Position numbers and translations under genes: made by a program. Of a DNA stretch of 50,748 nt, positions 1-50,748 are shown piece after piece. Within the stretch, counting starts at the first letter, position 1; every line of letters begins with the position of its first letter. Origin of the DNA: Kandleria vitulina DSM 20405 (GTDB lineage Bacteria; Bacillota_I; Bacilli_A; Erysipelotrichales; Coprobacillaceae); contig NZ_JNKN01000013.1 in NCBI RefSeq assembly GCF_000702065.1, positions 1 to 50,748 on the forward strand, given 5' to 3'. The notes beneath the pieces were generated by a model. That model ran no database searches, had not been told where the DNA came from, and saw nothing but the letters and a program-made list of their open reading frames with translations.

Positions 1-322
1 TTCTTGTCCATAAACCAGGCATTTTTGATAGTTCCACAAACTCTTCTCTAAGAATTTTACTTGTATATCCTTTTATTTGTCGCATAATGCCTGAAGGACT
101 TAATGTTGGAGGACAATTCAAGAACATATAAGAATAGTCCTTATCACATTCGATTGCAATAATTTCAATTTCTAACTCCTTACATTTTATTTTGACCAGT
201 TCTTTAAAGCGTCTTTCTACATTTGATATCAGAAAAATTTTACGCCTGTATCTTGGACAAAAGACAAAATGGTAGTTTATCAAAGATACCGTTGTGTTCG
301 TATGTCTATACTTATTTTCCAT
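1..322 (-). CDS. tnpA: IS200/IS605 TnpA transposase, partial, HUH histidines replaced
   Basis: This is a Y1-type single-strand transposase. It begins at an ATG at 322 and runs off the left edge after 107 residues. Family landmarks are the YHFVFCPRYRRK start, KCKELEIEIIAIECDKD, CPPTLSPSGIMRQIKGYTSK and MPGLWTR, close to clostridial-type IS200 TnpAs. Where the family has the metal-binding His-hydrophobic-His pair (usually DHVH or DHTH) this copy reads DYSY, so both histidines are tyrosine (bases about 131-142). The nucleophilic tyrosine of the C-terminal helix lies beyond the window. The protein is probably catalytically dead, or the gene is decaying. The family call is firm; loss of activity is inference. 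Confidence 0.9.
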   Translation of the reverse strand, partial: MENKYRHTNTTVSLINYHFVFCPRYRRKIFLISNVERRFKELVKIKCKELEIEIIAIECDKDYSYMFLNCPPTLSPSGIMRQIKGYTSKILREEFVELSKMPGLWTR

Positions 323-431
323 ACATATACTATATCATAATATGTATACGCTTCCGGTATATGCATACACTTTTTTTATTTTATTCTATCCATCTCGCAC
401 CAAAAGGAGTGGGCTTTTCGCACAGTCTTTT
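1..431 (-). mobile_element. Partial IS200/IS605-family element (left end and tnpA)
   Basis: The window opens inside an IS200/IS605-type element read on the minus strand. It holds the first 107 codons of a Y1 transposase gene. Upstream of the gene is a left-end-like subterminal hairpin near 397-416, with stem AAAAG/CTTTT around a GAGTGGG loop (plus strand). The outer boundary is inferred from the neighbour: the adhesin remnant at 386-811 matches its intact paralogue up to about 431 and then diverges, as expected at the insertion junction. The other end of the element lies outside the window. Confidence 0.85.
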
Positions 432-811
432 ATAAAAGTCACTCTTACAGTTCCCCCACCACTTTCATTAGGATTCACATGAGCATTGGCAATCACTGCT
501 GTGCCATCAGCCGCATAGATCTTAAAATCAGTGTGTGCAGAATCATCTGGGAACTCCATTTGATCAGGTAGTGTGATATCAAAATAATCTCCTTCTTGAA
601 GATCTGTACCGGAAGAACTTGCATCCCAATCGATATCAAGATAAAAATCATCAGAATGATAAATTTTATTAGCTTCTACCTTATCCCTATTTAAAAAGCT
701 AAACTTCGTTACGTTCGTATCAACCTGTTTAGGCGCTGCATAAACAGGTGCAATCAATCCTAGGGTCACTAAAAAACTCAAGATCATACTTACCAAATAT
801 TTCACTCTCAT
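386..811 (-). pseudogene. Truncated surface adhesin, 5' remnant cut by the IS200/IS605 element
   Basis: This remnant has a signal peptide (MRVKYLVSMILSFLVTLG, cleavage near VYAA) and about 110 residues of an Ig-like adhesive domain containing EGDYFDITLPDQMEFP and ANAHVNPNESGGGTVRVTF. It closely matches the N-terminus of the intact protein at 1065-2786. The match ends at VRVTF; the last 15 residues (IKDCAKSPLLLVRDG) are read from the IS end. Two ATGs are possible. The one at 811 is preferred because an AAGGGG ribosome site sits a few bases upstream and the signal peptide then starts normally. Without the rest of the adhesive region and a sorting signal, any product would be a short secreted fragment. 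Confidence 0.85.
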
Positions 812-1021
812 TACTAAATCCCCTTTTCTAAGATACATGATTATTTTTCACAAAATGAAAAACGCCGAATTATTCAACTCTTTTTTAATCATGTTACTAA
901 TAATATAAAGACTTAGAATATCTATATCAAGGTGAATTATTAAGAATTTCTTAATTTTTAATCCATAAGACCCGTTGTTTACGGAGATATGACAATTACA
1001 AAATATAATTTTTTATAGAAT

Positions 1022-1062
1022 GAAAAAAAGCCATTAGAATGACCTTCTAATGACTTTTTTCA
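1022..1062 (-). terminator. Rho-independent terminator of the adhesin gene
   Basis: The inverted repeat CATTAGAA / TTCTAATG with a short loop is flanked by A- and T-runs, directly after the stop codon of the 1065-2786 gene. On the minus strand the stem is followed by six or more T residues. Confidence 0.85.
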
Positions 1063-1064
1063 TA

Positions 1065-2786
1065 TTAGTTTTTAGTCTTACGATAAATAAATAATAGCAC
1101 CCCAGCAGATACAATAAATAACATTTCAATAAATAAAATCTCAGTATGATCTCCAGTTTCTGCTACTGATTGACTCACTTTACCATGTTTAGCTTTTTTA
1201 TTTGTTTCATTAGCAGTTGTGCCTTCTCCAGTATTGTTACCTGTTTCAGCTTTAGGACCATTTTCATTACCATTTTCAAAATTCTCAGTGTTAGTAATGA
1301 CATAGCCTTCTTCTTGATCACCAGATATTTCTGTCGTATATCCTTCTACTGGTTCTTCTTCTACAGTATACTCAATCTTCTTTCCATTTTTATATTCTGG
1401 AATATCATCAAAAGTATAAGTCCACTTGTTTTCTTCATTAAGTGTAACAGACTTTACTTTTTCTCCATCAGCGAGAAGATTTACTGTAACACTATCTTTC
1501 TTTTCACCATTCCATTTCTTAGTGACTTTAACTGAAGTCTTAATCGCTTCATTGGTGATTGTCTTGATAACTGCAGAACCATCATTTAGGTTAACAGTAA
1601 GAACTTTATCATTCTTGATATAACCAGTTGGTGCTTTTGTTTCTTCGATAGTATACTCACCACTTACTAATTTTTGAGAGATTGCTTCGCCATCTTCATC
1701 AGTAGTAAGCTCATATGTTTTTCCTGTCTTTACATTTTTAATGACAAATGTAGCATCCTTTAATCTTGTTTCTCCATTATTTGCATCTACTTTGATAATC
1801 TTGATCTTATTAGTAAGATCTCCATCACCATTACCACCAGCATCAGAAGAACGATATCCTGCTTTATGAACCCAGATATCCTTTTCTGATTTTAATGTCG
1901 CTTTATTTTGCAACAAAGTAGAAGGTGTATATGTAGATTTATAAGTTAAATAATAAGATGTACCTTCCATTTTTCCTAGATGTAAAGTAAATGATGAACA
2001 ATCCTCAGAGAAAGAGAGCTTATTTTCAGTAGTTACTGTCTTTCTAGAAACAATTCCACCTTTTGCATTAAACTCTACTTCATATAATTTGAAGCTATCT
2101 TTAATATATGCTTCTCCTGAATCACCAAGGGTATCTGTTAATGTAGCATCATCTAATGTACGTTTACAATGATTAATACGCATTGACCAATTTGCCCTTG
2201 TAGGATCCATATCTTTAGAACCCCATTTACATAATACTTCATTCTTTAATTCAGTAGGACCAGTAATCTTTATTGTCTTAGAAGAAACCTTCCCATTAAC
2301 AGTAATTTCAAAAGTATTTTCTTCGCCTACCTTAATTTCTTTAGTATCAAAATGAGCAGCTAAATAAATATTACCTTTTACATTATATCTATCATTCACA
2401 TAATCAGTAAAAGTCACTCTGACTTTTCCACCACCACTTGTGTATGGAGTCACATGTGCATTACCAATAATTGTCTTGCCATCATTCGCATAGAGATGAA
2501 AATCAGTATGTGATGAATCAGTTGGAAAGATCATTTGATCAGGTAATGTGATATCAAAATAATCGCCTTCATGAAGATTAGCACCATGAGCACTTGCATC
2601 CCAATCCATACTTAAATAAAAGATGTTAGTTTCATAAACCGCACTCGCTTCTTTCTTTGTCCAATTAAGAATACGAAACTGAGTGATATCTGTCTTTACT
2701 TCTTTTGAAGAAGCAGAGATAGGTGTAATGAATCCTAAAGCTACAAGAAAGCTTAGCATCATACTTAAAAAATATTTTTTCTTCAT
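1065..2786 (-). CDS. Cell-wall-anchored adhesin with SpaA and Cna-B domains
   Basis: This is a secreted surface protein of 573 residues from the preferred ATG at 2786 (AGGAAATGGGAA upstream); an in-frame ATG at 2834 would only lengthen the signal peptide. Order: signal peptide (1-25, ending ISASS); two MSCRAMM-like Ig-fold adhesive domains (about 28-160, with EGDYFDITLPDQM, and 170-315); a SpaA/prealbumin-type domain (about 330-420, ATFVIKNVKTGKTYEL and EYTIEETKAPTGY); a Cna-B-type domain (about 421-510, VKVTKKWNGEKKDSVTVNLL and YTVEEEPVEGY); a Gly/Asn/Thr-rich linker; and a sorting signal (VAETGD, hydrophobic stretch, RKTKN tail). The motif differs from canonical LPXTG. The E of the EETKAP and VEEEP strands could support isopeptide bonds, as in such domains generally. 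It likely binds host matrix or other cells; the ligand cannot be read from the sequence. Confidence 0.85.
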   Translation of the reverse strand: MKKKYFLSMMLSFLVALGFITPISASSKEVKTDITQFRILNWTKKEASAVYETNIFYLSMDWDASAHGANLHEGDYFDITLPDQMIFPTDSSHTDFHLYANDGKTIIGNAHVTPYTSGGGKVRVTFTDYVNDRYNVKGNIYLAAHFDTKEIKVGEENTFEITVNGKVSSKTIKITGPTELKNEVLCKWGSKDMDPTRANWSMRINHCKRTLDDATLTDTLGDSGEAYIKDSFKLYEVEFNAKGGIVSRKTVTTENKLSFSEDCSSFTLHLGKMEGTSYYLTYKSTYTPSTLLQNKATLKSEKDIWVHKAGYRSSDAGGNGDGDLTNKIKIIKVDANNGETRLKDATFVIKNVKTGKTYELTTDEDGEAISQKLVSGEYTIEETKAPTGYIKNDKVLTVNLNDGSAVIKTITNEAIKTSVKVTKKWNGEKKDSVTVNLLADGEKVKSVTLNEENKWTYTFDDIPEYKNGKKIEYTVEEEPVEGYTTEISGDQEEGYVITNTENFENGNENGPKAETGNNTGEGTTANETNKKAKHGKVSQSVAETGDHTEILFIEMLFIVSAGVLLFIYRKTKN

Positions 2787-2972
2787 TATAATTTCCCATT
2801 TCCTTTCTAAACACAACTGTAAGGTAAATATCAATTTATTTACGATACAATTTAAAAACGTTTACTAGAAACTATAATGCCTATAAATATATTTATCAAC
2901 CTTATTGCTTTTGAAGTTCCAAATATTTTACTTACATGTGACATATATGACTATTATTTGACAATTTTATGA

Positions 2973-3344
2973 TTATCGTAACTCATTATATGTTTTACAA
3001 CATAACTCATACCAGCCACAGTCCCCACATATCTTTTCAAACATTGGGGTCTCAAAAATAGTCTCTCTGACCTTCTTTGCGACCTCATTCCATCTCACAT
3101 GTTCACCATAATGTAAATCACAGCACGATAAGACGCTCTCATCTAATCGTTTAACTTTCTCATAACTAACACATTGTCCTTTCTTATGAGGGCAATGTGT
3201 ACAGATTTCATCACAGCCTTCTTGGATATTAATTTTATCTAATTTACTTACTACTTCATTCATATGCAATACAAACTTACAATCATATCCATGACCGGTA
3301 TACATCTGCATGCACATCAAATGATGTGGTCTTATTTTTAACAT
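2973..3344 (-). CDS. DUF1284 cysteine-rich protein
   Basis: This 123-residue cytoplasmic protein begins with the diagnostic LKIRPHHLMCMQMYTGHGY of DUF1284. It carries several cysteine groups: CDEICTHCPHKKGQC (about 40-54), SCCDLH (about 73-78) and KICGDCGWYELCC near the C-terminus. The clustered Cys and His suggest metal or iron-sulfur binding, as proposed for the family, but no reaction is known. The ATG at 3344 follows AAGGGGGAAAT at good spacing. Length is typical of the family. It is a separate short unit between the adhesin and the flavin reductase. Confidence 0.8.
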   Translation of the reverse strand: MLKIRPHHLMCMQMYTGHGYDCKFVLHMNEVVSKLDKINIQEGCDEICTHCPHKKGQCVSYEKVKRLDESVLSCCDLHYGEHVRWNEVAKKVRETIFETPMFEKICGDCGWYELCCKTYNELR

Positions 3345-3376
3345 CTAAATTTCCCCCTTGAACTCATTATAGCATA

Positions 3377-3408
3377 CAAAAAGAGAACGCTTTTTTAACG
3401 TTCTCTTA
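3377..3408 (-). terminator. Terminator of the MerR-ADH-flavin reductase operon
   Basis: A stem of AGAGAACG / CGTTCTCT overlaps the flavin reductase stop codon. On the minus strand it runs into TTTTTGT, which fits a rho-independent terminator. Confidence 0.85.
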
Positions 3409-3952
3409 GAGTTAAACCATCCTTAAAGGCATGACCTACTTCTTCTCCTACTCCATAGTATTTATTGTCAAAAGGATTGAAGCTGATTGGTTTTAGTTTT
3501 CTTATATCCAATTGTCCATCAGTTAATACACTTTCATCTGCGGATACATTGATGATTTCTCCAATAAGAATACCATCCTCAAAGCTTTTTACTTTACATT
3601 CTAAAGCTAATGGGAGTTCATCAATCAATGGAGCATCCACAAATTCACTCTTTGTAGCATGGAAGTTAGCCTGCTTGAATTTATCTGGATTCTTTCTTCC
3701 TGATACAACCCCTACAAAATCACAAGCTACGACCTGATCTTCTGTAGCCATACTTACTGAAAAAGCATTCTTTACTTTTAAATTATCAGTGGTCTTATGA
3801 TCAGAAAGACTGATAGAAATCTCTTTAAAATCAGTCGTAATTCCCCAAGCCGCATTCATCGCATTAGGAACACCGTTCTCATCATAGGTTCCAATAATAA
3901 GAACTGGCTGAGGATACATGAGAGGCTTAGCACCAAAGTTTTTTCTGCTCAT
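3395..3952 (-). CDS. Flavin reductase family protein
   Basis: This is an FMN-binding split-barrel flavin reductase-like protein of 185 residues from ATG 3952. Typical motifs are YPQPVLIIGTYDENGVPNAM near the N-terminus, then a substrate/flavin region ISLSDHKTTDNL and FVGVVSGRKNPDKF. An alternative ATG 63 bases upstream would add residues unlike the family and overlap the dehydrogenase gene. The chosen ATG sits 1 base after the dehydrogenase stop, so translation is probably coupled. Such proteins reduce or bind FMN with NAD(P)H; here it shares a MerR-controlled operon with an alcohol dehydrogenase, suggesting carbonyl or electrophile detoxification. Confidence 0.85.
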   Translation of the reverse strand: MSRKNFGAKPLMYPQPVLIIGTYDENGVPNAMNAAWGITTDFKEISISLSDHKTTDNLKVKNAFSVSMATEDQVVACDFVGVVSGRKNPDKFKQANFHATKSEFVDAPLIDELPLALECKVKSFEDGILIGEIINVSADESVLTDGQLDIRKLKPISFNPFDNKYYGVGEEVGHAFKDGLTLRER

Positions 3953-3953
3953 A

Positions 3954-5117
3954 TTATAGAGACGCTCTAAAGATATCGCTGATATCTTTCTCTTGAAGTG
4001 GAACCCATGCTTCATCTAATCCTTCATTGATAGCTACATGATGAGCCATTTCATCAATTCTGCTTTCATCAATACCAACTTCTCTAAGGTGCATTGGAAT
4101 ATTGATTGATTCAAAGAACTTGTAAGTTTCTTCAATGGCCTTATTAGCAATATCCATCTTGTCTAATGATGGATCAATATTAAAGACATTTACACCATAT
4201 TTCACAAAACGATCTACTGTTTTTTCACTTAAGACATGTTTCATCCATCTTGGTGTAATAATAGCTAAACCTTCACCATGAGTAATATCATAATAAGCAG
4301 ATAAAGCATGTTCCATACCATGTAGTGGCCATCCAGATTGACTGTTTCCAAGTGAATAGATACCATTACATCCATATGTACAAGTAAGCATCATTTCTGC
4401 TCTTGCATTGTAGTCTTCTGGATTATCTAGACATTTCTTTGCATTGATCATAAGACTCTTCAATCCAGCTTCCATGAAACCATCATTAAGTAAAGTTGAA
4501 TCTTCACAGAAATACTGTTCCATAATATGGTTCATAGCATCAGCACAGCCAGCAGCTGTCTGTTTCTTAGATACAGTAAATGTATAAGTAGGATCTAAGA
4601 ATGAGACTGCAGGGAAAAGCAATGGATCCACATAGCCAATCTTATCATTTGTCTCTGTTCTTGAAATAACACCACCTGCATCATATTCACTTCCTGTAGC
4701 AGCTAAAGTAATAATATCTACAATAGGAAGCGCATCTTTGGCTTTTACTTGATAAGAAATAAGATCCCATGGATCACCATCATACTTAGCACCAGCCGCA
4801 ATAGCTTTTGAACAGTCAAGGACACTTCCTCCACCTACTGCCAAGATGACATCCACATCATTTTCTTTACACATCTTTACTCCATCAAGTACACTTGGAT
4901 CATACTTTGGATTTGGCTCTATTCCAGATAATTCATAAATATCAAAGTCTTTTAATAGTTCTTTTACTTTATCATAAAGACCAATCTTTTTAATACTTCC
5001 TCCTCCATAAGTCAATAGAATCTTTTTACCAAATTGATTCATGACTTCAGGTAATTCCTTAATGACATCTTTACCAAAAATAAGTCTTGTAGGTGTGTGA
5101 TAATCAAAATTTTGCAT
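3954..5117 (-). CDS. Iron-containing alcohol dehydrogenase (YqhD/BdhA type)
   Basis: This 387-residue group III metal-dependent alcohol dehydrogenase should reduce aldehydes to alcohols with NAD(P)H in the cytoplasm. The N-terminus FDYHTPTRLIFGKDVIKEL is typical of butanol dehydrogenases. The nucleotide-binding GGGS motif is in ILAVGGGSVLDCSKA (about 93-107). The metal ligands are an Asp and His in GCADAMNHIMEQYF and two His in HGMEHALSAYYDITHGEG. Length is full for the family. It lies 12 bases downstream of the MerR gene and directly upstream of the flavin reductase. With an AdhR-like regulator in front, a role in clearing toxic aldehydes is the best inference. Confidence 0.92.
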   Translation of the reverse strand: MQNFDYHTPTRLIFGKDVIKELPEVMNQFGKKILLTYGGGSIKKIGLYDKVKELLKDFDIYELSGIEPNPKYDPSVLDGVKMCKENDVDVILAVGGGSVLDCSKAIAAGAKYDGDPWDLISYQVKAKDALPIVDIITLAATGSEYDAGGVISRTETNDKIGYVDPLLFPAVSFLDPTYTFTVSKKQTAAGCADAMNHIMEQYFCEDSTLLNDGFMEAGLKSLMINAKKCLDNPEDYNARAEMMLTCTYGCNGIYSLGNSQSGWPLHGMEHALSAYYDITHGEGLAIITPRWMKHVLSEKTVDRFVKYGVNVFNIDPSLDKMDIANKAIEETYKFFESINIPMHLREVGIDESRIDEMAHHVAINEGLDEAWVPLQEKDISDIFRASL

Positions 5118-5129
5118 TTTCTATTCCTC

Positions 5130-5507
5130 CTATTCTTCCCATGAAAGAACGCCAGTTTTTACGGCTTCTTCATAACGTGAAATCTTAAAATTAAGCTTGT
5201 TTAATGTTTCTACATATTGATCAATCTTATTTTGTACTTCAACTCGTGCTTCAATAAGAAGATCTCTTCTCGCTTCGAGAGTATTATCACCTTCCTGATA
5301 AAGTTTCACATACTCAATAAGCATCTCAACTGGAACACCAGCACTTCTCATACAAATTGCATTCTCTACCCAGCTGATATCTTCTTCTGAATAATCACGA
5401 ATACCACCCTTAGTTCTTTTTACTTTAGGAATAACTCCTACTCGTTCATAGTATCTAAGAGTATCTGCACTAATATCAAATTGTTTACATACTTCCTTTA
5501 TTGTCAT
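5130..5507 (-). CDS. MerR family regulator, AdhR/NmlR-like
   Basis: This 125-residue DNA-binding regulator has an N-terminal MerR winged helix (TIKEVCKQFDISADTLRYYE, then RVGVIPKVKRTKGGIRDYSEED) and a C-terminal dimerisation coiled coil (about 75-118). It lacks a large effector domain. Cys52 sits in AICMRSAGVP, the position of the single redox cysteine described for Bacillus subtilis AdhR. Cys7 is the only other cysteine. The start at 5507 has AGGAGG six bases upstream. It heads the operon with the alcohol dehydrogenase and flavin reductase and has a classical MerR promoter, so autoregulation with aldehyde sensing through Cys52 is likely. Confidence 0.9.
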   Translation of the reverse strand: MTIKEVCKQFDISADTLRYYERVGVIPKVKRTKGGIRDYSEEDISWVENAICMRSAGVPVEMLIEYVKLYQEGDNTLEARRDLLIEARVEVQNKIDQYVETLNKLNFKISRYEEAVKTGVLSWEE

Positions 5508-5528
5508 GGCATTCCTCCTTATACAATA

Positions 5529-5559
5529 ACTATACTCCTTAGAGTTAACTCCAAGTCAA
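5529..5559 (-). promoter_or_regulatory. MerR-type promoter with 19-bp spacer and operator dyad
   Basis: On the minus strand the -35 TTGACT (5554-5559) and -10 TATAGT (5529-5534) are separated by exactly 19 bases. That long spacer marks promoters activated by MerR-family twisting. The spacer holds a near-perfect dyad, CTTGGAGTTAACTCTAAGG, like operators known for AdhR/NmlR regulators. Confidence 0.88.
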
Positions 5560-5574
5560 CAGATGAATTTATTT

Positions 5575-5609
5575 TTAAAAAAATACCAAATATCCAACAG
5601 ATATTTGGT
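5575..5609 (-). terminator. Strong terminator without an obvious gene in front
   Basis: A perfect 10-bp inverted repeat, ACCAAATATC / GATATTTGGT with a CAACA loop (5585-5609), is followed on the minus strand by ATTTTTTT. No convincing gene lies between it and the earlier terminator at 5771-5798, so it may end a short unannotated RNA from the repeat region or mark a lost gene. Confidence 0.75.
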
Positions 5610-5632
5610 GTGAAATTCTTATATGCTATAAT
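5605..5632 (+). promoter_or_regulatory. Plus-strand extended -10 promoter facing the repeat array
   Basis: A TTGGTG -35 (5605-5610), 16-base spacer and TGC-TATAAT extended -10 (5624-5632) would start transcription near 5639, into the ACTTCAA array and then antisense to the 5797-7239 gene. The -35 overlaps the stem of the minus-strand terminator. This is a sequence-based prediction only. Confidence 0.5.
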
Positions 5633-5653
5633 GTTCTTCATTTTAATTGAAGT

Positions 5654-5769
5654 ACTTCAAAATCAACTTCAATATCACTTCAAAGTCAACTTCAATATCA
5701 CTTCAAACAAACTTCAATTACTTCAAAGTCAACTTCAATGTCACTTCAAACAATCTTCGATTACTTCAA
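5654..5769. repeat. ACTTCAA heptamer array, copy 1
   Basis: Ten exact ACTTCAA heptamers and one degenerate copy (TCTTCGA at 5754) start at 5654, 5666, 5677, 5689, 5700, 5711, 5720, 5732, 5743 and 5763. Steps are 12, 11, 12, 11, 11, 9, 12, 11, 11 and 9 bases. Steps of 12-11-11-9 form a 43-bp higher-order unit. The first heptamer completes a perfect palindrome, TTGAAGTACTTCAA (5647-5660). Near-helical spacing looks like stacked protein-binding sites. Confidence 0.9.
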
Positions 5770-5770
5770 A

Positions 5771-5798
5771 TAAAAAGAAGACCGTGATTGATCTTCTT
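5771..5798 (-). terminator. Terminator of the COG2865-like gene
   Basis: AAGAAGA / TCTTCTT with a 10-base loop, then TTTTTA on the minus strand. It overlaps the stop codon of the 5797-7239 gene and is nearly identical to the terminator at 7335-7362. Confidence 0.85.
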
Positions 5799-7239
5799 AA
5801 CTTAACATTATTAATTCTTGGTTAGCTTTATAGTAATTAGCTCTTGCGACTTTACTCTTTTCTAAGTAACCATTACTTACAAGGTTCTCTAAAACCTGTT
5901 TTCTTAAATATGATGAATCAGCCATTCCTAAATAATCCGCAATTTCAGATACTTTTCGTGCATGATAATAACAGAAAGATAATACTTTTTCATCATGTTC
6001 TGTTCCATTTTTGATTGGTGGAATAATTAAATCTGGATATTTATTATCAGTAACTCCTTCAATATAAGTTAAATCGGGAAGTACTAACGTAAAATGATCA
6101 GATGATGAATAAATATACGGCTTATGTGATTCGTTAGCATTTTCATATTCTTCTGTGATTTTATCAAAGCCAGTACCTGCAGATTCCATGACGTTACAAG
6201 CAACAAGGATACTAGATATTAACTCATTTCTTCTTTTTGAAATAATACCAGTTAAATCATATGTCTTCCCTATTTTCTCTCCTCTATAAAAAGAACCAGG
6301 AGAAGAAATTTCAAGTCGATCTTTAAACATATCCAATTGTATCTGTGTTCCATCAAGATAATAATCTCTATGCGCAATCGCATTGATTATACCTTCAAAT
6401 AAAGCTCTTTCAGGATAAGCTTCAATATTAATTCTGCGATCACCTTTTTTTATTATTGAATAGTTCATTCTCTGTTTAACAAAATCCATAAGAGAATTGA
6501 TGATATCTATAATATTTCCGGAATACTTTTTTAGAGTTACAATGCGTTCACTTCCCTTATTTGTACCTGCGAAAGCCAAACATTGTGAAGCAGTTTTTCT
6601 ATCACTGTAATCATCCATAAACAATAAAGCTCCATTAAGTAAATAACCATTTTCATCCATAAACCCCATAGATTTCAAAGCTTTCTCTGATAATTCTTTA
6701 CCTTTATTATGAGATTTATAAAATTCTTGTAACTTTGTAAATTTACTAGAATCATATTTTACATCTGATACTAAAAGATCATATTGTGTATTCTTACTTT
6801 GGATACTCATTTGAATAATCTCTTCATAAGTAGCTCCATTAGTATAACCATCTCTCCTCATAAAAATAGAGGGGATGGATTTATATCGCAAGATGACAGG
6901 TTTTACATTTGATTCTAATACATTTATTTTAATCACAAAACGTTCCTTATCTCTAACTGTATAAGGTATGAATTGTATTTGAAGTTGTGGTCTTGGGGTC
7001 AAATGCTCATTAACCATATTATTGAAATAATTACGTTCATTATCTGCATCTTTTTTATCAAAACCAATTAGTTTATTAGTTTTATCTTCAACACCAATAT
7101 AAAATTGACCACCTTGGGCATTCGCAAAACCCGCAATACTTTTTAGCCATCCAACAACATCATCTCTATTTAACTTACCCTTACACTCAAATGTATTATC
7201 TTCAAGTCTTACTTCACCAATTACTTCTTCTAGAAACAT
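5797..7239 (-). CDS. AlbA_2 / HATPase_c_4 ATP-binding putative DNA-binding protein (COG2865-like)
   Basis: This 480-residue protein has the usual three-part build. An N-terminal Schlafen-like AlbA_2 domain (about 10-130) shows FECKGKLNRDDVVGWLKSIA and AQGGQFYIGVED. A GHKL ATPase-like HATPase_c_4 region (about 275-350) has EGIINAIAHRDYYLDGTQI and DRLEISSPGSFYRG. A winged helix (about 405-470) has ARKVSEIADYLGM and RKQVLENLVSNGYLEK. Such proteins are annotated as transcriptional regulators or RecG-related; several AlbA_2 proteins act in phage defence. GAGGGTGG lies upstream of ATG 7239. The gene sits between two ACTTCAA arrays, and the array upstream of it is a good candidate for its own operator. 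Biochemical role unknown. Confidence 0.85.
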   Translation of the reverse strand: MFLEEVIGEVRLEDNTFECKGKLNRDDVVGWLKSIAGFANAQGGQFYIGVEDKTNKLIGFDKKDADNERNYFNNMVNEHLTPRPQLQIQFIPYTVRDKERFVIKINVLESNVKPVILRYKSIPSIFMRRDGYTNGATYEEIIQMSIQSKNTQYDLLVSDVKYDSSKFTKLQEFYKSHNKGKELSEKALKSMGFMDENGYLLNGALLFMDDYSDRKTASQCLAFAGTNKGSERIVTLKKYSGNIIDIINSLMDFVKQRMNYSIIKKGDRRINIEAYPERALFEGIINAIAHRDYYLDGTQIQLDMFKDRLEISSPGSFYRGEKIGKTYDLTGIISKRRNELISSILVACNVMESAGTGFDKITEEYENANESHKPYIYSSSDHFTLVLPDLTYIEGVTDNKYPDLIIPPIKNGTEHDEKVLSFCYYHARKVSEIADYLGMADSSYLRKQVLENLVSNGYLEKSKVARANYYKANQELIMLS

Positions 7240-7272
7240 AAAAATCCACCCTCTTTCTTCTAAATTAAGTTT

Positions 7273-7333
7273 ACTTCAATATCACTTCAAAGTCAACTTC
7301 AATGTCACTTCAAACAAACTTCAATTACTTCAA
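7273..7333. repeat. ACTTCAA heptamer array, copy 2
   Basis: Six ACTTCAA heptamers start at 7273, 7284, 7296, 7307, 7318 and 7327 (steps 11, 12, 11, 11, 9). The last five copies follow the same 12-11-11-9 order as the end of copy 1, and the adjoining terminator is also shared. The array occupies the leader of the COG2865-like gene, ending about 35 bases before its start codon. Confidence 0.9.
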
Positions 7334-7334
7334 A

Positions 7335-7362
7335 TAAAAAGAAGACCGTGGTTGATCTTCTT
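7335..7362 (-). terminator. Terminator of the DUF2971 gene
   Basis: AAGAAGA / TCTTCTT (7339-7345, 7356-7362) with a T-run on the minus strand, just after the DUF2971 stop codon. It differs from the 5771-5798 terminator by a single loop base. Confidence 0.85.
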
Positions 7363-7365
7363 ATA

Positions 7366-8043
7366 TTAAATAATTTTATATCTTCTTAATTCATCTTCAA
7401 AACTAAATTCATTATCTTGCTCAAAGGCATATTTAGAACTCTCTTTAATTTTAAATTTGCCAACTTTAATCTTTCTTGAATGATTTTGATTATAATCATA
7501 GATTACTTTTAATACTTGTTTATAGTTATCTTCTTTGAATGTCTCACATCCAAAGAAGATGCTTTGAACTTTTATTTTATAGAAAACCAGATTGTCTATT
7601 ATTTCCCATTGATTAGAGTCATGTTCTTCTAAATCAAATACTGCTCTTATTTCATTTTCATACTGCCACTTTTTATCTTTATGATAAAGTCTTTCATAAT
7701 CAGAAGAAATCTTGTCATAGCCAATCTTGTTTTCATAATTGACTTTTCTTAATAGATTAGATGATTCAAAAGTAGAATCATAATCTTCTGGTAATACAAA
7801 ATGAATCATGCATCCTCTATGTCCATCCGCATAATGTCCCCACATAAGTTTTGAGTTTCTACTGAAGGAAAAACAGGCAATACGATATCTTCCTTTCCCA
7901 TGTTCATCTATTCTTTCCCATTCAAATGGATCATTTAGTAGTTCACAAGGACAAGCATATACACCATGATCAAGGATGCATTTGAAGTTATTGATATTTT
8001 TCAAATTTGTATACTTATAAATTGATGATCTTTTACTAGCCAT
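7366..8043 (-). CDS. DUF2971 domain protein
   Basis: This 225-residue cytoplasmic protein carries the DUF2971 signature: YKYTNLKNINNF at the N-terminus, ELLNDPFEWE (about 40-50), IACFSFSRNSKLMWGHYADG (about 62-81) and GCMIHF. DUF2971 proteins are widespread in accessory and phage-defence neighbourhoods, but no enzymatic activity is established. An ATG at 8043 is chosen because AAAGGAGCACT precedes it; an ATG 21 bases upstream lacks such a site. The gene has its own terminator and is followed by the array that serves the COG2865-like gene, so the two may be independently controlled parts of one cassette. Confidence 0.8.
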   Translation of the reverse strand: MASKRSSIYKYTNLKNINNFKCILDHGVYACPCELLNDPFEWERIDEHGKGRYRIACFSFSRNSKLMWGHYADGHRGCMIHFVLPEDYDSTFESSNLLRKVNYENKIGYDKISSDYERLYHKDKKWQYENEIRAVFDLEEHDSNQWEIIDNLVFYKIKVQSIFFGCETFKEDNYKQVLKVIYDYNQNHSRKIKVGKFKIKESSKYAFEQDNEFSFEDELRRYKII

Positions 8044-8101
8044 AGTGCTCCTTTCTAATTTCAATATAATATTAATATGAATTAATAAAGAGAGTCAAAT
8101 T

Positions 8102-8132
8102 AAAAAAGCTAAATCTCAATTTAGCTTTTTAA
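8102..8132 (-). terminator. Terminator of the Opu transporter operon
   Basis: AAAAGCTAAAT / ATTTAGCTTTT with a four-base loop overlaps the stop codon of the last permease gene and continues into T residues on the minus strand. Confidence 0.88.
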
Positions 8133-8753
8133 TCCAAAATTCTTCTTGAGATTATTTTCAATAATCTCAAAGATACGACCAATACTTATTGATAAAATAA
8201 TAACCAAGATAGTTCCACCTACAACTTTTGCCTGGTTCATTTGTCTTAATCCTTCAAATAGTAGTCTGCCAAGACCACCAGCTCCAATTCCTGCCGCAAT
8301 GGTACCGATACTTATTGTGGAGATAGTGGCTAAACGTATTCCACCAAAGATAATAGGTAAAGCCAAAGGGAACTGCACTTTATAGAGTATCTGAAAATCT
8401 GTCATGCCCATTCCTTTTGCGGCTTCAATAATATGAGAATCAACTTGATCTAATCCAGCGATATTGGTACGTACAAGAATATACTGATTATATATCACAA
8501 GTACAATAACCGCTGTTTCTAATCCTAGACCAGTAAAAGGAATAAGCATCGCAAACAATGCTAAACTTGGAATAGAATACAGTCCACTAAATATTCCATT
8601 AACGATAATCTGAACTCGTTTGTATTTTCTTATTAATAATGTAATAAGCAATGAAATAATAATAGAAATGAATACTGTAATAACAGTAAGCTGAAGATGT
8701 TCTACTAATCCCACCATGAACTTATCATAATGTTCTATCCAATATTTAATCAT
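8121..8753 (-). CDS. Osmoprotectant ABC transporter permease (OpuCD/OpuBD-like)
   Basis: This 210-residue integral membrane permease of the betaine/carnitine/choline (OTCN) family has about five membrane helices. The cytoplasmic EAA loop that contacts the ATPase is IIEAAKGMGMTDFQILYKVQ (about 115-134), followed by FPLALPIIFGG. It is the last gene of the operon; its ATG at 8753 overlaps the end of the ATPase gene by eight bases, so translation is coupled. It would pair with the second permease at 9477-10097 as a heterodimer. Length is normal. Confidence 0.9.
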   Translation of the reverse strand: MIKYWIEHYDKFMVGLVEHLQLTVITVFISIIISLLITLLIRKYKRVQIIVNGIFSGLYSIPSLALFAMLIPFTGLGLETAVIVLVIYNQYILVRTNIAGLDQVDSHIIEAAKGMGMTDFQILYKVQFPLALPIIFGGIRLATISTISIGTIAAGIGAGGLGRLLFEGLRQMNQAKVVGGTILVIILSISIGRIFEIIENNLKKNFGLKS

Positions 8754-9474
8754 AAGCTACTCCTAATAGTTTTTTTACAAAAGGAGTAGCAGGATGTGCT
8801 TTTATATGATCTGGTGTATCAAATTGCTCAACTCTTCCTTTATCCATAATTATCACTTTATCTCCAAGCTTAAATGCTTCATTGAGATCATGAGTTACAA
8901 ATATAAATATTTTATTTCCATTTTTATGGATTCTTATCAATTCATCTTGAAGATGTTCTCTTGTAATAGCATCAATTGCGCCAAAAGGTTCATCAAGCAA
9001 TACAATATGAGGATCAGCAGCCAAGGCTCTTACAAGACCAACTCTTTGTTGCTGGCCACCAGAAAGTTCTCTTGGGTATCTGTTTTTATATTCTTTAGGA
9101 AGATCTATCATTTCTAAAAGCTCATCTACTCGCTTATTGATTCTATCCTTTTCCCACTTTAACAATTCAGGAATTGTCGCAATATTTTCAGCAATGGTCA
9201 TATGAGGAAAGAGTCCTACTTGTTGAATAACATAACCAATGGTACGACGAAGTGCGACACCATCTACATCATTGATGTTCTTATGATCAATAATTATTTC
9301 TCCTGAATCAATATCATGCAGCTTATTAATTGCCTTAATAAGCGTTGTCTTGCCACATCCTGATGTACCTAGAACAGTAATAAGTTCTCCATCATTGATT
9401 GTTAAATTAATATGGTCCAATGCCGGATAAGAGCTATTTTCATATTTTTTATAAACATCTTTTATTTCAATCAT
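8746..9474 (-). CDS. Osmoprotectant ABC transporter ATP-binding protein, no CBS domains
   Basis: This 242-residue ABC ATPase powers the Opu importer. Walker A is GTSGCGKTTL (about 33-42), the signature LSGGQQQRVGLVRAL (about 138-152), Walker B IVLLDEPFGAID (about 158-169) and the switch His VTHD (about 193-196). Typical OpuCA/OpuBA proteins extend to 370 or more residues with tandem CBS domains that sense ionic strength. This one ends near residue 242 without them, so gating must differ. The gene begins 2 bases after the permease at 9477-10097. Confidence 0.93.
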   Translation of the reverse strand: MIEIKDVYKKYENSSYPALDHINLTINDGELITVLGTSGCGKTTLIKAINKLHDIDSGEIIIDHKNINDVDGVALRRTIGYVIQQVGLFPHMTIAENIATIPELLKWEKDRINKRVDELLEMIDLPKEYKNRYPRELSGGQQQRVGLVRALAADPHIVLLDEPFGAIDAITREHLQDELIRIHKNGNKIFIFVTHDLNEAFKLGDKVIIMDKGRVEQFDTPDHIKAHPATPFVKKLLGVAYD

Positions 9475-9476
9475 GT

Positions 9477-10097
9477 CTATACCTCATACTTTCTTAGAAA
9501 TCTTCTTATCCCCGTCAGCATTAACATGGCCATAAGGGATATTGCAGAAACACTTAATCCACCAATCCAAAGATAATCAAATCTCATTAATCCTACTCCT
9601 GACATGATCAGTTCACCTAGACCTCCTGCCCCAATGTAGGCAGCTAAGGTAGTGCTGGCAATGACTTCAGTTGTCGTAATCTGTATCCCATTAAAGATTA
9701 CTGGTAAAGCCAAAGGAAAAACAATCTTTCTAAATAACGTACGCTTATCATATCCCATACCTAAAGCCGCCTCCACAACATATTCTGGAACATTATTGAT
9801 CCCTTTGATTGTATTAAGAAGCACCGGTGGTATTCCTAATAATACCAGTGCAACAAGAGTTGGCATTAGCCCCGTTCCAAGGTAGGGAACCAAGAAAATA
9901 AGCACAGCCAATGAAGGAATAATTCGTAAATTGGAAGCAAGAAAAAGCAATATTTTTTCAGTTTTATTAAATCTTGTCGCAACAATGCCAAGTACGATTC
10001 CAATAATAATAGATACGATAATCGCAAGAAGACTAATTTGAAGATGCTCAATCACTAAACGAATATATTCACCTCCATACTGCGTAAAATATTCCAT
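9477..10097 (-). CDS. Osmoprotectant ABC transporter permease (OpuCB/OpuBB-like)
   Basis: This is a 206-residue membrane permease paralogous to the one at 8121-8753. The coupling loop is VVEAALGMGYDKRTLFRKIV followed by FPLALPVIFNGIQ (about 107-139), and GAGGLGELIMSG follows near the C-terminus. It has about five or six membrane helices. It lies 11 bases after the binding-protein gene and 2 bases before the ATPase, in the middle of a tightly packed operon. Confidence 0.9.
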   Translation of the reverse strand: MEYFTQYGGEYIRLVIEHLQISLLAIIVSIIIGIVLGIVATRFNKTEKILLFLASNLRIIPSLAVLIFLVPYLGTGLMPTLVALVLLGIPPVLLNTIKGINNVPEYVVEAALGMGYDKRTLFRKIVFPLALPVIFNGIQITTTEVIASTTLAAYIGAGGLGELIMSGVGLMRFDYLWIGGLSVSAISLMAMLMLTGIRRFLRKYEV

Positions 10098-10108
10098 AGT
10101 ACCATCTC

Positions 10109-10984
10109 CTATTTTAATGATTCATAATATTCTTTTGCGACATCCTGATAATCCTGTTTATCAATATCAACTTTTTTATTGAGAGTCTGTAGATCCTTTG
10201 TCGTTAATTTCTTATTGATAGGATCTAATATAGACGCAATCTTAGGATATTTTTTTAAGATATCACTTCTTACAATCGGTGCAACATTATAATCTGGCCA
10301 GAAATGCTTATCATCTTCTAGTAGTACATATTTAGAACTTGTAAGCTGTCCTTCTGATGTATATGCTGGAATGACATCACCTTTATCTTCATCAAGAAGA
10401 GAATACTTTAATGCATTGTCATAAACCTTGATTGATTTAAATTTAAATTCTCCATACACCTTAGTTAATCCAGGAATTCCATCTGCTCTTTTATCAAATT
10501 CTCCTTGAGAAATAACTCTTAGTTTTGATGCATGTTTCTGTAAATCACTAATTGTCTTAATACCATATTTCTTACTTACCTTACTTGAAACCGCAAGCCC
10601 ATTGCTGTCTTGTGCAGGTGACTTGGTAAGCCATTCTAATTTATATTTTTTCTTATATTCTTCTTTTACAATCTTGTAAATTTCATCCCCAGATACTGTT
10701 TCGGTATACCCCAATATTGAAATATATGCGGTTCCTGTATATCCAGGATAGAGATCAATCTTATTATTGACAATGGATGTGTGTACAGCACTTGATGAAA
10801 TATCAAATTGACGATTCACCTTAAATCCAGCATCTTCCAATGCTAAAGAATAGATTTCTGCCAATACTTCATTTTCTGTAAAGTTCTTACTGCCAACTCT
10901 GATGACTGGCTTATTAGATGAAGAACATCCTACCAGTAACGTTATTGATAAAACTGTAAGCATTAATGTCTTAATTATTTTCAT
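10109..10984 (-). CDS. Glycine betaine/carnitine/choline-binding lipoprotein (OpuBC/OsmF-like)
   Basis: This is the extracytoplasmic substrate-binding lipoprotein of the Opu-type importer, about 291 residues. The N-terminus MKIIKTLMLTVLSITLLVGC is a lipoprotein signal with the lipobox Cys at residue 20. Family motifs are VIRVGSKNFTENEVLAEIYS, then KIDLYPGYTGTAY and SSKYVLLEDDKHFWP. The start at 10984 is preferred: GGGAGGA lies eight bases before it, while an ATG six bases earlier is too close and longer forms lack a signal peptide. The gene overlaps the end of the oxidoreductase gene by 14 bases. The ligand is probably a quaternary ammonium osmolyte but cannot be fixed from sequence. Confidence 0.9.
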   Translation of the reverse strand: MKIIKTLMLTVLSITLLVGCSSSNKPVIRVGSKNFTENEVLAEIYSLALEDAGFKVNRQFDISSSAVHTSIVNNKIDLYPGYTGTAYISILGYTETVSGDEIYKIVKEEYKKKYKLEWLTKSPAQDSNGLAVSSKVSKKYGIKTISDLQKHASKLRVISQGEFDKRADGIPGLTKVYGEFKFKSIKVYDNALKYSLLDEDKGDVIPAYTSEGQLTSSKYVLLEDDKHFWPDYNVAPIVRSDILKKYPKIASILDPINKKLTTKDLQTLNKKVDIDKQDYQDVAKEYYESLK

Positions 10985-11939
10985 ATTCATTTCCTCCCAT
11001 GACCACAACTTTTCCAAAACTATTTGATGATTCCAAATACCTATGTGCTTCTACAATCGTATCAAGTGTAAAGATCTTTTCTGGCTTCACATTGATATGA
11101 TTGTTTTCAATATAAGCAAATAGATCATTCATCTCTTTCTCATTACGATCAGCACTTAATGCGGTCGTAAGATATACTGATCCGGGCATATCTACCAATG
11201 GTTCAAAATCAAATGACCATTGATTTCCAAGCAATCCAGTTACACAGATAATTCCTGATTTATTTATATGCTTGAATGTATTCTTGAGTGCAGCTGGTCC
11301 GACAAGATCAAGAATCTTATCATATTTCTTGCTTGTCTGAAGTTCATTTTGATAATCGATGATAACCTCATCAAATCCTGATTCAAGCAATAATTCCATC
11401 TTCTCAATATTTCTGGTTGTTCCAGTTACATGAATGTGCGGATACTTCCCTTTAAGCAACTTGAGAAATGCAAAACCTACACCGCTTGTTGCGGCTCTCA
11501 CAAGTACACTATCTACTTCATTGATTTTCAAATTCATCAAAGAAAGATAAGCCGTATAGTACGTTTCAGGTACAGCAGCAATCTCTTCCCAGGAAAGATT
11601 GCTTTCAATAGGATAAATCTGTTCATTAGGAAGAAGACAGTATTCAGCATAGCTGCCATCAAATGCTCTTCCCATTTCGCCCATAAGTGATACAACTTTT
11701 TGTCCCTTCACAAGTGTAGGGGATGTAGATTCCTCTACAACGCCTACACATTCAATACCTAATATTCTTGGAAACTTTACACTTGGTGATTCTCCTTTTC
11801 TTGTAAAGATTTCCGAATGATTGATGCCACGTCCTATTACTTTAATAAGTGACCACCCCTCTTTTACATCAGGACGGGCTACTTCCTGAATCAACAACTT
11901 CTCAGGTCCCCCTGCTTCATAGATGACTGCTGCTTTCAT
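10971..11939 (-). CDS. Quinone oxidoreductase-like zinc-free medium-chain dehydrogenase
   Basis: This 322-residue NAD(P)H-dependent medium-chain dehydrogenase/reductase starts MKAAVIYEAGGPEKLLIQEV. It has the catalytic-domain segment IGRGINHSEIFTRKGESP and FPRILGIECVGVVEE, and a Rossmann domain with VLVRAATSGVGFAFLKLL (about 145-162). The structural zinc cysteines of classical alcohol dehydrogenases are absent, which fits the quinone reductase branch. ATG 11939 follows AGGAGGATAGAT; an upstream in-frame start is not supported. It sits between the PNPOx-like gene and the Opu genes in one operon. Reduction of quinones or enals is plausible; substrate unknown. Confidence 0.87.
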   Translation of the reverse strand: MKAAVIYEAGGPEKLLIQEVARPDVKEGWSLIKVIGRGINHSEIFTRKGESPSVKFPRILGIECVGVVEESTSPTLVKGQKVVSLMGEMGRAFDGSYAEYCLLPNEQIYPIESNLSWEEIAAVPETYYTAYLSLMNLKINEVDSVLVRAATSGVGFAFLKLLKGKYPHIHVTGTTRNIEKMELLLESGFDEVIIDYQNELQTSKKYDKILDLVGPAALKNTFKHINKSGIICVTGLLGNQWSFDFEPLVDMPGSVYLTTALSADRNEKEMNDLFAYIENNHINVKPEKIFTLDTIVEAHRYLESSNSFGKVVVMGGNEYENN

Positions 11940-11952
11940 ATCTATCCTCCTG

Positions 11953-12366
11953 TTATAAATCAAAACTTACATTATTTTGATCATTGAGATTGCTAATACT
12001 GACATGAACATCATCTAAAGTAAATGGCATCACAAGTTCTCGTATATGATCATACTTCTGCGATAATATTTCACTATGATCAAATAATTTATCCCTTAAA
12101 TACACTTCATTCACAAATCTCACTTTGCCGCTTATTCGAATCCATTCTAGATCTTTTCTTGATGCGACAGTTATTTCACAATAGGGATTAACACTTAATT
12201 CCTTATAAGTTTCACTTCCCCTGATAACATCAAAATAAAGCTTTCCATTTTCTTCAAACTTAAATTCAAAAGCCTTTACTTTTGGTTTTCCATCTAGTCC
12301 AATAACACCCAAGTACTGCATAGGATATTTCTTTAACATCTGAACTGTTCTTTTTAATTTATCCAT
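11953..12366 (-). CDS. Pyridoxamine 5'-phosphate oxidase-like FMN protein
   Basis: This 137-residue split-barrel protein of the PNPOx-like family starts MDKLKRTVQMLKKYPMQYLG at ATG 12366; AGAGAGAAAG precedes it, whereas the ATG 18 bases upstream has no clear site. Typical features are GVIGLDGKPKVKAFEFKFEE, LYFDVIRGSETYKEL and NPYCEITVASRKDLEWIRIS. Small members of this family usually bind flavin and are not true pyridoxine oxidases. It is the first gene of the operon with the quinone oxidoreductase and Opu transporter, and faces the LysR gene. Confidence 0.82.
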   Translation of the reverse strand: MDKLKRTVQMLKKYPMQYLGVIGLDGKPKVKAFEFKFEENGKLYFDVIRGSETYKELSVNPYCEITVASRKDLEWIRISGKVRFVNEVYLRDKLFDHSEILSQKYDHIRELVMPFTLDDVHVSISNLNDQNNVSFDL

Positions 12367-12394
12367 ATTCTTTCTCTCTTTCATTTACATGATA

Positions 12395-12416
12395 TTTCAA
12401 TTTTCCTTCATTGAGA
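12395..12416. promoter_or_regulatory. Putative LysR operator in the divergent intergenic region
   Basis: TTTCAAT (12395-12401) and ATTGAGA (12410-12416) form an inverted repeat with an 8-base centre in the 93-base gap between the two divergent genes. Its size and A/T-rich half-sites suit a LysR-type recognition site controlling both directions. No binding data exist. Confidence 0.5.
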
Positions 12417-12459
12417 AATGAATATATGTTATCTTTAATAACAGAAAGGAATAAATAAA

Positions 12460-13350
12460 ATGAATACAAATCAACTGGAATGTTTTATCACTCTATCTTC
12501 TACATTAAACTATGCAAGATGTGCGGAAGAATTACATCTTACTCAACCTGCTGTTTCTAAGCAGATTAAATCTCTTGAAAAAGAACTTGGCTGTGAGTTG
12601 TTCTATAGAACTACGCGTTCTGTAGAACTTAGTGAAATAGGTAATCAATTTCTTCCTGAAGCAAAAAGTATGCTTGATACTTATTACCATTCTAAAGAAT
12701 GGATCAATAATTATAAGATCAATGAATATCATTCATTCAAGATTGGATATACTGATCCCCAATCTATAAAGATGATTACTCAAGCTCTTTCAGATATGTA
12801 TATTGGAGATGCTACTCTTTCTCCTAAGCTTGTCTATAATCAGACTAATACAAATTTACAGGCCTTAAGCAATCATTTTTTAGATGTTGTAGTATGCATG
12901 AAAGATGCATTATTCAAAGATTCTCATATTAGTTTTGAACCTATTCATCATGATGGATTTGTTTTTATCATTTCAAAAGAGCATGATGCTTATCATACTT
13001 TTAAAGATTTAAAGGCAGTACATACATCTGATTTATTTCCTATTGAACAAGTTATCGCTCTTCCACCATATCTACTGAAATCTTATTTTTCTAGAGGAAG
13101 GACTTTATTGCCCGTTAACAATAAGTTAAATAATATCATCTGTGAAAATGTCAATGAGGCATATGGACTTGTCAAAGCGGGATATGGCTTTGCCCTTGTT
13201 CCTGAATCTCAAGTCGTTGAAGACGAAGGAATCTTAACTCTTCCTTGGCTGGAAACACCAAGAAATGATTTTGGTATTTACTATTTTAATGGGGCAGATT
13301 TATCTCTTACTAAAGAGTTCATTAAAGCTGTAAAAGATTATTATAAATAA
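12460..13350 (+). CDS. LysR family transcriptional regulator
   Basis: This 296-residue regulator has an N-terminal winged helix (1-60, MNTNQLECFITLSSTLNYAR and LHLTQPAVSKQIKSLEKELG, then FYRTTRSVELSEIG) and a two-lobed effector domain (about 90-296, with FKIGYTDPQSIKMI and VNEAYGLVKAGYGFALVPES). It is transcribed away from the PNPOx-QOR-Opu operon, the usual arrangement for a LysR protein and its target. AGAAAGGA precedes the start. The inducer cannot be inferred; oxidative or osmotic signals fit the neighbours. Confidence 0.92.
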   Translation: MNTNQLECFITLSSTLNYARCAEELHLTQPAVSKQIKSLEKELGCELFYRTTRSVELSEIGNQFLPEAKSMLDTYYHSKEWINNYKINEYHSFKIGYTDPQSIKMITQALSDMYIGDATLSPKLVYNQTNTNLQALSNHFLDVVVCMKDALFKDSHISFEPIHHDGFVFIISKEHDAYHTFKDLKAVHTSDLFPIEQVIALPPYLLKSYFSRGRTLLPVNNKLNNIICENVNEAYGLVKAGYGFALVPESQVVEDEGILTLPWLETPRNDFGIYYFNGADLSLTKEFIKAVKDYYK

Positions 13351-13439
13351 TATTTACCTATATTAACACAATAACAAAATTTGTAAGTAATTCCTACTAA
13401 ACTGCTCATATAAAAAGTGGAAAGCAAAGGTATCATACC

Positions 13440-13506
13440 GGCTCTATAATAAAAGTGGGGGTAAATGATTTTTGAAATCATTTATCCCCACTCTTGAAAT
13501 TGAGCC
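13440..13506. repeat. Long palindrome between the LysR gene and the rfb operon
   Basis: A 17-bp arm (GTGGGGGTAAATGATTT, 13455-13471) is complementary to 13475-13491 with one G-T mismatch and a three-base loop. It is enclosed by an outer GGCTC/GAGCC pair with symmetric 10-base internal loops. There is no T-tract on either side, so it is not a standard terminator. It may be a small mobile repeat or a strong RNA hairpin. Confidence 0.75.
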
Positions 13507-13507
13507 C

Positions 13508-13546
13508 ATAAAAATAGAGATACGTTAAAACGCATCTCTATTTTAT
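13508..13546. terminator. Bidirectional terminator, LysR gene / rfb operon
   Basis: AAAATAGAGAT / ATCTCTATTTT (13511-13544) with an inner CG pair has T-rich tails on both strands. It lies between the convergent LysR and rfbC ends and can stop both. Confidence 0.85.
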
Positions 13547-13551
13547 ACTAC

Positions 13552-14160
13552 TTAAAACTTAAATGTCTCTTTCAATGGTAACCAAAGCTTATCTTTGTCA
13601 GAGAAGTTAAGTGGTGTACCGTCTTCTAAAGTATAACCTTCAGGATCAGCTGTTCCCTTATATTCTCCTTTAAGATGAGGCCATTCAATACCGATTTCAG
13701 GATCATTCCATGCAAGTCCACCTTCATCACCTGGATGATAGAAATCAGTAACCTTATAACAGAATTTAGCTTCATCAGATAATACTAAGAATCCATGTGC
13801 AAATCCTTCTGAGATATAGAACTGTTTATGATTATCTTCAGTTAATTCTACACCATACCATTTACCATATGTCTTAGAATCTGCTCTTAAGTCTACTGCT
13901 ACATCATAAACAGCACCCTTGATGACTCTTACTAGTTTACCTTGTGGGAACTGTTTCTGGAAATGTAACCCTCTTAGTACACCTTTTGTACTTGATGATT
14001 CATTATCCTGTACAAAGACCATATCTAATCCTGCTTCATGCATATCTCTCTGATTATATGTTTCAGTGAAATATCCTCTGTTATCTCCATGTACTGCTGG
14101 TGTGATAATATGTAAACCTTCAATGCCACCAACATTCTTTTCTACTTGAATCTGTCCCAT
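13552..14160 (-). CDS. rfbC: dTDP-4-dehydrorhamnose 3,5-epimerase
   Basis: RfbC/RmlC, 202 residues, epimerises dTDP-4-keto-6-deoxyglucose at C3 and C5, the third step to dTDP-L-rhamnose. Visible family features are GLHIITPAVHGDNRGYFTET, the catalytic-His segment STKGVLRGLHFQKQ, the strand KLVRVIKGAVYDVAVDLR and ISEGFAHGFLVLSDEA. It is slightly longer than the usual 180-190 residues through its C-terminal tail. It is the last gene of the rfbA-rfbB-rfbD-rfbC operon, one base after the rfbD stop and just ahead of the terminator at 13508-13546. Confidence 0.96.
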   Translation of the reverse strand: MGQIQVEKNVGGIEGLHIITPAVHGDNRGYFTETYNQRDMHEAGLDMVFVQDNESSSTKGVLRGLHFQKQFPQGKLVRVIKGAVYDVAVDLRADSKTYGKWYGVELTEDNHKQFYISEGFAHGFLVLSDEAKFCYKVTDFYHPGDEGGLAWNDPEIGIEWPHLKGEYKGTADPEGYTLEDGTPLNFSDKDKLWLPLKETFKF

Positions 14161-14161
14161 C

Positions 14162-15085
14162 TTATAGTTCCTCCATGTTTAGTTCTTTAAGGTATCTTGA
14201 TAAAGCATTCTGCCATGTTGGCAATGGAGTAAATCCATTCTTTACTAGTTTAGATTTATCTAATCTAGAATTGAATGGTCTTGCTGCTTTAGAAATACCA
14301 TATTCTTCTGTTGTCACAGGTAGAACTTTAGTAGAGTATCCTGCCTGTCTATAGATTTCTTTTGTAAATTCATACCATGAAATGAATCCACCTTCATTTG
14401 TAGCGTGATAGTAACCATACTTATCAGTTTCAATCATATCTACTAGTAATCTTGATAGATCCAATGTGTATGTAGGTGTACCAATCTGATCACTTACGAC
14501 AGTAACCTGATCATGTGTTTTTCCTACTCTTAACATTGTCTTAATGAAGTTGTTTCCATTTAATCCAAAGACCCATGCAATACGCACGATAAAGTATTTA
14601 TCTAACGTATTAGAGACAGCTTGTTCACCACCAAGCTTTGTTTCACCATATACTGATAATGGTGCATAATCTTTACAATCAGGATCCCAAGGTGTTTCAC
14701 CTTGTCCATTGAATACATAATCAGTAGAAATGTACACCATTTTTGCATCAATCTTCTTTGCGACATTTGCAATATTCTGTGTCCCTTCCACATTGATCTT
14801 ATGAACAAGCCCCTTCTTATCCTCATCCTCAGCCGCATCGACAGCAGTCCATGCTGCACAGTGAACAATCACATCAGGTTTCACCTTTGTGATTGTTTCT
14901 TCTACCGCTTTAGCGTCAGTAATATCTAAAGACACATAAGGCATTGTGGTTACAGGACTTCCGTCCTGTACACCACTGTATGTTTCTTTAAGGTCTGTAC
15001 CGATTCCTTCGTAGCCTCTTTTAGCGAGTTCGTTCATGACATCATGTCCGAGCTGTCCAGCTACGCCTGTAACGAATACTTTCAT
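14162..15085 (-). CDS. rfbD: dTDP-4-dehydrorhamnose reductase
   Basis: RfbD/RmlD, 307 residues, reduces dTDP-4-keto-rhamnose to dTDP-L-rhamnose with NAD(P)H. The N-terminal nucleotide-binding motif is TGVAGQLGHDVMNELAKRG, the Ser-Tyr-Lys catalytic set is in YISTDYVFNG and YGETKLGGEQ, and AARPFNSRLDKSKL near the C-terminus is a family hallmark. Its ATG overlaps the rfbB stop as TAATG, so translation is coupled. Confidence 0.96.
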   Translation of the reverse strand: MKVFVTGVAGQLGHDVMNELAKRGYEGIGTDLKETYSGVQDGSPVTTMPYVSLDITDAKAVEETITKVKPDVIVHCAAWTAVDAAEDEDKKGLVHKINVEGTQNIANVAKKIDAKMVYISTDYVFNGQGETPWDPDCKDYAPLSVYGETKLGGEQAVSNTLDKYFIVRIAWVFGLNGNNFIKTMLRVGKTHDQVTVVSDQIGTPTYTLDLSRLLVDMIETDKYGYYHATNEGGFISWYEFTKEIYRQAGYSTKVLPVTTEEYGISKAARPFNSRLDKSKLVKNGFTPLPTWQNALSRYLKELNMEEL

Positions 15086-16116
15086 TACTTAACCTCTTTT
15101 CTATCGCCGTACATTTTATCGTAATAGTTCTGGTAGTCACCTGAAATAATGTCTTCCCACCATTTCTTGTTTTCTAGATACCATTTGATTGTCTTCTTGA
15201 TACCATCTTCAAACTTAGTTTCAGGAAGCCATCCTAATTCGTTATGAATCTTAGTAGGATCAATTGCGTATCTCATGTCGTGACCTTTTCTATCTTCTAC
15301 ATGAGTAATTAATGATTCAGGTTTACCTAATTCTTTACAGATGATCTTAACAATTTCAATATTGCTCTTTTCATTATGACCACCTACGTTGTAGACTTCT
15401 CCAACTTTACCTTCATGAATAATTAAATCAATTGCTTTACAATGATCCTCTACATAAAGCCAGTCTCTTACGTTTAATCCTTCTCCATAAACTGGTAAAG
15501 GCTTATCATTAAGGGCATTGGCAATCATTAATGGGATAAGCTTTTCAGGGAAATGATATGGTCCATAGTTGTTACTGCAACGAGAAATAGTAACAGGTAA
15601 ACCATAAGTTCTATGATAAGCTAATACCAATAAATCAGCACCAGCCTTAGAAGAAGAATAAGGTGAAGAAGTATGAATAGGTGTATCTTCAGTAAAGAAT
15701 AAATCAGGTCTATCTAAAGGAAGATCACCATATACTTCATCAGTTGAAACCTGATGATATCTCTTAATACCATACTTTCTACATGCATCCATTAATGTAG
15801 ATGTACCAATAATATTTGTCTGTAAGAAAATCTCTGGATTTTCAATTGATCTATCTACATGAGATTCAGCCGCAAAGTTAACTACTACATCAGGATGTTC
15901 TTCTTCAAATAACTTATAGACACCTTCTCTATCAGTAATATCAAGCTTTACAAATCTAAAGTTTGGATTATCCATAACAGGTTCCAAAGTTGATAAGTTT
16001 CCTGCATATGTTAATGCATCAACACAGATAATTCTATAATCTGGATACTTCTTTAACATATGAAAAACAAAGTTTGAGCCAATAAACCCAGCTCCGCCAG
16101 TAACGATAATATTCAT
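15085..16116 (-). CDS. rfbB: dTDP-glucose 4,6-dehydratase
   Basis: RfbB/RmlB, 343 residues, converts dTDP-glucose to dTDP-4-keto-6-deoxyglucose with bound NAD. Motifs: GGAGFIGSNFVFHMLKKYP at the N-terminus, AAESHVDRSIENPEIF, the catalytic STDEVYGDL, and YSSSKAGADLLVLAYHRTYG with the active-site Tyr and Lys. The C-terminal GHDMRYAIDPTKI is also typical. It lies 12 bases after rfbA and overlaps rfbD. Confidence 0.97.
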   Translation of the reverse strand: MNIIVTGGAGFIGSNFVFHMLKKYPDYRIICVDALTYAGNLSTLEPVMDNPNFRFVKLDITDREGVYKLFEEEHPDVVVNFAAESHVDRSIENPEIFLQTNIIGTSTLMDACRKYGIKRYHQVSTDEVYGDLPLDRPDLFFTEDTPIHTSSPYSSSKAGADLLVLAYHRTYGLPVTISRCSNNYGPYHFPEKLIPLMIANALNDKPLPVYGEGLNVRDWLYVEDHCKAIDLIIHEGKVGEVYNVGGHNEKSNIEIVKIICKELGKPESLITHVEDRKGHDMRYAIDPTKIHNELGWLPETKFEDGIKKTIKWYLENKKWWEDIISGDYQNYYDKMYGDRKEVK

Positions 16117-16128
16117 TTTAATCTCCTT

Positions 16129-17007
16129 TTAATCCATGTATTTTCCATCAATAACATCTTTTAAGTAAGCACCATACTGGTTCTTCTTTAAAAGTTCATA
16201 TCTCTCAATTAATTCATCTTTTGAGATCCAGCCATTATTATAAGCAATCTCTTCAAGACAAGCAATCTTTCTATGCTGGTGTGTTTCAACAGTCTTTACA
16301 AAGTTAGTTGCATCAACTAGTGATTCATGTGTACCTGTATCTAACCAAGTGAATCCTTGTCCTAATAGTTCTACATTAAGCTTACCTTTTTCAAGATAAA
16401 TCTTATTTAAATCAGTAATCTCTAATTCACCTCTAGCGCTAGGCTTAATAGTTTTAGCATACTCTACGACATTCTTGTCATAGAAGTATAAACCTGTAAC
16501 CGCATAGTTTGATTTAGGCTGAGCTGGTTTTTCTTCAATAGAAACAGCTTTACCTTCATCGTTGAATTCTACAATACCAAAACGTTCAGGATCATCTACA
16601 TAATAACCAAAGACTGTAGCTCCTTCATCTCTAGAAGCAGCAGCTTTTAATCTTTTTACTAGACCATGTCCATGGAAAATATTATCTCCTAAAATCATGG
16701 CACATGAATCTCCGTCAATGAAGTCTTCACCTAATAAGAATGCCTGAGCAAGTCCATCAGGACTAGGCTGTACTTTATACTGTAATGAGATTCCAAACTG
16801 ATGCCCATCTCCTAATAACTCTTCAAAACGAGGTGTATCATTTGGAGTTGAGATAATAAGGATATCCTTAATACCTGCCTGCATCATAATGCTTAATGGA
16901 TAATAAATCATTGGTTTATCATAGATAGGCAATAACTGCTTACTAGTAACCATTGTTAATGGGTAGAGTCTTGTTCCACTCCCCCCTGCGAGAATAATAC
17001 CTTTCAT
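16129..17007 (-). CDS. rfbA: Glucose-1-phosphate thymidylyltransferase
   Basis: RfbA/RmlA, 292 residues, forms dTDP-glucose from dTTP and glucose-1-phosphate, the entry to dTDP-L-rhamnose. The nucleotide-binding signature is [16 protein letters not shown] with the downstream [29 protein letters not shown] and [13 protein letters not shown] are also conserved. AAAGGAGAG precedes ATG 17007. It is the first gene of the rhamnose operon. The pathway feeds the rhamnosyltransferase-like enzymes further upstream (18808-19752, 21557-22489, 24814-25989). Confidence 0.97.
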
Positions 17008-17047
17008 ATAACTTCTCTCCTTTATTTTGAACTATATAAAAAGTAAA

Positions 17048-17066
17048 CCATGACGTTACGTCATGG
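17048..17066. terminator. Hairpin between the DUF2513 gene and rfbA
   Basis: A perfect palindrome CCATGACG-TTA-CGTCATGG. On the minus strand it leads into TTTACTTTTT, so it may terminate the DUF2513 transcript, or act as a leader hairpin 41 bases before rfbA. The T-tract is imperfect. Confidence 0.6.
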
Positions 17067-17118
17067 TCAATGGTTATTCTAAATCTTAGTTAATTTTTTG
17101 TTTTTATCATTTGCAAGT

Positions 17119-17484
17119 TTAAAGCGCCTTTATCGAAGCCGCCAACAATTCCGAGGCTATGGTTTTAACAACTTCCAATGTAAAAGGCAGAGCTTTGTCT
17201 TTAATTTTCTTCTTGACTTTATTCCATGTAGTATCTTCTCTAATTTTATCTAAGAAATCATGTCCTTCCCAAGTTAATGAACCAACTGAAAAAAGGTATA
17301 ATGTGTTGTCAGCATAATGAGCATTATAGGAATCAATCAATCCAGCTTCATATAAAATTTTACAATGATACGCAATTTGTAAATTATCATAGTTTTCTAG
17401 TTGAAGATTTAATAATGCCGTATCAATATACAGTTCTTCGATTTTAAATAAAATTTTTCTGCATAAATCCATATCTCTTTTCAA
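17119..17484 (-). CDS. DUF2513 protein with TTG start
   Basis: This 121-residue protein starts at TTG (17484), with GAGGAGG eight bases upstream and the canonical DUF2513 beginning MKRDMDLCRKILFKIEE. The middle has YHCKILYEAGLIDSY and SLTWEGHDFLDKIRED, a likely winged-helix layout with WEGHDFL conserved in the family. DUF2513 proteins are common in prophages and mobile regions; function unknown. It has its own promoter and is unrelated to sugar metabolism, so it looks like a hitchhiker between the rhamnose operon and the glycosyltransferases. The last 25 residues are hydrophobic (LPFTLEVVKTIASELLAASI). Confidence 0.8.
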   Translation of the reverse strand: MKRDMDLCRKILFKIEELYIDTALLNLQLENYDNLQIAYHCKILYEAGLIDSYNAHYADNTLYLFSVGSLTWEGHDFLDKIREDTTWNKVKKKIKDKALPFTLEVVKTIASELLAASIKAL

Positions 17485-17793
17485 ATTGAGTACCTCCTCA
17501 AAGGTAAATTATATTTGAAATCGCTAATCTATCAATGAATACAATAGGAATAAGTGATTATTCCAAAAAAGGAGATCTACTAAAATATCCCAATCGTATA
17601 TGAATACGGATGATATTCCAAACTGTGGGAAATCATCTTTCTGTTACTTTCAGCGAGATACTGGAAATTATTTTCAGGACACGCCCTTTTTTTGATTTAC
17701 GGGAAATAAATAATAAACAAGAATAATATTTCTTAAATATCTGCTCATTAATAATGAATAACTCTTTCAAAATTATTTATTCTAAACTAAGAC
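17485..17793. other. 309-base gap, no gene seen
   Basis: Apart from the DUF2513 promoter, this stretch holds two imperfect inverted repeats: GGAATAA/TTATTCC at 17550-17567 and GATGATATTCC / GGGAAATCATC around 17608-17635. No open frame with a ribosome site was found and the repeats have no T-tract. It could be scar sequence separating the rfb block from the polysaccharide locus. Confidence 0.5.
17508..17535 (-). promoter_or_regulatory. Promoter of the DUF2513 gene
   Basis: On the minus strand TTGATA (17530-17535) and TATAAT (17508-17513) are 16 bases apart and 24 bases ahead of the TTG start codon. Confidence 0.65.
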
Positions 17794-18786
17794 TTATCTA
17801 TATAAAATCTTACACAAAACAAATAACACTAAATATAGTCGAAGTTTTAACAATGTAAATACAACTTTTGATTTAAAATCCAAATCACTTTTTCTTGTTT
17901 TCGTGTTTTTAATAATTTTACGTGCCCTTTTACATATTTTCTTAAACTGTGAAAAAGTACACGTATTTCCATATGCAAAACCGGCAATAATAGACTCTGC
18001 ACAATAATTCATTATACGTCTAGAATAAACATCGAAATAAGTAGATCTAACACCTTTTTCAGTCATAAGATCATTTTCAACTTTTAATGCCTTATATATT
18101 CCATCTAATCTATTTTGATTTAATTTTGCAGAAGAGCTATGTTCATATCGTCTCATCCAAACATAGTAACTATGTGGATTCATTGCAATAGTTTTAGCAT
18201 CTTTATACGCAGAAAGATTAAATAATGTATCTTCATGTCCATGTCTTAATGTTTCATCAAAACGAATATTATGTTCATCCAAGAAAGACTTTCTATACAT
18301 TCCAGTCCATACACCATTACTCTCTCTAATTTCTTCATAATGATTATAAATATCATCATCATAATAAGCGATTTCTTTCTTTGGTTGATAAACATCTCTA
18401 TGTATTGTTTTATCATGATCTAAGACTAAATATTCTCGTCCAAATCTAACAACATCAGCGTCATATTTTTTTGCAATTTTATAGTTTTCACCAACAAACC
18501 CTTCATGACAAATATCATCATTATCCATAAAAGTAATATATTCACCCTTAGCATGTTGCAACGCAAAATTTCTTGCAGAACACATTCCACCATTTGGTTT
18601 ATGATATGTAACAATTTTAGAATACTCTTTTTGAAGCTCATCACAAATTTTACCACTTGAATCAGTTGAACCATCATCAATAAGCATGATTTCAAAATCA
18701 TCTAGAGGATCTTTTAAGATACTTTCAACTGCAGTTCTAACATACTTTTCTGAATTATAAACTGGTATAATTACACTTACTTTCAT
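17794..18786 (-). CDS. Family 2 glycosyltransferase
   Basis: This is a 330-residue GT-A inverting glycosyltransferase. The N-terminal nucleotide-sugar fold has VSVIIPVYNSEKYVRTAVES (3-22), MLIDDGSTDSS (about 34-44), GGMCSARNFALQHAKGEY and the metal-binding YITFMDNDD (about 88-96). The C-terminal 100 residues are basic (RARKIIKNTKTRK) and end in a hydrophobic LRLYLVLFVLCKIL segment that may associate with the membrane. It is the last gene of the long minus-strand run that includes the SDR, cytidylyltransferase and LicD genes. Sugar donor unknown. Confidence 0.9.
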   Translation of the reverse strand: MKVSVIIPVYNSEKYVRTAVESILKDPLDDFEIMLIDDGSTDSSGKICDELQKEYSKIVTYHKPNGGMCSARNFALQHAKGEYITFMDNDDICHEGFVGENYKIAKKYDADVVRFGREYLVLDHDKTIHRDVYQPKKEIAYYDDDIYNHYEEIRESNGVWTGMYRKSFLDEHNIRFDETLRHGHEDTLFNLSAYKDAKTIAMNPHSYYVWMRRYEHSSSAKLNQNRLDGIYKALKVENDLMTEKGVRSTYFDVYSRRIMNYCAESIIAGFAYGNTCTFSQFKKICKRARKIIKNTKTRKSDLDFKSKVVFTLLKLRLYLVLFVLCKILYR

Positions 18787-18807
18787 TTTATTCTCCTCAT
18801 CAATGCA

Positions 18808-19752
18808 TCACATCCAAATTTTTTCCCAAATAATGTTTGAAGAAAATGGATACAAATCATATTTTGAATAGATTTTAATTCTTTTCATTTTAGAAAATGA
18901 ATTCAAACAAGATAATTCTTTAATAAAATTATAGTTTTTATCTTCTTTATCTATATACTTTAATAATTCTTTAGCGAAATTTACACGTCTATTTCTAATA
19001 GATTTTTTAATATCAATAGATTTTTTAAAATGAATGATTTCTCTCAATAATTTACGATAACCAACTTTCAATGAACTTCCTGACGCATTATTTCCATGCT
19101 GACGATATTTTAATGTACAATTAGGCAATACACCCAAAACACCGCATTGTGATGCAATTAATGCGAACCACCAATCATGCATGTAAATATTGCTTAAATC
19201 GACTTTTTCTAAAGATAATTCTTTTAATCGATTGTTAATCATACTAGTACAACCAATCACAAAATTTCGTTTTAATAAATGCCTTACTGATGTATCAGCA
19301 TAATCAATTTTTTTATACTTGAAATATGAATCAAATAATATCCCTAATTTATGATCAACAAGCTCTACATCACTACATATGAGAACAGGAATATCTTTGC
19401 TAGTTTCACGATGTAACATTGCTTCATACGTTTTTTCAATCTTAAAATTATACCAATAATCATCTTGATCACAAAACATATAATAATTTGAATTAACATT
19501 AGAAAGAAGATACATAAAATTATTTACAGGACCTCCAGTAGAATTAGATCCTATAAATTCAAATAAATCTGGGTATCTTCCAACATACTTGTTAATAATA
19601 CTAACAGTATTGTCTTTAGAACCATCATCATGAATATATACCTTAAAATCATGTGATGTTTGACTAACAAGACTATCTAATTGCGTTTCAAGATATTTTT
19701 CACCATTATAGGTTGCTAATAATACTGCAATTTGTTTCTTATTGTTTATCAT
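18808..19752 (-). CDS. Family 2 glycosyltransferase, rhamnosyltransferase-like
   Basis: This 314-residue GT2 resembles rhamnosyltransferases of rhamnan and capsule loci: AVLLATYNGEKYLETQLDSL (9-28), VYIHDDGSKDNT, GGPVNNFMYLL, and YYMFCDQDDYW (about 91-101), where CDQDDxW is characteristic. Further along, MHDWWFALIASQ and LKYRQHGNNASG are shared with the damaged paralogue at 21557-22489. With rfbABCD adjacent, dTDP-L-rhamnose is the likeliest donor. It lies 21 bases upstream of the next GT2 gene. Confidence 0.87.
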   Translation of the reverse strand: MINNKKQIAVLLATYNGEKYLETQLDSLVSQTSHDFKVYIHDDGSKDNTVSIINKYVGRYPDLFEFIGSNSTGGPVNNFMYLLSNVNSNYYMFCDQDDYWYNFKIEKTYEAMLHRETSKDIPVLICSDVELVDHKLGILFDSYFKYKKIDYADTSVRHLLKRNFVIGCTSMINNRLKELSLEKVDLSNIYMHDWWFALIASQCGVLGVLPNCTLKYRQHGNNASGSSLKVGYRKLLREIIHFKKSIDIKKSIRNRRVNFAKELLKYIDKEDKNYNFIKELSCLNSFSKMKRIKIYSKYDLYPFSSNIIWEKIWM

Positions 19753-19767
19753 TTGTATTCCAACTTT

Positions 19768-20808
19768 CTATTCGTTCTTCATATACATAGATAGATTATC
19801 AAACATTTGTTTTAAGTCTTTTTCTGGTTTCCATCCTAAAGATTGAATCTTAGTAGTATCTAAATTCATCTTTAATGTGTTGGCATAACCAAATTTAGAT
19901 AAGTCTTCTTCTACTTCAACTTTCACTTTGATATTGCCTTTGGCAATATCATTAGCTACAAGTTCAGCCATTTCAAAGATAGAACAGTAAGTTGCTTCGT
20001 TTGCAACATTATATGCCTGTCCTGCTTCACCTTTTGTTAAAGCAATTAAGATAGATGCAACAGCGTCTGCTACATAGAGATAGTTACGTTTAGTTTCACC
20101 TTTTGTGTGAAGTACAATATCTCTTCCTTCAATTGCACATCTTGCAAACTCCGCAAATACGCGACCATCATTATATAAAACACCAGGTCCAAATGTCTGA
20201 GTCAAACGCAATACCTTCACTGGTACATCATATTCTTTCGCATATGATGTACATAAGTTTTCAGCCATACGTTTACTGATTGGATAACAGTTTCTAACTA
20301 CAGTAGTATCTAAATTTGTAGGATGATCTTCTCTGATTTTTTCATCAGTAGAAGGTGTCCCGTATACTTCCATAGTAGATAAGAAAATCATGCCTTTTAC
20401 GGCTTTTTCTTTTGCAATAGAAAGAATATTTTGTGTACCTTTTAATGTTGTATTGATAGTCTCAACTGGCTTTTCTACAAATAGTTTACTTGAAGTCTGA
20501 CTTGCAGTATGGATGATGTAATCTACATCAAAATCAAAAGTATCAAACTTCATGATGTCCATAATGACAAACTGTAGTTTGTCATTATCTAGGAAGTCAT
20601 TGAAGATTTTTTTAGCTTTTTCTTCATTTCTAATAGCCGCATATACTTTTATATCACGTGCTAATAAAGCTTTAACAACTAAAGTACCAATTAGTCCTGT
20701 TGCTCCAGTAACTAATACTGATTTATTGACAAACTGATTCCAATCAATAGCTTCATTGTTTACAATCTGTTCAATATCTGCATTTACATATTTATTTGAA
20801 TCAAACAT
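19768..20808 (-). CDS. Extended SDR: NAD-dependent sugar epimerase/dehydratase
   Basis: This 346-residue extended short-chain dehydrogenase has NAD-binding TGATGLIGTLVVKALLARD (about 34-52), FLSTMEVYGTPS, the catalytic YPISKRMAENL (Tyr-X3-Lys, about 175-185) and LRLTQTFGPGVLYNDGRVF. The first 25 residues precede the Rossmann fold and are unlike RfbB. It is next to an IspD/TarI-like cytidylyltransferase (10-base gap), so it may modify a CDP-linked sugar or alditol, but a nucleoside-diphosphate sugar epimerase role is equally possible. It differs from TarJ, which is a medium-chain dehydrogenase. Confidence 0.85.
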   Translation of the reverse strand: MFDSNKYVNADIEQIVNNEAIDWNQFVNKSVLVTGATGLIGTLVVKALLARDIKVYAAIRNEEKAKKIFNDFLDNDKLQFVIMDIMKFDTFDFDVDYIIHTASQTSSKLFVEKPVETINTTLKGTQNILSIAKEKAVKGMIFLSTMEVYGTPSTDEKIREDHPTNLDTTVVRNCYPISKRMAENLCTSYAKEYDVPVKVLRLTQTFGPGVLYNDGRVFAEFARCAIEGRDIVLHTKGETKRNYLYVADAVASILIALTKGEAGQAYNVANEATYCSIFEMAELVANDIAKGNIKVKVEVEEDLSKFGYANTLKMNLDTTKIQSLGWKPEKDLKQMFDNLSMYMKNE

Positions 20809-20818
20809 TATGATACCT

Positions 20819-21544
20819 CTAATCTAACCCATAAATTTGAGCATTTTCTTTTGCTTCAATGATTGCTCTCATTGTGTAGTAATCATCTGGAGTTGTAATC
20901 TTGATATTTTCGTATGGTCCATTAACGATATGAAGATCTTCTCCATAATGCTGCATCATTGTACAAGAATCAATGAATGTAGTAATACCTTCAGATAAAG
21001 CTTTTTCATGTTTACTTAAGATATCATCTAACCAGAAGCTCTGTGGAGCTTTTGCAACACGTGAGTGTGCACGATCTGGTACAGTTGTAATCTTGTTTTC
21101 ATCATCAATGACAATGATTGTTTCTTTAACAATACCAACAGTAATCGCATTGCCATTTTCTCTTACACAATTGATATTATCAGTCAATAACTGTGAATTG
21201 ATAAGTGGTCTTACACCATCATGAATAAGAACAACACTTTCTTCATCTCCTGCTACTTCTTTAGCAGCACGTAATCCATTATAGATTGATAGCTGTCCTG
21301 TAGATCCTCCAGGAACAACTTTCTTTACTTTTGTGATATTGAATCTCTTGATTAGATCTTTTAAGTAATCTAACCATTCTTCTACACATGCAATAACAAT
21401 GGCATCAATGTCATCATTATGTTCAAAATATTCTAATGTATAAATAATAATTGGTTTATTATATACTTCTAAAAACTGCTTTGGTTTTTCTTTGGTGTGC
21501 ATTCTTGAACCGATACCACCTGCAAATATAACGCCTATGTTCAT
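20819..21544 (-). CDS. IspD/TarI-like cytidylyltransferase
   Basis: This 241-residue CTP-dependent nucleotidyltransferase starts NIGVIFAGGIGSRMHTKEKPKQFLEV, with the CTP-binding GGxGxRM and downstream Lys. Later motifs are SVVLIHDGVRPLI (about 103-115), TTVPDRAHSRVAKAPQSF and ENIKITTPDDYYTM. IspD (isoprenoid) and TarI/Bcs1 (ribitol-5-phosphate) share this fold. Its location between a glycosyltransferase and an SDR in a surface polysaccharide locus favours TarI-like CDP-alditol synthesis over the isoprenoid pathway. Confidence 0.88.
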   Translation of the reverse strand: MNIGVIFAGGIGSRMHTKEKPKQFLEVYNKPIIIYTLEYFEHNDDIDAIVIACVEEWLDYLKDLIKRFNITKVKKVVPGGSTGQLSIYNGLRAAKEVAGDEESVVLIHDGVRPLINSQLLTDNINCVRENGNAITVGIVKETIIVIDDENKITTVPDRAHSRVAKAPQSFWLDDILSKHEKALSEGITTFIDSCTMMQHYGEDLHIVNGPYENIKITTPDDYYTMRAIIEAKENAQIYGLD

Positions 21545-21556
21545 GTTATAACCCCC

Positions 21557-22489
21557 TTAAAGCCAATTCATCAAGACATTAATAAATAATATCAATCGAT
21601 TAGTGTGTGCTTCTTTTCGTATTCTCTTATTTGATAACAATTTAAATTTAGTAGAGATACTTGTGTCATACTTAGCGATAACAGATAAAACATCATGATC
21701 CTCTTTATTCATATTCGGGAATCTTTTTAATAATTCTTTTGCTGTAGTAGATCTATTTTTTTCTTCTTTCTTTTTCTTGTATGACTTTTTAAATTGTTTC
21801 AATTTACTTAAAAATGAATCATTAGATAATCCGACCGTATTATTTTGATGAATACGGTAATCAATATATGAATTATTATCATATATAACTTCTATATAAC
21901 TTCTCCAAATAAATTCGCCGTTAACATAATCCAAGTGTCATGCATTCGCAATGTTTGAGAAGAAGGACGAGATTCCTGTTTTATGATAATATCTCTTAAT
22001 TGCTTATTCATTACCATGGTACAACCAGAAATATAATTGTGCATAACAACGCACAGTAAATTATGTTGCGGTTCATGATTGAATCGCATATTTGTTTCTT
22101 GTCCATCTACATAAAGCGTCTGATTCGAACAATATAAAATAAGGCTTTTTACATCCTTTTTCTTCAATTTGTCTGACTGCTTCAATTACTTTGTTTTCTT
22201 TCCAGATGTCATCTTGATCACAGAAAGCGTAATAATCATGATTTGGAGTATTATAAATTAATTCCATAAAGCTACCGGCAGGACCAAGATTTTTGTTATC
22301 TTGAATAAAATGAATACAAGGATATTTTTTCATATATTCCTGAATAATAGATTTTGTCTTATCTTTTGAGCCATCATCTCTTACATAGATTTCAATATTT
22401 ATACCCTTTTGATTAAGCAATGAATCAATTTGCTGAGATACATATTTTTCACCATTATAAGTGCTCATTAAAATACCAACTGTATTCAT
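21557..22489 (-). pseudogene. Family 2 rhamnosyltransferase-like gene with two frameshifts
   Basis: Three overlapping reading frames together spell one GT2 of about 305 residues, a paralogue of 18808-19752. Piece 1 (22489 to about 22140) has VGILMSTYNGEKYVSQQIDS and YAFCDQDDIW. Piece 2 (about 22136 to 21890) has LYCSNQTLYVDG and MHDTWIMLTANLFGEVI. Piece 3 (21890 to 21557) has YDNNSYIDYRIHQNNTVG. The first shift is one extra A in a four-A run (22136-22139, plus strand). The second is a perfect 11-bp tandem duplication of TATATAACTTC (21882-21892 and 21893-21903). Removing one base and one copy restores the family sequence. The two changes total +12, so the last piece is back in the first frame. 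It may be dead, or switchable by slippage. Confidence 0.9.
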
Positions 22490-22491
22490 CT

Positions 22492-23337
22492 TTAATCCTC
22501 ATCCTTAAACTTAACAATTTCAGGCGCATGATTATATCTTTTCTCTACCGGTGGGAGCTGCATATAATCCCCATAAAGATTAGTTAATACCTCTCTCATA
22601 TTGTTTGGCATATACATTTTTCTACCATTGAATTCAACTTCTTCTAATGGATCTAAATCAGAACGTGCATGAATTGTAGTAAACGGCTGTGTTCCACAGA
22701 AGAATCCAATTCTTTTTGTTTCTACATCATCATACATACGTAGATACTTCATTGCTTTCTGATAACATTTTTCAGGAGTAAATCCCAAAATTTTTAAACC
22801 AAAGTGGGCAATATAAGATACCGCTGTTATTAAAGCATTCTTTACTTTTCCAAAATGAAGAACAGGTTTTGGATTTAAACTCATAATCATAAGTTTTTGC
22901 CATGTCCATGCTCTTTTTCCTTGTTTATGCATTGCTTTATCATCATCAGCAATATTATCAAATGGGAAAATATCTAAAAATATTCCTGTTGGATAAGTAA
23001 CATTCAGTGCATTTCTATCACGAAAAGCAGTTCCTTTTTTACTCCAATGTGCATTAAAAATAGTACAATCTGGATACATTCCTGCAGTAACAATATCATA
23101 TTTATCTGCATATTCTTTGTTTGCAATTTCTACAAACTTTTCATAATCTTTTCTAAGCATTCCTACATCAATATCATCATCCCAAGGAATCATACCTTTA
23201 TGACGAATAGCACCTAAACCAGTGCCACTAACAGTAAAATATTTAAGATTATTTTCTTCGCATATCTTAATAAAATCATCTAAAATGGATAATTCTACTT
23301 CTTGTACTTTTTTTAATACATCATCTGTATATTTCAT
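22492..23337 (-). CDS. LicD family phosphotransferase (first copy)
   Basis: This 281-residue LicD-type nucleotidyltransferase-fold protein should transfer a phospho-substituent (phosphocholine in the founding LicD; ribitol- or glycerol-phosphate in relatives) from a CDP donor to the glycan. The signature is TVSGTGLGAIRHKGMIPWDD with DIDVGM (about 35-61), plus TGIFLDIFPFDNIADD. ATG 23337 (AGGTGA upstream, spacing five) starts the common LicD N-terminus MKYTDDVLKKVQEVELSILD; a GTG nine bases earlier is less likely. It lies just upstream of the damaged GT2 and downstream of the flippase. Confidence 0.9.
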   Translation of the reverse strand: MKYTDDVLKKVQEVELSILDDFIKICEENNLKYFTVSGTGLGAIRHKGMIPWDDDIDVGMLRKDYEKFVEIANKEYADKYDIVTAGMYPDCTIFNAHWSKKGTAFRDRNALNVTYPTGIFLDIFPFDNIADDDKAMHKQGKRAWTWQKLMIMSLNPKPVLHFGKVKNALITAVSYIAHFGLKILGFTPEKCYQKAMKYLRMYDDVETKRIGFFCGTQPFTTIHARSDLDPLEEVEFNGRKMYMPNNMREVLTNLYGDYMQLPPVEKRYNHAPEIVKFKDED

Positions 23338-23360
23338 TTCATTCACCTATTTTCTATCAT

Positions 23361-24821
23361 CTAATGACTAACCTTTAATTTATCTAATACCACATTTAAC
23401 ATTGCCATAAACATTTCATTTTTTAGAACTAATAATATTAATCCATACGAAATAGCACCAAGAACTATTTCTAGGAACAATACAACAAACATTCCTTTAA
23501 AGAAAGTAGAGATGATATAACCAACAATAAAAATTGATATGCATCCCAAAAGAATACTTGTAATAAATCTTTTTGACAAGTTGAATTTAATATACCTTTT
23601 AGCATAGTAATATTCAATAATAAACATCAAAAATTCTGCAATGAGCGTTGTTACAGCTGCACCATTTTGTTGGAAATATTTTAAAATAAAAAGGTTGATT
23701 ACTATATTAACAATTGCTGAAATAGCAGAAGCTACTAAATTAACTTTTTCTAATTTATATGGTAATAAAACAACATTTGTAAAATAGATTGCCAATGTTG
23801 CAAAAATCAAACTTAAACTTAATATCTGTAAAGATAAACTTGCATCAGCATATTTAATTCCACCAATCAATACAACTACATGAGGAGCAGTTACTATAAT
23901 TCCGCATACAATCGGAAATAACAAAAGAATAGTGACTTTGAGAAGTTTATCAGAAAGCATATGATACTCCTCAGCATCGCCTCTTGCAATAAATGAAGTC
24001 ATACGAGGCAAGGCAACTAAAATAACAGCAGCCAAAGTATTCTTTAGAATAGTATAAACATTAACTGCAATACTATAAAGTCCTACATAATAATCACCAT
24101 TAATTAAACCAATTAGAGTTTTATCCGAATTAACATAAATAGTTGCTGTAATTGTTGTTAAGAACAATATCATAATTGGTTTGATATGATAATTTAGATT
24201 CAAATGTAACGTAAATCGAATCTTCACATATTTTCTAGCATGAAAGAAGCTAAAGAAGTTTGCTCCTGCATTAGCAATGACAGTAGTAGCAGCATAGAAA
24301 AGATAATCATCTTTATTTCTAACAAAAACAAACATAAGAATAATTGCTAAGATATAAACAATTAATGTTCTTACTGTGATATAAAGATAATCTTCAACAA
24401 TTGAAAAGAGCCAGTTTACACCAACTAGATTACCTATAATCATTATACTTTGAATAAGAATTAAATCTGAATATGTGTTAATTCTTTTAAAGAATACAAC
24501 AAATAATGCAAGTAGAATCAAAGCTAAAATTGTAGAAATAACATTAATAGAAAATACTTCACTTGAAAATCGTGATAACTTCTCATCATCATTTCTAAAA
24601 TAAGCACCCTCTCTAACTGCATATGTTGCAATACCTAATCCTGCAATTAAAACAAAATAACTGACTATGGAGTTAGAAAAATCTACTTTCCCAATATTTG
24701 CAGCTCCTAATAGACGAGCAGCGTATGGATAGGTAATCAACGGGAATATAATTGTTAATATAGTTTTAAAGCCATTTAAAATAGCATTTAATTGAATTGA
24801 TTTACTTTTATATTTATCCAT
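23361..24821 (-). CDS. Oligosaccharide flippase (Wzx-like), first copy
   Basis: This 486-residue polytopic protein of the polysaccharide transporter family would translocate undecaprenyl-linked repeat units to the outer face. About 12-14 membrane helices can be followed from TIIFPLITYPYAARLLGAAN (early residues) through repeated hydrophobic blocks to LFLEIVLGAISYGLILLVL. GAANIGKVDFSNSIVSYF resembles the start of the PST family. Its start overlaps the end of the glycosyltransferase gene at 24814-25989 by eight bases. A second flippase gene lies at 39078-40523. Confidence 0.9.
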   Translation of the reverse strand: MDKYKSKSIQLNAILNGFKTILTIIFPLITYPYAARLLGAANIGKVDFSNSIVSYFVLIAGLGIATYAVREGAYFRNDDEKLSRFSSEVFSINVISTILALILLALFVVFFKRINTYSDLILIQSIMIIGNLVGVNWLFSIVEDYLYITVRTLIVYILAIILMFVFVRNKDDYLFYAATTVIANAGANFFSFFHARKYVKIRFTLHLNLNYHIKPIMILFLTTITATIYVNSDKTLIGLINGDYYVGLYSIAVNVYTILKNTLAAVILVALPRMTSFIARGDAEEYHMLSDKLLKVTILLLFPIVCGIIVTAPHVVVLIGGIKYADASLSLQILSLSLIFATLAIYFTNVVLLPYKLEKVNLVASAISAIVNIVINLFILKYFQQNGAAVTTLIAEFLMFIIEYYYAKRYIKFNLSKRFITSILLGCISIFIVGYIISTFFKGMFVVLFLEIVLGAISYGLILLVLKNEMFMAMLNVVLDKLKVSH

Positions 24822-25989
24822 TTAATTTTGATCCTGAAGTAATAATTTTATAGAATTCCTCACAAGTCTTTTCCCAAGATAATTCTTTTAGTTGATTCAT
24901 TGCTTTGCTATTCATATCAATTAGCTGTTGTGGGTTATTAATGACCTCAAGAATTCTATTAGTTAATTCATTTGGATCAAATCCAATTAACATTGCGGTA
25001 TCATTACCTAAGAATGCAGAATATGATCCATCTTTAAATTCAAATGTAGGAAGACCTGTTGCTAACATTTCATAAGGAACTAAAGAGATATTAGTCATTG
25101 ATGCAACCATACCAAAATCAACTTTTTTATAAAGTTCAAATAATTGCTTCTTTGTCAATAAACCTAAATTTGTTCCACTTAATACCTTCACATCTTTTTT
25201 TAAACCATAATAATAAACATTTAATTCAATGCCATGTTCTTTAAGTTTACTTTCAGTTTCTTTTAATAGATATTGAATAATAGCAGGAATTCGTCTTCCA
25301 GACTCTTTAATATAAACAGCCATATTAAATTTATTTTTAGTCCTATAAGACATATAATCTCTATCAACCATTTTATATTCTTTTGGTTCATATGGGAAAG
25401 TTATGTAGTCAGATTTACTGTGAACATCTTGTACGTTATTTTCAATTTGTTTAAGATTCCATGGTCCCAAACTAATATGATGAAAACCAAAAGTATATGT
25501 TTTTTTAGCTAACATATACTCATCACCAACATCATAGAAAAAAGGTTCAAAGTCTTGGATAAAATAAGTTTTATATCCATTTAACTGTTTACAATAATAA
25601 ACACTTAACCAGTTTGTAGCCATACAAATATCGTAGTGATCATCATGTTCCTCAAACAATTTAAAAGTGCCTTTATAATCAGGAATACTAATGCTTGCAT
25701 TCTTCTTCAAAGTTTTAATATCTTCATGTGTTTTATGTCCCTGGACAAGATAAGTTAATTCAACACCTTTGCTAGCAACATATGTTCCTATTCTAAGAAT
25801 GGAACTTCCTCCACCTGATGACATGGTTAAAACTGGTATAACAATTGCCATTGTTTTAACTTCTTTAGGCATTTCAGGATTGCTAATAGGATCAAAACTA
25901 CTATCTTCAAGAAGATGACATAATCTTTCAATGCGTCTCAATTCTTTAATATCCATCAATTTATCATGTAACTTATTAATAATTTTCAT
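24814..25989 (-). CDS. Glycosyltransferase, WsaF/rhamnan-type GT-B
   Basis: This 391-residue GT-B glycosyltransferase resembles WsaF-type rhamnosyltransferases: GYKTYFIQDFEPFFYDVGDE (about 163-182) and TFGFHHISLGPWNL in the N-terminal half, then FELYKKVDFGMVASMTNISL and PYEMLATGLPTFEFKDG in the C-terminal nucleotide-sugar lobe. The ATG at 25989 follows AAAGGAAG; a more upstream in-frame ATG is unsupported and would overlap the next gene. Given rfbABCD, dTDP-L-rhamnose is a probable donor. It starts 25 bases after an orphan binding-protein gene. Confidence 0.82.
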   Translation of the reverse strand: MKIINKLHDKLMDIKELRRIERLCHLLEDSSFDPISNPEMPKEVKTMAIVIPVLTMSSGGGSSILRIGTYVASKGVELTYLVQGHKTHEDIKTLKKNASISIPDYKGTFKLFEEHDDHYDICMATNWLSVYYCKQLNGYKTYFIQDFEPFFYDVGDEYMLAKKTYTFGFHHISLGPWNLKQIENNVQDVHSKSDYITFPYEPKEYKMVDRDYMSYRTKNKFNMAVYIKESGRRIPAIIQYLLKETESKLKEHGIELNVYYYGLKKDVKVLSGTNLGLLTKKQLFELYKKVDFGMVASMTNISLVPYEMLATGLPTFEFKDGSYSAFLGNDTAMLIGFDPNELTNRILEVINNPQQLIDMNSKAMNQLKELSWEKTCEEFYKIITSGSKLNG

Positions 25990-26014
25990 AAATATTCTTC
26001 CTTTCATACAAAGG

Positions 26015-26878
26015 TTAATCATTTTTATTTAAATAATCTAAACTCATATCTTCGATAGACAAACCAGTAGAATTCATTTTATTATTCAATTCACTTAATT
26101 TCTTATCAGTAATATCCTTTCTCAAAGTATTCCAATATTTCAAAATCTCATTATGTTTTTTTATATACTCATTATTTGATAACATAACACAAGGATTTGA
26201 ACTAATAAGATTTTTATCATCTTTTAAAACAACGTATCTACTTGTTTTAATAGGAGACTCATTAGAACTTCCTAATACAATATCTAATTTATTTTCTAAA
26301 AGTTTTCTATAACGTTTTTTATATGAAACTATAGATTCATTATCCCATTTTCTAATATCGTACACTTTACAAATTTCATTAAATTTATCTAAATTAATAG
26401 AATCACAACCAACATTTAATTTAATGGAAACTTTTTTTAAATCACTTAATTTACTAACATTAAATTTTTTTGCATTCTTTTTCACCATAACAAATGAAAT
26501 TTTTCTATTTGCTTTAGTAAAAGAATTAAGATTAATCTTATAGCTTTTATTTATCTTTTTTTGATTTAATTCATATAAAGAATTAATATCTGATGCATTA
26601 CTACTCACATTTAATTCTTTTGAGATATTTTCTAAACCATTAATAGCGATATTAATCTCATTATTATTTATTTTATTTATAATTTCTCTACTTGATAAAC
26701 CATAGATTCTTTCAACATTATAGCCCACTTTTTCAAGTTGATCAGATAACAATTGAGCAACTAGTGCATCATCATTTGAAGTTGCACCTATAACAATGTT
26801 TCCTTTATGTTGATTTTTGATTGAAGATGTGCAACCTATTAAACAAAAACATAAAAGTATAATACTTATTTTTCTCAT
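26015..26878 (-). CDS. Orphan OpuBC-like lipoprotein
   Basis: This 287-residue lipoprotein (MRKISIILLCFCLIGC, lipobox Cys16) aligns by eye with the true Opu binding protein at 10109-10984: NIVIGATSNDDALVAQLLSD parallels VIRVGSKNFTENEVLAEIYS, and RYVVLKDDKNLISSNPCVM parallels KYVLLEDDKHFWPDYNVAP. The ligand-box strand DLYPGYTGTAY is replaced by NIAINGLENIS, so aromatic ligand contacts appear lost or changed. There is no permease or ATPase next to it; neighbours are glycosyltransferases, a GT-C-like membrane protein and a flippase. Composition is unusually rich in Lys and Asn. It may borrow the Opu permeases, bind a polymer substituent, or have a non-transport role. Confidence 0.75.
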   Translation of the reverse strand: MRKISIILLCFCLIGCTSSIKNQHKGNIVIGATSNDDALVAQLLSDQLEKVGYNVERIYGLSSREIINKINNNEINIAINGLENISKELNVSSNASDINSLYELNQKKINKSYKINLNSFTKANRKISFVMVKKNAKKFNVSKLSDLKKVSIKLNVGCDSINLDKFNEICKVYDIRKWDNESIVSYKKRYRKLLENKLDIVLGSSNESPIKTSRYVVLKDDKNLISSNPCVMLSNNEYIKKHNEILKYWNTLRKDITDKKLSELNNKMNSTGLSIEDMSLDYLNKND

Positions 26879-26988
26879 CTTATTACATCTTGTAGTCTAT
26901 TTCTCTTAACTCAACTACTATTACCCTTTCTGTTAATTTTAAATCAAATTAACAAAACTTGCATAAAACAAAATATTCAAACTTGTGA

Positions 26989-28551
26989 TTAAAAAGCTAA
27001 ATACAATAAATCAAGTGATTCAATAATAGCTAATAACAAGAAAGCTAATTTTAAATATGATCCTTCAATCTTACTTGTGTTATTTTTTGAAGTGCTAATA
27101 AGCATAAATAACGGTAAAATCAATGGTAAAAAATAACGTCCTTGCACACCTAAAATATGATTAGCTCCAAGTGGTGTCCATGAAAGAAGTAAACCAACTA
27201 AAACAAGAGCAGTAACTCCCATAATTAATAACAAATATAGAATTCTCTGAAATTTGCTAAAATTATACTCTAAATCTTTTTCAAAAGAGGACGCAAGCAT
27301 AAATACAAATATCCATATATAATTTAATGCAGTAGATAACTGAATATTAAGCCATCCTAACAAAGAGAATGCTGATCTAAAATAGAATCCAAAATGAACT
27401 CTAATATCATTTAACAAAATATATGGTAATCTCAATGGATGATTTATAAAGTAATTAACAGAATACATAAATTGTGTCTTTGGATTATTCCAAGGCAACA
27501 TTGAATATAATGAATTAGTAAAAGTTACTGGTTTATAAGTAAACATAGTAGCCAAAACACGAATGGCAATTAGTCCTACTATAAAAGAAATAACAAATCC
27601 CACTTGTTTATAATTGATATTTTTTATATCTCTTTTAGTCATTAATATAAGTGGTGATAACAATAAAAGTGAGTAGATTCCACTTTTAACAAATATAAGA
27701 ACTACAGCCGTAAGAAAATATAAGAAGTAATTCTTTTTATTTCTACTTTGTTCAGGCGTAATCACAAATCCTAAACCAAGAGAAACTGCTAAAAATGAGC
27801 ATGAATTTAACATCAAGTCATAAGAAATTGACATTCCTTGTTGTAATACAACAGGCATTAATAAAATACCAAAGAATAAATTCTTTTTAATTGGCATTTT
27901 CTTTAATGCGTAATAAGTTAATGCAAGATAAACAAACATTCCAAAAAATCTAGCAAAAAAGAATGAAATAATTGCATTCAAGCCAAAAATTCTTCCAAAA
28001 GTTAATCCCAATACTGCAGGAAGATAGTAGATGATACTATATTTAGCAGATGATACTTTATCTAGTGCTACGAAAGATTTATTAGTTTTTACTCTTAAAT
28101 TAGATAAAACATATTTTCTAACATCTTTAATGTTTAATCTAGTTGCTTCATCCCAATGATTATCATAAATCATTCGATACTCATCATATGTCAATGTAGC
28201 CTTATGATTAATTTCAACACCTAGTAGTTGAGAAGATAATGAAGCAATGTTCTTTAAATGAGTATTTTCATCCGGAACCATTCCAGGTGGCAATAAGAAA
28301 CTAAATACTATTAATAGAGGAATAGCAATTTTTAAATAAAGATAATGAATTTGATCTTTTTTATATAAAACACTCCTTATCCCTACTATACCCGTAGTTA
28401 TAATTGATACACATAATAGTGAGTATAAAGCAGTAATTTTAAGACCACGACCAATAATCTTTTCGCTATAGACAGCAAATATTAAACATGCAATAACTAT
28501 CAAAAACTTATGGATTGTTTTTTCATTATTTTTAACAACTGAATTATTCAC
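26989..28551 (-). CDS. DUF2142-like GT-C membrane protein
   Basis: This 520-residue protein with about 12 membrane helices resembles DUF2142 and GT-C glycosyltransferases. After the second or third helix the extracytoplasmic loop FLLPPGMVPDENTHLKNIA carries an acidic pair, and MPVVLQQGMSISYDLMLNSC is a family hallmark. GT-C enzymes take sugars from polyprenyl-phosphate donors outside the membrane. The GTG at 28551 follows GGTGAGAT. A 110-base gap separates it from the orphan lipoprotein gene. It probably acts with the DUF2304/GT2 pair at 30449-31514; acceptor unknown. Confidence 0.78.
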   Translation of the reverse strand: MNNSVVKNNEKTIHKFLIVIACLIFAVYSEKIIGRGLKITALYSLLCVSIITTGIVGIRSVLYKKDQIHYLYLKIAIPLLIVFSFLLPPGMVPDENTHLKNIASLSSQLLGVEINHKATLTYDEYRMIYDNHWDEATRLNIKDVRKYVLSNLRVKTNKSFVALDKVSSAKYSIIYYLPAVLGLTFGRIFGLNAIISFFFARFFGMFVYLALTYYALKKMPIKKNLFFGILLMPVVLQQGMSISYDLMLNSCSFLAVSLGLGFVITPEQSRNKKNYFLYFLTAVVLIFVKSGIYSLLLLSPLILMTKRDIKNINYKQVGFVISFIVGLIAIRVLATMFTYKPVTFTNSLYSMLPWNNPKTQFMYSVNYFINHPLRLPYILLNDIRVHFGFYFRSAFSLLGWLNIQLSTALNYIWIFVFMLASSFEKDLEYNFSKFQRILYLLLIMGVTALVLVGLLLSWTPLGANHILGVQGRYFLPLILPLFMLISTSKNNTSKIEGSYLKLAFLLLAIIESLDLLYLAF

Positions 28552-28555
28552 TTTA

Positions 28556-29275
28556 TTATCTCACCAAGCTCTTTCTTGATTTTCTTATCAGTATCGCAAA
28601 AAGTACGACATAACTTAATAAAACGATTACTACTTTTGTAGAAAATACATTTAATTTATTTTCTACTTTATAAGATAAATCATAATTTACTTTATATTTT
28701 AGCGTAACATCTTCATTTGGCTTTACCCCGTTTTTCTTTAACTCTTTTTTACCTTCTCTAAGATATGCTTCATTTTCTTCATTTAAATGTGTTAAAGATG
28801 TTTTAAGAGGTATTTCACTTTTCTCAGATAATAAAGTAACAAGTAATCCTACTGCTTTTCCTTTTTCACTATCAGTTGTAACTTTAATTCTATATTTCTT
28901 ACCTTTACTATTTTTTTGTGATTTAAAAGTGAAATCATGATGTCCATTGATATTTAGATTTTCTGCATCTAAAACTGTATTATAAACCACGTTATTACTG
29001 TCTAATTCAATTAATTGAACATTAACACTTCCTACATTATCCCTAGAATATTCATAAAAATATAATGAAAACTGATAAAGATTATTAAAGCGTGCTTTAA
29101 AATCTTGATATATGTATTCACCTTTAGTGATCTCACCAGAATTTACTTTTGTTTTAGTTAATCCGTCAATATATCTTATACGATTATTTAATGTATTATT
29201 TCTATTCCCTATAGTAAAAATTATTGCCCAAAAAACACTAAGAATTAGTGTCGCAATTACGAATTTTCTCTTCAA
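28556..29275 (-). CDS. Two-helix membrane-anchored extracytoplasmic protein
   Basis: I do not recognise this protein family. About 239 residues: an N-terminal membrane helix (KFVIATLILSVFWAIIFTIG), a beta-strand-rich outer domain of about 180 residues (FKARFNNLYQFSLYFYEYS, HDFTFKSQKNSKGKKYRI) and a C-terminal helix (VVIVLLSYVVLFAILI) with a basic tail. The layout resembles an outside sensor or accessory of the GT-C protein next door, as a jelly-roll-like glycan-binding module could be. Start choice: a GTG (29281) sits one base from the AGGAGG site, while TTG 29275 has seven-base spacing and is preferred. AGGAGG overlaps the stop codon of the upstream gene. Confidence 0.65.
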   Translation of the reverse strand: MKRKFVIATLILSVFWAIIFTIGNRNNTLNNRIRYIDGLTKTKVNSGEITKGEYIYQDFKARFNNLYQFSLYFYEYSRDNVGSVNVQLIELDSNNVVYNTVLDAENLNINGHHDFTFKSQKNSKGKKYRIKVTTDSEKGKAVGLLVTLLSEKSEIPLKTSLTHLNEENEAYLREGKKELKKNGVKPNEDVTLKYKVNYDLSYKVENKLNVFSTKVVIVLLSYVVLFAILIRKSRKSLVR

Positions 29276-29287
29276 GTCCACTCCTCC

Positions 29288-30400
29288 TTAATGTTTCTTT
29301 AAAGCTTCTTTTATTGTCTCTACTGTATGAACCCAAGTAAAGTTATGAATAACATTATCATAAATGTTATTCTGCATTTTTTCTCTTAACTCTTTATCTG
29401 AAATAACTAGATTTAGCTTATCAGCTAAATCTTCAGCATTCTCTTCAACGATGAATCCATAATCATCGTTCAAAATTACTTCTTTAGTACCACCTCTATC
29501 AGTAGCTAATACTGCACATTTCATTAAACCTGCTTCAAGAATTGAAGTTGGTAAACCTTCTGGATACATTGATGGATAAACAAAAATATCAGATTCACTG
29601 CATAATTTCATGATTTCATCATGCGGTTGTTTTCCTAAATAATGAATTTTCTCAGATGAATATTTAGATTTAAGTTCTTCTAAAATTGGTCCATCACCTG
29701 CAACAGTAAGCTCGATATTATCATATTTTTTTTCAACTTTATTAAATGCTTCTAATAAATTAACAATACCTTTTTCCGCAATAATTCTACCTGTAAACAA
29801 AACCTTAATTTTCTTTTCATCTCTATTTGGCTCAATATAAGCCCCATCATCGATAGCATTATAAAAAACGCCTTCTGCATTAATACCAAAATATTTTAAC
29901 CATTCATTTGTACGTTTAGCCACACCATAAAATCTTGGGTTATACTTTTTAATTTTTCTTGTCAAATGATCTTCATATTTAGCTCCAAGAAAATCAAGTA
30001 TTGAATTACCAACTTGAATATGACTACTTGAATGATCGATTAAGAAAAGTTCAGCATTTTTTTGTTTTGCAACTTCACAACCCAATAAAGTTGTTTGAAA
30101 ATAACGCGTATTACAAATAACATAGTCAATATCTAGATCAAGTATTTTCTTTAATAAAGCTTTATATTTTTTATTCTTCTTCAAGATTGGATATCTAGCT
30201 TTAAAAATATTATAAATTGGTAAATGAATAAGATGAATACCATCTAATTCTTCATAATCTGGATATCCTTCTTCATTTGAAGCAACGATATATACGTTAT
30301 AATCCTTTTTTAACAACTGCGCTATATTTTTTGTATACTGCTCTACCCCACCTAAATGTGGAAGATAATAGGCATGAAAAATCACGATTGTTTTTTTCAT
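29288..30400 (-). CDS. Family 4 glycosyltransferase
   Basis: This 370-residue GT-B retaining glycosyltransferase has the N-terminal FHAYYLPHLGGVEQYTKNIA (about 8-27) and a C-terminal GT4 domain with VLFTGRIIAEKGIVNLLEAF, VAGDGPILEEL and the E-X7-E motif in SMYPEGLPTSILEAGLMKCA. Cytosolic or membrane-associated, it adds a sugar to the lipid-linked unit. It is followed directly by the two-helix membrane protein and preceded by the DUF2304 gene after 48 bases. Confidence 0.9.
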   Translation of the reverse strand: MKKTIVIFHAYYLPHLGGVEQYTKNIAQLLKKDYNVYIVASNEEGYPDYEELDGIHLIHLPIYNIFKARYPILKKNKKYKALLKKILDLDIDYVICNTRYFQTTLLGCEVAKQKNAELFLIDHSSSHIQVGNSILDFLGAKYEDHLTRKIKKYNPRFYGVAKRTNEWLKYFGINAEGVFYNAIDDGAYIEPNRDEKKIKVLFTGRIIAEKGIVNLLEAFNKVEKKYDNIELTVAGDGPILEELKSKYSSEKIHYLGKQPHDEIMKLCSESDIFVYPSMYPEGLPTSILEAGLMKCAVLATDRGGTKEVILNDDYGFIVEENAEDLADKLNLVISDKELREKMQNNIYDNVIHNFTWVHTVETIKEALKKH

Positions 30401-30448
30401 ATTTTTCCTCCAAGAAAACCTCAGAATAATAAGTCACTGAATAACAGT

Positions 30449-30805
30449 CTATTCTTTTCTCTCAAGATGATCTTCTAATTCACTTTTCAATAAAGAAAAC
30501 TCTTGAATTAATAATTTGATTTGTTTTTTTTGTGTAGTAACAATGATAGTTAATATCAAAGTAATAGTCATCAACAATGTAATCAAAAATGCAATAATCA
30601 AGTTTGACATTGCCTTAAATCCAAAGAAATTAGTAATCATTGTCATGAAGCCAGGAAGAACACTTACAAAGAATATTGCTAATGCGGCACCAAACCAAAC
30701 TATACCGTATTTGATTGCAATTTTTCCTTTTTTAACAAAATTCCAAACTATTCCAAACCAAACAATTGAATATATTAATAATGCAATGACAAGCGAGTGA
30801 CTCAT
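30449..30805 (-). CDS. DUF2304 small membrane protein
   Basis: This 118-residue protein has three membrane helices (LVIALLIYSIVWFGIVWNFV, YGIVWFGAALAIFFVSVLP, NLIIAFLITLLMTITLILTI) followed by a C-terminal cytoplasmic coiled coil (LIQEFSLLKSELEDHLERKE). DUF2304 proteins commonly sit beside polyprenyl-phosphate GT2 enzymes, as here (the GT2 stop is one base away), and are thought to assist them. It fits the GT-C side-branch route. Confidence 0.85.
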   Translation of the reverse strand: MSHSLVIALLIYSIVWFGIVWNFVKKGKIAIKYGIVWFGAALAIFFVSVLPGFMTMITNFFGFKAMSNLIIAFLITLLMTITLILTIIVTTQKKQIKLLIQEFSLLKSELEDHLERKE

Positions 30806-30806
30806 A

Positions 30807-31514
30807 TTATTTGCTTCCTTTCAATGATAAAATTGATAATATAACATTAATCATATAATATGCACTTTTTAATGACTGTATAGAAGAAGTTCCACCCTGT
30901 CTCTCATTCATTTCTACAGGAACTTCTGTAACATTTAATCCTGATAACAACACATTAACTGTAGATATAGGTTCTGGATATTCAACAGGATAATCTCTCA
31001 CAAACATCTTAATAACTTTTTTATCCACCGCTCTAAATCCAGAAGTCGTATCTTTAATTCTCTTCTTTGTCTTAAACTTAATTACATTTGAAATAAGTTT
31101 AATACCCATTCTTCTTGCTCCTGTAGTCTGGAACTTACTTTTATGTCCATCCACAAATCTTGAACCAATAACCATATTGTAACCTTCATTAATAATTGGT
31201 TCTACAATTTTAGAAACATAGGCAATATCATGTTGGCCATCACCATCATATTGAACAGCTACATCATAATTATTTTGATAAGCATAAATGTAACCAGCTT
31301 GAACAGCTCCCCCTATACCTAAATTATGAACGAGTTCTACATGATTTAAATTATTCTCTCTTAAGATTGTTTCAGTCTTATCAGTTGATCCATCGTTGAT
31401 AACAACATAATCATAATTTACATTGTGTTCTTCATTATATTTCTTTATCTTATTTACTGCATTTAAGATAGTTTCTTCTTCATTATATGCAGGAATAATA
31501 ATAAGTATCGACAT
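30807..31514 (-). CDS. GT2, dolichyl/undecaprenyl-phosphate sugar synthase-like
   Basis: This 235-residue family 2 glycosyltransferase of the DPM/GtrB type has SILIIIPAYNEEETILNAVN at the start, YVVINDGSTDKTE, VELVHNLGIGGAVQAGYIYA and VQYDGDGQHD (about 88-97), then the hallmark VIGSRFV and TSGFRAVDKKVIKMF. Such enzymes load a hexose onto undecaprenyl phosphate for GT-C transferases. The ATG at 31514 follows GGGAGAAAG; a start nine codons upstream is less likely. It has no C-terminal membrane anchor, so the adjacent DUF2304 protein probably provides it. Confidence 0.88.
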   Translation of the reverse strand: MSILIIIPAYNEEETILNAVNKIKKYNEEHNVNYDYVVINDGSTDKTETILRENNLNHVELVHNLGIGGAVQAGYIYAYQNNYDVAVQYDGDGQHDIAYVSKIVEPIINEGYNMVIGSRFVDGHKSKFQTTGARRMGIKLISNVIKFKTKKRIKDTTSGFRAVDKKVIKMFVRDYPVEYPEPISTVNVLLSGLNVTEVPVEMNERQGGTSSIQSLKSAYYMINVILSILSLKGSK

Positions 31515-31580
31515 GCTCTTTCTCCCATCTCTTTTAACCATTGTATGGTATCATATTTATAGGTCAAATTCAATCTCACA

Positions 31581-31624
31581 AAGTAAGTATTATCAAATGA
31601 AACTTCATATGATAATACTTACTT
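31581..31624. terminator. 15-bp stem after the DUF6077-like gene
   Basis: AAGTAAGTATTATCA (31581-31595) pairs perfectly with 31610-31624. The T-run lies on the plus-strand side (TTTTTTAT), whereas the minus-strand transcript has only TTTG after the stem. It may therefore be a transcript-stabilising or partly terminating hairpin between the GT-C gene and the GT2 gene. Confidence 0.6.
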
Positions 31625-31626
31625 TT

Positions 31627-33588
31627 TTATTTCTTATAGTAAATATAGAAGTCTTTATATACCCCATCTATTTTTTTATAACATTTATATCCCATTTTTT
31701 CGATATATGGATTGCAAGCTGGTTTAAAAGTAATTACTGTATTAACAGGCCATTTCAAGAATTCTTTTCTAAATGCTTTATATGTTTCTTCTGTTGGATT
31801 CCAGAAGAACTTAACATAAGCTTTTTCTGCCTTACCATTATATTTTTCAAATCGAGGATCGTCTGTTCCTCCAAATCTCCAGTAAGGAACTAATGAAATG
31901 ATATTAGGCGCAAACTGTCTTACTGCTCCTGCAACTTGCATATCTAATAAATAATTACGATGTTTGCCAACCACAATTCTTGTATCCATTGATGTTGGTA
32001 ATCTTTCAGGAACAAATGCAATGATTTCTCCTTTTTCCTTATTCATCACATTTAATGCTTCACCTAATTCTTTAACTTCTGTCGTTACAAAGTATCTATT
32101 GTGATAGAAAGTTCTCATTTCTCTTTTTATATTATGAAGTGAACCTTCTTTCGCATAAATGGATGTACAACTTAATATCACTGCAATAAATGCAAATAAA
32201 ACTGGTCTAAATCTAACTACTGAATGTTTTCTATTCGCATATTCAAAACCTAACAAAGTACTTCCATAAGCAACAATAAGCATTGTAAGAGATGCATTAG
32301 TTCTTCCTACCACAAATGAATAATTAGAAACAAGCTCAAAAATATTATTAAATGGATCTAATCCACATAATACAAAGAATCCTAAGAACATCATTGATAA
32401 TTCCTTAATAAACTTTATGTTTCTATATTTATAAGTTAACCAAATTATTGAACAAATAAACGGTACAATAACAATAGATGCCATATTATCCGCAAAATAA
32501 TCCCATGTTCCACCCTCTGATTCAAATTTAGGAAGGAATCTAGCACCGTCATTTTTCACAAACACTCCAATGAACATAATTATAAACAACGCTATCATAA
32601 AGTATTTCTTATCTTTAAAATACAATTCTTTCAATCCATAGCTCATTAATACAACTGCCGCAATTGGCAACACTGTTGTAGACTTATTCACTAATGCAAA
32701 TAAGATTAAACCAAATTGTATAGCTTTCATTAAATATGAACGCTTTTCATTTAATAACGGCAATAACAGCCAAATAAATCCGCACGTTTTTACTACCAAT
32801 GAACCAAAGAACATACCTGTATGAATCATCCATCCATCTCTTAATTCTAAAATGCCGTGTGTAGCTAAAACATTAGTATCGAAACAATACATTACAAGTA
32901 CAACTCCAATGTACTGTAACGTATTTTTATTTACGCTCTTTCCTGCCTTTTCAAAAATCTTCTCTGCAAATGTATAGAGTGTACAAACAAGAATAAAATA
33001 ATGATTGAATGACAAGAAACATCTTGCAAATAATGTTGGAATCATCTTAAACAAGTAACAATATACAGATGATTCTAATTCAAACGTGTTGAAAATTCTC
33101 ATTCCAAACATTGATGAAGTAGCATGTAAACCTGTTCTCACATTAATATTGAATGAATCAGTTTCATAAGGTAATGTCGCAATCTTATTTAAATAATATG
33201 AATCATCTGATTCATTATTACTCCATAATTGTGCATTTTGGAATGTCACCATTGTAATTGCAATAACAGAAACAAAGATTAAGAACCAATATCTCTTAAT
33301 AAAAGTCTTGAATGATCCTTCAAATAAATCTTTCTTTTTCTTGATGATGATATATACACTAGAAACAATAAGAAAGATATCTAAAATAATCACGAACCAA
33401 TAATAGATTTTCCAATCAAACTTAAACATTTGGGTTATTACCCCAAAAAAACCTGTTATTATCGTATATAATATATATCCTGAAACTGTACGTGAAGGTG
33501 CACTTTTCTGTTTAGTAAACGCTGTCCCCACTAAAAATGGAATAATTAGATAAATAATAACGTATATTATGCCTTTTATATATTCCAT
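31627..33588 (-). CDS. Large GT-C-like membrane protein (DUF6077-like)
   Basis: This 653-residue protein has about 12-13 membrane helices in the first 480 residues and an outer C-terminal domain of about 150 residues (MRTFYHNRYFVTTEVKELGE to VYKDFYIYYKK). A loop after the fourth helix has LWSNNESDDSYYLNKIATLP; an acidic motif before a Tyr pair at that position is typical of GT-C folds. DUF6077 is my best family recall, not certain. It probably transfers a sugar from a lipid-phosphate donor. It is a separate gene with terminator-like hairpins on both sides. Confidence 0.68.
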   Translation of the reverse strand: MEYIKGIIYVIIYLIIPFLVGTAFTKQKSAPSRTVSGYILYTIITGFFGVITQMFKFDWKIYYWFVIILDIFLIVSSVYIIIKKKKDLFEGSFKTFIKRYWFLIFVSVIAITMVTFQNAQLWSNNESDDSYYLNKIATLPYETDSFNINVRTGLHATSSMFGMRIFNTFELESSVYCYLFKMIPTLFARCFLSFNHYFILVCTLYTFAEKIFEKAGKSVNKNTLQYIGVVLVMYCFDTNVLATHGILELRDGWMIHTGMFFGSLVVKTCGFIWLLLPLLNEKRSYLMKAIQFGLILFALVNKSTTVLPIAAVVLMSYGLKELYFKDKKYFMIALFIIMFIGVFVKNDGARFLPKFESEGGTWDYFADNMASIVIVPFICSIIWLTYKYRNIKFIKELSMMFLGFFVLCGLDPFNNIFELVSNYSFVVGRTNASLTMLIVAYGSTLLGFEYANRKHSVVRFRPVLFAFIAVILSCTSIYAKEGSLHNIKREMRTFYHNRYFVTTEVKELGEALNVMNKEKGEIIAFVPERLPTSMDTRIVVGKHRNYLLDMQVAGAVRQFAPNIISLVPYWRFGGTDDPRFEKYNGKAEKAYVKFFWNPTEETYKAFRKEFLKWPVNTVITFKPACNPYIEKMGYKCYKKIDGVYKDFYIYYKK

Positions 33589-33815
33589 ACTAACTCCTCC
33601 ATCATTATGTCTAATCGTATTTATTCTACTCTATCTTAAGTTAAATATAAAGAAAACTTTTAGAGAACTTCAACTTCAAAAATATATTCTATTGAAAAAT
33701 ACTAAATCAGAATAATCTTTTTTAAATTTCTTAATCATTTGTTTAGAAAGATAAAGATAAATGACTATCTAAAAGAAGTAGTATAGGATCTATTGAATAA
33801 ATTGACATGATATTT

Positions 33816-33838
33816 AAAAAGGATGTCTCTCGACATCC
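33816..33838 (-). terminator. Terminator of the 33844-35148 gene
   Basis: GGATGTC / GACATCC with a four-base loop, followed by TTTTTAAA on the minus strand, directly after the stop codon. Confidence 0.85.
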
Positions 33839-33843
33839 ATAAA

Positions 33844-35148
33844 TTAAAAACCATATACAAATTCAGGGTTTATATAATGACCATAAATCACATAATAAAG
33901 AGTATAAAGCGATATTAAAATTACCAAACAGCTTAAATGTTTGACAAGTGCACCATTATCTTTCTTTGTATGTGCTTCAAATCCTTTAGTAATTAGTAAC
34001 ATCAAAGGGATTAACATTGGCATACAGTATCTTCCTTGAGGTTGAAAATCATTAAAGAAAGAATAATACATATTAAGACAAGTTGTAATTATGCACATAA
34101 TAAACATTAAAAAATAGAACATATCAAATTTCTTGTTCTTATCTTTAACAAGATACAATATTAGAGATAAGATCGGAATCATAAAAAACAACCATGATAC
34201 TGCATGTTCCATAAATACATTCATATACCCAAAAGTACCCACAAAACTATATAGGGTTATATGTATCCATCTTCTATCAAATAACATATAACTCAACGTA
34301 GGATTTTCACTATTAATAATTCCACGATTATCCGGCAAATACATTGGTATAGCGTATTTTTTTGCATACATGTTAGATGTTTTCAATCCTAAAAAATCTC
34401 CATTGTAAATTATTCCATTTCTAATAAACCACCATCCAGCAACTAAGAAAGAAACACCTGCCACAATTGAAGCTTTCTTTAATAAGAATTGAGGTTTGTT
34501 TTCAATTTCTTTACATGTAATAACATCCCATACACAATAAATAATGGCACATATTATTATTCCATATGAATTAAAATAAGATAAAGCAGTTATCCCTAAG
34601 GACAATCCCAATAAAATACAGCTCTTAATATCCCACATGTTTTCTTTTCCAATTATCAATTGATAAATTACCCATGTAACACACATAACTGCGAACGCAT
34701 CTAAGTTAATGTAACAAGAGATAAATTGAAACATCGGTAAAAAGGACACAAGTATAACAAAAAACCACTTGCCTCTTTTACTAAATAAACGATCTCCTAT
34801 TTTCATTGTTAAGTAGACCGTAATAACTGAATAGATAACTGTAGCCATTCTTCCCCATAGATATAAATTTTCTTTCGCTACTTTAAATATCATTCCTATT
34901 TTCATAAAGAAAGCAGGTAGAAAATATCCTAGAATAGGTTGAAAAGCGTAGGAGAATCCCCATTTATCAATTCGTACCTCTGGATCTCCACCAAAAGGTA
35001 ATTGTAAATGTTTAGCTAGGTAAAGTGGAACTTTCATTCGTGCTAACTCATCTGGTCCTTGATCATAGGGAACAATAAACATCCATAATAACAAAATAAT
35101 AAATATGAACACTAGAAAAAAGCGTTCTTTCCATTTTTCTTTTAACAT
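33844..35148 (-). CDS. GT-C membrane protein (DUF2142/PMT-like)
   Basis: This 434-residue protein has about 10-11 membrane helices. The first outer loop has VPYDQGPDELARMKVPLYLA (about 27-46), a GT-C-type acidic motif like the PDE of the 26989-28551 protein, and PILGYFLPAFFMKIG. It has no separate outer C-terminal domain. It is flanked by terminators on both sides, so it is an independent unit. A membrane glycosyltransferase using a polyprenyl-phosphate sugar is inferred; neither donor nor acceptor can be read from the sequence. Confidence 0.72.
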   Translation of the reverse strand: MLKEKWKERFFLVFIFIILLLWMFIVPYDQGPDELARMKVPLYLAKHLQLPFGGDPEVRIDKWGFSYAFQPILGYFLPAFFMKIGMIFKVAKENLYLWGRMATVIYSVITVYLTMKIGDRLFSKRGKWFFVILVSFLPMFQFISCYINLDAFAVMCVTWVIYQLIIGKENMWDIKSCILLGLSLGITALSYFNSYGIIICAIIYCVWDVITCKEIENKPQFLLKKASIVAGVSFLVAGWWFIRNGIIYNGDFLGLKTSNMYAKKYAIPMYLPDNRGIINSENPTLSYMLFDRRWIHITLYSFVGTFGYMNVFMEHAVSWLFFMIPILSLILYLVKDKNKKFDMFYFLMFIMCIITTCLNMYYSFFNDFQPQGRYCMPMLIPLMLLITKGFEAHTKKDNGALVKHLSCLVILISLYTLYYVIYGHYINPEFVYGF

Positions 35149-35212
35149 AAAATCTCCCTAATTATTCCAAATTCACTTTTCTATTATAACTGCTTTTTGA
35201 CATTTTTCCATA

Positions 35213-35254
35213 TTAAAAAAGAGACTGTAGTGAAATAGTAACTTCATTACAGTC
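35213..35254 (-). terminator. Terminator after the Big2 secreted protein gene
   Basis: GACTGTAGTGAA / TTCATTACAGTC (11 of 12 pairs; 35223-35234 and 35243-35254) and TCTTTTTTAA on the minus strand. Its outer sequence also resembles the end of the IS at 50429, with three differences in the 16 bases after the A-run. Confidence 0.85.
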
Positions 35255-35255
35255 C

Positions 35256-36602
35256 CTAAATCGTCAACTCATAAAGCTGAATCTTATCCCTAATATTAAA
35301 TCTAAGATAAAGCTTATTATTATAGATATCAATTGATTCAGGTTCATATGGTAAACCGATATCATTTAAATAAAGATACTTTTCCTGTTTCATACTATTA
35401 ATGGATATAATTCTTAACATTGGTGGTGTTCCATATAACCCACCACTTACAATATAAATCTTTCCATCTTTATAACAGTTATCTTGAATATAAGGAAAAT
35501 AAGGTAAATCTTTAACTGATAATAAGTCTTCTTTATTTAAGTCCACATCATCATTTTCTGTTGGTTCATCAAAAACAAAGAAACGAGTGACATGATGCTT
35601 GTCATTCAAGTTATAGACATACAGTTTTCCTAGATCCCTATTCACCACAAAATTGCCATAAGCAAGAGGATTGCCTTCCTCTTTCCATAGCTTCTGATCA
35701 GTAAAGCCAATCCTAATTGTAGAAACAAGAGTGGATGTCAATCCATCTTCTGTTTCAGTTAATCGATAGACAAAGCATGTCCCTTCAGGACTCACCTTAC
35801 TATTATAAGCATTCACATAAAGAAGAGGATAAGGATCATTTTCATCATACTTTCTACCAAAACATACGCTATTACAATGAATTTCATGTTTTTCACTTTG
35901 ATCTAAAACAAAATGCTTAGTCACTTCATTTTGATTAAAGTCATACACAATCACATCTGCCTTAGATGAAACAAAAAAGTATTCTGAACCCCATATGGCA
36001 CCACCTTGAGCGTATCCTTTCCCATGTAGAAGAGGTGTACTGATACTTCTTACCTTAACTGTATTAGGATGAATATATGATCCCTGTTCACTTGGATCAT
36101 TATCCACCTTCACCTTACAAGTTAAAGTATACTTATCTGCCTTAGCAGTAATAATTGTATCACCCTGTCTTATTCCTCTTAGCTCACCTTTTTGACTGAT
36201 AGTCGCTATATCATTATTCGCACTTGTCCATTTTATCTTTTTCGCATAATTTACTATCAATAAATGCTTTTCATACCTATTGATGGTAATCTGCTTTTCT
36301 TTTAGAGAGGGAGCTTTAACAGTCACTTTACACTTTAAAGATTTTCTACCTATCTTCGCAGTAATAGTCACTTTCCCCTTCTTCTTCGTTTTAACATAGC
36401 CTTTTTTAGATACAGTCGCAATTTTCTTATTGGATGTTTTCCACTTCACTTTCTTGCGACTGTATTTAACACGTAAACGATATCCTACATTAATACCTAA
36501 GGTAAGCTTATTTTTATTTAATTTTGCTTTTCTTGCATTACTTTCTTGCACAGAAGTTGCCAATAGACAAACTACAAGCACAAATCCTAATAATCTCTTC
36601 AT
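35256..36602 (-). CDS. Secreted protein with two Big2 domains and a beta-propeller-like domain
   Basis: This 448-residue secreted protein has a signal peptide (MKRLLGFVLVVCLLATSVQE). Two bacterial Ig-like Big2 modules follow (about 28-95, VKWKTSNKKIATVSKKGYVK; and 100-168, IKWTSANNDIATISQKG), very rich in Lys. A domain of about 260 residues with repeated strand motifs (AQGGAIWGSEYFFVSS, PLLYVNAYNS, GNFVVNRDLGKLYVYNL, CYKDGKIYIVSGG) suggests a beta-propeller. There is no sorting motif or lipobox, so it may bind the wall or polymer through the basic Big2 region. Position at the end of the unit with the AsnB-like and cytidylyltransferase genes suggests a role at the surface polymer; function unknown. 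Confidence 0.72.
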   Translation of the reverse strand: MKRLLGFVLVVCLLATSVQESNARKAKLNKNKLTLGINVGYRLRVKYSRKKVKWKTSNKKIATVSKKGYVKTKKKGKVTITAKIGRKSLKCKVTVKAPSLKEKQITINRYEKHLLIVNYAKKIKWTSANNDIATISQKGELRGIRQGDTIITAKADKYTLTCKVKVDNDPSEQGSYIHPNTVKVRSISTPLLHGKGYAQGGAIWGSEYFFVSSKADVIVYDFNQNEVTKHFVLDQSEKHEIHCNSVCFGRKYDENDPYPLLYVNAYNSKVSPEGTCFVYRLTETEDGLTSTLVSTIRIGFTDQKLWKEEGNPLAYGNFVVNRDLGKLYVYNLNDKHHVTRFFVFDEPTENDDVDLNKEDLLSVKDLPYFPYIQDNCYKDGKIYIVSGGLYGTPPMLRIISINSMKQEKYLYLNDIGLPYEPESIDIYNNKLYLRFNIRDKIQLYELTI

Positions 36603-36634
36603 AATTATTCCTTCTTAAAAGAAGAGTAGAAAAA

Positions 36635-37678
36635 CTACTCTTCATCTAAAATATTCAAGAATGTCTCTAATGACCATAACAGCCATTTCTGATTACCAGT
36701 CATTGCCTTCTGGCAATGAGGAATAAATTCTTTTCTTTTTGGTCCTTCCCAATTCTCAAACCATTCATTAACTGGTCGAGGCATAGGTGTCTTAGGAGGA
36801 ACTACAAATCCTGGATATAGACTTTCAAATACTTCTCTAATAAGATATTTGTTTTCTCCTTTACGTACACGTTCAAGATCTAAGTCTACTGCCATTTCTG
36901 TCATCGCATATGGCATATAGCATTCTACTCCAGCTGCAGTTCCAGCATTGATATATGATCCAATGCTTTCAGGGAAGAAGATATGAGATAAGAAGCCATG
37001 TACATCGACATAACCATCTTTTGTATATTGTTTAAATGGTTCTAGTTCCCACTGTGGATTCATTAATGCATGATGTGGAAGGACATTTGAGAAACGATCA
37101 ATGAATTCTCCCATTGTCCAATCTCTGCTTAAAAGCATACTTAATCCACCGTATAATGAATCAGCACTTTCTCCAAATAATAATGTATCAAAGCCATCAG
37201 CTTTTGCCTGCATAGCTGCTTTATAGATCTGTACTTCAATAGAATGAATAGGAGCACCTTTCTGCTTCATCAATAATGGTGCATATTTCTCCATATCTTC
37301 CCAGTAGATCTTTACAACCTTATGATTAAGTCCACACTCTTTTGCATACTTTTGTGCAGCTGGTACTTCATTAGTAACTTCTTTACCAGGCACAATACAC
37401 TGAAATGTATAAGCTGTAGAACCTTTTGGCATAAACTTTGCAAGTACAGCTGAATCAATGCCCCCAGATAAAGCAAGAGCAACCTTGTGATTTTTGCATA
37501 GTTCTTCTACTTGATTTTTAAGAGTTTTATAAAGTTCATCACTATTATGAACCTGTACTCTGTTCTCCGGAATCTTTGTATAACGTGGAGGATACTTTAA
37601 TGAAAAGCATTTTGTCTGATCAATGACTGTTCTATAAGTCAGAAAAGAGCTCATGCAATAATCTCTATCTTCAATCAT
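36635..37678 (-). CDS. Asparagine synthetase C-terminal (PP-loop) protein without glutaminase domain
   Basis: This 347-residue AsnB-type ATP pyrophosphatase has the PP-loop VALALSGGIDSAVLAKFM (about 66-83) and LLFGESADSLYGG (about 166-178). A full AsnB has an N-terminal Cys-dependent glutaminase domain of about 200 residues; here only about 60 unrelated residues precede the PP-loop. It could use ammonia or another amine to amidate a carboxylated sugar or amino-acid substituent. Its ATG overlaps the cytidylyltransferase stop as TAATG, so the two are translationally coupled. Confidence 0.8.
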   Translation of the reverse strand: MIEDRDYCMSSFLTYRTVIDQTKCFSLKYPPRYTKIPENRVQVHNSDELYKTLKNQVEELCKNHKVALALSGGIDSAVLAKFMPKGSTAYTFQCIVPGKEVTNEVPAAQKYAKECGLNHKVVKIYWEDMEKYAPLLMKQKGAPIHSIEVQIYKAAMQAKADGFDTLLFGESADSLYGGLSMLLSRDWTMGEFIDRFSNVLPHHALMNPQWELEPFKQYTKDGYVDVHGFLSHIFFPESIGSYINAGTAAGVECYMPYAMTEMAVDLDLERVRKGENKYLIREVFESLYPGFVVPPKTPMPRPVNEWFENWEGPKRKEFIPHCQKAMTGNQKWLLWSLETFLNILDEE

Positions 37679-38112
37679 TATTTAACATCCTCCAATGTAT
37701 CTTTTCTAATATAGTTCAACGCTTTTCTGATCTGAGTTGAACTTGTACCCTTAGTATATGGGAAATAAACTATCTTGATGCCTGCTTCTTCAAATTCTTT
37801 TTCATAGGCTTTCCATTTATCAGTACCATACCAGTCATCACCTACAAATAGAATCTGGGCATTCAATTTTTTGCATGCTTCTAGCTTATCCATATTATAC
37901 TGTGGGACAGCTGCATCCACATATTTAATTGAACGTACAATTTCAATACGATCTTCAAAAGGAATCATTGCCTTCTTGCCCTTATAGCTTACAAGTTCAT
38001 CCACTGTAACACCAACGACAAGCTTGTCACACATTCCCTTAGCGTTCTTTAATAAATTCAAATGTCCGATATGAAATAAATCATAGACACCAGCAGTATA
38101 ACCAATGACCAT
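37678..38112 (-). CDS. TagD-like cytidylyltransferase
   Basis: This 144-residue nucleotidyltransferase has the TagD/PCT signatures GYTAGVYDLFHIGHLNLLKN (HxGH motif, about 4-23), VGVTVDELVSYKGKK, FEDRIEIVRSIKYVD and TKGTSSTQIRKAL with the ISSTKI-like loop. It activates a small phosphorylated alcohol (glycerol-3-phosphate, ethanolamine- or choline-phosphate) with CTP. GGAGGGG precedes its ATG. Neighbours are LicD (2 bases upstream) and the AsnB-like gene (1-base overlap), so its CDP product probably serves the LicD enzyme. Confidence 0.87.
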   Translation of the reverse strand: MVIGYTAGVYDLFHIGHLNLLKNAKGMCDKLVVGVTVDELVSYKGKKAMIPFEDRIEIVRSIKYVDAAVPQYNMDKLEACKKLNAQILFVGDDWYGTDKWKAYEKEFEEAGIKIVYFPYTKGTSSTQIRKALNYIRKDTLEDVK

Positions 38113-38114
38113 GC

Positions 38115-39068
38115 TTAACCCCTCCTTCTATCGACCTTTTTTATAAATCTATCATACCTATCTTCATGCACATATTCAAGGTAGGATTTCTCTGGATCAA
38201 AGAAAACACCACCATGAGCGCCTCCTCCTATCACAAATTCCTTCCAGTTGCCATAGAACTGATTTAAGAAGTCTTCATAGCCATTAGGAAGAGGAATCTC
38301 CAGCATTTCAAACTTATGATATGTGACATCACTAAACCATGCTTTCTTTAAGACAAGTTTTTCTCTGTATCTAAACATCACTTTACCAAATAATGGTGTA
38401 TTGGTATTTTGATATTTCACACATTTCTTCTTAAAATCTTCATAGATAGGATTCTTGAAATCATAGACATGTCTTAATGTCGTAATAATATTCTTTACAA
38501 AACCTTTAAGACCAGTTCTTCTATACATATTTTCCCAGAAGTAAGTGTATTCTCTTGCATCAAGCAAGGTCTTAAAACAATCGCTCATATAATGAGCACG
38601 TTCTTCTTGTTCTTCAGGTAAATCATCAAGTGGGAAAATATCTAAGAAGATTCCCTGATTATAGAGTACATGTCGCTTATCTTCCATCTTTAACATTCCA
38701 GTTGTAGAAGAATTTCTTAGCTGCGCATGACCACGCATGCTGCCGCGATCCGTTTCTTCAGTCTGGAAGAAGTAAGGCGCTTTAAAAGCTGCTGGCGCAA
38801 TCTCACATAGTTTTTCATAATCTTCTCTATACATGCATACATCGATATCATCATCCCAAGGAATCATCCCATTATGTCTGATAGCCCCAAGAATTGTACC
38901 GCCATCTGCGAACCATCTGATATCATGTTCTTTACATACACGCATAAATTCATTTAATAAATCTAATTCAACAGCCCAGATCTTCTTCATTTCTGCACTG
39001 ACAAGATAGCCATCACGTTCTTCTTCTTCAAGAAAACCTTCAGGCAATTCCAATTTGATATTTAACAT
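38115..39068 (-). CDS. LicD family phosphotransferase (second copy)
   Basis: This 317-residue LicD protein has WFADGGTILGAIRHNGMIPW followed by DDDIDVCMYREDYEKL (about 52-87) and GIFLDIFPLDDLPEEQ. A polar N-terminal extension (LPEGFLEEEERDGYLVSAEM) distinguishes it from the other two copies, and the C-terminus is basic (RFIKKVDRRRG). It is followed after two bases by the TagD-like gene, so the pair forms a likely donor-transferase module. Confidence 0.9.
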   Translation of the reverse strand: MLNIKLELPEGFLEEEERDGYLVSAEMKKIWAVELDLLNEFMRVCKEHDIRWFADGGTILGAIRHNGMIPWDDDIDVCMYREDYEKLCEIAPAAFKAPYFFQTEETDRGSMRGHAQLRNSSTTGMLKMEDKRHVLYNQGIFLDIFPLDDLPEEQEERAHYMSDCFKTLLDAREYTYFWENMYRRTGLKGFVKNIITTLRHVYDFKNPIYEDFKKKCVKYQNTNTPLFGKVMFRYREKLVLKKAWFSDVTYHKFEMLEIPLPNGYEDFLNQFYGNWKEFVIGGGAHGGVFFDPEKSYLEYVHEDRYDRFIKKVDRRRG

Positions 39069-39077
39069 GAGTTCCTC

Positions 39078-40523
39078 CTAATGTCTTAATTTAGCAAGAA
39101 GCTGATTCTTTGCAAAATCTATGACAAAGTCATCTTTCAAGATAACTAACATAAGACAGTATACACTAAATCCTACACCAACCTGAACAATGAGTGCAAT
39201 AAATCCAACGTTCATATATTGATTGATAAACAAGATCACCGCAAGCATAAGTGCTCCCGCAATAAGCTTGCGCCATAAATGTGAAAGAATAACACCCCAA
39301 GTCAGATAACGATTGCAGTGTCCAACATATAAAATAGTGATCGCACTCTCCGCAATAACAGTCGCAATCGCCGCACCTGCACTCATCAGATGAGGAATAA
39401 ACAGACAGTTCAATACAAAGTTGATGACTGATCCAGCAATAATATAATTAGCAGACTGCTTTCTTTTCCCTGAAGGAGTATAATACTGTGCCCCTAGACA
39501 GTTAGATAAGCCAATAATTACGACAACTGGACTCATAATCTCTAATAGCACAATTGTACGATCATATCCTGGTCCAAAGAACCAAGGTACAAATGTTCTC
39601 GCAATCCCCATCATACCAAAGAGAATCCCTATTCCCATAAAGAGAACATAGTTCACAGACGTATGGATTCTTCTTTTGATTTCATCATATTTCTTTTGTT
39701 CAAAAAGATAAGAAATACGTGACTGCATAACCATATTCAAGGCTACAAAAGTCAATGTTTTCATCATATCAAGAATCTTATTAGCCTGTTCATAATAACC
39801 ATTTTCAGCCTTATTATGAGTAATAAGCTGAATCAATGTTTTATCTAGAACATTATAGACTGAAGTCGCAATCGTTGGAATAAAGTATACCAGTGTTTCA
39901 TGAAAATGATGCTTCAATTTAATCGTCTTAAAGTCAATCTTACAGATAAACTTAGAAAGACCAGTCCACATTCCCACATTACCTGCAAAGTTCTGGAAAG
40001 CCACAATAAATATATAAATAAACAAATCACTAGGCTTCTTCACAAATAAGAACATGGCAATAACACTTAATACTCTAAAGATTGAATTCCATACGATCGT
40101 GAATTCAAAATGTTCAATACCGGCATAGAACCATGAAATATCAAACATGACGGCCAACAAGTTAAAACTTAATACCGCATAATAAATCGCATCACTCTTA
40201 TTAAAGAATGTGAAAATGCCCCAGAAAACAAGTGCTGCAGACGTTGTCAGCACTGTTAAGATCTCAATCTCCCAGAACAGCTGACTACGTCTTTCTTTAT
40301 CATTTCTCACACGTGCAATTTCACGTGTCCCATAAGTTACAGTCCCTAAAGCTGCAAATAAAGTGAAATACATGGAATAAGAATTCGTATAACTGTAAAT
40401 ACCGATATTCTTAGCTCCCAGTACTCTTGAAATATAAGGGGCGGTCAATAATGGCATAATGATCTTTAATATCTGATACATCATGCTCAATATGAAATTC
40501 TTTTTTAAGCTAGGCTGTTTCAT
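39078..40523 (-). CDS. Oligosaccharide flippase (Wzx-like), second copy
   Basis: This 481-residue multi-pass PST-family protein starts MKQPSLKKNFILSMMYQILK and IIMPLLTAPYISRVLGAKNI, then GIYSYTNSYSMYF, with about 12-14 helices to the end. It belongs to the same broad family as 23361-24821 but the sequences clearly differ (YISRVLGAKNIGIYSYTNS versus YAARLLGAANIGKVDFSNS). It would flip a different lipid-linked unit, or is a paralogue left from a merged locus. Confidence 0.9.
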   Translation of the reverse strand: MKQPSLKKNFILSMMYQILKIIMPLLTAPYISRVLGAKNIGIYSYTNSYSMYFTLFAALGTVTYGTREIARVRNDKERRSQLFWEIEILTVLTTSAALVFWGIFTFFNKSDAIYYAVLSFNLLAVMFDISWFYAGIEHFEFTIVWNSIFRVLSVIAMFLFVKKPSDLFIYIFIVAFQNFAGNVGMWTGLSKFICKIDFKTIKLKHHFHETLVYFIPTIATSVYNVLDKTLIQLITHNKAENGYYEQANKILDMMKTLTFVALNMVMQSRISYLFEQKKYDEIKRRIHTSVNYVLFMGIGILFGMMGIARTFVPWFFGPGYDRTIVLLEIMSPVVVIIGLSNCLGAQYYTPSGKRKQSANYIIAGSVINFVLNCLFIPHLMSAGAAIATVIAESAITILYVGHCNRYLTWGVILSHLWRKLIAGALMLAVILFINQYMNVGFIALIVQVGVGFSVYCLMLVILKDDFVIDFAKNQLLAKLRH

Positions 40524-40531
40524 CGTCTTGA

Positions 40532-41299
40532 TTACCTCTTATTCTTAGAAATATCTTCTTCAAAATACTTCTTAGAAATCTTACTCATAGTCCCATCACG
40601 ATCCATCTTCATAATAATGCGACTTACTTTATTGTTAAGAGAAGTCTGATCCAATCTCATCAAGAAAGAGAAATCATAGATAAGACTTGTCATTAATGCA
40701 ATCTTCACATCACTTTGAGGATGTCTTCTCTTATAATCATTATATGTCATAAGGTCAGTAACACTGGCCACAACTTTCTTATTAGAAACAAGATTAAGTG
40801 CTTCTTCACTATTTTCAACAGGTGTCATAAGTCCCCCATTGAAGTGATCTAGATATTCCCAATAAGTACCTTTCACACCACTTGTCTTCCTATTTCTAAT
40901 ATCCTGGAAAAGCTTGATATTGTTTTCCCCTTTGTTTGTGACAATGACCCCATAATCACATTTATACATTGTCGAATAAAGATATCTGACTTCCTTATCC
41001 GTCTCGCGATCAGGTTCCACCTGATTTGCGAGCATGTCTATTTTCTTATTGTCTAAATCTTTTAACAACTGATCCGCTGTCTTTGTCACAAACTCCACCT
41101 TATAGCCAAGTCTTGACGCAATCTCTTTGGCGATATCCACGTCGTATCCGACGTACTTATTGCCATCACTGTAAGAGAAAGGACGATAGTCCTTCTCGAT
41201 ACCGATTCTTATAATCCCACTTGTCTTCTTTCCTGAATGACATCCGCAAAGCAATGCGCAGGCAAGGAAGGCAGTGAGTATTTTTTTGATTGTATTCAT
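40532..41299 (-). CDS. Orphan family-3 solute-binding lipoprotein
   Basis: This 255-residue lipoprotein has the signal MNTIKKILTAFLACALLCGC (Cys20) and a bacterial extracellular solute-binding family 3 domain: IIRIGIEKDYRPFSYSDGNK, YVGYDVDIAKEIASRLGYK, LDNKKIDMLANQVEPDRET and KISKKYFEEDIS. Family 3 normally binds polar amino acids for ABC importers, but no permease or ATPase gene is near; both neighbours are polysaccharide genes (flippase and polymerase). ATG 41299 follows GTAGGAGGG; a longer start would overlap the polymerase gene and lose the signal peptide position. It is the second orphan binding lipoprotein in this locus. Confidence 0.82.
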   Translation of the reverse strand: MNTIKKILTAFLACALLCGCHSGKKTSGIIRIGIEKDYRPFSYSDGNKYVGYDVDIAKEIASRLGYKVEFVTKTADQLLKDLDNKKIDMLANQVEPDRETDKEVRYLYSTMYKCDYGVIVTNKGENNIKLFQDIRNRKTSGVKGTYWEYLDHFNGGLMTPVENSEEALNLVSNKKVVASVTDLMTYNDYKRRHPQSDVKIALMTSLIYDFSFLMRLDQTSLNNKVSRIIMKMDRDGTMSKISKKYFEEDISKNKR

Positions 41300-41309
41300 G
41301 TTTGCCCTC

Positions 41310-43010
41310 CTACAAGTAGATATTATGTTCAACAGGATCCAATACTTTTAAGTTACCTGTCTCATAATAGATATAAGTCATATACGTATCAGGAATCATT
41401 TTTGAAACATCAAGGGATGCCTCAAATCCACTATATTTATAGGACTGTGGATTCTGAATACGTTTCTGATAGTAATCATTGACATCATCACGCTTAGATA
41501 ATGTCGTATCCATCTTATAATAAAGATTAGATTTCTTTGCACGAAGAACAACGGTCATCTTCGTCTTAGGAGTACTTCCATGACGATCAAGGACATACCA
41601 TCCTTTACAATAAAGCATGCCATCCTTGACATAATACTCTTCCATCCCAAAGCTATGTTTAAGATTGATTGTATATTCATCAGGATGAATAATCATCACA
41701 TTGCGATTCATGCGATGATATTCAATTGTAGATACCACCATCATAATGACAACACATCCTAACACAATACAGCTGCCAATCTTTTGAGCACCCTTAAGCA
41801 AAGGTTTGCCTCTAAATGCTCTTAAAGATGACAACGTAAAGACAAGTACCAATGACGCATTGCTCATTAATCCTGAAGTAATGCACGACAACATGAGAAT
41901 CATAAACATCACAAAGATCTCATGATGCTTTTCTCTCTTATAAAAAGCAATCAGACCAGCACTAATTAAAATAAGCATCAAAATAGAAATGATAATTCCT
42001 CTTTCTACAATAAGCTGCATATAGCCACTATCAATGAAGTTAGAACCAAACACTTCTGAAACATTATAATGAAGTGCATCATAGCCATATGTCTTCATAT
42101 GATTACCAAAAAGATGAATACCATTATTGACAATATTTCCATAGACAAAAGACAATCTTCTAGAAAGAATATCATTCAATCTAAAGAAGATACCACCAAG
42201 TCTATAACATAATGTCATAAGCAATGTTCCTACCGGAACCAAGGCAAAAAGAAAGACAAATGCTTTCTCACCCCATAATAGTATTGGTCTTACCCATTCC
42301 ATAAATGGTGTCTTCTTTATTACAACTAAAACAAGAAGTAACTGTACCATCAAGAAGTATGTACGGGTATCCGTAATAAAATAAGTAGCTAAACTTGCCA
42401 TCTCTATAATCATAAGATCTTTCCAAGAAAGATCCATCTTCTTGATATAGACATAATACAAAGAGGCAAATCCAACAATTGAAGATACTGTTGCAGAATA
42501 GCCAAAGCCAACCGCAAAACGTGTTACTCCACTATCCGCATCTCTAAAAGTAAGATAATTATCAATCAGTCCAAAAGAACTTAATAGTGGTATAAATAAT
42601 CCAACACCTAAAAGAATACCAGCTGTAACACCCGCAACATGCTTTAAAGGATAGCGTGATAAGACTATAGCCAATAGAACCATCATCACAAACTGATAGC
42701 CACCAGTAACCTTATAGTTAATAAGACTCGCCATCACTAAAGCAATAAGCAGTACTGAAAAAATAATATCCTGTATGCTAAATTGTTTCTCTTTTCTTTC
42801 TTTATAGAAATCATAGAGAAGATAAAGAGATTCAATAATAAAGAAGGCAAAACATGCCAAACGATTAATCTTTAATATCACGGGCATAAAGCCAAAACGA
42901 TTAACCAAGGATGTTCCATTAATAAGCAATGTCAAATAATAAAAGCCATAGATTCCTAAAACAAGCTTCTCCTGTTCTAGGAATCTTTCTACCATATTCT
43001 TCTCTCTCAT
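41310..43010 (-). CDS. Wzy-like polysaccharide polymerase / O-antigen ligase-like protein
   Basis: This 566-residue protein has about 12 membrane helices in the first 440 residues and a C-terminal outer domain of about 120 residues (YHRMNRNVMIIHPDEYTINL to LKVLDPVEHNIYL) not found in typical Wzy. The large loop FRLNDILSRRLSFVYGNIVN and HYNVSEVFGSNFIDSGYMQL around residues 275-330 matches the outer loop of Wzy/WaaL polymerases, and ITDTRTYFLMVQLLLVL is similar to their RTxxL segment. Start 43010 has GAGG seven bases upstream and overlaps the Galf transferase stop; ATG 42995 is an alternative. Polymerisation of the lipid-linked repeat is the likely role. Confidence 0.82.
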   Translation of the reverse strand: MREKNMVERFLEQEKLVLGIYGFYYLTLLINGTSLVNRFGFMPVILKINRLACFAFFIIESLYLLYDFYKERKEKQFSIQDIIFSVLLIALVMASLINYKVTGGYQFVMMVLLAIVLSRYPLKHVAGVTAGILLGVGLFIPLLSSFGLIDNYLTFRDADSGVTRFAVGFGYSATVSSIVGFASLYYVYIKKMDLSWKDLMIIEMASLATYFITDTRTYFLMVQLLLVLVVIKKTPFMEWVRPILLWGEKAFVFLFALVPVGTLLMTLCYRLGGIFFRLNDILSRRLSFVYGNIVNNGIHLFGNHMKTYGYDALHYNVSEVFGSNFIDSGYMQLIVERGIIISILMLILISAGLIAFYKREKHHEIFVMFMILMLSCITSGLMSNASLVLVFTLSSLRAFRGKPLLKGAQKIGSCIVLGCVVIMMVVSTIEYHRMNRNVMIIHPDEYTINLKHSFGMEEYYVKDGMLYCKGWYVLDRHGSTPKTKMTVVLRAKKSNLYYKMDTTLSKRDDVNDYYQKRIQNPQSYKYSGFEASLDVSKMIPDTYMTYIYYETGNLKVLDPVEHNIYL

Positions 43011-44083
43011 AGGCAGGCCTCGATGGCTTTTTTAGTAAAGTAGCCTTCTCTTAATTTTTGTGAAAGCATCTTTGTGCTATCAAGCATTGACTGATACTCT
43101 TCATCAGACAATGAAGATAAAGTATCATGAATATCTTTCACATCATCAACGACAATACCACAATGATGCTTCAACACAAAGTCAGCTAAAGCTGCCTGTT
43201 TCCATATCACTACCGGTATACCGCTAGATAGATAGAACGATGTTTTATGAGGATTATTGATCTTCAAGTATTCTCCAAATACACCAGTACATGTCTTAGA
43301 TGTCAAGCCATCCCATACAAGACCAAAGCTTCCCTTAACAGCGTAAGGCAATGCTTCTGGTTCAAATGAACCATGATAGCGAATAAGATCTGTTTCATTG
43401 CCAGTGTAATTGATGCCATAAAGATTGAAAGACTGATTATCTGGAAGATCATAGACATATCCTGCTTTTTCTTTAATAAGATTAGCCGCAATAATGATAG
43501 GCTGATCTTTTCTTAAATGTTTTCTGACTTCATCATAATGGAAATCATCTACAAGATAATCAAAGATTTCTAGATCTACCATATGATCATCATCAATATC
43601 GATAAGCTCCTTAAGTGTCTCTCTCATATGACTATTATGAACAATCACCTTATGAGCAATCTTTAAGATATCTGTTTCTTCTCTTTGAATTCTAAAACGT
43701 TTCTTGCGATCCGCATTCTCTCTCTTCATTGCTCTAAAGAGTTCAATATCATGAATAAGAAGATTGATCTTAACACCTTTCTTTTGTGCTTTCTTAAAGA
43801 CACCTGCTAAAAGTAAAGAGTGTTCGACAATCGGGAACTGGATAAAGAGATCATCTCCTTTATTTAATGAAGAAAGAGCATCTTCCCAGTTCTTCTTAAT
43901 AATGAAATGACATTTCAATTTATTAAATACATTCAGATTCTTGCGATCTTCAACACTCGTAGTGACAAGCAGTCTCTTGATGCCAAAACGTTCACAGAAT
44001 GCTTCAAAGTCATCTCTAGCCTTATAGCCAGCTGTTCTTGCAAGATCTTCTCCCTGTTTTGTTTCTTTTACATAATATTTCAT
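43007..44083 (-). CDS. Galactofuranosyltransferase-like glycosyltransferase (copy A)
   Basis: This 358-residue GT-B glycosyltransferase resembles beta-1,6-galactofuranosyltransferase-type proteins: MKYYVKETKQGEDLARTAGY at the start, DLFIQFPIVEHSLLLAGVFK, INLLIHDIELFR, and in the second lobe INNPHKTSFYLSSGIPVVIW and AALADFVLKHHCGIVVDD. The start at 44083 has AAGGAGATCGGT just upstream; the ATG 51 bases earlier is read from the tail of the neighbour. It shares most motifs with the adjacent 44094-45164 gene, so the two are a tandem duplication. Glf nearby supplies UDP-Galf. Confidence 0.8.
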   Translation of the reverse strand: MKYYVKETKQGEDLARTAGYKARDDFEAFCERFGIKRLLVTTSVEDRKNLNVFNKLKCHFIIKKNWEDALSSLNKGDDLFIQFPIVEHSLLLAGVFKKAQKKGVKINLLIHDIELFRAMKRENADRKKRFRIQREETDILKIAHKVIVHNSHMRETLKELIDIDDDHMVDLEIFDYLVDDFHYDEVRKHLRKDQPIIIAANLIKEKAGYVYDLPDNQSFNLYGINYTGNETDLIRYHGSFEPEALPYAVKGSFGLVWDGLTSKTCTGVFGEYLKINNPHKTSFYLSSGIPVVIWKQAALADFVLKHHCGIVVDDVKDIHDTLSSLSDEEYQSMLDSTKMLSQKLREGYFTKKAIEACL

Positions 44084-44093
44084 ACCGATCTCC

Positions 44094-45164
44094 TTAAAGA
44101 CATGCCTGAATTGCTTTTCTTGTATAATATCCATTTGTCAGTTTCTGACTCATTTCTTTGGTATGAAGAAGAATATCCTGATAATCTTCTTCACTCATTT
44201 GATCTACAACAGACTTGATATCATCCAATGAATCTACGACAATACCACAATGATGCGCCTTTACAAAATCTGCTAAAGCCGCATGGGACCAGATGACAAC
44301 TGGAAGTCCAACTGATAAGTAGAACGATGTCTTATGGGGATTATTAATACGTAAATAATCACCATAAGTACCTGTACAAGTATCCTTGCTTTCACCATCC
44401 CATACAAGACCATAGCCACCTTCAATTGCATAAGGCAAATCATTTGGTGGGAATGAACCAAAGTATGAAATCATATCATTGGTTTTTCCTTCATATTCAA
44501 TACCATAAAGATGGAAAGGATAATTTTCAGGTAAATCATAAGCATAGGCTGCTTTTCTTTTTCTTAGATTACCAGCAATAATGACAGCACCATCTTTACT
44601 GTATTTCTTCTGATTATCTTCTACATTAAAATCACTTAATAGATAATCAAAGATTTCAAGTACAACTAATTTATTTACATCTACAAGATCACTCATATAA
44701 TCTTTCATCTTTTCATTATGAACAATGATATGATCTGCGTAATCTAAAATAGAATATTCTTCAAACTTTAATCTTTTTCTTTCTTTTAAAGATACATCTT
44801 CTCTCTTTGACCATCTCAGCATTTCTAAATCATGAACAAGAAGAACGATCTTTACCTGTCTTTTCTTTAATGACTTAAAGACTTTATATAAAAATAATGA
44901 ATGATCTACGATTGGGAACTGTACAAATAATGTATCTCCATCATGAAGAGCACTTAATCTCTTTGCCCAGTTTACTTTAATTTTATGATGAGCCATCAGC
45001 TTAGTGAAGGCATTCCCTTTTTCTCGATCTTCTATTACACTTTGAATTGGAAAAGGCTTAATGCCCATATCTTCAAAGATGCTTTCTACATCATCTCTAG
45101 CCTTAAAGCCAGCAGTACGTGAAAGGTCATCTCCATACTTGATTTCTTTAATATAATAATTCAT
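44094..45164 (-). CDS. Galactofuranosyltransferase-like glycosyltransferase (copy B)
   Basis: This 356-residue paralogue of copy A starts MNYYIKEIKYGDDLSRTAGF. It has DTLFVQFPIVDHSLFLYKVF, IVLLVHDLEMLRWSKRED, RINNPHKTSFYLSVGLPVVI and AALADFVKAHHCGIVVDS. The close block-by-block match points to tandem duplication followed by divergence, perhaps for alternating linkages or acceptors. It lies between a LicD gene and copy A, 10 bases from the latter. Confidence 0.8.
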   Translation of the reverse strand: MNYYIKEIKYGDDLSRTAGFKARDDVESIFEDMGIKPFPIQSVIEDREKGNAFTKLMAHHKIKVNWAKRLSALHDGDTLFVQFPIVDHSLFLYKVFKSLKKRQVKIVLLVHDLEMLRWSKREDVSLKERKRLKFEEYSILDYADHIIVHNEKMKDYMSDLVDVNKLVVLEIFDYLLSDFNVEDNQKKYSKDGAVIIAGNLRKRKAAYAYDLPENYPFHLYGIEYEGKTNDMISYFGSFPPNDLPYAIEGGYGLVWDGESKDTCTGTYGDYLRINNPHKTSFYLSVGLPVVIWSHAALADFVKAHHCGIVVDSLDDIKSVVDQMSEEDYQDILLHTKEMSQKLTNGYYTRKAIQACL

Positions 45165-45970
45165 TATTCATCCTCCAGTGTCACATGCATTTCATGTGTC
45201 TGTCTTTTTTCAATTGGTGGTAATTCCATGTAGTTACCATAGATTCCCGTAAGATATTCATCCCAACAGCTCATTGCCTTAAATGTATATCCTTCAAATA
45301 AGACATCATCACTCTTCAGGAATTTCTCTTTATCCATGGCTTCCCCTTTACCATATAATCCCCAAGTTACTACACCTGCTTTATTAGCTTTATCAAAAGG
45401 AACCTTGTATGCTTGTTCTAATATCTTCTTATTACATTTATCAATCCCATAGATTTTCGCAAAAGGAATCACAAAACGTTTTAACATTCTCTTTAATCTT
45501 GTCTTTCCTTCATTGGGATTAGCCCAGTTAAGCTTTAATAGTTTTCTATAGAAATTAGTCTTCTTGTAGATCTTTTCAATCTCTTCTTCCTTATCAGGAA
45601 GGCCATCCACAGGTAAAATATCAACCCATAATGAAGAGGAAGCATCCTCTTGCATATACTTCTCTTTCACTTTAGTACGTGTATCAATAAGTTTCATAAA
45701 TGGATATGAATCAGTACCATTTTCATAACAGACAAGTTTTAAATGTTTTGAGAATTCATCTTCAAGATGAATAAGCTTCATATAATCAGGACGAGGCATA
45801 CAAACATCAATATCATCATCCCAAGGAATAAATCCCTTATGTCTGATTGCCCCAAGAAGACTTCCTCCCGCAAGATAAAGTCTTAATCCGTGTGCATCGC
45901 ACACCTTCTGCAATTCTAAAAGAATATCTAATTCAGTCTTTTTTATTTCATCTAAGTTTAATTTTCTCAT
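45164..45970 (-). CDS. LicD family phosphotransferase (third copy)
   Basis: This 268-residue LicD protein starts MRKLNLDEIKKTELDILLEL, a common LicD beginning, at ATG 45970; an ATG 18 bases earlier overlaps the GT2 gene and lacks a good ribosome site. Core motif: LYLAGGSLLGAIRHKGFIPW with DDDIDVCMPRPDYMKL, then LWVDILPVDGLPDKEE. It overlaps the next gene by one base at 45164. The third LicD implies several sites or kinds of phospho-decoration in this locus. Confidence 0.9.
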   Translation of the reverse strand: MRKLNLDEIKKTELDILLELQKVCDAHGLRLYLAGGSLLGAIRHKGFIPWDDDIDVCMPRPDYMKLIHLEDEFSKHLKLVCYENGTDSYPFMKLIDTRTKVKEKYMQEDASSSLWVDILPVDGLPDKEEEIEKIYKKTNFYRKLLKLNWANPNEGKTRLKRMLKRFVIPFAKIYGIDKCNKKILEQAYKVPFDKANKAGVVTWGLYGKGEAMDKEKFLKSDDVLFEGYTFKAMSCWDEYLTGIYGNYMELPPIEKRQTHEMHVTLEDE

Positions 45971-45971
45971 A

Positions 45972-46922
45972 TTACTTTTTTCTCGCATTCTGCTTTACTC
46001 TTAATACATAAATCAATCCTGCTAAGGAATGTAAATGGCATTTCATCAATAAGAAAGGTAAATAACGTGGCTTCAATGAAGTTTTCAAAGAAAGATCCTG
46101 ATAAGCTTCCTTAAAAATAGGAACATTAAGCACACGCTTCATATTTTCTACTTTTTCCTTATAGCTTGATTGATTCGATAAAGCATAATTCTCTCGTACC
46201 ATTATAACATTAAAATGCATCAAGACATATGATGAAAACGCCTTCCTGATAGACAAGGATGCATCATTGATCGCATTCTTGCTTTCATTCATTGCTTCAA
46301 TGTAGCCCTCTGTCTTTCTTCCATCATAGCTTCTCATAACTGAAGTATCATCTAGTGAATAATGATAGACATTACGTGAAGAAAAATAGATGCTTTTACA
46401 ATGAAGAACATAACGCAAAGTAAAATCTCCATCTTCAGCTACACGTAAATGCGACGCAAAACGCAATTGATATCTTTCAATGATATCTCTCCTCATAAGA
46501 AGACCCCATACAGCCATACATTTAGTAGGATTCTCTAACATCATGATTGTAGCACTTTCTATATCAGTATTATTTTCTTGCCACAATCCTAGATCGACAC
46601 GATGAGATCCAACTTCATAGCTCATGACAATCAGATCTTCATCTCTTTCCTCATAGCTGTTTAATACATAATCATCCGCATCCACAAAAGCAATCCATTC
46701 ACCTCTCGCATGATCCAATCCCATATTTCTCGCATTGGATACACCCTTTTCTGACTGAAAGACGCGAACCTTATCCAATGAATTTGCCAATTCGTAAGTC
46801 TGATCTGTAGATCCATTTTCTACAATGATAATTTCATAGTTTTCATGGTGTGAACGAATACTTTCCACACATCTCTTTAGACTCTTTTCTGCATTATAGG
46901 CAGGAATAATAAAAGATATCAT
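45972..46922 (-). CDS. Family 2 glycosyltransferase
   Basis: This 316-residue GT2 has MISFIIPAYNAEKSLKRCVE (1-20), IIIVENGSTDQTYELANSLD, NARNMGLDHARGEWIAFVDA and DADDYVLNSYEERDED (metal-binding DADD near residue 79). The C-terminal part is basic with a possible amphipathic end (LVLMKCHLHSLAGLIYVLRV region). It heads the unit running from here to about 35.2 kb, after a terminator-like hairpin that separates it from glf. Confidence 0.88.
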   Translation of the reverse strand: MISFIIPAYNAEKSLKRCVESIRSHHENYEIIIVENGSTDQTYELANSLDKVRVFQSEKGVSNARNMGLDHARGEWIAFVDADDYVLNSYEERDEDLIVMSYEVGSHRVDLGLWQENNTDIESATIMMLENPTKCMAVWGLLMRRDIIERYQLRFASHLRVAEDGDFTLRYVLHCKSIYFSSRNVYHYSLDDTSVMRSYDGRKTEGYIEAMNESKNAINDASLSIRKAFSSYVLMHFNVIMVRENYALSNQSSYKEKVENMKRVLNVPIFKEAYQDLSLKTSLKPRYLPFLLMKCHLHSLAGLIYVLRVKQNARKK

Positions 46923-46986
46923 GATAGGACCTCCTTATCTCACATATATTACTTGAAATATGTATGTATTTCAAGATTTACAAATA

Positions 46987-47012
46987 AAGGGAAATGAATA
47001 CACATTTCCCTT
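46987..47012. terminator. Hairpin after glf
   Basis: AAGGGAAATG / CATTTCCCTT with a six-base loop, directly after the glf stop. On the minus strand it is followed by TATTTG, a short T-rich tail, so termination may be partial. Confidence 0.7.
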
Positions 47013-47016
47013 ATTC

Positions 47017-48120
47017 CTAGTCTAATTCTTTTTTCACACAGTTAAGTGCAACTGCAATTGTATCATCCATATCGAAGTACTTGTACATACCAAGTCTACC
47101 ACCAAAGATGACATGTCCTTCTTCATCAGCCAATGCTTTATATTTAGCATAAAGACTATTGTTTTTCTCATTGTTCATAGCGTAGTAAGGTTCATCCCCT
47201 CTAGACCATGATGCAGGATATTCTCTAGTGATAACTGTACGTGGCTGTGTACCGTATTCAAAATGTTTATGTTCAATGATTCTTGTATAAGGTACTTCAT
47301 ATTCAGTGTAGTTTACAACCGCATTACCCTGATAGTTTTCTTCATCCAATACTTCAGTTTCAAAACGTAATGAACGATATTCCAATTCACCAAACTTGTA
47401 GTCGTAATACTGATCAATCATACCTGTATAGATAATCTTATCTGCAATGTTTTCTAATTCTTCACGATTTTCTAAGAAGTCTGTATTTAATCTGACTTCA
47501 ATGCCTTCTAGCATCTTTTCGATAATCTGTGTATATCCACCTTTAGGGATTCCCTGATAATCATCATTGAAGTAGTTGTTGTCGTAAGTTAATCTTACTG
47601 GAAGTCTCTTAATGATAAATGAAGGAAGTTCTGTACAAAGCTTACCCCATTGTTTTTGAGTATAGCCTTTAATTAATTTTTCATAAATATCTGTACCAAT
47701 TAAGCTGATTGCCTGTTCTTCAAGGTTCTTTGGTTCAGTGATGCCGGCTTCTTTCTTCTGTTCTTCAATCTTAGCCATAGCTTCTTTTGGTGTTCTGATT
47801 CCCCAAAGCTTGCTGAAGGTATTCATGTTGAATGGAAGATTGTAGACTTCATCCTTGTAGAATGCCACTGGGGAATTTGTATATCTATTGAATTCCGCAA
47901 ACTGCTGAATATAATCCCATACTTCCTTGTTGCTTGTATGGAAGATATGTGCACCATATTTATGAACATTGATGCCTTCTACATTTTCTGTATAGATGTT
48001 TCCTGCTACATGATCTCTTTTATCAATAACAAGAACCTTCTTGCCTCTCTTGTTTGCTTCATAAGCAAAGATGGAACCAAATAGACCTGTTCCTACTACC
48101 AAATAATCATACTGTGCCAT
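47017..48120 (-). CDS. glf: UDP-galactopyranose mutase
   Basis: Glf, 367 residues, is a flavoprotein that interconverts UDP-galactopyranose and UDP-galactofuranose in the cytoplasm. It has the N-terminal FAD-binding YDYLVVGTGLFGSIFAYEAN and KRGKKVLVIDKRDHVAGNIY, then KYGAHIFHTSNKEVWDYIQQ, GYTQKQWG with the conserved Trp region, and RVLTYDNNYFNDDYQGIPKG-like blocks typical of the family. The product, UDP-Galf, feeds the tandem galactofuranosyltransferase-like enzymes at 43007-45164. It lies 12 bases after the DUF4422 gene. Confidence 0.97.
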   Translation of the reverse strand: MAQYDYLVVGTGLFGSIFAYEANKRGKKVLVIDKRDHVAGNIYTENVEGINVHKYGAHIFHTSNKEVWDYIQQFAEFNRYTNSPVAFYKDEVYNLPFNMNTFSKLWGIRTPKEAMAKIEEQKKEAGITEPKNLEEQAISLIGTDIYEKLIKGYTQKQWGKLCTELPSFIIKRLPVRLTYDNNYFNDDYQGIPKGGYTQIIEKMLEGIEVRLNTDFLENREELENIADKIIYTGMIDQYYDYKFGELEYRSLRFETEVLDEENYQGNAVVNYTEYEVPYTRIIEHKHFEYGTQPRTVITREYPASWSRGDEPYYAMNNEKNNSLYAKYKALADEEGHVIFGGRLGMYKYFDMDDTIAVALNCVKKELD

Positions 48121-48132
48121 ATTATTTCTCCT

Positions 48133-48903
48133 TTAAAAACTTTCTCCGTATTTTTTATGAAAGAACTTTGCTTTCAAGAAATCAGTTCCTTTTTTGATCT
48201 TATTGATCTTTTCCATATAGACAAAAGGAACTTCCTTATAACTATATTGATTCTTTTCAATCCACACATCCAATAATAATTCCGAGATTCTTCCTGGGAA
48301 TCTTGCATGGAAGCTGTTGTATTCTTCATCTTGGAATGCATCATATAATTCAAAAAGAATATCAAAGAGCCATGTGCAATAAGCATCATACTTCTCTTTG
48401 CTCATGATGAACATATTAAATGCATGCATACCCTTTTCTTTCATATGATGATCAAATGACTGCAAGTACTGCGGATACTTTCTCGCAATAATCTTTCTTG
48501 TCTCATCCAATGGTTCTGGATAGAGCGTATGGACATAGTGATCATAGATTGTTTCAATATAATAGTTTCTTTTTTTTGTCACTAATATATCTGTATCTTT
48601 TAGATAGTCTTCAGCTTCTTTTTGTGTAAGTACACAATCAAATGGATCTTTTGTTTTCTTTTCTCCTCTAAAATGACGACGATAGTGTGCTAATCCCTTA
48701 TAAGATGCATCACAGTTTTTCCATCCCCAGTAGAGTCCAGTCAATTCACAGAAAGCATAATTGAGATAGGAAATATTGTCTCCTTCATCATCTCTTTGAA
48801 AACCGATGCTTTCTTTGCCACTAGCGCCTACATGAAGAGGAAGATACATCTCATCATTTGGCATTCTATAGCGCTTATGTGTCGCTACGAAAACCTTTAT
48901 CAT
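48133..48903 (-). CDS. DUF4422 glycosyltransferase-like protein
   Basis: This 256-residue DUF4422 protein is found in many capsule loci as a presumed glycosyltransferase. Motifs: IKVFVATHKRYRMPNDEMYL at the start, YLPLHVGASGKES, NISYLNYAFCELTGLYWGWK, YKGLAHYRRHF (about 69-79) and HAFNMFIMSKEKYDAYC. Lack of membrane helices and the polar composition suggest a cytosolic enzyme that works after the priming transferase encoded upstream. Confidence 0.85.
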   Translation of the reverse strand: MIKVFVATHKRYRMPNDEMYLPLHVGASGKESIGFQRDDEGDNISYLNYAFCELTGLYWGWKNCDASYKGLAHYRRHFRGEKKTKDPFDCVLTQKEAEDYLKDTDILVTKKRNYYIETIYDHYVHTLYPEPLDETRKIIARKYPQYLQSFDHHMKEKGMHAFNMFIMSKEKYDAYCTWLFDILFELYDAFQDEEYNSFHARFPGRISELLLDVWIEKNQYSYKEVPFVYMEKINKIKKGTDFLKAKFFHKKYGESF

Positions 48904-48915
48904 AAACAGCCCTCC

Positions 48916-50298
48916 TTACATGGCTCCTGTTCCATGAATAATACTACGAACGGTCTTATAGACAATGACAATATCAAGCCACAATGACCAGTTCTTATAA
49001 TAATAGACATCTAATTTGCATCTTCCTTCAAAAGAAAGATTGCTGCGGCCATTGGCCTGCCACATACCAGTAATACCTGGCTTAACTTCAATAATATTGG
49101 AATAATAATATCCCATATCCTGCTTTTCACGAGGAAGGTATGGTCTTGGTCCTACCAATGCCATATCTCCAAGCAGAACATTAAAGAACTGTGGAAATTC
49201 ATCAAGTGATGATTTTCTAAGAAAATGTCCTACCTTAGTAATACGAGGATCATTTTCTAGTTTCTTATTCTTTAAATATTCCTCTCTGATTTTAGGATCA
49301 TCTCTCATAAGTTCTTCTAGCTTCTCTTCCGCATTAGGAATCATGCTTCTAAACTTATAGATTGTAATCTCTTTGCCATGATGACCAATTCTTGTCTGCT
49401 TAAAGAAAATAGAATCATGATCACCATTCTTTAGACAGATGATCTTCACAAAAATAGCTAAAAAGACAGTTAATATTGATCCAATTAATCCAAAGATAAT
49501 ATCAAAGAAACGTTTAAGGATTGTATCAAACACACTCATCTTATCTCTAGAAGTAGAAATAAGCAGAATCCCATCGAAATCCTGAACCTGTGAAGAGAAA
49601 TTCATTGTATTATTATCTCTTGGCATATATTTAACAGATTCTACAAGATCTCCTACTGTAGACATGATTGTATCATATCCTTCTTCTGTAATGCTGTTTT
49701 CTACAATTACAACCTGTTGGATATCATTGTCCTTAATGACATCTATAACATCCTTATACTTAAAGACCTTAAAACGATCTTTTGGTATTCTTTCTTCTTC
49801 AATAACATTAGGGAAAGCCTGCTTAAATACATCTGGATCATTAAGATCCACGAAACCTAGCACTTCAGTAATCGCAAAGCGGTTATTATTGGCAATTCTC
49901 GCATAACGCAATGAATCACTGCTTGTTCCCATAACCAATGTCTTTGTCTTAAGCTGATGTCTTAAAACAATACGCAATGTTCTAGACAAGAAGATACATG
50001 CGACAAACATAACCATTGCCAGAAAGACAATGTAACGTCTTTTATCCTGATGAATCCCCTGAGGAATAACAACGATAAAAGTTAAGATGTAAACAAGACA
50101 TGCCTTAAACACATTCTTGATTTCTTCCCACACCAATGTATCTTCAATAGAATAATGTCCAAAGATGAACATATATACTATAAATAATCCTAATGTCTGT
50201 CTAAATAGTCCGACATTGATATCAAATAAGTTAAAGAAGAAATAATAGATTAATATTTCGAATACAATTAATAATAACGAAAGTATTTTTCTACTCAT
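48916..50298 (-). CDS. Undecaprenyl-phosphate sugar phosphotransferase (priming enzyme, WbaP/CpsE-like)
   Basis: This 460-residue polyisoprenyl-phosphate hexose-1-phosphate transferase starts the repeat unit on undecaprenyl phosphate. About four membrane helices lie at the N-terminus (to about residue 110), followed by a CoA-binding-like central domain (LKTKTLVMGTSSDSLRYARI) and, after a further membrane helix near 280-300, the catalytic bacterial sugar transferase domain. That domain has FFKQTRIGHHGKEITIYKFR, KSSLDEFPQFFNVLLGDMAL with its acidic pair, VGPRPYLPRE and KPGITGMWQANGRS. It is the first gene of the locus; no wzd/wze or LytR gene precedes it in this window. Confidence 0.95.
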   Translation of the reverse strand: MSRKILSLLLIVFEILIYYFFFNLFDINVGLFRQTLGLFIVYMFIFGHYSIEDTLVWEEIKNVFKACLVYILTFIVVIPQGIHQDKRRYIVFLAMVMFVACIFLSRTLRIVLRHQLKTKTLVMGTSSDSLRYARIANNNRFAITEVLGFVDLNDPDVFKQAFPNVIEEERIPKDRFKVFKYKDVIDVIKDNDIQQVVIVENSITEEGYDTIMSTVGDLVESVKYMPRDNNTMNFSSQVQDFDGILLISTSRDKMSVFDTILKRFFDIIFGLIGSILTVFLAIFVKIICLKNGDHDSIFFKQTRIGHHGKEITIYKFRSMIPNAEEKLEELMRDDPKIREEYLKNKKLENDPRITKVGHFLRKSSLDEFPQFFNVLLGDMALVGPRPYLPREKQDMGYYYSNIIEVKPGITGMWQANGRSNLSFEGRCKLDVYYYKNWSLWLDIVIVYKTVRSIIHGTGAM

Positions 50299-50341
50299 AT
50301 GATTTTCCTTTCAAAAAAGCCGAGACTTCACATTCCCACAC

Positions 50342-50347
50342 ATTATA
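50342..50347 (-). promoter_or_regulatory. -10 element ahead of the priming transferase
   Basis: TATAAT on the minus strand, 44 bases before ATG 50298, in an otherwise gene-free gap. The -35 is weak (ATTCAT at 16 bases). It is the best candidate promoter for the polysaccharide locus. Confidence 0.5.
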
Positions 50348-50502
50348 ACATAAAAGAGTTTATATGAATATAAAACCTTCATCTTACAGGCTTGAAAATC
50401 CTCTATATCTTTTATCATAAATAAAAAAGAGGCTGTAACGAAATAAAATACAGTAAAAAAAGTGGCGTACTCACTATTTAGTGAGTGCAGCCACTTTTTT
50501 GG

Positions 50503-50508
50503 TATAAT
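50503..50508 (+). promoter_or_regulatory. -10 element right before the transposase ATG
   Basis: TATAAT at 50503-50508 lies six bases before the ATG, so a start of transcription at the usual distance would give a nearly leaderless message. No Shine-Dalgarno site is seen. The hairpin in front would shield it from outside transcription. Confidence 0.45.
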
Positions 50509-50514
50509 TAGGTT

Positions 50515-50748
50515 ATGAGTTACAAGAATATAAAAGAACCTAATTACAGTAATTATTATAACCTATATCAGATGTGTTTGCCACTTAATCTTGAATATGT
50601 TCTTGATGAAGATGATGAACTGTTCTCGTTCCTGAAAGCGATAGGAGGAATTGATTTTTCAAGGTACATGAAAAAGAACGAGACCAGAGGACGTAAAGGA
50701 CATGATAACTTCAGGATGCTTAAGGCTATTCTTTTTGCCTACATGCAG
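50515..50748 (+). CDS. IS1182-like transposase, N-terminal part
   Basis: 78 codons from ATG 50515 to the window end, with YSNYYNLYQMCLPLNLEYVL, ELFSFLKAIGGIDFSRYMKK, RGRKGHDNFRMLKAILFAYM. This matches the N-terminal DNA-binding/DUF772 region of IS1182-type DDE transposases, with the FSRYMxxNETRGRKGHD block typical of Firmicutes copies. The catalytic residues are outside the window, so activity cannot be judged. Confidence 0.88.
   Translation, partial: MSYKNIKEPNYSNYYNLYQMCLPLNLEYVLDEDDELFSFLKAIGGIDFSRYMKKNETRGRKGHDNFRMLKAILFAYMQ

Follow-up and report, generated by a model that had tools for sequence, protein, structure and literature searches.

A helically phased TTGAAGT array as the putative autoregulatory operator of a Schlafen-type gene in Kandleria vitulina and its homologues

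What is the function of two arrays of a seven-base word located on either side of a single gene of Kandleria vitulina DSM 20405, and which protein might read them? The stretch analysed, hereafter called the window, comprises 50,748 nt (GCF_000702065.1, contig NZ_JNKN01000013.1, positions 1-50,748). The word reads ACTTCAA on the plus strand and TTGAAGT on the minus strand, on which the gene, its promoter and the terminators are all located. Along the minus strand a DUF2971 gene (7366-8043, PADLOC PDC-S31-like) is followed by a terminator, array A, the AlbA_2 or Schlafen-type gene of 480 aa (5797-7239), a second terminator, array B and a MerR-family gene. Array A (7273-7333) consists of six exact heptamers, with plus-strand starts at 7273, 7284, 7296, 7307, 7318 and 7327 and a spacing of 9-11-11-12-11 in the reading direction. 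Array B (5647-5769, minus strand) contains ten exact heptamers, starting on the plus strand at 5654, 5666, 5677, 5689, 5700, 5711, 5720, 5732, 5743 and 5763, and a degenerate unit, ATCTTCG, near 5754, with one unit in inverted orientation closing the far end (5647-5653). These heptamer positions recover the counts, the spacing and the 12-11-11-9 order common to both arrays that had been given in the original prediction, and the approximately three differences claimed for the last 69 bases turn out to be exactly three mismatches between 7294-7362 and 5730-5798.

ACTTCAA occurs 34 times in the window, compared with 13.9 +/- 3.7 times in shuffled sequences. A phased-triple pattern has 11 matches in the whole 2.1-Mb genome, every one of them at the Schlafen locus, and the reversed control pattern has none in the whole genome; the two arrays flanking the Schlafen gene are not a chance occurrence. 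The terminator said to be joined to each array was found as a hairpin on the minus strand in both places, but each copy belongs to its upstream gene: the intrinsic-terminator-like hairpin directly ahead of array A (7339-7362) closes the DUF2971 gene, and its near-identical copy (5775-5798) overlaps the stop codon region of the AlbA_2 gene. Similarly, array A does precede the Schlafen-type gene, as had been proposed, but it is not mainly a transcribed leader, since it lies in the DNA downstream of a terminator and contains the promoter from which the following gene would be transcribed.

The product of the gene is a member of the COG2865-type prokaryotic Schlafens, composed of AlbA_2, HATPase_c_4 and winged-helix (wHTH) domains. 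The Pfam search detected SLFN_AlbA_2 (PF04326, residues 13-133, E 6e-16, above the cut-off) and HATPase_c_4 (PF13749, residues 297-387, E 5e-19), and gave no HTH match. In the AlphaFold2 model (pLDDT 87.6) a helix-helix-helix-strand-strand succession at about residues 416-472, encoded at 5824-5994 on the minus strand, has the form of a C-terminal winged helix, the predicted recognition helix of which spans residues 443-455 according to DSSP of the model. The nearest solved structures found with Foldseek are 3lmm, the closest PDB match, and the Schlafens SLFN11/13/14. Among 70 aligned homologues, E13, E18 and D52 are conserved in 68-69, and E282 and N286 (ExxxN), which we take to be the GHKL N-box, in 69. 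The tRNase site of SLFN13 is E205/E210/D248 (PMC5862951), an acidic triad to which E13/E18/D52 may correspond by spacing and fold only. As compared with the eukaryotic SLFN11/13/14, the window protein has a single AlbA_2 unit, to which a GHKL-type ATPase and a wHTH are joined, and its RNase activity is putative.

Homologues were collected by protein similarity alone, so the array played no part in their selection. At least three phased units are present just upstream of the start codon in 84 of 85 loci of one set and in 34 of 37 more distant loci; arrays are thus present, and not missing, at the homologous genes of relatives, a result that speaks for the original proposal, which their absence would have contradicted. 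Pairs of GAAGT separated by 10-12 bp were found in 77 of the 81 upstream regions of the first set, whereas they were present in 4 of 1620 dinucleotide-shuffled sequences and in 6 of 4706 segments of 200 nt taken from elsewhere in the same loci. In 80 loci the arrays comprise a mean of 6.7 units, 378 units are exactly TTGAAGT, and the heptamer is kept, with linkers nearly free to vary. Out of 456 array intervals, 321 measure 11 bp and 115 measure 12 bp. The homologous proteins are mostly 51-73% identical to the window protein in the 70-sequence alignment, and the maintenance of the array despite this divergence indicates selection, not recent copying.

The hosts belong to the Lachnospiraceae, Selenomonadaceae and Erysipelotrichaceae, and their phyla include Bacillota and, by the names that submitters gave to metagenome bins, Spirochaetota, Actinomycetota, Chloroflexota and Pseudomonadota. 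Among phage and plasmid records mostly distant relatives were found, with one close plasmid copy: the array and the gene are carried by the complete plasmid pCY360 of a named strain, Butyrivibrio proteoclasticus B316 (WP_013282674.1). No relatives were found on the viral contigs searched, and a class-level search around a Lachnospiraceae genome returned the query genome only, which indicates that the gene is rare per genome. The array is not a feature of all COG2865 proteins, as 11 homologues of about 30% identity are devoid of any array of any motif.

A sigma-70-type promoter, TTGAC(A/T) followed after 17 bp by TAnnnT, is embedded in the arrays. A strict -35/-10 pair was found inside the array in 63 of 81 homologue upstream regions, almost always in the form TTGAAGTTGAC(A/T)TTGAAGTnnnnTTGAAGTAnnnT, where the -35 is made in the conserved 12-bp gap and the -10 begins in the last base of a heptamer. 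In the window, the -35 element TTGACT (7296-7291, minus strand) is located within the 12-bp gap of array A and is separated by 17 bp from the weak (4/6) -10 element TAAACT (7273-7268), which begins in the final base of the last heptamer. In most loci one unit is located between the -35 and the -10 and another abuts or overlaps the -10, an arrangement that argues for occlusion of RNA polymerase. An inverted unit is found at one or both array ends in 59 of 79 loci; a control word is found in 4 at each end.

Judged from this sequence evidence, array A is probably a cooperative autorepressor operator of the Schlafen-type gene, read by the gene's own product. Each TTGAAGT would be a half-site for one winged helix of that product, and the 11/12-bp spacing would align neighbouring copies along one face of the DNA, thereby allowing cooperative side-by-side binding. 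A filled array would then shut out RNA polymerase, as the -35 occupies the 12-bp gap, with one unit between the boxes and another abutting the -10, and the gene would repress itself. Through autorepression, little of this standalone tRNase-like protein, which is probably toxic, would be present until a signal, perhaps nucleotide or RNA binding during phage infection, releases it from the array. On this reading the product is a putative standalone defence-type RNase.

The weak -10 of the window, TAAACT, is a point against autorepression, and it would suit a product that binds the array and activates its own promoter. Most units are located upstream of the -35, a position from which activators can work, and positive feedback, e.g., following infection, would be a workable strategy for an inducible defence gene. 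Activation is nevertheless unlikely in view of the units placed between the boxes and at the -10 in most loci, and of the many array promoters close to consensus (TTGACA-17-TATAAT), which would need no activator. The same geometry bears on the idea that the repeats act in RNA, as a leader or as RNA-binding sites for AlbA_2: the AlbA_2/Schlafen domain does bind RNA in eukaryotic relatives, but transcription from the array promoter would start beyond most of the units, which precede the -10, and an Rfam search was without a match, so such a role has next to no likelihood.

The arrays occur essentially nowhere else in these genomes. Exact triple matches were found in 33 of 45 gene-carrying genomes, and in each of them all the matches are on one contig near the gene. 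In the reverse test, covering 295 genomes of the order, TGAAGT triples were present in 11; the five genomes with at least four triple matches (G000, G045, G146, G159, and G177) are all gene-positive, and the remaining six have one to three chance-like matches with no gene nearby. The TGAAGT repeats at L027/G259 were first read as an unrelated interspersed repeat, until the set of GTGAAGT-type operators made L027 a variant operator. A GTGAAGT cluster similar to the L027 operator is found at G259:C356:5479-5506 (L159) with no Schlafen gene within 1.5 kb, and it might be an operator orphaned when the gene was lost.

For the 129 genes directly adjoining about 75 homologues, every family listed has at most 4 entries, which characterises the Schlafen-type gene as standalone. 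The top families listed for these neighbours include no BREX families, no Par families are among the neighbour families listed, and neither an integrase regularly adjoining the gene nor a conserved neighbouring regulator was found. A conserved defence-island context was rejected, the neighbours comprising few defence families and many housekeeping genes, and so was a conserved DUF2971-AlbA_2 pair: the association with DUF2971 is not a general feature, being limited to the window and one weak case outside it. In two loci (L071:5708-6982 and L080:5812-6651) a second, distant Schlafen-type paralogue adjoins the array-bearing gene.

Helically phased DNA could serve any oligomerising protein, and a separate host regulator or nucleoid protein might bind the array, though nothing direct points to one. 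The array accompanies the gene in different families and reported phyla, does not occur in other parts of the genomes and has no conserved regulator beside it; moreover, changes in the heptamer track the recognition helix of the Schlafen-type protein, all of which makes a separate binder very improbable. The altered heptamers occur in phased arrays of homologues of 33-47% identity: TAGAAGT in L196, L207, L210-L214, and L119; GTGAAGT in L027, L200, L203, L204, and L206; ATGAAGT in L106 and L205; and TGTAGT in L201 and L202. When 90 proteins with less than 90% identity were compared, position 441 was occupied by D or N in 73 of the 75 loci of TT type and in 1 of the 15 others. In the window this residue is D441 (codon at 5917-5919, minus strand); it immediately precedes the recognition helix, at its N-terminus, and covaries with bases 1-2 of the heptamer. 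When label-different and label-same pairs were compared at equal overall identity, column 441 came out on top among all columns of the protein (excess 0.66, z = 5.0), with the covariation still partly tied to phylogeny and about nine label changes available.

The switches are located in separate places of the tree: D is replaced by Y in L106 and N by A in L196, and L026 is back to TT with D; the GT clade carries P at this position, and the TA clade V, L, I, or P. Two exceptions are L119, which combines TAGAAGT with N441, and L209, which combines TTGAAGT with P441. Columns 408, 129, and 335 are also high in raw mutual information. As evidence for reading of the array by the winged helix of the gene's product, the covariation is strong but, because phylogeny is incompletely removed and L119 and L209 deviate, not final. 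The conservation of the arrays, their enclosure of the promoter, their restriction to the locus and this coevolution lend strong support to the proposal that the stacked sites serve a cooperative regulator, which is probably the winged-helix protein encoded by the gene itself.

Two further operator layouts were encountered among the divergent homologues. In L026, a distant homologue (37%), the TTGAAGT units alternate at 12 and 20 bp, giving a 32-bp period, i.e., three helical turns; the layout differs, yet the units are still on one face of the DNA. In the sister clade L200-L206 and L027 the operator is of another style, in which direct GTGAAGT/TGTAGT units are interspersed with inverted ones, e.g., GTGAAGTTTTACTTCAC.

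Array B retains a -35-like TTGACT without a -10 and is a promoter-less satellite copy. Secondary arrays of the same orientation are present in a minority of loci only, downstream of the gene in the window, G314, L083, G300, and G313, and upstream in L087 and L113. In the downstream arrays of the window, L083, G300, and G314 the -35-like word is kept and there is no good -10; in the L083 satellite the -10 was removed by the loss of about one unit. Promoter-less satellites near, and not ahead of, the Schlafen gene are located at L083:4126-4200, L151:11597-11649, L152 (reverse) 7263-7293, and 5647-5769 of the window. It is also worth mentioning that L150 (G313) contains two more arrays within 7 kb of the gene, at 8984-9047 and 12155-12279, one with 12 units and one directly ahead of a dockerin-like ORF; they may form a small local regulon.

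Satellite arrays may be duplication relics, decoys or looping partners. Array B would be a duplicated satellite with binding units and no -10 that titrates or bridges to the protein, unless it is a relic. As direct repeats, the arrays could also be recombination or mobility elements permitting excision, exchange or cassette-like insertion, a suggestion with which the downstream arrays listed above and the scattering of the family over phyla would agree. The flanking-repeat layout is, however, not general: a repeat on both flanks is found only in a minority of homologous loci, and the majority do not have the layout of an excisable cassette. No integrase or conserved partner is regularly found beside the gene, and neither the strict promoter geometry nor the coevolution with the wHTH is expected of a recombination site, which leaves this role a distinctly low probability.

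The satellites would acquire a different meaning if, besides being an operator, the array were a track to which molecules of the Schlafen RNase dock side by side, forming an inactive ATP-dependent filament. The silencing molecules would then be a stored pool freed by a phage signal, with release occurring, e.g., when AlbA_2 binds RNA or the nucleotide state changes, and promoter-less satellites such as array B would enlarge the store. Repressor, sensor and effector would, if this were true, be one polypeptide on one DNA array, a scheme that we consider conceivable but rather doubtful.

An autorepressor operator composed of phased heptamers resembles several known systems in part. The Omega (ParB-pSM)/parS system of pSM19035 employs non-palindromic 7-bp units, direct and inverted, which are cooperatively bound and overlap the promoters they control (PMC9499535). 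The Schlafen locus likewise has a heptamer array overlapping a promoter, with binding here predicted. Omega, a ribbon-helix-helix (RHH) protein with a ParA partner, has contiguous WATCACW heptads (7 bp) and controls several promoters, whereas the Schlafen locus has a wHTH protein as the predicted binder, one unit per helical turn and one promoter. In ParR/parC the repeat is 11 bp long and is placed around the par promoter. ParR of plasmid R1 binds direct-repeat sets as an array, in two sets of five (PMC4949242); that system relies on the actin-like ParM and an RHH adaptor, and the Schlafen locus is without par genes.

Nearest in protein type are the proteins combining a Schlafen RNase, a minimal histidine kinase and a wHTH that PMC12839542 presents as widespread defence-linked backup effectors. 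These COG2865 Schlafen effectors have the same domain order as the window protein, but they are BREX-linked in many genomes, whereas the window gene is standalone, with its own promoter and no conserved neighbours; an operator array is not among the features described in the passages cited. The original prediction knew of no described system with this array layout, and an open-access literature search for TTGAAGT repeats, phased arrays at Schlafen genes and Schlafen autoregulation found no description of one. While the protein type and architecture are already known, the phased operator array at Schlafen genes is the new element. A hardly characterised, widespread group of bacterial Schlafens thereby gains a putative DNA target, with residue 441 as a candidate determinant of specificity, and a probable mode of control. 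A single-protein system, in which a predicted repressor is also a probable RNase effector, would join the few heptamer-array regulators, here with helical phasing, and may indicate how a standalone defence nuclease that could harm its own cell is restrained where no antitoxin accompanies it. The array can also serve as a sequence signature to find and subdivide Schlafen genes in metagenomes.

Other parts of the window contain genes of different kinds. The MerR-family gene downstream of array B (5130-5507, minus strand) is preceded by TTGACT, a 19-bp spacer with a dyad (GAGTTAACTC) and TATAGT (5507-5555), which is a typical MerR-type autoregulated promoter, and beyond this gene an iron-dependent alcohol dehydrogenase gene and a flavin-reductase-like gene are located. 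Two related genes are found at 386-2834, the complete one of which (1065-2834, minus strand) encodes a surface protein of the Cna_B/SpaA/collagen-binding type.

Follow-up and report, generated by a model that had tools for sequence, protein, structure and literature searches.

The closest described relatives of the protein reported here are the receptors of SBP_bac_3 cystine and arginine importers (2yln, YckB 2iee and LAO), which it resembles in fold, in sequence family, in one pocket Asp and in the lipoprotein anchor that these solute-binding proteins (SBPs) carry in Gram-positives. It differs from them in standing without a permease or ATPase, in a ligand-clamp Arg that is lost or displaced, in gained Lys and Arg residues, and in its location within a Wzx/Wzy-type polymer cluster. 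The use of the SBP fold without transport is already known, and what appears to be new is the Wzx/Wzy-cluster setting, on which we found no paper among the titles and beginnings of abstracts in the open-licence literature (a weak negative). Excerpts of PMC6069109 describe GlnH of the GlnH-GlnX-PknG system as an SBP working without transport, an amino-acid-family lipoprotein in an operon with a membrane protein, as here, and in this SBP class a Ser, an Arg and an Asp hold the amine and carboxyl groups of the ligand. GlnH, according to the same excerpts, retains a complete amino-acid clamp and passes its signal to a kinase, whereas our protein has an altered clamp and a Wzy-like protein as membrane neighbour, and the annotated genes at 26989-50298 include no member of a kinase family. 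CuaD, which with CuaSR forms a three-component sensor, is presented in an extract of PMC10384115 as a second SBP used for sensing and not for transport, a role similar to the one we propose, but its ligand is a sugar and its partner a histidine kinase, and no kinase was found in the cluster studied here. Lic-1 and LicD-modified polymers, as outlined in part of PMC10434233, pair LicD with a cytidylyltransferase in a surface polymer cluster, as does our locus, which however has no LicA or LicB among its annotated genes, probably uses CDP-glycerol as donor and has an SBP added; of the phosphorylcholine pathway, only LicD and a cytidylyltransferase of the glycerol-3-phosphate type were found in the cluster.

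The window (the whole stretch of 50,748 nucleotides that was analysed, from Kandleria vitulina DSM 20405, genome G000) contains the lipoprotein gene within a polymer cluster (Table 1); counterparts are present in two genomes of another genus of the same family (G019 and G020), and we refer to the three as lone SBPs. The original prediction named a family-3 binding lipoprotein at this position, and the exact open-reading frame, ribosome-binding site, lipobox and SBP_bac_3 match are all present. The Pfam match (E=9.7e-31) reaches 106.7 bits against a curated cut-off of 26.4 and a two-lobed SBP fold is predicted, which together place the protein in the SBP_bac_3 family and set the assignment apart from chance. 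The AF2 model is weak (pLDDT 74.7, built on three sequences), its top structural matches are SBPs and their derivatives, and the nearest solved relative is the cystine receptor 2yln (E=1.5e-24). A profile match to MltF, whose SBP_bac_3 domain may regulate a glycan enzyme, was also seen; a literature search listed no paper on MltF under the terms used. Cys20 is an invariant column in the alignment with 34 relatives. The AGGAGGG is a strong ribosome-binding site 5 nt before the ATG, with gaps of 10 nt to the upstream polytopic gene (stop at 41310) and 8 nt to the downstream Wzx gene (start 40523). The predicted placement between Wzx- and Wzy-like genes holds in that both flank the SBP gene, although "Wzy" is a name given by context, as the polytopic protein has no Pfam family above cut-off; its AF2 model (pLDDT 41.0) is unusable. 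The names Wzx, Wzy, LicC and PntC are presumed likenesses for the genes to which we apply them.

Table 1 Features of the lone SBP gene, its polymer cluster and a second lone lipoprotein gene in the window.
Feature	Position	Strand	Basis or remark
Lone SBP_bac_3-fold lipoprotein	40532..41299	-	255 aa, ATG start; PF00497 and AF2 model
Lipobox L-C-G-C, residues 17-20; Cys20 predicted lipidated	41240..41251	-	sequence
Ligand-clamp loop (residues 94-104), altered and lengthened compared with relatives; carboxylate Arg replaced or displaced	40988..41020	-	alignment
AGGAGGG ribosome-binding site; overlaps the stop codon of the Wzy-like gene upstream	41305..41311	-	sequence
Polytopic Wzy-like protein, 566 aa	41310..43010	-	hydrophobic segments; assigned by context
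C-terminal domain of Wzy-like protein, probably extracytoplasmic	41313..41693	-	comparison with G019 open-reading frame
Wzx flippase	39078..40523	-	PF01943; 65% identical in G019
LicD-family phosphotransferase (LicD2)	38115..39068	-	PF04991
Glycerol-3-phosphate-type cytidylyltransferase	37678..38112	-	PF01467; TIGR01518 below cut-off
Asparagine-synthase-like ATPase without glutaminase domain	36635..37678	-	PF00733
Two PRK09814-type (galactofuranosyltransferase-like) transferases	43007..45164	-	matches below curated cut-offs
Second LicD of the cluster	45164..45988	-	PF04991
UDP-galactopyranose mutase (Glf)	47017..48120	-	PF03275
Initiating sugar-phosphate transferase, WbaP type	48916..50298	-	PF02397, TIGR03025
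Lone OpuAC-fold lipoprotein, beside a transferase and another Wzx	26015..26878	-	PF04069 E=2e-19

Read in transcription order, the cluster encodes a WbaP-type transferase, a DUF4422 protein, Glf, a GT2, LicD, two galactofuranosyltransferase-like proteins, the Wzy-like protein, the SBP, Wzx, LicD2, the cytidylyltransferase and the asparagine-synthase-like protein; the initiating transferase, glycosyltransferases and flippase of Wzx/Wzy-type surroundings are thus all present. At 54, compared with a mean of 65.4 in shuffled sequence, promoter matches did not exceed chance, and the promoter and terminator scan does not define the limits of the operon. In G019 and G020 a glycerol-3-phosphate dehydrogenase is fused to a glycerol-3-phosphate-type cytidylyltransferase (L017:6890-8350 and L019:6425-7885), which would make CDP-glycerol in one protein. 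Given the type of the window cytidylyltransferase and this fused counterpart, the donor is most likely CDP-glycerol that the cell makes internally and that LicD presumably uses; no importer would be needed for it. The polymer is probably decorated with glycerol phosphate, as well as being LicD-modified and galactofuranose-containing. The asparagine-synthase-like ATPase beside the cytidylyltransferase perhaps amidates a group of the polymer.

No ABC permease or ATPase occurs among the Pfam-annotated genes of the SBP's cluster, and so the cognate permease and ATPase that an amino-acid importer subunit would have are missing at this locus. The window genome encodes six SBP_bac_3 proteins; each of the other five has an ATPase and permease as neighbours or is itself fused to one. 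When the permease of a close transporter-linked relative was used as query, six amino-acid-type permeases came up, all at the places of these five SBPs, and there is consequently no free permease of the lone SBP's type in this genome; nor is there a close counterpart of the clade's own permease, all six being only 31-35% identical to the query. The claim that the SBP stands without permease or ATPase is therefore borne out both for its neighbourhood and, as regards free amino-acid-type permeases, for the rest of the genome, whilst the sharing of another system's remote permease is possible.

The lone state recurs in few genomes. Of the 43 genomes of the family, eight, the window's included, match the window SBP at E <= 1e-20; five of the other seven carry their matches in ordinary SBP-permease-ATPase sets, and in G019 and G020 the SBP is lone and lies beside LicD2 and a cytidylyltransferase, with relatives of Wzx and Wzy either within that cluster or on a separate contig. 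When the 294 genomes of the order were searched with a profile built from the three lone proteins, 40 matched at E <= 1e-40; the scores were 432-470 bits for the three proteins that made up the profile and at most 195 for the next order genome. Judged by phmmer labels for ATPase or permease, the 37 non-lone matches comprise five already linked at family level and 32 others, 31 of them with such a label alongside; for the remaining one (L049) an ATPase fragment at a contig edge was all that was seen, the SBP itself having been missed by the ORF caller. An SBP_bac_3 gene lies within 10 kb of LicD in 3/43 family genomes and an OpuAC gene in 1/43, counts that contig breaks may hold down, whereas LicD occurs in 19 of the 43, with 40 copies in total. 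Across 392 genomes of the phylum there are 41 Wzx-related loci, two of which are those of G000 and G019 and one that of G274; neither an SBP_bac_3 nor an OpuAC gene was found in the 38 others, which include that of G261 and several of which are cut by contig ends; further SBP families were sought in these loci through lipobox open-reading frames, a few of which were scanned. The phylum search gave no lone member beyond G000 and G019 (G020 being absent from its match list), and when named genomes were scanned with the profile of the lone proteins, only the record of G020 (RUG246) and a Nocardia protein beside a permease came up. A lone SBP_bac_3 protein in a polymer cluster is thus real, shared and rare, and the repeated pattern of lone binding proteins that had been claimed does recur in polymer clusters but is far from common.

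In a 42-row tree the three lone SBPs form one clade (support 100/99, stem 1.04) nested among transporter-linked SBPs, the nearest being transporter-linked proteins of the same family, and a single change to the lone state was obtained in 100% of 200 bootstrap trees. Long branches are flagged (1.55 for LONE_window) and attraction is conceivable; the gene context common to the three favours one origin. On this single origin in the tree, the protein would have been captured once in this bacterial family.

The ligand site of the lone SBPs is altered. The carboxylate Arg, invariant at the 90% level in 34 linked relatives, is replaced by K in the window protein, E in that of G019 and Q in that of G020, the clamp loop is longer by 2 to 6 residues in the alignment, and the Ser at the helix start has become T, D and D, whilst the pocket Asp is kept. 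The conserved carboxylate Arg of amino-acid importers is thus missing from its column, with some doubt in the window copy, where, next to a Thr at the helix start and a Lys102 aligned with the clamp Arg, an Arg98 lies only two places off and makes the loss less sure than in G019 and G020. The AF2 model falls below pLDDT 50 at residues 98-102, within this loop. Classical clamp residue numbers beyond those of the GlnH paper are in part assumed by us. Five residues, K36, K80, K113, R135 and E148, are found in all three lone proteins and in 0/34 linked ones. With eight rows removed, five of them distant SBPs and the other three duplicates of the lone proteins, the lone SBPs keep 24, 28 and 30 of 47 invariant columns, compared with 38-47 of 47-51 in leave-one-out controls among the 34 linked SBPs (the six lowest and two highest). 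A lone SBP_bac_3 of another class in G019 (L142:9170), whose 19-kb locus bears no capsule-type label, retains 63 of 65 columns, which indicates that being lone does not itself cause decay of the ligand site. The cleft of the lone SBP would accordingly, as far as its residues tell, have moved away from free amino acids and may still bind an amine. The suggested recruitment to another task agrees with the lack of a partner nearby or free and with the divergence of both lone proteins of the window (see below for OpuAC) at the ligand site, whilst the role of glycan helper attached to it would be putative. L142:9170 is itself a relative of the SBP of a full system about 12 kb away and is probably a second binding protein for that transporter. 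Net charge was considered as a sign of polymer binding and rejected: the lone SBPs are neutral to basic (0 to +9) and the 34 linked relatives average -18.6, but the other measured SBPs of the window genome are basic too, so that charge reflects the genome.

The gene order between genomes shows which neighbour is constant. In the window it is Wzy, SBP, Wzx, LicD2, and in G019 Wzx, Wzy, a small membrane-anchored protein, SBP, LicD2 and the glycerol-3-phosphate dehydrogenase/cytidylyltransferase fusion. The small protein of G019 is the C-terminal domain of the window Wzy standing alone (36% identity over 129 columns); this domain, which gave no match in Pfam or PDB searches, occurs in 2/294 order genomes with the SBP directly downstream in both. 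It was not found in G020, whose contig ends at that point, and among the clusters with known Wzy relatives (G019, G020, G011 and G028), the two without an SBP (G011 and G028) are also without the domain. The conserved neighbour is therefore the polymerase with its C-terminal domain, which the SBP follows in two of three genomes, and not the flippase: of the proposed position next to both, the polymerase side is stable and Wzx changes place. Across three pairs of genomes, the SBP and Wzy share 33.9 and 31.3%, 50.2 and 56.4%, and 32.9 and 37.0% identity, respectively, whereas Wzx shares 65.1, 75.1 and 67.1%, and Glf 84.4%. This divergence in step is a lead and not proof, given the small number of pairs (three) and the inheritance of the cluster as one unit.

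A second lone lipoprotein in a polymer cluster of the window had also been predicted, and it is indeed there, an OpuAC-like protein adjoining a transferase and a Wzx gene. OpuAC is a choline- and betaine-binding family. In an alignment of 21 rows (20 loci were fetched, one of which, L122, yielded nothing at the phmmer threshold) the lone protein keeps 17 of 48 invariant columns against 33-40 of 40-49 in controls, and lacks the D-x-Y-x-x-Y-T-G-T motif kept by 19-20 of 20 full-system proteins. Its gene has a GC content of 22% (12.8% at third positions) against 33-37% in eight genes of the SBP cluster, and such AT-richness suggests that it was probably acquired from elsewhere. A complete OpuB-type transporter, encoded elsewhere in the window (8121-11017), is distinct from the lone OpuAC protein meant in the original prediction.

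We propose, with a probability of about 0.5, that an amino-acid (cystine-type) SBP was domesticated and now works outside the cytoplasm as an accessory or sensor of the polymerase module, not as part of an importer. Captured once by a Wzx/Wzy cluster building a LicD-modified, galactofuranose-containing polymer, it would no longer serve an ABC importer; its lipid anchor would hold it outside the cytoplasmic membrane, a site that we prefer to the "outer membrane face" of the original wording, which ill fits a Gram-positive-type relative of the Erysipelotrichaceae, and there it may act with Wzy and the C-terminal domain. The reshaped cleft would most likely bind a group that carries an amine or is cationic in some other way, whether this belongs to the growing polymer or is itself a free small molecule, and the open/closed movement of the protein may promote or gate polymerisation. 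The proposal rests directly on the family and predicted fold, the lipobox, the absence of an adjacent or free transporter, the single origin, the altered loop, the place after Wzy (2/3) and the divergence in step with Wzy; the ligand class, the partner and the accessory or sensing action are inferred. Features common to the three lone proteins are not independent, being drawn from three members in two genera, and may have come with the whole cluster. Against domestication, related Wzx clusters work without a lone SBP (0/38 loci), and a divergence as fast as that of Wzy could equally mean weak constraint on the gene.

The main alternative, unlikely in our estimation, is that the lone SBP is an extra receptor delivering a cystine-like amino acid to a remote ABC transporter, its place in the cluster being incidental. 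Its kinship with the cystine receptor 2yln, the retention of the amine-clamp Asp and the other lone SBP of this type in G019, related to the SBP of a full system 12 kb away, all speak for such an arrangement, but the permeases of G000 are distant from that of the clade and each already has its own SBP, the clamp Arg is lost or displaced in all three lone SBPs, and the cluster context stayed constant in two genera while Wzx moved. Alternatively, the SBP might catch an external amine or phosphonate for import, activation with CTP and transfer to the polymer by LicD. Clusters of LicD2 and Wzx2 in two other genera (G261 and G274) do combine a full SBP_bac_6 importer with a nucleotidyltransferase, PMC10434233 describes how Lic-1 couples choline uptake (LicB) to LicD, and the lone OpuAC protein belongs to a choline/betaine-binding family; with no permease encoded in the SBP cluster, a donor that is most likely internal CDP-glycerol and an OpuAC protein that has lost its ligand motif, we regard this as quite unlikely.

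That the gene is a passenger drifting in a mobile capsule cluster, with no present function, would fit its rarity (3/294 order genomes) and its fast divergence (33.9% identity between genera, where Wzx keeps 65%), yet we hold it to be very unlikely: the open-reading frames are intact with a lipobox in three genomes, the ribosome-binding site is strong, the fold is predicted to be intact, the five derived residues are common to all three proteins and the place after Wzy is kept. Conversion into an enzyme acting outside the membrane on the polymer or lipid-linked unit, in the manner of cyclohexadienyl dehydratase (CDT), whose SBP origin is reported in the excerpted text of PMC7683729, is highly improbable. 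Sequence and fold matches do include CDT and its reconstructed ancestors, but the ancestor match is generic, since the ancestors of CDT were also ordinary amino-acid SBPs, and no catalytic residues were recognised.

Domestication beside the polymerase may extend to both lone lipoproteins. It is a tentative possibility that members of two unrelated families, SBP_bac_3 and OpuAC, have both become, within one genome, subunits of Wzx/Wzy systems that act outside the cytoplasm, their clefts reading the undecaprenyl-linked unit or polymer and their closure on a Wzy-attached domain gating polymerisation or substitution. If true, such proteins would form a class of polymerase regulator distinct in build from the usual copolymerases. 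Little is understood of the way in which Wzy polymerases recognise and count their units on the outer side of the membrane, and a soluble ligand-cleft protein tied to a polymerase in a defined operon would offer an easily purified handle on unit recognition. A caution also follows for annotation, in that lone binding proteins in capsule clusters should not be labelled as amino-acid transport genes.

Some neighbouring observations concern other polymer clusters. A 241-aa protein at 28556-29281, with a hydrophobic segment seemingly at each end, adjoins a DUF2142 gene in the neighbouring polymer cluster; its best Pfam match (E 0.095) stays below cut-off. In G261 (L085:7446-11475) and G274 (L055:11182-15514), from two other genera of the class, a full SBP_bac_6 lipoprotein ABC importer directly follows LicD2/Wzx2, together with a LicC/PntC-like nucleotidyltransferase that is fused to the permease in G274; these clusters possibly import, activate and attach an external substituent. 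In G274 an ApbE-family lipoprotein (L055:7566-8522) is encoded directly before the Wzx gene of the LicD cluster.
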